A stretch of DNA of 39,232 nt from Candidatus Hydrogenedentota bacterium (GTDB lineage: Bacteria > Hydrogenedentota > Hydrogenedentia > Hydrogenedentales > CAIZGN01), in contig CAIZGN010000681.1 of NCBI GenBank assembly GCA_903932505.1, forward strand, positions 1 through 39,232, in the 5' to 3' direction. A program made the translations under genes and the position numbers. Under the pieces are notes generated by a model. That model was given only the letters and a program-made list of their open reading frames with translations, ran no database searches and was not told the DNA's origin. Positions 1-39,232 of the stretch are shown here, in pieces (positions within the stretch are counted from its first letter, which is position 1; every line of letters starts with the position of its first letter).

Positions 1-124
1 CATCAACGGCCAAGGCATCGGATCCTACCTGATCTCGCTGTATTGCTCCGCCGCAGTATTGGTGGACGACGCCATCGCCGCGCTCGAGGGCGTCGATGTT
101 GGCAATTACTATGAATACAAATAA
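1..124 (+). CDS. srpI: Family 2A encapsulin shell protein, C-terminal end (partial)
   Basis: An open frame enters from the left edge (first full codon at base 2) and ends at TAA 122-124, giving about 40 residues. They include the stretches LISLYCSAAVLVDDAIAAL and EGVDVGNYYEYK, which match my memory of the C-terminus of SrpI-type (family 2A) encapsulin shell proteins, the HK97-fold proteins that form a 60-subunit cage. The call rests as much on context: the next gene, overlapping this one, is a cysteine desulfurase with a long disordered N-terminus, the standard cargo of family 2A shells. Most of the gene lies outside the window, so completeness cannot be judged. Confidence 0.78.
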   Translation, partial: INGQGIGSYLISLYCSAAVLVDDAIAALEGVDVGNYYEYK

Positions 125-2069
125 CCTCGAAAACGCCTTGACGGGACTGGCGTCAGGTTCGGGGTTGGACGTGGATCCATTCGGTGCTTTGAGCGCGACG
201 TCGGCGGGTTTCCCCGATCCGGCGGATCTCGCCCGGTTGGCCAACGAGTTCTTCACCGCACTCCCCGCCTCGCCTCCGGCTTCGGCACCGGCGGCTCCCG
301 TGCTGGCTGCGCCTTCGTTGGCGCCGGTGATTGCTCCGTTGGCTCCGGTCTCCGAGGCCGCGCTCCCGGCTGCTGGAGCGGCGACGGAACCTGACTATGC
401 TGGTCTTCCGGCCTCGTTGTCCACCCTACCGGGCACAAGCACCCTGGGAATCCCCGGCGGCGTCTCCGCTGCGGATATTTCCACTGTGCCATCCTTCGGC
501 TTTATCGACCAGGCCCGGACGCTGTTTGCGCCCGTGCCCACGACGGCCTTTCCCGTTGAGCCGTCCGCCCAGACCATAAAGATTCCCACGGAAACGGAAT
601 TGCGCGGCCAGACACCGTCGCTTCCGGGCGGGTTCTCCGCGCCGGTGGCCTCGAAACCAGCCGAGCCTTCGGCACCGCAAGTGCCCGGCGCGGTCTCGCA
701 CGATGTGCAGCGTGGCCGTCCCGCAAACTACGATTTCCTCAGCGTGGCGCGTCCTCTCGCCCCGATCGATGTCACACCCGTCGTGCAGCCGTTGGGCTTG
801 GAACCGTCCACCAACGGAGTCGCCAGTGCTGCGGCCGCTCCCTTTGACCTGGGTGCGGTGCGACGTGATTTCCCCATTCTGCAGGAAAGAGTCAGCGGCG
901 GTAAGCAACTCATCTGGCTTGATAATGCGGCAACCACCCAAAAACCTCAGCAGGTTATCGACCGGCTGTCGTTCTTCTATCAGCATGAGAACTCCAACGT
1001 GCATCGGGCCGCCCACGAGCTTGCGGCCCGTTCCACCGATGCCTATGAGGCGGCGCGCGACAAGGTCGCCCGATTCTTGAACGCCCCCACCTCGAAAAGC
1101 ATCATATTTGTTCGCGGTGCCACCGAGGGCATCAATCTGGTCGCCCAGAGTTGGGGCCGTCGGAACGTCCAGCAAGGGGATGAAATCATCGTCACATGGC
1201 TGGAACACCACGCCAACATTGTCCCTTGGCAACAGCTTGCCGCCGAAAAGGGTGCGCGTCTGCGCGTGGCCCCGGTGGATGACAGCGGTCAGGTGCTGCT
1301 GGATGAGTACGAGAAGCTGTTCACACCGCGGACCCGTTTCGTGTCGCTGGCGCATGTTTCCAATGCGCTGGGAACCGTTACGCCCGTGGCGGAGATGGTG
1401 GCCATCGCCCATCGCCATGGCGCGAAGGTGCTGGTGGACGGCGCACAGGCGGTTTCGCACATGCCCGTGGATGTGCAGGCCCTCGACCCGGATTTCTATG
1501 TCTTTTCGGGGCACAAGGTCTTCGGGCCGACCGGCATCGGCGTTGTGTACGGGAAACCGGACGTGCTTGAACAAACCCCGCCTTGGCAGGGTGGCGGCAA
1601 CATGATCGCGGATGTGACCTTCGAGAAGACGGTCTATCTGCCCGCGCCATCCAAGTTCGAGGCGGGCACCGGCAGTATTGCCGACGCCGTCGGGCTTGGT
1701 GCCGCCATTGACTATATCACCCGCCTCGGCATGGTGAATATCGCGCGTTATGAGCACGACCTTCTGCAGTACGGCATCGAGACCCTCCAGCGCATTCCGG
1801 GCCTGCACCTCATCGGTACTGCCCGGGAAAAGGCGAGTGTGCTTTCCTTCGTCCTCGACGGGTTCACCACCGAAGAAGTCGGCAAGGCACTGAGTCAAGA
1901 GGGCATCGCGGTTCGTTCTGGACACCACTGCGCCCAGCCGATCCTGCGTCGTTACGGCCTGGAAAGCACGGTGCGACCCTCGTTGGCGTTCTATAACACC
2001 TGCGAGGAAATTGATGCGCTGGCGGCCACCGTCTGGAATCTCAAGTCAGGCCGCGCTCCGGGACTGTAA
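96..2069 (+). CDS. Encapsulin-cargo cysteine desulfurase (SufS-like) with long N-terminal cargo-loading region
   Basis: The protein has 657 residues. Residues 1 to about 249 are rich in Ala, Pro, Ser and Gly and look disordered, with conserved-looking islands such as DPADLARLANEFFTALP and YDFLSVARPLAPID. From about residue 250 it is a complete fold-type I, SufS-like cysteine desulfurase: LDNAATTQKP near the start, the PLP lysine in FSGHKVFGPTG (Lys474) and the persulfide cysteine in RSGHHCAQP (Cys612). The family takes sulfur from cysteine using PLP. In family 2A encapsulin systems the N-terminal extension loads the enzyme into the shell, and such compartments store elemental sulfur. ATG 96 has GAGGG 5 bases upstream and lies inside the encapsulin gene (29-base overlap). 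ATG 111 is an alternative without a good ribosome site. A strong terminator follows, so the shell and cargo genes probably form one transcription unit. Confidence 0.93.
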   Translation: MLAITMNTNNLENALTGLASGSGLDVDPFGALSATSAGFPDPADLARLANEFFTALPASPPASAPAAPVLAAPSLAPVIAPLAPVSEAALPAAGAATEPDYAGLPASLSTLPGTSTLGIPGGVSAADISTVPSFGFIDQARTLFAPVPTTAFPVEPSAQTIKIPTETELRGQTPSLPGGFSAPVASKPAEPSAPQVPGAVSHDVQRGRPANYDFLSVARPLAPIDVTPVVQPLGLEPSTNGVASAAAAPFDLGAVRRDFPILQERVSGGKQLIWLDNAATTQKPQQVIDRLSFFYQHENSNVHRAAHELAARSTDAYEAARDKVARFLNAPTSKSIIFVRGATEGINLVAQSWGRRNVQQGDEIIVTWLEHHANIVPWQQLAAEKGARLRVAPVDDSGQVLLDEYEKLFTPRTRFVSLAHVSNALGTVTPVAEMVAIAHRHGAKVLVDGAQAVSHMPVDVQALDPDFYVFSGHKVFGPTGIGVVYGKPDVLEQTPPWQGGGNMIADVTFEKTVYLPAPSKFEAGTGSIADAVGLGAAIDYITRLGMVNIARYEHDLLQYGIETLQRIPGLHLIGTAREKASVLSFVLDGFTTEEVGKALSQEGIAVRSGHHCAQPILRRYGLESTVRPSLAFYNTCEEIDALAATVWNLKSGRAPGL

Positions 2070-2090
2070 GCGAAACCATCGCAACTACGC

Positions 2091-2130
2091 GAGCGTGGAG
2101 AAGGCAAAAACCTCCTCCACGCTCTTTGCG
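2091..2130 (+). terminator. Rho-independent terminator after the encapsulin cargo gene
   Basis: GAGCGTGGAG (2091-2100) pairs perfectly with CTCCACGCTC (2115-2124), a 10-bp stem with a 14-base loop. It is followed by a moderately T-rich TTTGCGTTT. It lies 22 bases after the desulfurase stop, so it probably ends the encapsulin operon. Confidence 0.75.
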
Positions 2131-2199
2131 TTTACCCCCTGGGAGCGCCGGATCCCTGTCGGCCCCCCTCCCCCCGCATGCAATTACTCCCCGCGCTCC

Positions 2200-2208
2200 T
2201 GCTATTAT
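2200..2208 (+). promoter_or_regulatory. Extended -10 promoter candidate for the LamG protein gene
   Basis: TGC followed by TATTAT is a good extended -10 element. It lies 25 bases before the chosen start codon, downstream of a terminator. No convincing -35 hexamer was seen at the usual distance. The same TG-N-hexamer pattern recurs ahead of other genes here (5311, 11196, 38985). Confidence 0.45.
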
Positions 2209-2233
2209 GGGACAAAACCCAAGGAGTGTGCGC

Positions 2234-5200
2234 ATGCGCAAGATCGTCTGTATCCTTTCATTGCTGTGGATGAGTATCCCGGTTGCTTTCGGCGAAGACA
2301 CACCGGCCGCTTGGTATCGGTTTGACGAAAAAGCCGGGGCCGTGCTTCATGATCGCACCGGGCGTTGTGCGGACGGCACAATCACCGGGCCGGTTTGGGA
2401 CGAGATTGAGGGAACACCCGGGTTGCGTTTTGCCGAGGGGCAATATGTGGACTTGGGGAAGGACGCGGCGGCCCTGTTGACCGGCGACCGCACCGTTGCC
2501 GCGTGGCTTCGCATTGACGCCTCCCCGCACCCTGATGAATGCACCAATTGGACGGTTCTGGAGAACGAGCAATATCGGAAGTCCGGCAGCATCCTGCGAA
2601 TCGATGGTGGCACTTCGAAATTGACCTACCGGGTCAGCCAGGAAGGCACGGACCAATTCGGGATGAGCGGGGTTTCTCTCGAAAATCGCCAGACCTCGTT
2701 CGTGGTGATGACGTGCAAGAGGGGCCAAGTGGCCCTGTATGTCAACGGTCGCCCGGACGGGCAATTTGCCACACAACCGCCCGCACCGGGCGATGCACCG
2801 CTGCATCTTGGAGGGGCCTCGCAATCCTTTTCGGGGGCGATGTTCGATGTGGCGCTGTATGACCATGCCTTGGATGCGAGCGCGGTGGCCGCGCTGTATT
2901 GGCGGGACGCGGCGCGATTTCGGAAGGATACGGGCAAGGACACGCTTCGCCTGACCCCGCATGTTTATCGGGCCGAGCGCGAAGTCTTCGTCGATGTCGA
3001 TTTTCTGGGCGTGGCCCCGCTGCGACCGGAGGAGTCGATGACGGTGGGGCTGTACGCGCACGACGGAACGCCTGTAGACGTGCGCGCCATTCTGGCAATG
3101 CCCGAGACGCTGCAGGCGGGATACACCTTTCCTGCGCCTGCGCCCGGGGATTATGAGGTGCGTGCCTGTCTCACGAGTCCGTCCCGTGCGCATCAAACGA
3201 CCGGAGCGGTGTCGTTGTCCGACGCCCCGGGGACGGTGTTATCGCCCAAGGAAAAAACAGCGGGCGCATTGCCGCACATTGAGGCCGCACCGGCCTTTGG
3301 CATCGCGGCTGCGCCCGGTGGCGCGCTCTTACTGGATATGGCGGGGAAAACAATTCCCGTGGAGTCCTCGTTTTCTATTCCCGGCGGGGATTGGCACCGT
3401 TGGCGTTCTGGCGAAGCGCAGGAGGCCACGTGGACGGTCGCTACGGACGTCAAGCCCGGCGAAGTGCGCATGGAAGCGGCGGATGGGACGTACCGAGTCT
3501 CGCGTCAGGCGAGCATTGACGGCGACCGCGTGTGGGTACGCGATACGGTTACCAACCTCACCAACGAGGCGATTGGCATTCTGATTGCCCACCGATTGGA
3601 CACCAAGCCCCTCGGTGCGGCGCGGGTCTCGGTGTCGGGTCGAGAAATTGGCCGCCCCTGCGCAGAACGATCCATCAATCATTGCCCCGTGCTGTGCGCG
3701 GGCGTTCCGGGCGCGGGGGTCGGGCTGGTGCCCGTGGACGATGTGTTTCTGCTGCAAAGCCGGGGCGCTTACGATGGTGACCATCAGTTGGTGTTGTCCA
3801 CCAACGAATTTGCGCTCGATGCGGGGGCTTCCTACACGCTCGAATGGGCGCTGTACATCAATCGGACGGGTGACTATTATGACGTGGTCAATGCCATACG
3901 AAGTCACGAGGGTAGAAACGGGGTGCGCATTGATGGTGCGATGACCATGTTGCAGGGAACCCAACACCAGCGCGATGTTTCGCTTGTGCCTGATGCGCCC
4001 TACTTCGAAATTCGGAATGCGGCCTATGCGGTGGTTGCGTGTTTGTCGTGGTGTGCGGACGATCCCGCCGTGTCGCTTGAGGGCATCGAGTTTCCGGCAT
4101 ACCCGGAGGAGCGTCGCCGTATTCGGGCCATGATGGATCGTCTGACGACTGTGGCACCGAAGGCGAAGGGTATGTTTCATGTGGCACCGCAACTTTACGC
4201 CACCAATACGCCGGAAGCGTATTTTCCGGATTCGCGCGTGACAGACCCGACCGGGAAGCAGGTAGTTTACGGCTACAACTACGAAAACGGATCGTATTTT
4301 ACGAAGGAAAGGTACGAGGCCAACTGGCGGTGGTGGATTTATTACCCAACCCTCGAAAACAGCTTCGGGAAGGCGCTGCTCGACAGCGTGGACGTCATGA
4401 TGGACGACATGGGATGTCGTGGGGTCTTTGCGGACGGGTTTCTCTGGGGCTATGGTGGTGAGTATACCTATGACCGCTGGGACGGGCATAGCGCGGACAT
4501 CGATCCGGCCACCCATCGGCTGACGCGCAAGAAAGGGTCGGTGCTGCTGCTTACGCAGGAGACCATGATTGCGTGGTCGAAAAAGATCTGGGGCAAAGGC
4601 GGCACGGTGGTGGCCAACGGCGTGGTGCCCACACGGACAATTTGTGCGCAACCGCTGATCTTCGACAAGGAGGTCAGCGAAGGCCCGGACGTCGCGCTGC
4701 TGCCCACGCCCGCGACACTCGGTGATCCCTCGCTTTGTAAGGATGAAGCATCGGTGTATCGCGATGTGCTGAACAAACTGCGCTGGGGCAATCTCTATTT
4801 CTATTACAACGAACCCAAGGAATTGCTGCACGAATCCATACCCGGACGCATGTACCCCATTACCGTGGATCGTGTTGAAGCGGGCTGTGTCCGAGGTGCG
4901 GAGCGCGTTGTGACCATGCGCAGCGGGGTCTATGGCTGGCCCGGCAGCCGGGATCTGCACCGGATCTACCGTTATGATTCGCGGGGTCGTCGGGTGGACT
5001 CCAACGCCTTGACCACGGTCGACGCGGACACGGTGCGCACGGAGATCGTGCTGGGCCCATCGGAGTCTGCGGTCATCGAGCGAATCCCGGTCACGGTAGA
5101 AACCAAGACCCCGGTCAATGTCGGCGTGAAAGGGGATGGCAACGATTCTGTGACGGTCACCCTTCACGGGGACGGGGAGGTTCGTTTCCCCTCGCATCCG

Positions 5201-5275
5201 GCCGAGGCTGCGGTACTGTTAAACGGGTCGCGAGAAATAACGATCCCGTTGGCAGTTCGCGGGCCGGGATTTTGA
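2234..5275 (+). CDS. Secreted LamG-domain protein with a glycosidase-like C-terminal region
   Basis: The start is ATG 2234, preceded by AAGGAG, and it gives a 1013-residue protein with a signal peptide (MRKIVCILSLLWMSIPVAFG). Residues from about 22 to 230 resemble a LamG/concanavalin-A-like lectin domain: AAWYRFDEKAGAVLHD at the start and a GAMFDVALYDHALDASAVAALY ending typical of LamG in exoenzymes, cited here only as a landmark. The middle appears to be a beta-sandwich. The region from about 600 to 960 looks like a glycoside-hydrolase TIM barrel, with VDVMMDDMGCRGVFADGF where an acidic catalytic residue would be expected. I cannot assign a GH family. A role in extracellular polysaccharide or glycoside breakdown is inferred. 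The gene stands alone between a terminator and the rubrerythrin promoter. Confidence 0.7.
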   Translation: MRKIVCILSLLWMSIPVAFGEDTPAAWYRFDEKAGAVLHDRTGRCADGTITGPVWDEIEGTPGLRFAEGQYVDLGKDAAALLTGDRTVAAWLRIDASPHPDECTNWTVLENEQYRKSGSILRIDGGTSKLTYRVSQEGTDQFGMSGVSLENRQTSFVVMTCKRGQVALYVNGRPDGQFATQPPAPGDAPLHLGGASQSFSGAMFDVALYDHALDASAVAALYWRDAARFRKDTGKDTLRLTPHVYRAEREVFVDVDFLGVAPLRPEESMTVGLYAHDGTPVDVRAILAMPETLQAGYTFPAPAPGDYEVRACLTSPSRAHQTTGAVSLSDAPGTVLSPKEKTAGALPHIEAAPAFGIAAAPGGALLLDMAGKTIPVESSFSIPGGDWHRWRSGEAQEATWTVATDVKPGEVRMEAADGTYRVSRQASIDGDRVWVRDTVTNLTNEAIGILIAHRLDTKPLGAARVSVSGREIGRPCAERSINHCPVLCAGVPGAGVGLVPVDDVFLLQSRGAYDGDHQLVLSTNEFALDAGASYTLEWALYINRTGDYYDVVNAIRSHEGRNGVRIDGAMTMLQGTQHQRDVSLVPDAPYFEIRNAAYAVVACLSWCADDPAVSLEGIEFPAYPEERRRIRAMMDRLTTVAPKAKGMFHVAPQLYATNTPEAYFPDSRVTDPTGKQVVYGYNYENGSYFTKERYEANWRWWIYYPTLENSFGKALLDSVDVMMDDMGCRGVFADGFLWGYGGEYTYDRWDGHSADIDPATHRLTRKKGSVLLLTQETMIAWSKKIWGKGGTVVANGVVPTRTICAQPLIFDKEVSEGPDVALLPTPATLGDPSLCKDEASVYRDVLNKLRWGNLYFYYNEPKELLHESIPGRMYPITVDRVEAGCVRGAERVVTMRSGVYGWPGSRDLHRIYRYDSRGRRVDSNALTTVDADTVRTEIVLGPSESAVIERIPVTVETKTPVNVGVKGDGNDSVTVTLHGDGEVRFPSHPAEAAVLLNGSREITIPLAVRGPGF

Positions 5276-5310
5276 GTGTTCTTGCGACAAAGACAAAACC
5301 GCCCGAGCCA

Positions 5311-5319
5311 TGATAGAAT
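5311..5319 (+). promoter_or_regulatory. Extended -10 promoter candidate for rubrerythrin
   Basis: TGA followed by TAGAAT forms an extended -10 motif 36 bases after the upstream stop codon and 73 bases before the rubrerythrin ATG. The -35 region is poor, so this is a pattern match only. Confidence 0.35.
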
Positions 5320-5392
5320 GATGAGCGATGTTTCGCCCAGGCACGAATGCCGAAGGCGTGGCCCAAAACACACCCAGAAAAGGAGCAAACGT

Positions 5393-5893
5393 ATGGCAAC
5401 GACTGACAACCTCAATGACGCTTTTGCGGGCGAAAGCCAAGCCAATCGCAAATATCTGGCCTTTGCAAAGAAGGCGGATCAGGATGGTTTGCCGCAGGTG
5501 GCACGACTGTTTCGCGCGGCGGCTGAGGCCGAAACCGTGCATGCCCACGCGCATTTCCGGGTGCTTGGCGGCGTGAAGGGCACCGGGGAAAATCTGGAAG
5601 CCGCCATCGCGGGCGAAGGTCACGAATATCAGGTCATGTACCCGAAGTTCATCGCTGAAGCGAAGGCCGAGGGCAACAAGCCCGCCGAAATTACCTTCTC
5701 CAATGCCAACACCGTTGAAGAGATCCATTTCGGCCTCTTTACGGAAGCCTTGGCCGCCGTTAAGAACGGCGCGGATCTGCCGGGCGCGTCCATTCATGTG
5801 TGCGGTATCTGTGGAAACACGGTGATTGGCGATGCGCCGGATGATTGTCCCGTTTGCCATGCCAAGAAGGAGCGCTTCTTCGAGGTGAAGTAA
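5393..5893 (+). CDS. rbr: Rubrerythrin
   Basis: A 166-residue non-haem di-iron protein that reduces hydrogen peroxide to water in anaerobes and microaerophiles. The ferritin-like part shows the iron-ligand motifs (GESQANRKY near residue 13, AEAETVHAHAHF near 47, GEGHEYQVMYP and TVEEIHFGLF). The C-terminal rubredoxin-like knuckle is CGIC-X11-CPVC. Length and order are normal for the family. The start at ATG 5393 is supported by AAAGGAG 6 to 8 bases upstream; the frame is open further upstream but looks non-coding. The next gene encodes a likely electron donor (rubredoxin-fused NADH oxidoreductase), separated by a hairpin that may let rubrerythrin be made in excess. Confidence 0.96.
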   Translation: MATTDNLNDAFAGESQANRKYLAFAKKADQDGLPQVARLFRAAAEAETVHAHAHFRVLGGVKGTGENLEAAIAGEGHEYQVMYPKFIAEAKAEGNKPAEITFSNANTVEEIHFGLFTEALAAVKNGADLPGASIHVCGICGNTVIGDAPDDCPVCHAKKERFFEVK

Positions 5894-5916
5894 GAGAGCC
5901 GACATCCTGTCGCGTG

Positions 5917-5940
5917 AAAGAGCCAGAAAGGCTCTTCTGC
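5917..5940 (+). terminator. Hairpin between rubrerythrin and its reductase; also one copy of a dispersed repeat
   Basis: AAGAGCC (5918-5924) pairs with GGCTCTT (5930-5936) around a 5-base loop. The downstream T content is low, so termination may be partial. The 24 bases 5917-5940 match the reverse complement of 38890-38913 at 20 positions, so this may be a dispersed repeat used as a terminator. Confidence 0.55.
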
Positions 5941-5974
5941 CTTGATTCATCGGAATGACGGAGGATTTAGTGTA

Positions 5975-7477
5975 ATGGCTTCGAGCAATGCCGCTTGGAT
6001 TTGTCAGGTATGCGGGTATGTGCATCGGGGTGCTGAACCACCCGAGGTGTGTCCGGTCTGTGGATGTCCGGCCTCGGATTTCGGGCCGCATATCGAAGTG
6101 TTACGTGCTGCGCCTTCCAAGCCCCGGCAGTGGCGTTGCCTGATCTGCAACTACGTGCATGAGGGCCCGGAACCCCCGGAGACTTGTGTGGTGTGCGGCG
6201 CGGATGCGAGTGATTTTGAGCCGCTCGCCGATACTCCGGCACCCGCCAGCGCCCAAGGCACGGCGGGGAAGATTGTAATTCTCGGTGCGGGTATTGCGGG
6301 TGTCTCTGCCGCTGAAGCGGCGCGTGCTGCTTCGCCCGATGCGGAGATAGTCCTCCTTTCCAAAGAAAAAGAATTGCCCTACTATCGACTGAATCTCACA
6401 CGGTATCTTGCGGGAGAGATGGGGGAGGAGGGCTTCCCCATCCATCCGGCGGAATGGTATGCCCAGCAGGGGATCGAGCTGGTGCAGGGTTGCGAGGCGG
6501 TCAGTCTTGAAGCAGACCGGCATGCGCTTCTGCTGGACGATGGGTCCGAGATGACTTATGACAAACTTATTCTTGCCTGTGGTGCGCATGCCTTTGTGCC
6601 GCCGATACCGGGCGGGAATCTTCCGGGTGTGCATGTCCTGCGCACACTCGACGATGTGCGTGCCTTGCGGCAGGCAGCGCAACCGGGCGTGCCATGCGTA
6701 TGCATTGGTGGCGGTATTCTCGGCTTGGAAGCGGCGGCCGGTCTGGCACGCTGTGGGGCGCAAGTGACGTTGTTGGAGAACTTCCAGTGGCTCTTGCCCC
6801 GACAGCTGGATCAGCAAGGCGGGGAGGTGCTTGAGCGGCATGTGCGGAAACTCGGGATCGAGATTCGTTCCTCGGTCAAGATCACGGAAATCTTCGGTGA
6901 TACAAAAGTGCGGGGTTTGGCCCTTGAGGATGGTTCGACGCTTCCCGCCGAGTTTATTGTGATCTCGGCGGGTGTTCGGCCAAACACCCACTTGGCGCGT
7001 CGCGCGGGACTCGATGTGGATCACGGCATCGTAGTGGATTCCTCCTTGGTGACATCGCATCCCGATGTCTATGCCGCAGGCGATGTTGCGGAACATTACG
7101 GGGTGCTTTATGGCCTTTGGGAACCCGCGCGGTTTCAGGGGGTTATCGCGGGACAAAACGCGGTTGGCGCGTACAGCGAGTTCGGGGGAATCCCCCGAGC
7201 GAGCACCTTGAAAGTCCTTGGTGTGAACTTGTTCAGCGTGGGCGAGATCGAGCTTAAGGACGGCAGCTATCAGTCCATTGCATGTGAAAACGACGGGGAA
7301 TACCGGCGTTTCCTTTTCCGGGATGGCCATCTCGTGGGTGCCATCCTGATTGGCGACACGCATCTGGCCTCCACCGCGCTTCGCGCGGTGAAAGACCATG
7401 CCGACGCCTCGGGCTTGCTTGCAGGCAGCCCCCATGTGGACGATGTGTGTGCGTGGCTGGAGGCACAGTCGTCCTGA
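5975..7477 (+). CDS. FAD/NAD(P)-dependent oxidoreductase with two N-terminal rubredoxin-type domains
   Basis: A 500-residue protein likely to pass electrons from NAD(P)H through FAD to its own rubredoxin centres and on to rubrerythrin. Two short rubredoxin knuckles of the rubrerythrin type (C-X2-C-X12-C-X2-C) are at residues 10-29 and 55-74. A pyridine nucleotide-disulfide oxidoreductase follows: FAD motif ILGAGIAGVSAAEAA near 101, NAD motif IGGGILGLEAA near 243, and the C-terminal FAD motif VYAAGDVAEHYG near 368, followed by a C-terminal domain like that of rubredoxin and nitrite reductases. ATG 5975 has GGAGG 10 bases upstream; the upstream extension from 5942 lacks this support. Two tandem iron sites on one reductase is unusual. 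The electron acceptor is inferred from the neighbouring rubrerythrin. Confidence 0.9.
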   Translation: MASSNAAWICQVCGYVHRGAEPPEVCPVCGCPASDFGPHIEVLRAAPSKPRQWRCLICNYVHEGPEPPETCVVCGADASDFEPLADTPAPASAQGTAGKIVILGAGIAGVSAAEAARAASPDAEIVLLSKEKELPYYRLNLTRYLAGEMGEEGFPIHPAEWYAQQGIELVQGCEAVSLEADRHALLLDDGSEMTYDKLILACGAHAFVPPIPGGNLPGVHVLRTLDDVRALRQAAQPGVPCVCIGGGILGLEAAAGLARCGAQVTLLENFQWLLPRQLDQQGGEVLERHVRKLGIEIRSSVKITEIFGDTKVRGLALEDGSTLPAEFIVISAGVRPNTHLARRAGLDVDHGIVVDSSLVTSHPDVYAAGDVAEHYGVLYGLWEPARFQGVIAGQNAVGAYSEFGGIPRASTLKVLGVNLFSVGEIELKDGSYQSIACENDGEYRRFLFRDGHLVGAILIGDTHLASTALRAVKDHADASGLLAGSPHVDDVCAWLEAQSS

Positions 7478-7509
7478 GGCGGGGAGAAGTCCCCTGCCCG
7501 CTCAAAATA

Positions 7510-7518
7510 TGCTACCAT
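7510..7518 (+). promoter_or_regulatory. Weak extended -10 candidate for the sugar operon
   Basis: TGC followed by TACCAT lies 63 bases before the DUF1080 start codon. No -35 element is visible. A short GGGGA/TCCCC hairpin (7481-7495) lies between the preceding stop and this site and may be a weak terminator. Confidence 0.25.
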
Positions 7519-7581
7519 CGTGCGAGGCCGCACCGCGCTTGGCATGGCCTCGCTGGTAGCATCAACACAAGGATTATTTCG

Positions 7582-8418
7582 ATGACACAAGAGACTCGAC
7601 GTTGTTTTCTCGCGGTGGTGGTCTGCATGGCCGTGATATTGGTCGGGGCTGGATTCGCCGCCGCCGAAAAGGCGGAGGGAAAGACCGTCCATGTATTCAA
7701 CGGCAAGAACCTCGACGGGTTCTACACTTTCATCAAAGCCCGTGGCAAGAATCAGGATCCCAAACAGGTCTTCACCGTGAATAAAGGCGTCATCCGGATT
7801 TCCGGCGAGGAATGGGGTTGCATCACCTCGGATGCGGAATTTGAGAACTACCGACTGACGATAGAGTTCAAGTGGGGCACGCTTACTCATGCCCCGCGCA
7901 CCGACAGCGCACGGGACAGTGGCATGCTCGTGCATTCGATTGGTGCGGATGGTTCATGCGGAGGCACGTGGATGAACTGCATTGAGTGCCAGATGATTGA
8001 GGGGGGTACCGGCGACCTGCTGGCCGTTGGCGATGGCAGTCCGGCCTTTTCGTTGACCATACCGTCGGCCCCGGAGATGCAGGACAAGTGTCCGGTCTAC
8101 AAAGCGGGAGGGAAACCCGTGACCATCAACAGTGGCCGTGCGAATTGGTGGGGACGTGACCCCCAATGGAAGGACGTCAAGGATTTTCGCGGCAGTCAGG
8201 ATGTGGAAAAGCCGGTGGGCAAGTGGAACCGCTATGAGTGCATCGCCGATGGCGACAAGCTCACGGTGATGCTCAATGGGGTTCTTGTCAACGAGGCTTC
8301 GGATGTGCGCCCCACGAAAGGCCGCATCCAGATACAGTCCGAGGGTGCGGAATTGTTTGTGCGGCGCATTGACGTCACCCCGCTGGCCAAGGACAAGGGC
8401 GCAGCCACGAAGCCCTGA
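7582..8418 (+). CDS. Secreted DUF1080 (3-keto-disaccharide hydrolase-like) protein
   Basis: A 278-residue protein with a signal peptide (hydrophobic FLAVVVCMAVILVGAGFAAA, cleavage likely after AAA). The rest matches the DUF1080 beta-jelly-roll family: VHVFNGKNLDGFYTF at the front, the GVIRISG and DSGMLVHS motifs, and a VNEASDVRPTKGRIQIQSEG end. Some members hydrolyse 3-keto-glycosides, and many are abundant in PVC-type genomes with unknown substrates. The start at ATG 7582 follows an AAGGAT ribosome site and begins directly with the signal peptide. It leads a same-strand set with an isomerase-epimerase fusion (60-base gap) and an alcohol dehydrogenase, suggesting sugar catabolism. The substrate is unknown. 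Confidence 0.88.
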   Translation: MTQETRRCFLAVVVCMAVILVGAGFAAAEKAEGKTVHVFNGKNLDGFYTFIKARGKNQDPKQVFTVNKGVIRISGEEWGCITSDAEFENYRLTIEFKWGTLTHAPRTDSARDSGMLVHSIGADGSCGGTWMNCIECQMIEGGTGDLLAVGDGSPAFSLTIPSAPEMQDKCPVYKAGGKPVTINSGRANWWGRDPQWKDVKDFRGSQDVEKPVGKWNRYECIADGDKLTVMLNGVLVNEASDVRPTKGRIQIQSEGAELFVRRIDVTPLAKDKGAATKP

Positions 8419-8478
8419 TCGCGCCCCTTTCCTATCGCCGCAATTGCTTTGTTGAATCGTTCTCGTGGGAGGTCTGTC

Positions 8479-10134
8479 GTGGGCAACGCACTGAACATAC
8501 GCGTGGGCATCAAGTCGGATCCCATCGAGTATCGGTATTCGTATCCGTGGTTGCTCCGCCTCATGGCGGAGGAGGGTGTACAACACCTGCAGGTTGGCAC
8601 CTTTTTCGAGCTATACCAGCTGCCTCCAGAATTTTTCGCGGGCCTGCGCCGTCAGGCGGATGATTTCGGAATCACCATCGACAGCATGTTCACCGCGCAT
8701 CGGGAATTGGGCGGTTTTTTCCGGGAGGAACCGGGCTGGGAAGCGGTAGCACGGAAGAATTACGAGCGACTCATTGATGCAGCGTCATTGCTAGGGGCAC
8801 GCAGCGCTGGCTCGAATCCCGGCGCGATCCTGCGCGATCGCATGGGCTTCAAGCCGGAGGGCGCGAAGCGATACCTGCGACACATGAAGGAATTGCTGCA
8901 TTACGCGCATGCGCGTAATGTGCAGACGCTGACGATGGAGCCGATGTCGTGTGTCGCGGAACCCCCGACTTTGCCGGAGGAGATCCGCGCCTTCGCGGAG
9001 GAACTTGAGGCGTACCATCAGGCCCATGCGGACACGGCCGGTGTGGGTTATTGCGCTGATACATCGCATGGCTACGCGGATCAGGATGCCACGGTGGTGT
9101 ATTCCCATCTTGAGCTTTTCGAGGCCACATATCCGTACCTCACAGAACTGCATCTGAAGAACACCGACGCCATTTTCAATTCCACGTTCGGCTTTTCGGA
9201 AGCGGAACGAGCAAAGGGCATCGTAGACCTCGCCACCATCCGCGATAGTCTGCACGCGCATGCCGAGGAGCTTCCGCGAAAGGATCTAATCGCCTATCTG
9301 GAAATTGGGGGCCCCAAGACTGGTCGGGACTACACCGACAACCGTCTTGAAGCCGCGCTTCGCGATTCGTTGCGTTATGTACGCGAGGTGTTCGAGCAGC
9401 CTTCGGTCGTGCAGCCTAAACTGATGCCGAACATCGAGACCCGCAACACGACCGTGCGTATTTCGGCATCGCTCATGTGTGCGGATCTTTGCCATCTTGA
9501 AGAATCGGTGCGGAGGCTTGAATCCGCCGGGGTGGATGCGCTGCACATCGACCTTATGGACGCACGTTTCACGCCGAACATGCCGCTGGGCTTCGAAACC
9601 TTCCGCCAGTTGCGACCCTTAACCAATCTGCCCTTCGATGTGCACCTCATGGTGGAGGATAACGATTTTTTTGTTCAACAAGCCAAGACCTTCGGTGCAG
9701 ACTGGGTGTCGGTGCATGTTGAATCGTCCCGGCATTTGGATCGCACCTTGTCGCTCATTCGCTCACTGGGCATGCGTGCGGGTGCGGCGTTGAACCCGGC
9801 TACGCCCCTGTCCTCCATCGAATATGTGCTGGATCGTCTCGACTTTGTGCTAATCATGACGGTCAATCCCGGATATGCCGGTCAGGCCCTTGTGCCGGGT
9901 GCATTCCGCAAGATTGCAGAATGCCGCGCTTTTCTGCAGCGGCATGGTGTTGACATCCCGATTGAGGTGGATGGCAATGTGAGCTTTGAGCACATCCCGA
10001 AGATGGTGGAGGCGGGTGCGGACCTGTTGGTGGCGGGAACCAGTAGCGTTTTTCATCGGGATGGCGTGCTGCGGGACAATGTGACCCAAACGAGGAAGTG
10101 TATTGAAGAGGGCCTCGCCCTTCGCAACGGATAA
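8479..10134 (+). CDS. Fusion: sugar isomerase-like TIM barrel plus ribulose-phosphate 3-epimerase
   Basis: A 551-residue two-domain protein. Residues 1 to about 300 are an AP-endonuclease-2/xylose-isomerase-like TIM barrel, with candidate metal ligands in TMEPMS, CADTSHGYAD, ELHLKNTD and YLEIGGP. Residues from about 320 to 545 are a full ribulose-phosphate 3-epimerase-type barrel: RISASLMCADL, HIDLMDARFTPN (metal site), FDVHLMVED, MTVNPGYAGQ (phosphate site) and IPIEVDGNVS. The second half should interconvert a ketose phosphate at C3 (ribulose-5-P/xylulose-5-P or a hexulose analogue); the first half probably isomerises or epimerises a related sugar. GTG 8479 with GGGAGG 6 bases upstream is far better than TTG 8449. 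The stop is followed at once by the ribosome site of the dehydrogenase gene. The fusion suggests channelling between consecutive steps. Confidence 0.9.
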   Translation: MGNALNIRVGIKSDPIEYRYSYPWLLRLMAEEGVQHLQVGTFFELYQLPPEFFAGLRRQADDFGITIDSMFTAHRELGGFFREEPGWEAVARKNYERLIDAASLLGARSAGSNPGAILRDRMGFKPEGAKRYLRHMKELLHYAHARNVQTLTMEPMSCVAEPPTLPEEIRAFAEELEAYHQAHADTAGVGYCADTSHGYADQDATVVYSHLELFEATYPYLTELHLKNTDAIFNSTFGFSEAERAKGIVDLATIRDSLHAHAEELPRKDLIAYLEIGGPKTGRDYTDNRLEAALRDSLRYVREVFEQPSVVQPKLMPNIETRNTTVRISASLMCADLCHLEESVRRLESAGVDALHIDLMDARFTPNMPLGFETFRQLRPLTNLPFDVHLMVEDNDFFVQQAKTFGADWVSVHVESSRHLDRTLSLIRSLGMRAGAALNPATPLSSIEYVLDRLDFVLIMTVNPGYAGQALVPGAFRKIAECRAFLQRHGVDIPIEVDGNVSFEHIPKMVEAGADLLVAGTSSVFHRDGVLRDNVTQTRKCIEEGLALRNG

Positions 10135-10148
10135 GGAGAATGCATTCC

Positions 10149-11192
10149 ATGCTTGCTGCTGTACTGGAAGACCTGGGGCGATTGGCCGTGCAAGAACTGC
10201 CCATGCCGGTCGTGGATGATGATTCCGCTTTGCTCAAGGTGGAATCGGTGGCCATTTGCGGATCTGATCTGCGCATTCTCAACCATGGGAACCCACGTGT
10301 GACGCCACCCGCGATCATGGGGCACGAGGCGGCCGGGGTTATTGTCGCGGTTGGCAAGAATGTCACGCGCGTGAAGGAGGGCGACCGGATCGCGCTGGGC
10401 GCGGATGTGCCCTGCGGGCAATGCCGCTGGTGTCGCAACGGGATGGGGAACAACTGCACCATCAACTACGCTGTCGGCTACCAGATTTCCGGCGCATTCA
10501 CGCAATACATGTTGTTGCCACGTCTCTTGCTGGAAGAAGGCCCGGTGACACCCTTCTCCTCGAACATTGGGTTTGATGCGGCCGCACTCGCCGAACCCCT
10601 CGCTTGCGCCATCAACGGGCTCGAATTGGCCCAATTTTCCTTGGGCAAGACCCTGGTGATTATGGGGCTGGGCCCCATCGGCTGCATGATGATTGACCTG
10701 GCGCGGCATATGGGCGCGGCGAAGATTATCGCCACGCAACGCAGTAAAAAGCGCATGACCATTGGCAAAGCGTATGGCGCGGATGTCTACATCGCTTCCG
10801 AGGAAGAGGACGTTGTGGCGAGATGCCTCGAGGAAACCGGCGGCGAAGGCCCGGATGTGGTGATGACCACCTGCGGATCCGTTGAGGCACACGAACAGGC
10901 CATCGAGATGGTCGCGCATCGCGGCTTTGTCAATCTCTTTGGTGGTCTCGCCAAAGGCACACGCCCGCTTAATGTGCTGTCCAATACCATCCATTACAAG
11001 GAGTGCTTCGTGACCGGTTCACACGGCAGTACCCCGCGCCATCATGAGATGGCGGTGGGAATCATCGAGCGGGGCCAAGTTCGTGTGGACCCGATCATCA
11101 CGCACACCTTTCCCTTGACCCAGATTCACGAAGCCTTCAAAGCGATGGAGTCTAGGGAAGGAATGAAGGTCATTGTGCATCCGCACGCGTGA
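10149..11192 (+). CDS. Zinc-dependent medium-chain alcohol/polyol dehydrogenase
   Basis: A 347-residue MDR-family enzyme of the sorbitol/threonine dehydrogenase type. The catalytic zinc ligands are Cys37 (AICGSD) and His59-Glu60 (MGHEAAG). The structural zinc cysteines are at 89, 92, 95 and 103 (PCGQCRWCRNGMGNNC). A Rossmann motif is present at VIMGLGPIGCMMID. It should oxidise a secondary alcohol or polyol with NAD(P), making a keto sugar for the preceding isomerase-epimerase; the substrate is not predictable. AAGGAG at 10133-10138 is 10 bases from ATG 10149 but only 1 from ATG 10140, so the downstream start is preferred. The gene is 14 bases after the fusion gene and surely co-transcribed. 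Confidence 0.93.
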   Translation: MLAAVLEDLGRLAVQELPMPVVDDDSALLKVESVAICGSDLRILNHGNPRVTPPAIMGHEAAGVIVAVGKNVTRVKEGDRIALGADVPCGQCRWCRNGMGNNCTINYAVGYQISGAFTQYMLLPRLLLEEGPVTPFSSNIGFDAAALAEPLACAINGLELAQFSLGKTLVIMGLGPIGCMMIDLARHMGAAKIIATQRSKKRMTIGKAYGADVYIASEEEDVVARCLEETGGEGPDVVMTTCGSVEAHEQAIEMVAHRGFVNLFGGLAKGTRPLNVLSNTIHYKECFVTGSHGSTPRHHEMAVGIIERGQVRVDPIITHTFPLTQIHEAFKAMESREGMKVIVHPHA

Positions 11193-11195
11193 GCG

Positions 11196-11204
11196 TGGCA
11201 TAAT
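11196..11204 (+). promoter_or_regulatory. Extended -10 promoter candidate for the toxin-antitoxin pair
   Basis: TGG followed by CATAAT, 66 bases before the antitoxin ATG and immediately after the dehydrogenase stop. The -35 region is poor. A GCCCG/CGGGC inverted repeat at 11223-11238 lies between this site and the start and could be an autoregulatory operator. Confidence 0.4.
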
Positions 11205-11270
11205 TACATAGGCGGAGTTGTTGCCCGGTTGTTCGGGCGCGCGAGACTCCTTGCCTGCGGACAACAGACA

Positions 11271-11492
11271 ATGAAACTCAAAGATGCGATATGCGACTCA
11301 ATCGAGGGTCTTGATAACGAGGCGCTTGTCCTGCTGTATGAGCAAATCCAGCAAATTCAGCGAATCAAAGAGCCACATCAGGATTCCGTTCGCGCTCCCG
11401 CTCCCGCCCTTGAAGAAGTTCTGCGTTTGACCGATGATAATCCAGATCCTTGGAGCGCGGACATCATTGCGGACCGGGCTGAACGGGGATGA
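11271..11492 (+). CDS. Putative antitoxin of a PIN-domain toxin-antitoxin pair
   Basis: A 73-residue protein with an N-terminal helical part (LKDAICDSIEGLDNEALVLL) and a C-terminal acidic tail (DNPDPWSADIIADRAERG) of the sort that wraps around a PIN toxin. I do not recognise a named antitoxin family or a clear DNA-binding fold. The call rests on size and on the ATGA overlap with the toxin gene (11489-11492), which indicates translational coupling. ATG 11271 is chosen because the upstream frame (from 11229) is not antitoxin-like; the ribosome site is weak. Base composition is less GC-rich than in neighbouring operons, in keeping with a mobile module. Confidence 0.7.
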   Translation: MKLKDAICDSIEGLDNEALVLLYEQIQQIQRIKEPHQDSVRAPAPALEEVLRLTDDNPDPWSADIIADRAERG

Positions 11493-11941
11493 CCTGCTAT
11501 TTTGATACTTCCGCGCTCGTCAAGCTGTACCACAGGGAGCCCGGGACGGAAACCGCTCTGGATATTTACCACAGCGGCGATAGGATTCAAATATCGGAAC
11601 TTGCCCGAATCGAGTTTCTATCTACGGTTATGCGCAAGTTGCGCGAGGGGACGCTGGATGGCCAAGCCTATCAAGCTGTAGTGTCGAGATTTGGGCAGGA
11701 TCTTCGAGATCGCTATGAGGTTCTGCATTTCGCTTCGATGGTGGTAAATGAAACGGAGCGCGTCTTGCAGGTTCATGGGCGGAACCATCCTCTACGGACA
11801 CTTGACGCAATTCAGATTGCTTTCTATCACGTCTATTCGGAGGACGACACGGTGTTTGTTTGCGCAGACCAGCGACTCGTCGCTGTCATCGATGACGAGA
11901 ATCGACCCACCATGAATCCGCAACCTGTGCCCGGGGCCTGA
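11489..11941 (+). CDS. vapC: VapC-like PIN-domain ribonuclease toxin
   Basis: A 150-residue PIN-domain protein. The acidic metal-binding residues are Asp6 (CYFDTSALVKLY), Glu42 (ARIEFLS), Asp106 (LRTLDAIQIA) and Asp127 (VCADQRL), a full catalytic set. VapC-type toxins cleave RNA (often initiator tRNA or rRNA) when their antitoxin is lost. The start overlaps the antitoxin stop by 4 bases. The gene converges on the RND pump gene, with only 24 bases between the two stops. Confidence 0.9.
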   Translation: MTCYFDTSALVKLYHREPGTETALDIYHSGDRIQISELARIEFLSTVMRKLREGTLDGQAYQAVVSRFGQDLRDRYEVLHFASMVVNETERVLQVHGRNHPLRTLDAIQIAFYHVYSEDDTVFVCADQRLVAVIDDENRPTMNPQPVPGA

Positions 11942-11965
11942 GCGCTGAATTCAAGTGCTTTGCAG

Positions 11966-14900
11966 CTATGCTGCCTTGAACTCGCGCATCCGTGAGAGGT
12001 AGTAGAGGATCGGCACTGCCATTCGGGACAGGAGCAGCGATGCGACTTCCCCGGTCATTAGCGAGATGGCGAGTCCCTGAAAGATGGGGTCGAAAAGGAT
12101 GACGGAGGAGCCCACAATGACGGCGGCTGCGGTCAGCAGCATGGGGCGAAAACGCACGGCCCCGGCGTCCACCACGGCATCCGCCAGCGGCATTCCCTGT
12201 TTTAGTCGCAGCTCGATGAAATCCACCAGGATGATCGAATTGCGCACGACAATCCCCGCGCCCGCGATAAAACCGATCATGGATGTGGCGGTGAAAAACG
12301 CGCCCATGAGCCAATGTGCGGGCAGGATACCCACCAGGGAAAACGGGATGGCCGCCATGATGACAAAAGGCGTTTTCAGTGACTGAAACCATCCAACCAC
12401 GAGAATGAAAATGAGCACCAGCACGGCCGCGAATGCCAAGCCCATGTCGCGGAAGACTTCATAGGTTACGAACCATTCACCGTCCCATTTCAAGGCGAAT
12501 TTTTCTGTGCTGAAAGGCTGTGTTGTTGAATACTGTTCCATCGCGTAGCCTTCGGGCAGCTTGAGAGCGGCGACTTTCTTCATGAGCGCGAAGATGACGT
12601 AGACGGGACTTTCAGCCTTCCCTCCGACGTCGCCGGTCACATAGGTCACCGGCATCAGGTTCTTGTGGTAGATGCTTTTATCCTGGACGGTTTCCTGCAC
12701 ATGCACCAGTTCGCCGAGGGCAACCAGATTGCCGTCCCGACCCGCAACCTTGATGTCTTTGAGGCGGTCAATGCCGGAGCGCTCGCCGCGTTCGAGGCGC
12801 ACGAAGATGGGCACGTCCTCCTTTTCGGCGGGCTGGTGGACAAGGCCGACCCCCAGACCGTCCAATGCCGCTTTGACGGTGGTGTTGACCTGATCCACAG
12901 AAATGCCGTTGAGCGCGGCCTTTTCCTGATCAACCACAATCTGGAATTTGGTCTGGTCGTCCTCCACATAGGAGTCCACATCGACCACACCTTCCGTACT
13001 CTCGAAAAGGGCGCGAATTTCTTTGCTGATTGCCAGTTGCCGGGCATAATCCGGCCCGTAGATTTCCGCCACGAGCGTCTGTAGGACGGGCGGTCCCGGC
13101 GGCACTTCCGCGATCTTTACGCGCGCGGCATATTTGGCGGCAATGGCGTCGATGGGGGTGCGCACCTGCTTCGCTAGCTCATGTCCCTGTGTTGCACGGT
13201 GTTCCTTGGGCGCGAGATTCACCTGAATGTCCGCCTCGTTGGAATGTCCCCGGAGGAAGTAGTGCCGAACAAGGCCGTTGAAGTTATACGGCGAGGACGC
13301 GCCGATATACATCTGATAGTTGGCCACCTCGGGGACAGTGCGCAGGTAATCTCCGATTTCCCGGGTCACTGCGGCCGTCTTTTCCAGTGGACTGCCTTCA
13401 GGCATGTCGATGATGACCTGGAACTCGCTCTTGTTGTCGAAGGGCAGCATCTTCACAATGACTTTGTTCAACGGTACGAGGGTACACGCCGCCAGCAGTA
13501 AAATGACGACCATGGCGAGGAAACCATACCGGAAGACCGGCACGGTGACGAGTGGTCGCATGATATGACGGTAAAGGCGATCCATCCAGCCCTCAGCGTG
13601 TTCGTGGATCGGGCTTGGTGCTGCAACCGCTTTCTTGCGGCGCAGGAGGCGCAGGGGATTCCAGGATGAGGTGGCGTGCTCCTGATTGGATTTGAGCAAG
13701 CGATACGCGGCCCAAGGCGTCACCACGAAGGAAACCATGACCGAAAAGATCATGGCGGCTGAGGCACCCACCGGAATGGGACGCATGTAGGGGCCCATAA
13801 GCCCGCGCACAAAGGCCATCGGGAGAATGGCCGCAATCACCGCCGCCGTGGCGAGCAGGGTGGGATTACCCACTTCGTCCACCGCCTCCACCGCGATGGA
13901 GAGCACGGGCCGACCCTTGTTTTCTGGCAGGTGGTAATGCCGCACGATATTTTCCACGACCACAATCGCGTCGTCCACCAAAATGCCAATCGAGAATATG
14001 AGTGCGAACAGGGTGACCCGGTTGATGGTGTAGCCGTAGAAATAGAAAACCATGAGCGTGAGCGCCAAAGTCACCGGGATGGCAATGCCGACCGTGCCTG
14101 ATTCGCGCCAGCCCAGGGTGAAGGCGATCAAGAGTGAAACCGACAGGATCGCCAGCCCCATGTGGTACAGCAGTTCGTTCGATTTCTCTGCCGCCGTCTC
14201 GCCGTAGTTGCGCGAGATGGTTACCGTCACATCCTTGGGTATCACAATGCCCTGCAAGGCGCGCACCTTTTCCAGTACCTGATCCGCCACCACAATCGCG
14301 TTTGTGCCCTTGCGCTTGGCGACCGAGATTGTAACGGCCGGGTTCACCCCTTCCAGCGAATTTTCGGTTCCGGGTGCCTCGCCGAGTCGCTGGCTGTATT
14401 GATCGGAGGGCCCGGTTCCCTGAAAGACGTAGTTCGCGGGTTCTTCGGGGCCGTCGATAATCTCCGCCACATCGCGCAGGTACACGGGCCGCTGTTCATA
14501 TACCCCCGCAACCACATTGCCCACCGCTTCGGCACTCTCCAGAAAACCGCCGGTCTCTACGAGAAACTCCTGGTTTTCCAATGCAAAGCTGCCGGATTGC
14601 GCCCGCGAGTTGGCGCTCGTGAGCTTCGCAACGATGCCTCCCAGCGTGAGCTGATGCGCTGCCAACTTTGTCTTGTCCGGAACAACCCGCACCTGACGCC
14701 GCTGTCCGCCGATGACCTTTACCTCGGAAACGTCGGGAACCTCCTTGATGGCGTCATGCAGTTGCGCCCCCACGCGGCGCAACATGTAATGGTCATAGCG
14801 TTTGCTCGACAGGGTCAATGCGAGGATGGGGACATCGTCAATCGCGCGCGGTTTGATCAGGGGCTGGCTGGCACCCGGGGGAATGAGATCAAAATTCGCG

Positions 14901-15259
14901 AACATTTTCTGGTTGAGCCGGACGATGGCGTCCTCTTCAGGCGTGCCCACGAGGAAGCGGACAATGGCCATGGACTGGCCGGGACTCGAGGTCGAGTAGA
15001 TGTATTCCACCCCGGGGATTTCCCACAGCAATTTCTCCATGGGCTTGGTCACGCGCTCTTCCACTTCTTTCGCGCCAGCCCCTGGCATCTGCACGAAGAC
15101 ATCGATCATCGGCACGATGATCTGCGGTTCCTCCTCGCGCGGTAGCAGGAGGATGGCACCGATACCCAGCAGAATGGACGCGCCCACCACGAGCGGTGTC
15201 AGCTTGCTGTCAATGAAAGCCCGGGTGATTTTACCGGCTATGCCAAAGTGCTCAGTCAT
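11966..15259 (-). CDS. RND-family efflux transporter permease subunit
   Basis: A 1097-residue inner-membrane pump of the AcrB/MexB/CzcA superfamily, normal in length. It has an N-terminal transmembrane helix followed by a periplasmic loop ([20 protein letters not shown]). The proton-relay pair is in [15 protein letters not shown], and the repeat-2 helices include [14 protein letters not shown] and a C-terminal [17 protein letters not shown]. It should export a substrate by proton antiport with the adaptor protein encoded upstream; no outer-membrane channel gene is in the window. ATG 15259 has GGAG 7 to 8 bases upstream; the longer frame from 15364 would start inside the adaptor gene and lacks support. 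It is last in a set of DUF2892, thioredoxin and adaptor genes. The substrate is unknown; thioredoxin neighbours hint at a sulfur or redox compound. Confidence 0.95.
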
Positions 15260-15300
15260 TCGGACTCCTATTCCGATTCTTGCATCGCCTCTCCCCCACG

Positions 15301-15327
15301 TGTCATTTCGAACGCAGTGAGAAGCCT
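15301..15327 (+). repeat. Fragment of a widespread intergenic repeat
   Basis: TGTCATTTCGAACGCAGTGA and the following GAAGCC lie in the 79-base gap between the adaptor and permease genes. The sequence resembles a GTCATTnCGAnCGCAGnGAG-type intergenic repeat that I recall from many unrelated bacterial phyla. A related fragment lies at 19351-19364 in the opposite direction. Confidence 0.4.
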
Positions 15328-15338
15328 TGTAACGGTGA

Positions 15339-16538
15339 CTATTCGGGGCGCACCACCGCGCCATCGACGACCTGCGCGGTCTTGTCCACCACGATTGTTT
15401 CCCCTGCTTCCAGACCGCTCAAGACTTCGATGTCAGCCCCGTGGGTTTTCCCCGCCGTGATCAGGCGCAGCCGCGCGATACTCCCTTCGCCTACGGCATA
15501 GACACCGGTCAATTGTCCCCGGTGGAACAGCGCGTTCGCCGGTATCATGAGTGCGGTTCGGCCCGCCGTATCAAAACGCGCCCGGCCAAACGTTCCGGAG
15601 CGCACGGCGGCTTCCGCTGGCAGGTCGATTTTCACCACAAAGGTGCGGCTGGCCGTGTCCGCAATGGGCACCAGTTCCGACACGGTGCCGGTCAGTTCCC
15701 CGCCGTCAAACGCATCAAGCAGTACCGGTGTTTTCAGGCCGAGCGCGATGTTGCGCGCATGTTCGGCATCCACCTGCGCTTCAAACCGGTACTGTTTTGG
15801 ATCTTCCACTACTAAGAGCGGGCTGCCCGGTGCAGCCAGGTTCCCCACTTCGACGGTCTTGCTGGTCACCACGCCCGCAAAGGGCGCGGTCAACGAGGAA
15901 AAACTCAGGAGGGTTTTGGTTTGGGTGAGTTCGGCGTTGGCCTGTTCAATACGGGCATCGGCCTCGGCGCGCTTGGCCTGGAGCGACAGCATCATCTCGT
16001 TTGCGCGCGATGCATCGGCCGTTGCTTCTTTCAGACGGGTTTCGGCTTCCTCATAGGCCTGGCGGCTGACCGCCTTGCTCGCCAGCAAACGCTGCTGCCG
16101 ATCGAAGGTGGCGGCGGCAAGTTCTTTGCCAGCCTCGGCCGCCGTCTTTTCGTGCAGCGCGGCCTGAGCCATCTTGTCCGTTTCCTGACGCATTTCCTGC
16201 GCTTCACGCAGCGCGCTCTCCGCCCGCTTTACCTGCGAATCCGCTTCCCGCGCATCGACCTCGATCAGCGTCTGACCCGCCTCCACCACGCTGCCCTCGT
16301 GCACATGCACCGCCAGCACATGCCCCAGCACCTTGCTTTGGATCGTGCTGCTCACCTTGGCGTGAACCGTGCCCACCGCTTCATACGGCGATTGCACGGT
16401 GCGCTGTTCCACTATCGCTACCGGTGCTTTGACTTCGGGTGCGGCCGTGGCAGCGGGAGGGATTTCCGGGGCGCGACCACAGGCGGTGAGCATACCCGAC
16501 AGGAATATCGTTGCGATCCAGAGGACGGAGGATTTCAT
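15339..16538 (-). CDS. RND efflux periplasmic adaptor lipoprotein (HlyD/MFP family)
   Basis: A 399-residue membrane-fusion protein with a lipoprotein signal ending in the lipobox LTAC ([20 protein letters not shown]). It has the usual order: a barrel/lipoyl half ([19 protein letters not shown]), a long alpha-helical hairpin rich in Glu, Ala and Gln (about residues 80-190), the second lipoyl half ([19 protein letters not shown]) and a C-terminal beta-barrel/membrane-proximal part. It should link the pump below to an outer-membrane channel. AAGGA lies 7 bases upstream of ATG 16538 and 4 upstream of ATG 16541, so the latter is possible. It starts 10 bases after the thioredoxin stop, and its stop is 79 bases before the permease start. 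Confidence 0.93.
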
Positions 16539-16548
16539 CATGGATTCC

Positions 16549-17085
16549 TTACTGCAACCCGAGGGCACGCGACAACGTATCCGCAGACTGCACGCCCACA
16601 AAACGAGCCGTTTCTTTTCCATTCTTGAATACTATCAAAGTGGGGATCGAATTCACATCCAAATCCGTGGCGACATCGCCGGCTTCATCCACATTCACTT
16701 TGACCACACGCGCCTTCTCGCCGGTCTGTCCCGCCAGTTGCTCCACAATCGGCATCTGACTACGGCAGGGTCCGCACCAAGGGGCCCACAGATCCACCAG
16801 CACCGGCACGGGCGCATTCAGCACATCCAGCTTGAAGGCTTCCCGGTTTTTGATCTCCGTGATCGCCACATTTGTCGTGCTACTCATACTCTTTCCCTCC
16901 GTGGACGCGGATGGCGTCCCTGTTCCAAATGTTGAGGCCAGAAAGAAACCCAACACGGCTCCATAGAGAGCGCCTGCATAGGGATTCGAGGTCAACGGGC
17001 AGGCACCGGTCTCGCAGGTTCCACGCGAACCCATCCATGCACCAATCGCACCACCGATTACTACCGCTATCACATATTTGGTCAT
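16549..17085 (-). CDS. Membrane-anchored thioredoxin with an N-terminal DUF6132-like segment
   Basis: A 178-residue fusion. Residues 1-54 hold two hydrophobic segments around a Cys-containing loop (SRGTCETGACPLTSNPYAG), resembling the small DUF6132 membrane family. Residues from about 75 to 178 are a complete thioredoxin, with active site WCGPC (Cys104 and Cys107), the cis-proline motif SIPTLIVF and a C-terminal GVQSADTLSRAL helix. The domain would reduce disulfides or handle sulfane sulfur at the membrane; two passes would put it in the cytoplasm (inference). ATG 17085 has AAGGAG 7 bases upstream. A sequence with sigma-54 promoter geometry ends 27 bases upstream of the start codon. The gene precedes the RND adaptor by 10 bases. 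Confidence 0.9.
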   Translation of the reverse strand: MTKYVIAVVIGGAIGAWMGSRGTCETGACPLTSNPYAGALYGAVLGFFLASTFGTGTPSASTEGKSMSSTTNVAITEIKNREAFKLDVLNAPVPVLVDLWAPWCGPCRSQMPIVEQLAGQTGEKARVVKVNVDEAGDVATDLDVNSIPTLIVFKNGKETARFVGVQSADTLSRALGLQ

Positions 17086-17111
17086 TCCCAGGCTCCTTTT
17101 CCTATATCGCA

Positions 17112-17129
17112 TCGCAAGACCGATGCCAA
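17112..17129 (-). promoter_or_regulatory. Sigma-54 (-24/-12) promoter candidate ahead of the thioredoxin gene
   Basis: The minus strand reads TTGGCATCGGTCTTGCG. The GG (17127-17126) and GC (17115-17114) are separated by exactly 10 bases, as sigma-54 RNA polymerase requires. The -24 box has one mismatch to TTGGCAC and the -12 box is TTGC. The start point would be near 17102, leaving a short leader that contains the AAGGAG ribosome site of the thioredoxin gene. Confidence 0.6.
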
Positions 17130-17218
17130 ACCGCTATTCTGGCGAAAACACCAACAATTCGCAATTGGACTGGGCAGAGGTGGTGTCGAATCCGTTGCGC
17201 TTGACCGTTAATGTTGCG

Positions 17219-17428
17219 TTACGGTAGCGTTGCGTTGTGCGCATCGGGAACGCCCAGTTTTCTCAGGAAAGTCATCATGGGACACCAGTTGGTGAAAGCG
17301 GACTGCACCAGATTCAATCCCACAAAACCCGTAAAGAGAAGCCAATAGGGGCTATGAAATGCCGCCAACACGGCCGTGGCAACAACAATCGCCCCGGCTA
17401 TCAGTCGCAAGTACCGTTCAACATTCAT
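17219..17428 (-). CDS. Small DUF2892 (YgaP-type) inner-membrane protein
   Basis: A 69-residue protein with two hydrophobic segments (LRLIAGAIVVATAVLAAF and YWLLFTGFVGLNLVQSAF) followed by NWCPMMTFLRKLGV, the Cys-Pro ending typical of DUF2892 proteins. In some proteins this domain is fused to rhodanese and linked to sulfur handling; alone its function is unknown. ATG 17428 has AAGGAG 7 bases upstream; the longer frame from 17467 starts at about the predicted transcription start. It lies 134 bases upstream of the thioredoxin gene on the same strand and has its own sigma-54-type promoter. Confidence 0.85.
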   Translation of the reverse strand: MNVERYLRLIAGAIVVATAVLAAFHSPYWLLFTGFVGLNLVQSAFTNWCPMMTFLRKLGVPDAHNATLP

Positions 17429-17477
17429 AAGAGAACTCCTTCTTCCATTGTGCTCCGGATTGAGCACCCCAAGAAGA

Positions 17478-17495
17478 AAGCACGTTGCGTGCCAA
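17478..17495 (-). promoter_or_regulatory. Sigma-54 (-24/-12) promoter candidate ahead of the DUF2892 gene
   Basis: The minus strand reads TTGGCACGCAACGTGCTTTC. TTGGCACG is a perfect -24 element, GTGCTTT is one base from the -12 consensus TTGCTTT, and GG and GC are 10 bases apart. The predicted start is near 17468, 40 bases before the DUF2892 ATG. A sigma-54 activator gene lies within 0.4 kb on the same strand. A 13-base inverted repeat with 5-bp arms (17544-17556) lies where an activator site could be, but that is weak evidence. Confidence 0.75.
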
Positions 17496-17580
17496 GATAG
17501 GACTCGCAGCGTGGTCGCTTGGGCAATATGGTGCGCATGAAAGATAATTCCATTATGGAGACTGGAGGACTACAGAACGA

Positions 17581-17799
17581 ATGAAGTACCTCGTCATTAT
17601 TGAAAAGGGCACCGATAGTTTTTGCGCGTATGTTCCGGACTTACCCGGTTGCACGAGTGCCGGGAATAGTTTCGCAGACACGTTGGCTGGCATTCGGGAA
17701 GCCATCGAGGGACATCTGGAAGTCATGCGGGAATATGGTGACCCGATTCCAGAACCAAGCAGTGAGCCTGTGTTTGTTGATGTGCCGGTTGCGGTCTGA
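17581..17799 (+). CDS. hicB: Orphan HicB-family antitoxin-like protein
   Basis: A 72-residue protein with the HicB partial RNase H-like fold signature: MKYLVIIEKGTDSFCAYVPD, then LPGCTSAGNSFADTLAGIREAIEGHLE. HicB proteins neutralise the HicA mRNA-cleaving toxin. No hicA-like frame was seen on either side (17468-17580 and 17800-17851), so it is an orphan or acts alone. GGAGG lies 12 bases upstream of ATG 17581, a little far. It is divergent from the DUF2892 promoter and convergent with the sigma-54 activator gene, and any upstream activator site for the sigma-54 promoter may fall inside or just before it. Confidence 0.82.
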   Translation: MKYLVIIEKGTDSFCAYVPDLPGCTSAGNSFADTLAGIREAIEGHLEVMREYGDPIPEPSSEPVFVDVPVAV

Positions 17800-17851
17800 G
17801 GCCTTCTGAATGCAGCACTGTTCGGCGGCTGGTGCGGTTCCTGCGATGCCC

Positions 17852-19261
17852 TCAACCCGGCGGGTCCAGGGGAATCCCCAGCTGCACCATGCGCCGCCAG
17901 ACCTGGGTTCGCGTGATGCCGAGACGGCGGGCGGCTTCCGCCTTGTTCCATTCGCAGTCTTGGAGCATGGCCACAATCTCTTCCTTGGTGGCTGGGCGGT
18001 GCACCGGTTTGCGGGGTGGGGTTTCCCGGGGGTGCGCCGTCCTTCTTTCGCAGATGCGGTCCCGAATATCCGTTCGTCGGAGTTCCAGCGGAAGATCCAG
18101 TGCGCCAATCTCACCCTCGCCACAGGCCACAAAGGCATGCTCGATCGCGTTTTCCAGCTCTCGCACATTGCCCGGCCAGCAATAGTCCATAATCATCCGC
18201 ATCGCGTCGGGCGTCACGCCGGAGAGGTTTTTCTGCGTCCGAGCCCGGTACTTTTCCACAAAATGGGCCACCAGCGGCGCGATGTCTTCCTGGCGCTCGC
18301 GCAGGGGGGGCAGATAGAGCGGGAAGACGTTGAGGCGATAGAAGAGGTCTTCGCGAAATTGGCCGGACTCCACCTGCTTTCGCAGGTCACGGTGGGTGGC
18401 GGCGATGATGCGCACATCCACCTTGCGTGCTTGGGATTCGCCGATGCGCTCGATTTCGCGCTCCTGAATCACCCGCAACAACTTCACCTGAACTGAAAGC
18501 GGGATCTCGCCGATTTCATCGAGAAAAATCGTGCCGCCATCGGCACGCTCGAAACGGCCAATCTGATCCTTCACCGCCCCGGTAAAGGAACCGCGCACAT
18601 GCCCGAAGAGTTCGCTCTCTACGAGTGTCTCGGAAAGGGCCGAGCAGTGTACACTCACCAGCGGGCCATCTTTGCGGGGGCTGTGAAAATGAATAGCCTT
18701 CGCCACGAGTTCTTTGCCGGTGCCGGTTTCGCCTCGCACCAGCACCGTTGCCTCGGAAGCCGCCGCCAATTCCACCAGATGGTAGACTTGGCGCATGGCC
18801 GGGCTTTTCCCCACGATATTGTGAAACCGGTAGCGCTCCTCCACCTCGCGGCGCAATTGGGTCACTTCTGTTTCCAGGCGTTTCAGCGTGGAGATGTCAG
18901 TGACCGTCACCACCGCCCCATGGGGACTTCCCTCAGGGGCCAGCAGCACCCTGGCGCTCACCAATACCGGCAGAGCCGACCCATCCTTGCAGCGCACCGT
19001 CAACTCGCATCGGTCCATGCTCCCCTCGGCAAAGAGGCGGCAATACATACCCTCTTTCTCCTCATCCTCGCTCCCCTCCAGCCAAGTGAACACACCGCAG
19101 GGCTTTCCAACGGCCTCCCCAGCGGAATACCCCGTCAGGCGTTCCATCGAACGGTTCCAGCGCCGCACCTCACGAGCGGCATTCACCACAAAGACCCCGT
19201 CCGCCATCGTATCAAGAATGGCGGCGAGTTCCAGTGCATCGAGTTTGGGCGGTATGTCCAA
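17852..19261 (-). CDS. Sigma-54-dependent transcriptional activator with PAS sensor domain
   Basis: About 469 residues from TTG 19261. The N-terminal PAS domain (about 10-125) includes ILDTMADGVFVVNAAREV and MERLTGYSAGEAVGKP. The AAA+ domain has Walker A GETGTGKELVAKAI, the sigma-54 contact loop GSFTGA (an A-to-S change in GAFTGA), Walker B GGTIFLDEIGEIP and an arginine-rich LREDLFYRLNVFPL segment. The C-terminus is a Fis-type helix-turn-helix (NKAEAARRLGITRTQVWRRM). There is no response-regulator receiver domain, so PAS is the likely signal input. The frame stays open to ATG 19492, but that 77-residue extension is Pro/Arg-rich and overlaps a repeat fragment and a -10 motif, so the TTG (AGGA 9 bases upstream) is preferred. 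Likely target: the sigma-54 promoters at 17478 and 17112. Confidence 0.92.
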   Translation of the reverse strand: MDIPPKLDALELAAILDTMADGVFVVNAAREVRRWNRSMERLTGYSAGEAVGKPCGVFTWLEGSEDEEKEGMYCRLFAEGSMDRCELTVRCKDGSALPVLVSARVLLAPEGSPHGAVVTVTDISTLKRLETEVTQLRREVEERYRFHNIVGKSPAMRQVYHLVELAAASEATVLVRGETGTGKELVAKAIHFHSPRKDGPLVSVHCSALSETLVESELFGHVRGSFTGAVKDQIGRFERADGGTIFLDEIGEIPLSVQVKLLRVIQEREIERIGESQARKVDVRIIAATHRDLRKQVESGQFREDLFYRLNVFPLYLPPLRERQEDIAPLVAHFVEKYRARTQKNLSGVTPDAMRMIMDYCWPGNVRELENAIEHAFVACGEGEIGALDLPLELRRTDIRDRICERRTAHPRETPPRKPVHRPATKEEIVAMLQDCEWNKAEAARRLGITRTQVWRRMVQLGIPLDPPG

Positions 19262-19297
19262 GGCAAGTGTTCCTGTGTGGCCGGAGTTCCAGACCCT

Positions 19298-19303
19298 AGT
19301 ATA
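19298..19303 (-). promoter_or_regulatory. -10 candidate (TATACT) for the sigma-54 activator gene
   Basis: TATACT on the minus strand lies 37 bases before the TTG start. The surrounding 13 bases (AGTATAGCGCAGG on the plus strand, 19298-19310) recur exactly at 22581-22593 ahead of the Gfo/Idh gene in the same orientation. No -35 consensus is visible. Confidence 0.4.
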
Positions 19304-19350
19304 GCGCAGGGGGCGGGGGTGGCGGGAGTGCGGACTTGGTTCATAGTTCC

Positions 19351-19364
19351 ACGCTCGGGATGAC
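19351..19364 (-). repeat. Second fragment of the intergenic GTCAT-type repeat
   Basis: The minus strand reads GTCATCCCGAGCGT, resembling the start of the repeat at 15301. It lies in the 260-base divergent region between the activator gene and the TIM-barrel gene and supports reading this region as non-coding. Confidence 0.3.
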
Positions 19365-19435
19365 CGCTGGACTGTTTCGCGCGATACCATTTTTTCGATA
19401 TGCCCCTTGGGCGCTGATTTTTGCTCGACGGGTGC

Positions 19436-19466
19436 TTGACAAAACCCTGATTCCATTTGATAGGCT
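19436..19466 (+). promoter_or_regulatory. Sigma-70 promoter candidate for the Tat-exported TIM-barrel gene
   Basis: A perfect TTGACA (19436-19441) is followed, after a slightly long 19-base spacer, by TGA-TAGGCT (19458-19466). The start codon is 56 bases downstream. The spacing is not ideal. Confidence 0.35.
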
Positions 19467-19521
19467 TGGCATACGCTCTTCGTGGCAGGCATGATCTCAA
19501 CCCGGGTTTCTGGAGGTTCTC

Positions 19522-20424
19522 ATGATCGGCAAGGCTTCACATTCCGGTACTATTTCACGGCGCGGCTTTTTGTGGTCTAGCGGTGCCGCCCTGACGGCTT
19601 TGGGCATCGCTCCGCAGTGTGTGGCTGTCGGTGCGGGGCCCTTGGGACAGGCAATCGGCAGTCAGGTCTGGCCGATGCGTTCACTGCTCAAGGATTTCCC
19701 CGCTTTTGCAAAGAACATTGCGGGTATCGGTGTGCGTGAGCTAGAGCTATGTTCGCCCCTAGGTTATGGGGAAGAGTTTTCCTCGCTCACGAACGGGAAA
19801 GAGGTTAAGAAGATTCTGAATGACCATGGATTGGGATGTCAAAGCTCACACTTTACCATGGACGAGTTGCGCAAGACCCCGGGGAAATCGCTCGAGTGGG
19901 CCCATGCTGTTGGTGTCAAGCAGATCATTACTGCGAGCCTGGGTGATGGCAACGGGGGGAATCACCCGAGCCTTGAACAGGTAAAGAAGGCGGCAGCGGA
20001 GTACAATGAAATTGCGGCTGTGAGTGCGAAGGCGGGTCTGCAGCAGGGATTGCACAATGAAGGCTTCGAGATGTCGATCGTGGAGGGGAAGCGCACCTAC
20101 GATTTGTTGCTCGATTTACTTGATCCGGTGCTGGTCAAGTTTCAGTTTCAGATGTCGACCATTACGGCGGGTTTTGTGGCGGCTGACTATTTCCACAAAT
20201 ATCCGGGCCGATTCTTCTCGATGCACTTGCAGGATATCGACCTGAATATTCCTGCTGGCGCGGGTGATGAAGAGCGTCCCCAGGTTGCGCTTGGTAAGGG
20301 CAGCATTGACTGGGTGAAGACCTTTGGCGCAGCAAAAGAAGGCGGGGTAAAGAATTACTTCGTCGAGCAGAGCTGGGCGCTTACTCAGCAAAGTGTCGCG
20401 TATCTTCAGACCCTCAACGCCTGA
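19522..20424 (+). CDS. Tat-exported sugar phosphate isomerase/epimerase-like TIM-barrel protein
   Basis: A 300-residue protein with a twin-arginine signal (SRRGFLWSSGAALTALGIA), so it is exported folded. The mature part is an AP-endonuclease-2-type TIM barrel: GVRELELCSPLG, a HNEGFE motif carrying one likely metal ligand, KFQFQMSTITAG where many relatives have an Asp, and FFSMHLQDIDL with a likely metal-binding His. The export signal means a role on periplasmic sugars rather than sugar phosphates; such paralogues are common in Planctomycetes-like bacteria and mostly uncharacterised. ATG 19522 has GGAGG 7 bases upstream. A YhhN-like gene follows after 18 bases and is probably co-transcribed. 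Confidence 0.9.
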   Translation: MIGKASHSGTISRRGFLWSSGAALTALGIAPQCVAVGAGPLGQAIGSQVWPMRSLLKDFPAFAKNIAGIGVRELELCSPLGYGEEFSSLTNGKEVKKILNDHGLGCQSSHFTMDELRKTPGKSLEWAHAVGVKQIITASLGDGNGGNHPSLEQVKKAAAEYNEIAAVSAKAGLQQGLHNEGFEMSIVEGKRTYDLLLDLLDPVLVKFQFQMSTITAGFVAADYFHKYPGRFFSMHLQDIDLNIPAGAGDEERPQVALGKGSIDWVKTFGAAKEGGVKNYFVEQSWALTQQSVAYLQTLNA

Positions 20425-20442
20425 GCGTTGGCAAGGTTTCTT

Positions 20443-21093
20443 ATGACTTACCCTGGTAGCACGAGTTTGTGGGTTGGGGTATCCATTGGTGGGTTGCTGT
20501 GCCTGCTGATGGCCGAGAAAGCGGGTCTTCGCCGTGGAAAAGCACTATTCAAGATTATTGCCTCGACGGGGTTCGTTATGACTGGAGTGTGCGCCGGGGG
20601 TCTGGCCTCGCGGTATGGCCTGCTCGTTCTATTGGCTCTCGTTTTCTCCTGGTTTGGCGATGTCTTTCTGCTGTCGAAACATCGAGCAGCGTTTCTGGCG
20701 GGTTTGGTGAGTTTTCTGCTGGCGCACCTCAGCTACACCCTTGCGTTTGCATCGGGGCCCTGCCTTGTCATTGCATCGGGTGTGGCGGCCCTGTGTTGCA
20801 GTGTGGCGGCCATGGTGGTCGTTCCCTGGCTTTGGCCCCACTTGGACGCGAAAATGCGCGGGCCCGTCGTTGCGTATATCGCCGTGATTTCGGTCATGGT
20901 GGTCTGCTCCGCCGGAGCGGCCTGGGCCGAGGGCCGCTGGATCATCCTTGTCGGAGCGACGATGTTTTATCTGTCAGACATCACGGTGGCACGCGACCGA
21001 TTTGTCGCACCCGGTTTCGTTAACGGGCTTTGGGGTCTGCCTCTCTATTACGGCGGTCAGCTTCTGCTGGCGCTCAGTGTGTGCAGTCGATGA
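20443..21093 (+). CDS. YhhN-family (lysoplasmalogenase-like) membrane protein
   Basis: A 216-residue, almost wholly hydrophobic protein with about 8 transmembrane segments. The FSWFGDVFLLSKH motif carries the conserved Gly-Asp of the YhhN/TMEM86 family, and the C-terminal YLSDITVARDRFV carries a second conserved Asp. Characterised relatives hydrolyse the vinyl-ether bond of lysoplasmalogens; in bacteria the substrate is unproven. ATG 20443 is chosen because AAGG is 6 bases upstream; TTG 20428 would add five residues. It ends 24 bases before the stop of the convergent Gfo/Idh gene. A lipid-related role next to a lipid synthase operon is noted, but they are on different transcripts. Confidence 0.82.
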   Translation: MTYPGSTSLWVGVSIGGLLCLLMAEKAGLRRGKALFKIIASTGFVMTGVCAGGLASRYGLLVLLALVFSWFGDVFLLSKHRAAFLAGLVSFLLAHLSYTLAFASGPCLVIASGVAALCCSVAAMVVVPWLWPHLDAKMRGPVVAYIAVISVMVVCSAGAAWAEGRWIILVGATMFYLSDITVARDRFVAPGFVNGLWGLPLYYGGQLLLALSVCSR

Positions 21094-21117
21094 TGGTGCC
21101 TTTGTATTGGTTCTGCC

Positions 21118-22443
21118 TCAGGCCTCGAGCAGGCGTGTGTATCCGGGCTTAAGGGTCGGGTAGCTACCATTGGCCTCGGGTAGGACGGGGGGCTCCATGC
21201 CGTCATGGCAGTCTTCCGGTTTTGGCGGGTAGGCAAAGTTGGACTTGTTAATCCGCTCCCAGGTGATCTCTTCGCCGGTATAACAGGAAAACTGGCCCAT
21301 GATGCCGATCATGGTGCTACGGGCCATGAAATCCCCATTGTTGATGGGTTCGCCAGCCCGGATGGCCTTAAAGAGCTCGTCGTGCTCGACCTGGTAGGGA
21401 TTGCAATTCCCTTTCCACTCCCATTCTTTTTCACCCCAAATGCGGGTATTTAGAATGGAGGCCTTGCCCTTGGTTCCAAATACCGTGCTGGAGGCTTCGT
21501 TGTAGCATCCTTCGGTCGTGCGGCACAGGGCGTATATCCGCACACCGTTTTCCATCTCGTACACCACGGAATGATGGTCAAAGACATCACCATAAATCGG
21601 GGCGGTCATGGATGAGCGGCCACCGAGGCCGTGACACTTGAGGGGTGCGGCGTTTTTGAGCACCCAACTGGCACGATCGAGATTATGGACGAGTGATTGG
21701 GGCACATCGTCGCCTGAAAGCCAGCGGAAATGATACTGTGTGCTGCATTGCCACTCGAGTTCGGTAAGGCCGGGGGCGCGGTCAATGACCACATACGGAG
21801 GGCGCAGAAAGTTTTCTTCGATGGCGATCACCTCGCCAATGGCTCCGTCGTGTATGCGCTGAATGGTCTCTGCGTATCCCACGTGATGCCGACTGTGGAG
21901 TCCCGAAACCAGGCACAGCTTTTTTTCTTTGGCGACCTCCGCAGCCTGTTGCATCAGCTTGATACCGGCGGGATCCACGCCGTGGGGTTTTTCGACGAAG
22001 ACATGCTTGCCCGCCTGGAGAGCGGCCATGGCGTGGAAAGGATGGAATTTCGCGGCATTGGCGATGAGTACAACATCGGAGGATTCAATGACATGCTTGT
22101 AGCCGTCAAATCCTGAAAAGCAGTGGTCATCGTCAACCAGCACCTGGCCCTTCTTTTGTTCGCGAAGGCGATCCCGGCGTGTTTTTACCCGATCCATCAG
22201 GATGTCGCACATAGCGACCAAGCGTGCGCCCGGGTCGGCGGTCAGTGCCTCTGCGGCCGCGCCCGTATTTCGGCCACCGCATCCAATCATGCCGACCCTG
22301 ATGAGGTCGGTTCCGGCGGCACGGGCGTTCTGCGCGAGCACATGTGATCCGGCCATCGCGGCCGAGGTCAGCACGGCGGAGTTTTTCAGGAAATCACGCC
22401 GTGTGGGGCTGAGGTTGTTGTCAGAGGCATTTTGTTGCGACAT
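21118..22443 (-). CDS. Tat-exported Gfo/Idh/MocA-family NAD(P)-dependent oxidoreductase
   Basis: A 441-residue protein with a twin-arginine signal (SPTRRDFLKNSAVLTSAAMA). The Rossmann motif is VGMIGCGGRNTGAAAEAL, and the family EKP motif is in VFVEKPHGVDPAG. The C-terminal half has the usual alpha/beta sheet domain of this group. Such enzymes oxidise or reduce sugars and glycosides with tightly bound NAD(P); exported members can carry out redox-neutral glycoside cleavage or 3-keto formation, which would match the DUF1080 protein elsewhere in the window (inference). ATG 22443 has AAGGAG about 6 bases upstream. It is monocistronic as far as can be seen and convergent with the YhhN gene. Confidence 0.92.
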   Translation of the reverse strand: MSQQNASDNNLSPTRRDFLKNSAVLTSAAMAGSHVLAQNARAAGTDLIRVGMIGCGGRNTGAAAEALTADPGARLVAMCDILMDRVKTRRDRLREQKKGQVLVDDDHCFSGFDGYKHVIESSDVVLIANAAKFHPFHAMAALQAGKHVFVEKPHGVDPAGIKLMQQAAEVAKEKKLCLVSGLHSRHHVGYAETIQRIHDGAIGEVIAIEENFLRPPYVVIDRAPGLTELEWQCSTQYHFRWLSGDDVPQSLVHNLDRASWVLKNAAPLKCHGLGGRSSMTAPIYGDVFDHHSVVYEMENGVRIYALCRTTEGCYNEASSTVFGTKGKASILNTRIWGEKEWEWKGNCNPYQVEHDELFKAIRAGEPINNGDFMARSTMIGIMGQFSCYTGEEITWERINKSNFAYPPKPEDCHDGMEPPVLPEANGSYPTLKPGYTRLLEA

Positions 22444-22580
22444 GGGGTCTCCTTCGCGGAATGCGCTGTATGCAGTGTGTCTGCACGCGCGCGGTCAAAG
22501 GCCAATGGGTTGCGTGACCATCCAAATGTTTGCATCGTGCGCGGCGGAGGACAGGGCGTGCGCACAAAGCGAACACCCGC

Positions 22581-22586
22581 AGTATA
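22581..22586 (-). promoter_or_regulatory. -10 candidate (TATACT) for the Gfo/Idh gene
   Basis: TATACT on the minus strand within the 13-base word AGTATAGCGCAGG (plus strand, 22581-22593) that also lies upstream of the sigma-54 activator gene. It implies a leader of about 130 bases before ATG 22443. The rest of the 268-base gap (22444-22711) shows nothing clear. Confidence 0.35.
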
Positions 22587-22711
22587 GCGCAGGTTCACGG
22601 AGCTAGGAAACCCGAGAGGGCAGGGCAAACCGGAGGCACACGCAGGCCTTGGCATTGAGGATTGGGGGTATAATGGCTAGCGGATGGGGGGGAAGAAGGA
22701 CGATTTGAGCG

Positions 22712-23458
22712 TCAACGGTCTATGAATATATGCTCGCGATGATAGCTTAGGAATCGTTGGTCAGGAATGAATCGCTCGGGAAGATGGATTGGCTGCCCGT
22801 GATACTGACGGAGTAGGGGATGTTTGACCTTGTCTGCAATAATGACTTTATAGGCATCATCGATCGACAATAGGCCCCGATCAAAGGCGCGGTCATGCAG
22901 TGCATTTAAGCAAAGACCATTGGTTGGATTCATTCGGGTCTTGGTATTGTGGGCCCATGGAATAATATGGCTTGCGTTTAGAAGTTCGGTGCTCCCGATG
23001 CCGGTTATGCAGCAGACATTGTTATAGGAGGTCAAAATCATTCGGCGGAAGAAGTCCTGATTGGTTCGAATCTTGACCACAGAATTCTTGGTCAGCCCTG
23101 GCCGGACAACATCGTCGATTGAGGGAGTCACGGCTGTAATGGGAGTGTTTATTGCGGTGAAATAGGCCTCATTTACAAGGGCCATAATATTTGGATGCTC
23201 AAAGAATTCGATCCAGACTTCGCGGTCAAGCCTGCTCGCATTCGCGGCCCCCTTCTGGTGAATGGATTCGTCAATGCTTGCCAAATTGGCTAGCTTATAA
23301 CTAATCGACCCCGGGGTTCGGTCGATCTCTTCGGCCAGAGCAATGATGTCAGGATTGCGCATATGCATTCGGCCGAAGGGCGTCTTGCAGTATAAACTGA
23401 TTGCAAGTATCAGCTCAGCACGTGTCCAAGGTCGACTGCTCTTGCCCTCTGACTTCAT
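22712..23458 (-). CDS. HNH endonuclease (restriction-type)
   Basis: A 248-residue protein. The N-terminal half (WTRAELILAISLYCKTPFG and TPGSISYKLANLASID) resembles the small helical domain often attached to HNH restriction endonucleases. The C-terminal half has the HNH core: NNVCCITGI, LLNASHIIPWA, and NPTNGLCLNALHDRAFDRGLL. Such proteins are metal-dependent nucleases, commonly of restriction or other defence systems; no methyltransferase gene is in the window, so it may be a modification-dependent nuclease or an orphan. ATG 23458 has AAAGG 6 bases upstream. The gene is clearly richer in A+T than the surrounding operons, suggesting recent acquisition. It lies 83 bases after the lipid synthase operon on the same strand. 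Confidence 0.85.
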   Translation of the reverse strand: MKSEGKSSRPWTRAELILAISLYCKTPFGRMHMRNPDIIALAEEIDRTPGSISYKLANLASIDESIHQKGAANASRLDREVWIEFFEHPNIMALVNEAYFTAINTPITAVTPSIDDVVRPGLTKNSVVKIRTNQDFFRRMILTSYNNVCCITGIGSTELLNASHIIPWAHNTKTRMNPTNGLCLNALHDRAFDRGLLSIDDAYKVIIADKVKHPLLRQYHGQPIHLPERFIPDQRFLSYHREHIFIDR

Positions 23459-23541
23459 CGCATGCCTTTACGTTTGTAAACTGCGGATTCATTCTAGGCA
23501 TTCTCCGTCTGTTCTATCAGAAAATCAATCTGAAGACAAGC

Positions 23542-26500
23542 TCACCCTTGCTGTACCCTCACCGCGAATCGTCGCATCTCGTAGATGACCAAGCCATCTA
23601 CGAGAAGGAAACCGTCCGCGCGGAGGCGTTTGTCGGTGTCGTTGGCTTCGGTAATGACGGCTTCCACGGTGACTTCCCTGCTGGTCGGGACAACCTGGCC
23701 CCGGTAGATCCACTCGTGTTCCTCGCCCAGGGCTACGGCTTCGATGAGGGTGTCGGGACTGAGTCCCCAGCGCTCTTGGGCGGCTACTTTGAGCAGTTGG
23801 AGGAAGGCCTCCAGACCCAGGGAGCCGGGCCACACGGGATCCTGGTAGAAATGCGCATGGAAGAACCATTCGTCGGGGTTGACGGTTTTAGAGCCTCGGA
23901 TATAGCCCAGTTTCGCCGGGCCGCCTTCAGGGATCCAGGCATCGATGCGGTCGAGCATGCGCATGGTGGCATCGGGGAAGGGCGGATCGGCGGGATAGTC
24001 GAAAGCGCGGGCGTTGGCACTTTCCTCCGGATCGGGGAGATAACGCGCGGCATCGCGCACACCGATTTGTTCGGCGAGTGCCTGCTCGGAGAAGAAGCCG
24101 AAGTAGGTGGTGCCTTCGTAAACGAGGCCCTCTGCGGATTCGATGCGCATGGTGTAGTTCTGGATGATCATGCCGCCGGAGCGGGACACGTTGGTGGCGC
24201 GGACTTTGGTGGTGATGGTTCCTGCGTCGGGGAGGACATTGCGATGCTGTATGCCCTTGCCGCCCAGGTTGCGGAACTTCACGTCCGTTTCGCTGTAGAG
24301 GGCGGAACCCATGTATGCCGCGAGCCACCCGCAGGATTGCAGGCCGAACTCGAGGAGTTGCGCGTAGGGCATGACCGGCTGACGATTCGATGCGAAGTAC
24401 CACGCATCGGCGGGCACATCGTATTGGGCTTCCGCCGCACTGCCGGAGACCATCTTCCAGGCCTCGGCCTGAATCTCCACGATTCGACTAAGCATGAGGT
24501 AGGGCGGACGGGGCAGACGTGCCAACCGGCGTTCGCCGGAGTCAAAGGGCGCGTATCGGTCGCCATAGGATTTCGAGGGCGTGCCATCGGCGAATTCAAG
24601 GATGCGCTCGTAGGAAAACAAGGGATCGGTATGTGCTGTATCCAGCTGCTTTCCGGAGACCGCGTTGGCCCACAGGGCCTCCACGCCTTCGCGGGTTTGG
24701 CCAGAGAGCTGGAGGCACATGTCGGTGATGGCGACGATGGGCTTGCCGTCGGCGTACATTTTGGCGTCGGCGATGGCATAAGGCTCGGGCCGATAGCCGA
24801 TTTCCTTGATGATGGCCTCGTAGACCACGACCTTGGTGCTTTGCAGAACCTGGCCGCGACATTTGAGTCGGCTGGCGACCCCGGGCACGGGTTCCCAGGC
24901 TGCCTGCCCCGTTTCTCCGAGCCATCCCATGCGCATGAGGAAGACGCGGAAGGTGTGAAGGCAGCATTCGTACATGAGGGTGCCGGGCATAACCATGTCA
25001 TCGACAAAGTGACAGGTGAGGAACCAATCGTCGGGATGCACATCCATTTCGCCCAAGATAACACCTAGTCCGTAGCGGCCGCCGGTGGGGTCGAGCTTCG
25101 TGATGCGGTGCACGACATTCATGCGGCCATCGGGCAGGGTCAGCGGATTGCGCAGGGAGATTGAGGCAAAGGCGGGGCCGAAGCATCCGGCCAGATCGCC
25201 GTGTCGCAGGGCCTGCAACTGTTCCTTGGTGTAACTTTCCGCGGCCATGAGGACGAGTTCACGCCAATCGGCAGATCGCTTGCCCTGCGCAGGCGTTCGT
25301 TCCAGCTTGGACTCGGTGACGCCCTGTCCAGCGGCGAGTTCGGCCATCGTGAAGAAACCCGCACAGCCCTGGCGCATGCTGAGCAGCAGTTCGCCATTCA
25401 CGGAACCGTCAAACTGAAAATGGAAGAACCACGGGTTGCCATGGCGGAAGAATCGCTCGATGCGGATGTCATAGCGAATGACTTCGCCCGGTTTGGGCAG
25501 CCCGCGATAGAACGTGACGGCAGCATCGAGCAAGCGGTACATCGACTTGCCCTTGGTCTCGAAGTCGATACCCATGTAGCCGGAGAGGAAAAGGTCGGCC
25601 TGTCCGGCTTCAATGGCGATACACGCAGGAATGCGCCCGCCATCGAGATACCAGCCATCCCGCAGGACATCGTGTTCCGTGACCACGCGACCGGGTTGCA
25701 TCGAGCAGGGCGCGCCTTCGACTTCCACAATGCGATCGACCAGCATGAGCGGCTCATCGGGCAGCCGGACGCGGGTCGGATAGGTGTCCACTTCTGCAAA
25801 GGCCGGCCCCAGCATCTGGGCGAGAGTGCCGATGGCGAATTCCATGCACATATCGCGATCAAAGGCGACCGGAACACGACTCGTTGCGCGCGAGGGAAGC
25901 TCGGGGCTTGGGGACTGTGTTTCGCGCACCGGTATGGTCACACCGCCGCTTTGCAGCGCCGCCAGCAGGTCCATTTGGTGGCGCACCGTCTCGGCGTAAA
26001 GGTCGGTGAGCTGCGTGGAGAAGGCGAGATAGTGCTCATGCGCGGCTGCCTTCGCAAGTCCCGTCTCGTGGAGTTGTGCCACCAAGTTAGCGGCCATACC
26101 CGATGAAAAAACATCGGCCACGGACAGTGTCGCCGCTGTGGATACCGGCGCGGGCATTTCCGCCGGAGTCTCCGGCGCGAATTCCGTTACCGTCGACTCA
26201 GACGGGGAAAAGAGCGGCTCAGGCGTTTCTTCCTGCACGGATTCGGGCCACTCCTGCGACTCGGGTCGGGGCGGATTGAAGGGAGCGCCGCCGATGGGGG
26301 CGGAGACGCTCGGGCCCTCTGGCTGGCCGTGCAAATGGTGGTCGATGGCTCGCGAATCGCGACCATACAAAAACTCGAGATTGACGGGAACGTATTCCGC
26401 AGCCCACTGCGCCAGCGCGCGGAGAAAAAGAGACGGACTGTCCTGCCCCGCGTAGCAAATCGAACGGGCGAGATGCGGGCGGTCATCGAGGATTTTGGAA

Positions 26501-29500
26501 ATCATGCGCGTGCAGGAATTGCCGGGGCCAAGCTCGATGAAGATGCGCACCCCGTCGTCATAGGCGGATTCGATCACGGCGGGCCAGTCCACGCCGACAA
26601 TCGCCTGGGCCAGGATGGAATCCGCAGCGGTTTCTCGGGTGACTTCGTAGGCTCGACCCCATGCGCCGCTGTAAAATTGGACGCCGGGGGGTGGCGTGGT
26701 GTCCATGAGATGCAGGTCGTGATACGGTTTTTCGACGGCCTTCACAATTTCACAATGCACCGAGGTAACGCCCTGGATGGGGATGAACTGGCATTCGAGA
26801 TTGGTAATCAGCCGTTCGACCGCTTTGCGGTCGCCACCGATCACCGTTTCCTGCAAAGTGTTCGCGATGAGACCGTAGACTTTCTTGCGGTTTTTGAGGG
26901 CGCGCTTGGCGACCTTCATGGGCCGGTCGATCACCCCGAGCACCCAGTCCACCGCCTCGTGTTTGGGCAGTCCCCACATCTTGCGCGCGGCTTCGTAGTC
27001 GCCCGCGAGCTTCGTGGTGAAGAGATTCGACGCGTTGATCCGCCCCAGCATCTCGTCGCGGCCGTTCCAGGCACCGAGCGCAAAGAGTCCCGCCGTCTCG
27101 CCGAGGCTGTAGCCGATCACCGCCTCCGGCTCGATGCCCGCGCGGCGGGTCAAATCGCTGACCGCTGCACCGAGGGCCACCTGACCGAAAATGGTGGTCT
27201 TGTGGTTCTTGTGGGTCGGTTCGATGGATTCCACATTCCAGAAGGCGTCGGGCTGGAACTGGCTGCGGAGATATCGGTTGTCGGTGTCCTGATGCCGAAG
27301 AATTTCCGGCCAGCGCACGAACAAATCGCGACCCATGTCGATATAGTGGTTGCCCGATCCGGGGAAAACGAAGGCGACCTTGCGTCCCCGACACGGGCTC
27401 TTCGGATCGTAAAAGACACGGTCTTTCACGGAGGGTTCAAGCCGCAAGGAACCGGGCGCGTTGATGGGGCGGAGGGGATCGGCCTCGATGTGCTCGCGCA
27501 CGAGGACAATCTGTTCGAGCAGCTCCGCGACGCCACGCGCAGCCACCGCCACGATGTGTTCCTTGCCCGAAGGACCCCGATGTTCCCGCCACCACCGTCG
27601 CGCCACGGCCTCAATGTTGTGTTCGGGTGCATTGCCCACAAAGGTCTGGAGCAGCGCCAACGCGTCAAGCAATTCGCGCGGGGTGGTGCCCTCCACGACA
27701 AAGACGGCCTCATGCAGTGCGCCCAGCGGTTGCAGGCGTGCGACTTCGAGGCTGCGCTCGGTCGCCGAGGCCATGCCTTCAAGCACGACATGCAGCACGG
27801 AACCGCCCGCGTCTATTGAACTCGCCCCGGCCCGGCGTGGGCCGTCGGCGCGGTCATGCAACCAGTATTGCGGATGTTGCGGCACATATAGGCGCGTGCC
27901 CGGCGCGGTAAAATGGCCGCCTGTGTCTGCGGTGTTGCGCAAGGCGGGAATGATTTCCTGGTAGAGACACAGGCAAGCCTTCAGGACCGAAGCGAGACCG
28001 GAGGCTGCGCCCGCATGGCCCGCATCCGATACCACCGCCCCGATTGCGCACCGTGTGTCGGTGTCGGGGGCGGTCGCGAAAAACGCCTCAAGCTCATGGG
28101 CTTCCAATGCGTCTTCTTCCGGTACGGCGCTGGCGTTGGCCACGAGGTAGCCCACGGTGAGCGGATCGACGTGGGCATCGGCGTAGGCACGTTCCAGAGC
28201 CTGTCGATACGTTTTGGCGGAGGGCTGCGGTGTATCTGCGTCACCGCCCGTGGCCATGCCCAAGCCGCGCACCACCGCATAAATCCGGTCGCCATCACGC
28301 ACGGCATCGTCCAGACGCTTGAGCACCAGCGCGGCCGCGCCCTCGCCTTCAAGGGGCCCATCCGCCGCCGGATCAAAGGGTCGCGCGCGATCGGAGGTGG
28401 TAAAGCGCCGCCGTTGATCGTCTGCCATCGCGGCACGCACATCACCGGCGAGATCCACCGCGCCCACGAGGGCGGCATCGAGTTCGCCCCGCTGCAAGGC
28501 ACGCACGGCATTTTCCAGCGCGTGCAGGCCGGAGTTCTCCTCGCTGGACACGGCGTAGCTTGAACCGCCCAGACGCAATTCCCGCGCCACGCGACTGGCG
28601 GCAATGCTGCCCAGCGCGCCCATGACCCTGTTTGCCGAGAGTGCTGGCCCGGCGGCATCGCGCAACGCGCGAACCCATTCGTGAAACTCGCCATCGCTCA
28701 GGCGCAGATCGAGTTGTCTGGCCCATTGCTTGGCATTCTTTTCGATGGCCCAGCGGACGTTAAAGTTGGTGGTGTTGAGATCGAGGCCCAGCCCGATGAA
28801 CGCACCCGCGCGCGGGTTGTTCTCCGTGCTCATGCCCGCATCGTCCCACGCATTGGCCGCCACCCGGAGCATGACCAGTTGCTGCGGCAACATCTCCTCG
28901 AGTTCTTTCGGCGGAATGCGGAAACGGCTGAGAGGGACCCGCGCCTCGCCCAGGTAGAAGCCGCGCGGAGGGGTGTGTCCGGCGAATTCGCGGCGATACC
29001 ACGCGCTTTCCTCGACGCCCCACCAATGCTTGGGCATGCGCGGTTCTTCGTATTCCTGCCCGCCAAGCACGCGCTCCTGGAAGGCGCGGAGTGAGGCCCA
29101 CGGCCCGAAATGCGCATCCATGCCTACGATGGCCACGGCTGGGGCGGCTTCGTCCGAGGGGCGCGGCATCGATATCACGGTCTTGCCCGGACCGCGCCAT
29201 TCCTCGAAAAGCACATGCGCATTGATGCCGCCAAAACCAAAGGCACTCGCCGCCGCTTTGCGCGGACCGCCACCGGCGGGTTCGGCCCAAGGTCGGGCAG
29301 TGCGAAGCACGTCAAAGGGACTTCCTTCGAGACCGAAGGCTTCGGGCGCGTGCTGGAAATTTGCGGTGGGCGGCAGGGTTTGGCGTTCAAGCGCAAAGAT
29401 GGTCTTGATGGACGCTGCAGCCCCCGCCGCAGTCAGGAGGTGGCCGACGTTCGACTTCACCGAACTCAACACGCACTGCCCCGGTGTCCAGCCGTCCGTG

Positions 29501-30537
29501 CCCCACAGGGTCTTGAGGCTCTCGAATTCGACGGCATCTCCGACTGGTGTGCCGGTGGCATGGCACTCGATGAGCCCAAGTTCCCGGGCATCCCATCCAG
29601 CCATGGCATAGGCCGCACGCATGGCGCGCAACTGCCCTTCAGAGGTCGGCGCGAGCAAACGGCCGCCGACATCGTTCGACAATCCCGCACCCCGGATGAC
29701 GCCACGAATGCGATTGCCATCGCGCACCGCGTCCTCGAGGCGTTTGAGTACGAGCAGCCCGGCACCCTCGCCCACCAGCAGTCCATCGCCACTTTCGTCG
29801 AAGGGCGAGCATTTGCCCGAGGGGGACAAGGCGCGAAGTTGGGAGAAACCCATTTGTGTGTACAGCGGATCAGGTCGCGCCACACCACCCGCGAACATCA
29901 CATCGCATTCGCCTCGCTCCAGCTTGTCCATCGCGATTTTGATGGCGTAGAGCGACGAGGCACACGCCGCGTCCAGTGCCTGTGCGCCACCACCCAATCC
30001 CAAGGCCTTGGCGAGCACACCCGAAGGCAGCCCCGTGACAAAGCGGTTTAAGGGGTGGATTTTTTCCCCGCGTGAACTTTCGCCCAGCAGTCGCTCTTCG
30101 AAGGTGCGCCCCAGAATTTCTTGGGCGAGCGCGGCGGCGCGTTCGGTGGGCAGCGCGAGGTTGCCGATTACCACGCCCGCGCGTTCGAGACCCCAGCCTT
30201 GCACGCTGGCATCGTCGAAGGCGCGTTGCCCGGCGCAGAGCAGAACGCGATACAAGGGGTCGAGTGCCTCGACGAGGTCGGCGGCGATATTGAGCCGGTC
30301 GAGATCAAGTGCAAGCGTGTCGGGATCGAGAAAGTAGCCGCGTGTGCTGTAGACGCGGTCCAAGGCCCCGACATTGGGATCGAAAACGGACTCGGGCCGC
30401 ACCTGCCAGCGACCTTCCGGCGCTTCGCGCACCGTGTCCACACCCGCTTCCACGTTGCTCCAGAAATGGTCGAGATCGCGTGCGCCGGGGAAAACCCCGC
30501 CCAGACCGACAACCGCGATGGAATAGGGGCGGTGCAC
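23542..30537 (-). CDS. pfaC: PUFA-type lipid synthase subunit, KS-CLF-AT-DH-DH (PfaC/Pfa3-like)
   Basis: About 2331 residues from GTG 30537, with GGGAGG 9 bases upstream, 2 bases after the preceding stop. The KS (about 5-450) has an intact triad: DAACASS, ECHATGT and SNVGHL. The second KS-like domain (about 465-915) has SSEENSG in place of the cysteine motif and Asn in place of the first His, so it is a chain-length-factor type. An acyltransferase (about 1050-1370) has FPGSGNHY and GYSLGE. After a Pro/Glu-rich linker come four FabA-like hot-dog folds (about 1590-2325), that is two double-hot-dog dehydratase/isomerases. The motifs CHFVDDMVMPG and AHFYQDPVWPGSLGLEAF carry the catalytic His and partner region. 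It condenses, dehydrates and isomerises the growing acyl chain on the ACPs of the partner subunit. No acylglycerol-phosphate acyltransferase domain is present at the C-terminus. Confidence 0.92.
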   Translation of the reverse strand: MHRPYSIAVVGLGGVFPGARDLDHFWSNVEAGVDTVREAPEGRWQVRPESVFDPNVGALDRVYSTRGYFLDPDTLALDLDRLNIAADLVEALDPLYRVLLCAGQRAFDDASVQGWGLERAGVVIGNLALPTERAAALAQEILGRTFEERLLGESSRGEKIHPLNRFVTGLPSGVLAKALGLGGGAQALDAACASSLYAIKIAMDKLERGECDVMFAGGVARPDPLYTQMGFSQLRALSPSGKCSPFDESGDGLLVGEGAGLLVLKRLEDAVRDGNRIRGVIRGAGLSNDVGGRLLAPTSEGQLRAMRAAYAMAGWDARELGLIECHATGTPVGDAVEFESLKTLWGTDGWTPGQCVLSSVKSNVGHLLTAAGAAASIKTIFALERQTLPPTANFQHAPEAFGLEGSPFDVLRTARPWAEPAGGGPRKAAASAFGFGGINAHVLFEEWRGPGKTVISMPRPSDEAAPAVAIVGMDAHFGPWASLRAFQERVLGGQEYEEPRMPKHWWGVEESAWYRREFAGHTPPRGFYLGEARVPLSRFRIPPKELEEMLPQQLVMLRVAANAWDDAGMSTENNPRAGAFIGLGLDLNTTNFNVRWAIEKNAKQWARQLDLRLSDGEFHEWVRALRDAAGPALSANRVMGALGSIAASRVARELRLGGSSYAVSSEENSGLHALENAVRALQRGELDAALVGAVDLAGDVRAAMADDQRRRFTTSDRARPFDPAADGPLEGEGAAALVLKRLDDAVRDGDRIYAVVRGLGMATGGDADTPQPSAKTYRQALERAYADAHVDPLTVGYLVANASAVPEEDALEAHELEAFFATAPDTDTRCAIGAVVSDAGHAGAASGLASVLKACLCLYQEIIPALRNTADTGGHFTAPGTRLYVPQHPQYWLHDRADGPRRAGASSIDAGGSVLHVVLEGMASATERSLEVARLQPLGALHEAVFVVEGTTPRELLDALALLQTFVGNAPEHNIEAVARRWWREHRGPSGKEHIVAVAARGVAELLEQIVLVREHIEADPLRPINAPGSLRLEPSVKDRVFYDPKSPCRGRKVAFVFPGSGNHYIDMGRDLFVRWPEILRHQDTDNRYLRSQFQPDAFWNVESIEPTHKNHKTTIFGQVALGAAVSDLTRRAGIEPEAVIGYSLGETAGLFALGAWNGRDEMLGRINASNLFTTKLAGDYEAARKMWGLPKHEAVDWVLGVIDRPMKVAKRALKNRKKVYGLIANTLQETVIGGDRKAVERLITNLECQFIPIQGVTSVHCEIVKAVEKPYHDLHLMDTTPPPGVQFYSGAWGRAYEVTRETAADSILAQAIVGVDWPAVIESAYDDGVRIFIELGPGNSCTRMISKILDDRPHLARSICYAGQDSPSLFLRALAQWAAEYVPVNLEFLYGRDSRAIDHHLHGQPEGPSVSAPIGGAPFNPPRPESQEWPESVQEETPEPLFSPSESTVTEFAPETPAEMPAPVSTAATLSVADVFSSGMAANLVAQLHETGLAKAAAHEHYLAFSTQLTDLYAETVRHQMDLLAALQSGGVTIPVRETQSPSPELPSRATSRVPVAFDRDMCMEFAIGTLAQMLGPAFAEVDTYPTRVRLPDEPLMLVDRIVEVEGAPCSMQPGRVVTEHDVLRDGWYLDGGRIPACIAIEAGQADLFLSGYMGIDFETKGKSMYRLLDAAVTFYRGLPKPGEVIRYDIRIERFFRHGNPWFFHFQFDGSVNGELLLSMRQGCAGFFTMAELAAGQGVTESKLERTPAQGKRSADWRELVLMAAESYTKEQLQALRHGDLAGCFGPAFASISLRNPLTLPDGRMNVVHRITKLDPTGGRYGLGVILGEMDVHPDDWFLTCHFVDDMVMPGTLMYECCLHTFRVFLMRMGWLGETGQAAWEPVPGVASRLKCRGQVLQSTKVVVYEAIIKEIGYRPEPYAIADAKMYADGKPIVAITDMCLQLSGQTREGVEALWANAVSGKQLDTAHTDPLFSYERILEFADGTPSKSYGDRYAPFDSGERRLARLPRPPYLMLSRIVEIQAEAWKMVSGSAAEAQYDVPADAWYFASNRQPVMPYAQLLEFGLQSCGWLAAYMGSALYSETDVKFRNLGGKGIQHRNVLPDAGTITTKVRATNVSRSGGMIIQNYTMRIESAEGLVYEGTTYFGFFSEQALAEQIGVRDAARYLPDPEESANARAFDYPADPPFPDATMRMLDRIDAWIPEGGPAKLGYIRGSKTVNPDEWFFHAHFYQDPVWPGSLGLEAFLQLLKVAAQERWGLSPDTLIEAVALGEEHEWIYRGQVVPTSREVTVEAVITEANDTDKRLRADGFLLVDGLVIYEMRRFAVRVQQG

Positions 30538-30539
30538 GA

Positions 30540-33500
30540 TTAACGGCCTCCCGTCTTTGCAACGCTGGATTCGAGCAGGAGGTTGTCCCGGAACGCCTCG
30601 TTCAACGAGGTGGCTGCGGTGCATTCAAAGCCATCGATACGCGCCACCAGTGCGCCCGACTTGGGATCGAAAAACTCGATGGTTGCCACCGCGTGCCGCT
30701 TGTTTTGATCACCGACCTGCGCCACAATGCGCACCCCGCCTTGCGGGAAACGGCGCGCGAATTGTCGGTAGGACCGCAAATTCGAGGGCAGCGACGAGGC
30801 CCCGTGCCGGTGACGGCTGTACAAGCTCATCATCTGGAAACAGGTGTCGAGCGCGAGCGGGTCGGACAGCCAGGCTCCGCGCAGAGGCTTTGCAATCCAT
30901 TGTGCGGGCGCGGGCGCGGCGGCGATGGTGGCCGCGATATAATCTCCGGGACCTTCCTCCACGCCGGAGAGGCTTTGCAGGGCCGGCCCGTGAAAGAGGT
31001 AACCCTCCTCGTAGATTTCGCCGTGATCAAAAAAAGCACCGGGCAAGGGCGAGGCACTTAGTGCGGCCTGTCCGGCGGGTAGTTCATGGGCCAGCACGAC
31101 GGTCGCGTTGCCATGCAGGATATCGCCCTCGTTGCCGCGCAGCTCGGCGTGCACGAGGTAGAGCCCGCCCTGTTCCTCCGCCTTGGCCACACGTACAACA
31201 ACGGTATGGGTCTCTCCACTCAACAAGCGGATGCCTTTGCAGACCTGAAAACTGTCCAGGCCGTGAAAACGCAGTCCGGGATTCAGCTGAACCGCCGCTT
31301 GCGCCATCCACTCCATTATGAGCGCGGCAGGCACCACGGCGTGTCCCTTGATGACATGCGATTTCAGAACGGGGAAGGCTTCGACATCCAAGGGTAACTC
31401 AAAAGCGGTTTCCATGTCGCCGGAGCCGGGAGTGCTTTGCGGCGTGTCGGTTGCGGAGGGTATTTGCCCCGCGATGGCGACGATCTCGACCGCGCGTGAT
31501 TTCGGCGAGGCGATTTCAGAGACCAGATAGGCGGAACCGGTTTCAAGGCCGATCACGCCGATACCCTCGTCCGCGAAGAGCTTCTTCAGCGCGGGTGTCA
31601 CCATGCCGCCTTCCCAAGGCCCCCAGTTGATGGAGACGGTCTTGCAGCCCTCGCGCAACCGCGACTCGCGTTGAGCCATCTTGTTCAGCACTTCATTCGC
31701 CATCGCGTAGTCGGCCTGACCACGTCGGCCGAAACGCCCGGTGGACGAAGAGAACAAGGCAATCAAATGCAGGTCGCCGGGGTCTGCGGCCTCCAGTACC
31801 GCACGCAGGCCACAGACTTTGGTTTCATACACGGCCGCGAATTGCTCGATGGTCTTGTCTTCGATGAGGCGGTCTGCCAGCACCCCCGCGCCGTGCACCA
31901 GACCGCGCACCGGCCCAAGATCAGTGCGAATCGCGCTCAATACGGTACGCAGGGCCTCCGCATCACGAAGATCTGCGCTGTAATAATGAACCTGGGCACC
32001 GGCGGTACGCATGCGCTCGATGTTCCGCGCCACTTCGCGTTCCGCAAGAATGCGCCGACAAGATTCGCCAATGGATTTCGGGGTGGCACCCGCGCCTTCG
32101 TGCTCCATCAGCCCGCGCTTAATATCCGCCTCCGATTGGAGCGACGTGAGCCAAGACGGTTCGGCTTTCGGCGCATGACTGCGGCCAATCAAAGCAAGAA
32201 CGGGTTGGTAGGTCTTCGCAAGTGCAACCGCGACCTCTGCGGTGACGCCACGGGCACCGCCGGTGACGATCACCACGTCTCCTGCGCGAAGCAGGGGTGC
32301 GCCTTCGGCGGACGCGGGGCTGTCGAACGCAAGCGCGAGCCCCATTCGGCCGTTTTTCGACAATCCAGTTTCGACCGGGCCGTCCAAGGCCAATTCATCC
32401 GCAACCATCTCCGTCGATACGCCACGGGCCACGTCCAACGCCCGGCAGCGCACTTCGGGCCACTCGTGTTGGGCGGTTTTTGAAAGACCGGCCAGACCGC
32501 CCTGCAGCGGGTCAAAATCCGCCGATACACCAAGACCAAAACATCCGTCCATGCGCGATACGGTCACAAAACAGGATTGCGCGGTCTTGCGGAGACCCGG
32601 CCGGGCCCATTGCGCGATACGGAAGGCATCGGACAGGAATTCATCTTTCGTCGTCGCGTCGGGCCCCACAATGAGCAGTCCACCAACGGTTTCGGGCCTC
32701 GGGGTGTCATGGGCGGTCATGGGGATGCGCGTCGCGGCATATCCACGAGCCACGAGGGCGTTGCAGAGTTCCTCCGCGAAATCCGGGGCGTTGGAGGCGG
32801 GTGATGCGATCAGCCAGGGGGCTTGCTTTGAAAGGGATACCGTTGACGCGTCCGCTGACAGCGGAATGGTGCGCAACACTTGACCGAACAAGGGGGCTTC
32901 GTCGGACGCGAGAACCGCTGCGGGTTTCGCGACCGGGGCAGCCGCCGGTGTGGCGGACGCAAGGCCTCCCGCGAGGAACGCCGCGATCTGTGCGGGGGTA
33001 TGCAGTTGCCCCAATTGTTCAGGACCAATTTCCGGGGCTTCTGGCAGGCGTTCGCGAACAGTGGACAAGATTTCAACACGCTTGATCGAATCAATACCGA
33101 GATCCGCATCCAGTGTCATGCCCGGTTCCAGCATATCGACGGGATACCCGGTTTTCTCCGCGATAACCTCAATCAGCACGCGCTGTATCTCGTCCACGCG
33201 ATTGCTGGGGGGTGGGGCAACGGGTGCGGTCGCTGAAGATGCGCCCGACGACAAGTACCCGACGATATCGCGCAGGGTGTGCAACTGCCCCAACTGTTCG
33301 GGGCCAATCTCCGGGGCATCCGGCAGAGACTCGCGCACAGCAGAGAGAATCTCAACGCGTTTGATGGAATCGATACCGAGGTCGCCATCAAGCGACATGT
33401 CGAGTTCGAGCATGTCCACGGGGTATCCGGTCTTTTCGGCAATGGTCTGAAGCAGGATGTGCTCGGCGGCGGAATTTGACGGAGCAGGGGAAGCCACCGC

Positions 33501-36500
33501 CACGGGCGCACCGCTGGACAAATGCCCCACGATGTCGCGCAGGGTGCGCAACTGTCCCAATCGCTCGGGGCCAATTTCCGGGGCGTCCGGTAGTGCCTCG
33601 CGTACAGCGGAGAGAATCTCAACGCGTTTGATGGAGTCAATGCCGAGGTCGCCATCGAGCGACATATCGAGTTCGAGCATTTCAACGGGATAGCCGGTTT
33701 TCGCGGCAATGGTTTCAAGCAGGATGCTTTGTGCGGCCGAGGTTGAGGCTGCGGGGGCTGCAGATATAGCGGGCGCGCCGCTGGACAGGTGTCCCACGAT
33801 GTCGCGCAGGGTGTGCAACTGCCCCAACTGCTCGGGGCCGATCTCCGGGGCATCCGGCAGCGCATCACGCACCGCCGATAGAATTTCAACGCGTTTGATC
33901 GAGTCGATGCCGAGATCGCCATCGAGTGACATGTCGAGTTCGAGCATTTCGACGGGATAGCCGGTCTTTGCCGCGATGGTTTCCAGCAGGATGCGTTCGG
34001 CGGCATTGGGCGCGGCTGCGGCAGGCGGCGCGACTGGCCGCGCGATTTCCTTGGCGACAACTTGGGGTTGCGCGGCGCGAGGCGGCTCGACCGCGCGCGG
34101 GATGGGTTGGCTCTGCGCGACGGGGGCAACGCCTCCGCTGAAGGTTGAACGTTGCTGTTCCAGCAGCGAATGCAGCGTCTGCACGGCCTGTTGCTGGCCT
34201 TGAAGGAATTGCGTGTGGAGCTGCGCGGTTTGTTCCTGCAGCTGCTGCAAGGCTGCGAGATTCTGCTGGGTCATGCGCAGCGCTTCGGACCACTCGGCAG
34301 GGGCGGCCTGCGCGGGCATCTGTACATTTTGTGCGGGGCGTGCTTCGGTGGTGGCGGGTTGCGCCGGGGTCACCTTCACCTTGGTCGGCGACGGCGGAAT
34401 AGGCTTCGGCTGGAAGTGGTTGGCCCCGCTGAGCGGTACGGCGATCCGGGCTTTGCCGGTAGTGCTTGCCGTGCGGCGCAGAACGCCTTCATTCCATTTT
34501 TCGAGTGCGGGCGCATGGCCCAGTGCCGCGAGTTGCGCCAGTGTCCGCGCGAGGTCGACCAGACCGCCACGCTTGCCCGACGAACTGTCGAGCGCCAGCG
34601 CATGTGCATCGCGGCCTTTGAGAATTGATTGGACCAGACCGGTCATCCGCGCGCCCGGCCCTGCTTCCACAAAGGTTCGGACTCCGGCGGCATACATCGC
34701 CTCAATTTCACGCACGAACTCAACGGGATTTGCGAGTTGCGCGGCGAGCAAGGCGCGTGCCTCGGTCGGATCTTCGGGGTACCGCGAGGCCGTTGTGTTG
34801 GAGTACGCCGGAAGGGACGATGCCGTAAAGTCGATGGATTCCAGCGCCTTGAGGAAAGGCTTCTCCGCATCCGCCACCCAGCGACTGTGGAAGGCCGCAG
34901 CCACCGGCAGTTTTTTGGCGGTAATCCGGTGTCGGGCGAAAAGCGCCTCCGCCAGCGCGATGGCTTCGGTCGAACCGGAGAGCACGGCTTGGTCGGGCGC
35001 GTTCTTGTTCGCGACGATGACATCCAGCTTTTCTTCCGCCAGCACGGCTTCCACCGTTTCGAGGGGTGCGCGCACGGCCATCATCGCGCCTTTGTCACCG
35101 CTGCCCCGTGCCATCAGCGTGCCGCGCACCCGCGAAATGCGAAAGAGTTCCTCTTCCGTCACGCGCCCTGCTGCGTGGAGTGCGACGAGTTCGCCATAGC
35201 TATGCCCCGCAACGGCCTCAGGCCGGATGCCAAAATGAGCGAGAACTTTGAGGGCACCGACCGACACTGCGCCGATGGCCGGTTGCGCGTTTTGCGTGGC
35301 CTGCAATACGGCTTCCTGCGTGCGCTTGGTTTCTGCGTCGAATGCGGGTCGCGGGTAGATTTGATCGGAAACGCGTTCCGCTGCGGAGTCTTCCTTCAAA
35401 ACCGCGTGATTGGCGGTGTCGAGCGTATTGAGGAAGTCCGGGAATTGACACGCCAGATCGCGCAACATGCCGGGGTATTGCGCGCCTTGTCCGGGAAACA
35501 CGAAGGCCAGAGAACCAGATTGGATTCCTTCGCCATAAAAGACGCCGTGCGGGGTGTTCCATCCGCCCTCTTCACGACCGAGCGCGTCGGCCGCATCTCG
35601 CAGACGTTGGGCCAGATCGTCCGATTCCTCAAAGACCACCAAGAGACGGCAGGGCGCGGTGGCATCGAAGCCGGAGCGCGATTGCGCGGCTTGCAGGGCG
35701 CGTCCGTTCCAGTCGGTCGCGGGCTGGAAAGCCTCGACGGTCCGGCGAAGCGTTGCCTTGTCTTGCGCGGAAAGCGCGAGAATCTCGAGGGTGCCGTCCC
35801 AGTCGGCCTGTGTCTTTTGTCCTTGGTATTCCTCAAGCACGCAGTGAAAATTACTTCCACCAAAACCCATCGCGCTCACCCCTGCGCGGCGGGGATGTGT
35901 TGCACTCGGCAGCCAAGGCCGCTTGTCTGTGTTGACGTAGAAGGGGCTGGAAGCCTCGCACAAAATATCCAGCGGCTGCTTCACCTTGATGGTGGGCGGC
36001 AGGGTTTTGTTGTACAGGGCAAGCGCGGCCTTGATGAGGCCCGCAGCACCCGCAGCCGCTTTGGTATGACCGATTTGCGACTTGACCGAACCCAGTGCGC
36101 ACCACGGCTTACCCTGTGCGTCGCCAAAGGCCTCCACGAGGCCACTGACCTCTGCCGCATCGCCTGCGCGCGTGCCGGTGCCGTGCGCCTCGATGAGTTC
36201 CACCGTGTGCGGGTCGACGCCGGCCGCTTCATAGGCGCGACGCAGTGCTTTCGCTTGTCCCTTTGCGCTTGGGGCGTAGATCGCATCGCCTTTGCCGTCA
36301 CTCGACGAACCGACCCCGCGCAGCACCGCATAAATGCGATTGCCATCGCGCTCCGCCTCGTCGAGGCGCTTCAGCACGATCATCCCAAGGCCTTCGCCCA
36401 AGATCGTGCCATCGCCATTCGCGTCAAAAGGCTTCGAATCGCCGGAGGGAGACAATGCCGGGGTCTTGCTGAAGCACATGAACATGAAAATGTCGTTGAA

Positions 36501-37232
36501 GGTGTCCACGCCGCCGGTCACCACCACATCGGCCTTGCCCGCCTGCAATTCGAGCATGGCCATGTCCACCGCGCCCAGCGAACTCGCGCACGCGGCGTCC
36601 ACAACGCAATTGGTGCCGCCAAGGCCCAGGTGCTTGGTGATGCGCCCCGCGACGACGTTGCCGAGCAGGCCCGGGAAGGAGTTTTCCTGCCATGGCACAT
36701 AGGAACGGCTGATGCGGTTGACGACATCTTCGGCGGTGGCGTCGTCCACGCCCGCATCCTTGAGGCTCTTGCGCCAGATGGGGTGTCCGAGGCGAGCGCC
36801 GAGCGGGATGACCAGTTCGAGCGCACCGGTCACACCCAAGATCACGCTTACTTTCTCGCGGTCAAAGACGACATCCTTGCCGAGGCCCGCGTCTTCGAGT
36901 GCGCGCTCTGCGGCCACCATGCCCAGCAGTTGGGACGTGTCGGTCGCCTCGATGGCACTGGGCAGCATGCCATAGTCCATCGGGTTGAACTCTTCAACGG
37001 ACAAGAACCCGCCCCGATGCCCATAGGTGAAGTCGGGCCGCTTCGGGTCGCCGTCAAAATACTCTTCGGGCCGCCAATGGGTCGGGGGGACTTCCGTGAT
37101 GGCGTCCGTGCCCTGCTTGATGTTGGCCCAATAGGCACCGGGGCTGCCCGCCTTGGGGAACAGGCAGCCAATGCCGATGATGGCAATGCCGGGTAGGGGA
37201 TTCGCGGAAGGACGCGGGACACTCAAAGCCAT
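30540..37232 (-). CDS. pfaA: PUFA-type lipid synthase subunit, KS-MAT-4xACP-KR-DH (PfaA/Pfa2-like)
   Basis: 2230 residues. The KS (about 15-465) has DAACASS, EAHGTGT and SQIGHT. The malonyl transferase (about 570-870) has FPGQGAQYPG and GHSYGEL. A Gln-rich probable coiled-coil linker (about 985-1030) follows. Four tandem acyl carrier domains have the phosphopantetheine serine in LGIDSIKRVEIL near residues 1112, 1200, 1290 and 1382. The ketoreductase (about 1650-1920) has TGGARGVT, and SSSTGRFGRRGQADYAMANE with the catalytic Ser and Tyr. A C-terminal PKS-type dehydratase (about 1935-2205) has LKSHVIKGHAVVPA and DPLALDTCFQM. It carries and reduces the growing polyene chain. ATG 37232 overlaps the reductase gene by 10 bases and follows GAGGAGGA, so translation is coupled. 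The domain order equals PfaA of EPA/DHA synthases; four ACPs is within the known range. Confidence 0.95.
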   Translation of the reverse strand: MALSVPRPSANPLPGIAIIGIGCLFPKAGSPGAYWANIKQGTDAITEVPPTHWRPEEYFDGDPKRPDFTYGHRGGFLSVEEFNPMDYGMLPSAIEATDTSQLLGMVAAERALEDAGLGKDVVFDREKVSVILGVTGALELVIPLGARLGHPIWRKSLKDAGVDDATAEDVVNRISRSYVPWQENSFPGLLGNVVAGRITKHLGLGGTNCVVDAACASSLGAVDMAMLELQAGKADVVVTGGVDTFNDIFMFMCFSKTPALSPSGDSKPFDANGDGTILGEGLGMIVLKRLDEAERDGNRIYAVLRGVGSSSDGKGDAIYAPSAKGQAKALRRAYEAAGVDPHTVELIEAHGTGTRAGDAAEVSGLVEAFGDAQGKPWCALGSVKSQIGHTKAAAGAAGLIKAALALYNKTLPPTIKVKQPLDILCEASSPFYVNTDKRPWLPSATHPRRAGVSAMGFGGSNFHCVLEEYQGQKTQADWDGTLEILALSAQDKATLRRTVEAFQPATDWNGRALQAAQSRSGFDATAPCRLLVVFEESDDLAQRLRDAADALGREEGGWNTPHGVFYGEGIQSGSLAFVFPGQGAQYPGMLRDLACQFPDFLNTLDTANHAVLKEDSAAERVSDQIYPRPAFDAETKRTQEAVLQATQNAQPAIGAVSVGALKVLAHFGIRPEAVAGHSYGELVALHAAGRVTEEELFRISRVRGTLMARGSGDKGAMMAVRAPLETVEAVLAEEKLDVIVANKNAPDQAVLSGSTEAIALAEALFARHRITAKKLPVAAAFHSRWVADAEKPFLKALESIDFTASSLPAYSNTTASRYPEDPTEARALLAAQLANPVEFVREIEAMYAAGVRTFVEAGPGARMTGLVQSILKGRDAHALALDSSSGKRGGLVDLARTLAQLAALGHAPALEKWNEGVLRRTASTTGKARIAVPLSGANHFQPKPIPPSPTKVKVTPAQPATTEARPAQNVQMPAQAAPAEWSEALRMTQQNLAALQQLQEQTAQLHTQFLQGQQQAVQTLHSLLEQQRSTFSGGVAPVAQSQPIPRAVEPPRAAQPQVVAKEIARPVAPPAAAAPNAAERILLETIAAKTGYPVEMLELDMSLDGDLGIDSIKRVEILSAVRDALPDAPEIGPEQLGQLHTLRDIVGHLSSGAPAISAAPAASTSAAQSILLETIAAKTGYPVEMLELDMSLDGDLGIDSIKRVEILSAVREALPDAPEIGPERLGQLRTLRDIVGHLSSGAPVAVASPAPSNSAAEHILLQTIAEKTGYPVDMLELDMSLDGDLGIDSIKRVEILSAVRESLPDAPEIGPEQLGQLHTLRDIVGYLSSGASSATAPVAPPPSNRVDEIQRVLIEVIAEKTGYPVDMLEPGMTLDADLGIDSIKRVEILSTVRERLPEAPEIGPEQLGQLHTPAQIAAFLAGGLASATPAAAPVAKPAAVLASDEAPLFGQVLRTIPLSADASTVSLSKQAPWLIASPASNAPDFAEELCNALVARGYAATRIPMTAHDTPRPETVGGLLIVGPDATTKDEFLSDAFRIAQWARPGLRKTAQSCFVTVSRMDGCFGLGVSADFDPLQGGLAGLSKTAQHEWPEVRCRALDVARGVSTEMVADELALDGPVETGLSKNGRMGLALAFDSPASAEGAPLLRAGDVVIVTGGARGVTAEVAVALAKTYQPVLALIGRSHAPKAEPSWLTSLQSEADIKRGLMEHEGAGATPKSIGESCRRILAEREVARNIERMRTAGAQVHYYSADLRDAEALRTVLSAIRTDLGPVRGLVHGAGVLADRLIEDKTIEQFAAVYETKVCGLRAVLEAADPGDLHLIALFSSSTGRFGRRGQADYAMANEVLNKMAQRESRLREGCKTVSINWGPWEGGMVTPALKKLFADEGIGVIGLETGSAYLVSEIASPKSRAVEIVAIAGQIPSATDTPQSTPGSGDMETAFELPLDVEAFPVLKSHVIKGHAVVPAALIMEWMAQAAVQLNPGLRFHGLDSFQVCKGIRLLSGETHTVVVRVAKAEEQGGLYLVHAELRGNEGDILHGNATVVLAHELPAGQAALSASPLPGAFFDHGEIYEEGYLFHGPALQSLSGVEEGPGDYIAATIAAAPAPAQWIAKPLRGAWLSDPLALDTCFQMMSLYSRHRHGASSLPSNLRSYRQFARRFPQGGVRIVAQVGDQNKRHAVATIEFFDPKSGALVARIDGFECTAATSLNEAFRDNLLLESSVAKTGGR
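33040..33990 (-). repeat. Four tandem ACP repeats within the synthase gene
   Basis: The DNA encoding the four acyl carrier domains repeats with a period of about 270 bases. The first three domains are nearly identical (KTGYPVEMLELDMSLDGDLG recurs with one or two changes), whereas the last, closest to the KR, is more divergent (PGMTLDADLGIDSIKR). This indicates recent duplication or gene conversion of domains 1-3. Confidence 0.9.
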
Positions 37233-38851
37233 TCCTCCTCGAGTTGGTCCAGAGGACGCGGAACCACCTGCACGGCCTCAGCCGGCACGGGGATTCCCTG
37301 ATTACGCAATGCCGCGCAGCGGGTCATGACCGCCGCACCATACAGGATATTCTTAGCCACGGTAACCGCCCGGCGGTTCTCCGGCGCTTCGAGAAACGAA
37401 CCACGAACCCATTCATTGAACGCGCCCATGGCCGGGCCGCACCAAATCTGATAATCGATCTTGCGGTCGGGTAGACCCTGATTCGCCCACCCGGAGGCCT
37501 GTCCCAAGTAGGCGCGAAACACCAGCGCCATCTTGTGCTTGGGATCCTGTTCCGCCCGTGCAATTTGCTTTGGATCGCGGCGCATGAAGAAGGCCTTGGT
37601 TTGTTCCCACACCGTGCTGAACGGTGCGCGAAACATCGTCTTCTCCAGTTTTTCCCGCTCGTCGGCGGGTATGTCTTCGAGCCGGTTGTACTTCCGGTAG
37701 AGTTCGTAGAGCTTTGTGCCGCGCATGGCGAACATCGTGCCGCGCTTGAGCACCTGCACTTCGACCCCCATCTCGAACATGTCGGCGGCGGGTGCCATCG
37801 TGATGTCCGCCTGTGTCGTCTCCGCCAGCATCTGGCGCACGGTGTCCGAAGAGCCGGACTCGACACAGGCCTGATTTACGGAACCCGTCACGAGATACGC
37901 TGCGCCCATGGCAAAAGCGGCCGCCGCCGAAGCGGGCGTTGAAATGCCGCCACCCAGACCCACGCGCAGCGGTTCGGCGTAAGTGTGCTTCGCCTGCATT
38001 TGCCCGGCCAATGCGAGCATGGTCGGCAGCAGGGTGATCGCGGGCCGCCGGTCGGTATGTCCGCCGGAATCGGCCTCGGCGGTGAGGTCCTGCGCCATGG
38101 GAATCCGGGCCGCCAGTTCCGCTTGGGCCGGGGTGATGAAGCCGGAGGCCACCAGGGGCTCCAGGAATCGTGCCGGGGGCGGGGCAAAAAACTTCGAGGC
38201 CACTTCGATGCGTGAACATTTCGCGATGACGCGGTTCGGGGTCACAATCGCACCCGAATCGTCCCGGTAGATGCCATGCACCCGGTATTTCACAATTGGC
38301 AGCGTCAAATCGAGATAGGCGGAGGCCTCCACGAGCGTCACACCGCGTCGGATATAGAGATCCGCGACAGCTTGCTCAAGGTCGGGCTCGTTCGGGCTGT
38401 GGATGAGGTTGCAACCGTACGGCAGCCCCCCCAGACGCACTTCCAGCTCGTCAATGGCCTTTTCAACGACATCGGCGGGCAGTCCGGCCGCGCCGAAGAA
38501 TCCGAGAAACCCGGCTTTTCCCAATGCTTCGGCCAGGGCTACCGAGGCGATGCCATTCGCCATCGAACCGCCGTAGTAGGCGTATCGGAGCCCGTGGGCG
38601 CGACGAAATGCGGGGTCGCCCAATTGGTCGATGGGACAGGCCGGAACGCACGCGAGCATCGGCAGGGTTTCCGTGACCACTGCGGTCTTCGGAGCGCCGG
38701 TAGCCAAACCCAGACCGCCATCCAAGGAAACGGCATATACAGGCAGACCGATGCAGCCGAGGGCACGCGAGACCCCCGCCTCATCCCAAGGCGCAACGCG
38801 AGTCTCCGCACCGAGCCAGCCGAGCAACTTTCTTTCTCCGGTATACGCCAT
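37223..38851 (-). CDS. pfaD: PfaD-like enoyl reductase of the PUFA-type lipid synthase
   Basis: 542 residues, the usual PfaD length. It is a TIM-barrel flavoprotein of the 2-nitropropane dioxygenase-like group. Landmarks include KLLGWLGAETRVAPWD at the N-terminus, YGGSMANGIASVALAEALG, LPYGCNLIHSPNEPDLE, the FMN phosphate-binding region LRVGLGGGISTP, and a C-terminal YQIWCGPAMGAFNEWVRGS, which is strongly conserved in PfaD. It reduces trans-2-enoyl chains on the ACPs. ATG 38851 has GGAG 5 bases upstream; the ORF extends to 38866 without better support. It is the first gene of the operon and overlaps the next by 10 bases, keeping the subunits in step. The reductase-first order is unlike marine pfaABCD clusters. 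Confidence 0.95.
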   Translation of the reverse strand: MAYTGERKLLGWLGAETRVAPWDEAGVSRALGCIGLPVYAVSLDGGLGLATGAPKTAVVTETLPMLACVPACPIDQLGDPAFRRAHGLRYAYYGGSMANGIASVALAEALGKAGFLGFFGAAGLPADVVEKAIDELEVRLGGLPYGCNLIHSPNEPDLEQAVADLYIRRGVTLVEASAYLDLTLPIVKYRVHGIYRDDSGAIVTPNRVIAKCSRIEVASKFFAPPPARFLEPLVASGFITPAQAELAARIPMAQDLTAEADSGGHTDRRPAITLLPTMLALAGQMQAKHTYAEPLRVGLGGGISTPASAAAAFAMGAAYLVTGSVNQACVESGSSDTVRQMLAETTQADITMAPAADMFEMGVEVQVLKRGTMFAMRGTKLYELYRKYNRLEDIPADEREKLEKTMFRAPFSTVWEQTKAFFMRRDPKQIARAEQDPKHKMALVFRAYLGQASGWANQGLPDRKIDYQIWCGPAMGAFNEWVRGSFLEAPENRRAVTVAKNILYGAAVMTRCAALRNQGIPVPAEAVQVVPRPLDQLEEEWL

Positions 38852-38889
38852 GGTATCTCCAGTCAACGCGACAAGATAGCGTGTTTACT

Positions 38890-38939
38890 GTAGAAGAGCC
38901 TTCCAGACTCTTTCGCTTGATGCGGCGAAAGGCCGCATC
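38890..38939 (-). repeat. Leader hairpins of the lipid synthase operon, REP-like
   Basis: In the transcribed leader, two stem-loops stand side by side: GATGCGGC/GCCGCATC (38919-38939, loop of 5) and AAGAG/CTCTT (38894-38912). The second lies within the 24 bases similar to 5917-5940. They could be a dispersed palindromic element or an attenuator; the sequence does not decide. Confidence 0.5.
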
Positions 38940-38976
38940 TACTTTCGCAAAGACACACCCCACCCTTGATCAGATT

Positions 38977-38985
38977 ATGATAGCA
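38977..38985 (-). promoter_or_regulatory. Extended -10 promoter candidate for the lipid synthase operon
   Basis: The minus strand reads TGC-TATCAT, a good extended -10. The start would be near 38970, giving a leader of about 120 bases before pfaD. No -35 consensus is seen. Apart from this, the leader hairpins and the element at 39078, the 381-base stretch 38852-39232 shows no supported gene. Confidence 0.45.
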
Positions 38986-39077
38986 TTTTACGGGGTGATA
39001 AGGCGAATCCGATTGAAAGGTGGGAAGGGTGGGTTTGTCAGTCGGCAGGGGTTAGGAAACGGCAAATCCGCAGAGAA

Positions 39078-39230
39078 ACATCCCCCGGCTCTTCGGAAGG
39101 GGGATTAATTTGCGCGTCGCGCCTGTGACTGCAAAATCGGCCACCTCCAGAGGTGCTGGACCCAAACCGCGCGAAGCGCAACAAAAAAATCCCCCTTCCG
39201 AAGGGGGTGGCCCGAAGGGCCGGGGGATGT
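39078..39230. mobile_element. MITE-like element with about 45-bp imperfect terminal inverted repeats
   Basis: ACATCCCCCGGCTCTTCGG at the left (from 39078) is matched by the reverse complement of the right end (to 39230). The right arm carries about 14 extra bases between two CTTCGG copies. After that the arms match again through AAGGGGGATT and into a TTGCGC...CGCGC stretch. The middle (about 40 bases) has a CACCT/AGGTG hairpin and no coding capacity. The right arm itself folds (CCCCCTT/AAGGGGG and GGCCC/GGGCC). It could be a non-autonomous transposon or a palindromic repeat. The right flank is cut by the window edge, so target duplications cannot be checked. Confidence 0.6.
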
Positions 39231-39232
39231 AG

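Follow-up and report, generated by a model that had tools for sequence, protein, structure and literature searches.

An intact Pfa-type lipid synthase operon in a Candidatus Hydrogenedentota genome, probably coupled to olefin synthesis

Results

The pfa operon. We analysed a stretch of 39,232 nucleotides from Candidatus Hydrogenedentota bacterium (assembly GCA_903932505.1, contig CAIZGN010000681.1), referred to here as the window. It carries an intact Pfa ("secondary lipid") synthase, probably of the ole-coupled kind known from Geobacter, in which OleA would join the chains into a polyunsaturated hydrocarbon resembling C31:9. Judged from the sequence, the identity of the synthase is far beyond chance by size and score.

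Three intact frames on the minus strand, together covering 38851-23542, make up the operon in the order pfaD, pfaA, pfaBC. This is the reductase-first order given in an earlier note on this DNA. The first gene, pfaD (37223..38851), encodes an enoyl reductase (ER) of the PfaD family (TIGR02814, 620 bits; cut-off, 449). The best solved relatives of its product are 6lkc and 4yx6, both PfaD of PUFA synthases. Its start was placed at ATG 38851, and the reading frame extends open to TTG 38866. The second gene, pfaA (30540..37232, start ATG 37232), scored 1651 bits with TIGR02813 (cut-off, 1010), and Pfam domains gave the architecture KS-MAT-ACPx4-KR-DH. Pfam and family models assigned KS-CLF-AT-DH-DH to the product of the third gene, pfaBC (23542..30537; protein P0003), which starts at GTG 30537 in a frame that extends open to ATG 30624. 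The pfaD stop and the pfaA start share exactly 10 bases (37223-37232), and 2 bases lie between the pfaA stop (TAA) and the pfaBC GTG, reproducing the tight coupling noted earlier. Each junction has a purine-rich stretch resembling a ribosome-binding site (GAGGAGGA; GGGAGG). A terminator-like hairpin 5' of pfaD (39191..39207, minus strand), found by pattern scan only, is probably the end of the preceding gene; the contig edge lies 380 bp upstream of pfaD.

Domains and active sites. All domains given here are read on the minus strand. In PfaA, Pfam and motifs located the ketosynthase (35832..37187; DAACASS, EAHGTGT, and SVKSQIGH) and the malonyl transferase (34611..35510; GHSYGE). These are followed by four tandem ACP domains (33006..34031; PF00550 four times, GIDSIKRVEIL), a ketoreductase (31611..32273; PF08659), and a C-terminal PKS-type dehydratase with approximate limits 30633..31421 (PF21089, E 8.7e-6, just under the cut-off). 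The best solved match of the PfaBC ketosynthase (29194..30522) was 6riw ("ORF10"), a Moritella marina protein. Alignment to 6riw placed the chain length factor at approximately 27775..29136, where an SSEEN motif replaces the catalytic Cys of the KS, likewise in the solved KS-CLF. The PfaB-type acyltransferase (26482..27372; PF00698) bears GYSLGE and TSVHCEI and scored 59 bits with pfaB_fam, under the cut-off. Four FabA hot-dog units (23575..25782; PF07977 four times) form two FabA-like double hot-dog dehydratases, with the motifs HFVDDMVMPGTLMYE and HFYQDPVWPGSLGLE. The motifs of the KS (Cys/His/His), MAT, ACP (serines), AT (GYSLGE plus His), and DH were all present. The three-gene PUFA-type synthase is thereby confirmed in its exact coordinates, domains, and active-site motifs. 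We found four features by which a Pfa synthase is recognized: a PfaA over its model cut-off, a partner with KS-CLF and FabA-like DH-DH, a PfaD-type ER, and a PPTase in the genome.

Components described as absent. The earlier note had described the operon as lacking pfaB, an AGPAT domain, and a PPTase, and a domain scan of the window indeed found no separate pfaB, no AGPAT, and no PPTase. The statement on pfaB is valid for a separate gene only, because a PfaB-type AT is fused inside PfaBC. This AT has the Tyr-type GYSxG motif of PfaB, while the MAT of PfaA has GHSxG instead. The Tyr-containing motif has been described for PfaB, which acts as terminal acyltransferase and determines the PUFA product (PMC12895367). 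The absence of AGPAT held: PF01553 had no match in P0003 at E 0.01, and the same scan detected it in the positive control, a PfaC-like protein of Azospirillum lipoferum (E 2.9e-10). As for the PPTase, none is encoded in the window, but the genome has a HetI-like PPTase on contig C235 and a second PPTase domain at the C-terminal end of another PKS on contig C676. The latter PKS is a fragment (L057, C676:1-5030) that encodes KS(C-term)-AT-PS_DH-PPTase as a single reading frame of 1230 aa; after it come an ACP-like ORF of 104 aa and a phosphodiesterase-like ORF. The genome also gave three thioesterase-family matches (4HBT_2), none linked to the operon.

ole genes in the same genome. Homologues of all four OleABCD proteins were found in the genome of the window. 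OleA (C399:9603-10646) scored 462 bits with PRK09258, over the cut-off; its solved matches belong throughout to one OleA-type group (3row and others), and the Cys, His, and Asn positions are conserved. OleB (C628:19589-20443) and OleC plus OleD (C568:1127-3732) were identified by homologue search and fall below the strict equivalog cut-offs; the latter two match the models for olefin beta-lactone synthetase and 2-alkyl-3-oxoalkanoate reductase. In a tree, the OleA of this genome falls in the pfa-linked OleA clade (100/99), apart from the OleA of three pfaBC-free genomes. Some observations count against an ole-coupled reading. The ole genes are unlinked to pfa, with oleA, oleB, and oleCD on three other contigs and no ole-like gene in the 23.5 kb of the window downstream of pfaBC. 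Moreover, bin contamination is 4.9%, and tetranucleotide profiles leave the membership of the ole contigs unsettled.

The position held by oleA in relatives, directly 3' of pfaBC, is occupied in the window by an HNH endonuclease-like gene (PF13391, 22712-23458); in genome G033 a GmrSD/HNH gene likewise lies between oleB and oleC. Elsewhere in the window, a 561-aa ORF (8449-10134) fuses an AP_endonuc_2-like sugar isomerase with a ribulose-phosphate 3-epimerase domain, and the minus strand at 11966-19492 encodes an RND efflux permease and adaptor, a DUF6132-thioredoxin ORF, and a PAS-sigma54 activator.

Association of pfaBC with ole genes across the phylum. We compared 68 genomes of the phylum (species of one order). 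Orthologues of pfaBC were present in 14 of them, with 51-61% identity over the matched parts. A close oleA was found in 13 of these 14 genomes versus 3 of the 54 without pfaBC (Fisher p ~2e-10, kinship ignored, a value that overstates independence because the genomes share ancestry). When any ole gene was counted, the figures were 14/14 versus 3/54, leaving out G008, a pfaBC-free genome with a single weaker OleC-like match (37% identity). The one genome with pfaBC and no close oleA, G042, has a completeness of 63% and carries oleB, oleC, and oleD. Apart from the genome of the window, which is the exception, all 12 genomes with both genes have oleA immediately 3' of pfaBC, on the same strand and 15-700 bp away. 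One named relative, the NP119 MAG (L003; Myxococcota by NCBI ranks), was found by a genome scan with PfaBC. It carries an unbroken pfaD-pfaA-pfaBC-oleA-oleB-oleC-oleD series, the ole genes being assigned by Pfam and NCBIfam.

Stand-alone PfaD genes, on contig C262 of the genome of the window and in genomes of family f3, were considered as a rival synthase and rejected: those examined had no PfaA or PfaBC nearby. Since the examined extra PfaD genes stand alone, ole tracks pfaBC and not PfaD. These reductases (L160, C262:3078-4559; L161-L164) are 46-60% identical to the PfaD of the window. Such genes also occur in many family f3 genomes without pfaBC, and the copy in G033 adjoins an OleD paralogue. 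Three genomes without pfaBC (G019, G020, and G018; L042, L043, and L044) have a diverged ole set whose OleA shows 38-42% identity; its substrates presumably come from ordinary fatty acid synthesis. More distant PfaC-like synthases of 30-36% identity are present in the same phylum (L023, G023:C197:38401-42564; L018 and L025 in G055).

Phylogeny of the synthase. Trees of KS-CLF and of the PfaA KS-MAT region covered the phylum, NP119, and plasmid records of Persicobacter, Azospirillum, and Streptomyces, with the 6riw protein added in the KS-CLF tree. The window joined its own phylum and then NP119, with support of 100/99 in the KS-CLF tree and 99/97 in the KS-MAT tree. The AGPAT-bearing Azospirillum came next outward in both trees, and its branch was long. 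Across a starred branch lay Persicobacter and Streptomyces in either tree and, in the KS-CLF tree alone, the marine protein 6riw.

Discussion

Proposed pathway. According to our model, PfaA, PfaBC, and PfaD would use malonyl units to build polyunsaturated acyl chains on the four tandem ACPs of PfaA, and the genome-encoded HetI-like PPTase would activate these ACPs. From them, OleA would then remove two chains, for which the Shewanella analogy predicts C16:4, and condense them head-to-head. OleD, OleC, and OleB would convert the resulting beta-keto acid to a polyunsaturated olefin of very long chain length, which is probably C31:9 or closely analogous to it. The earlier note had argued that release must use another enzyme. 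The genome content supports this idea and makes OleA the likely off-loading enzyme, which would answer the release question. The suggestion in the note that the product might be another specialised lipid also gains support. The PfaB-type AT in PfaBC may additionally release a longer PUFA, a role that PfaB has in marine bacteria, and phospholipid PUFA is a further product that the synthase could make. Our analysis shows the gene set, its domains and motifs, and the co-occurrence and adjacency of pfaBC and oleA in relatives, whereas the chain length, the unsaturation, and the action of the dispersed ole genes on this synthase are inferred. It is established for Shewanella that OleA draws a chain, predicted to be 16:4, off the Pfa ACPs and, with OleBCD, yields C31:9 (PMC6463001). 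Counting against the ole-coupled reading, no hydrocarbon was detectable in Photobacterium profundum SS9 although it possesses both pathways (PMC6463001).

Comparison with known systems. The closest parallel by published descriptions is the Type I synthase of Geobacter bemidjiensis, which is ER-first, has the same enzymatic parts as the window, and has no AGPAT reported. In that organism pfaD,A,B,C, oleA,B,C,D, and pfaE are in tandem, and C31:9 is made (PMC4882568). The coupling to oleABCD is matched by the adjacency in the relatives of the window and in NP119, whereas the genome of the window has its ole genes unlinked on three contigs and its PPTase elsewhere. In the proposal of Shulse and Allen, olefin precursors are what Type I synthases provide; the same authors noted that the ole genes can sit elsewhere in the genome, adjacency not being required of every member (PMC3098273). 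By the published criteria (PMC3098273, PMC4882568), the window shows a PfaB-type AT fused with PfaC, the ER-first order, and no AGPAT; another Type I trait, adjacency of oleA-D, is missing from its genome, while oleA is adjacent in the relatives and NP119. The Type A systems of Shewanella and Photobacterium (pfaABCDE plus oleABCD; EPA and C31:9) share the enzymatic domains of the window, and there OleA draws on the Pfa ACPs. They differ in having a separate pfaB and in placing pfaD after pfaC; in the window, PfaBC includes the AT and the operon begins with pfaD. In addition, the marine 6riw protein belongs to a different clade in the KS-CLF tree.

Alternative products. The main product might instead be a conventional C20-C22 PUFA, freed by the PfaB-type AT and put into phospholipids by an ordinary PlsC, with the ole genes secondary or acting on other chains. 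Every domain of an EPA/DHA synthase is present, the AT has the motif of the enzyme that sets the PUFA product (PMC12895367), and Shewanella can contain the two products side by side (PMC6463001). We nevertheless regard this reading as unlikely, given the strict association and adjacency of pfaBC and ole across the phylum and the absence of an AGPAT domain. We think it still less probable that the operon is a terrestrial-myxobacterial (Type L) PUFA cluster minus the AGPAT domain of Pfa3, the type whose gene order the earlier note had found similar. The pfa1-3 clusters of Aetherobacter and Sorangium are, like the window, three-gene and ER-first with the AT in the third protein, and the AGPAT-bearing Azospirillum is the next outer branch in both trees, though long-branched. 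However, the ER-first order is common to several cluster types, occurring also in the Azospirillum cluster and the ole-linked NP119 cluster. Type L synthases end in AGPAT, which is truly absent here with the Azospirillum control positive; the window is therefore not of the terrestrial-myxobacterial type as defined. NP119 likewise lacks AGPAT, and the ORFs of the relatives, at 2272-2436 aa versus 2929 in Azospirillum, are too short for a terminal AGPAT. These relatives carry oleA instead, and a loss at the base of the clade would be required.

Another kind of specialised lipid, such as a glycolipid tail, a lipopeptide tail, or a phenolic lipid, seems very improbable. PUFA-synthase relatives do yield such products and a HetI-like PPTase is present, but no NRPS, type III PKS, or glycosyltransferase adjoins the operon, and the presence of dehydratases sets it apart from the heterocyst-glycolipid type of PMC3098273.

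Implications. The ole-coupled pathway that we favour has already been described; what is new is that one member has its ole genes scattered, and the host phylum may be new as well. Our literature search found no report of Pfa-Ole in this phylum with dispersed ole genes, which is weak evidence, as most subscription journals were outside its scope. Several families of this phylum, which has few or no cultured members, might use Pfa mainly for very long polyunsaturated membrane hydrocarbons, with the pfa-oleA operon dispersed in some and all genes kept; we offer this tentatively, at somewhat less than even odds. Through this analysis, a PUFA synthase that looked like an "orphan" for want of a visible release enzyme becomes part of a testable pathway, with OleA as the likely partner. 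If the proposal is true, a further phylum would join those with Pfa-Ole coupling, and the recognition of Pfa ACPs by OleA could be tested in a genome that naturally keeps the synthase apart from the ole genes.
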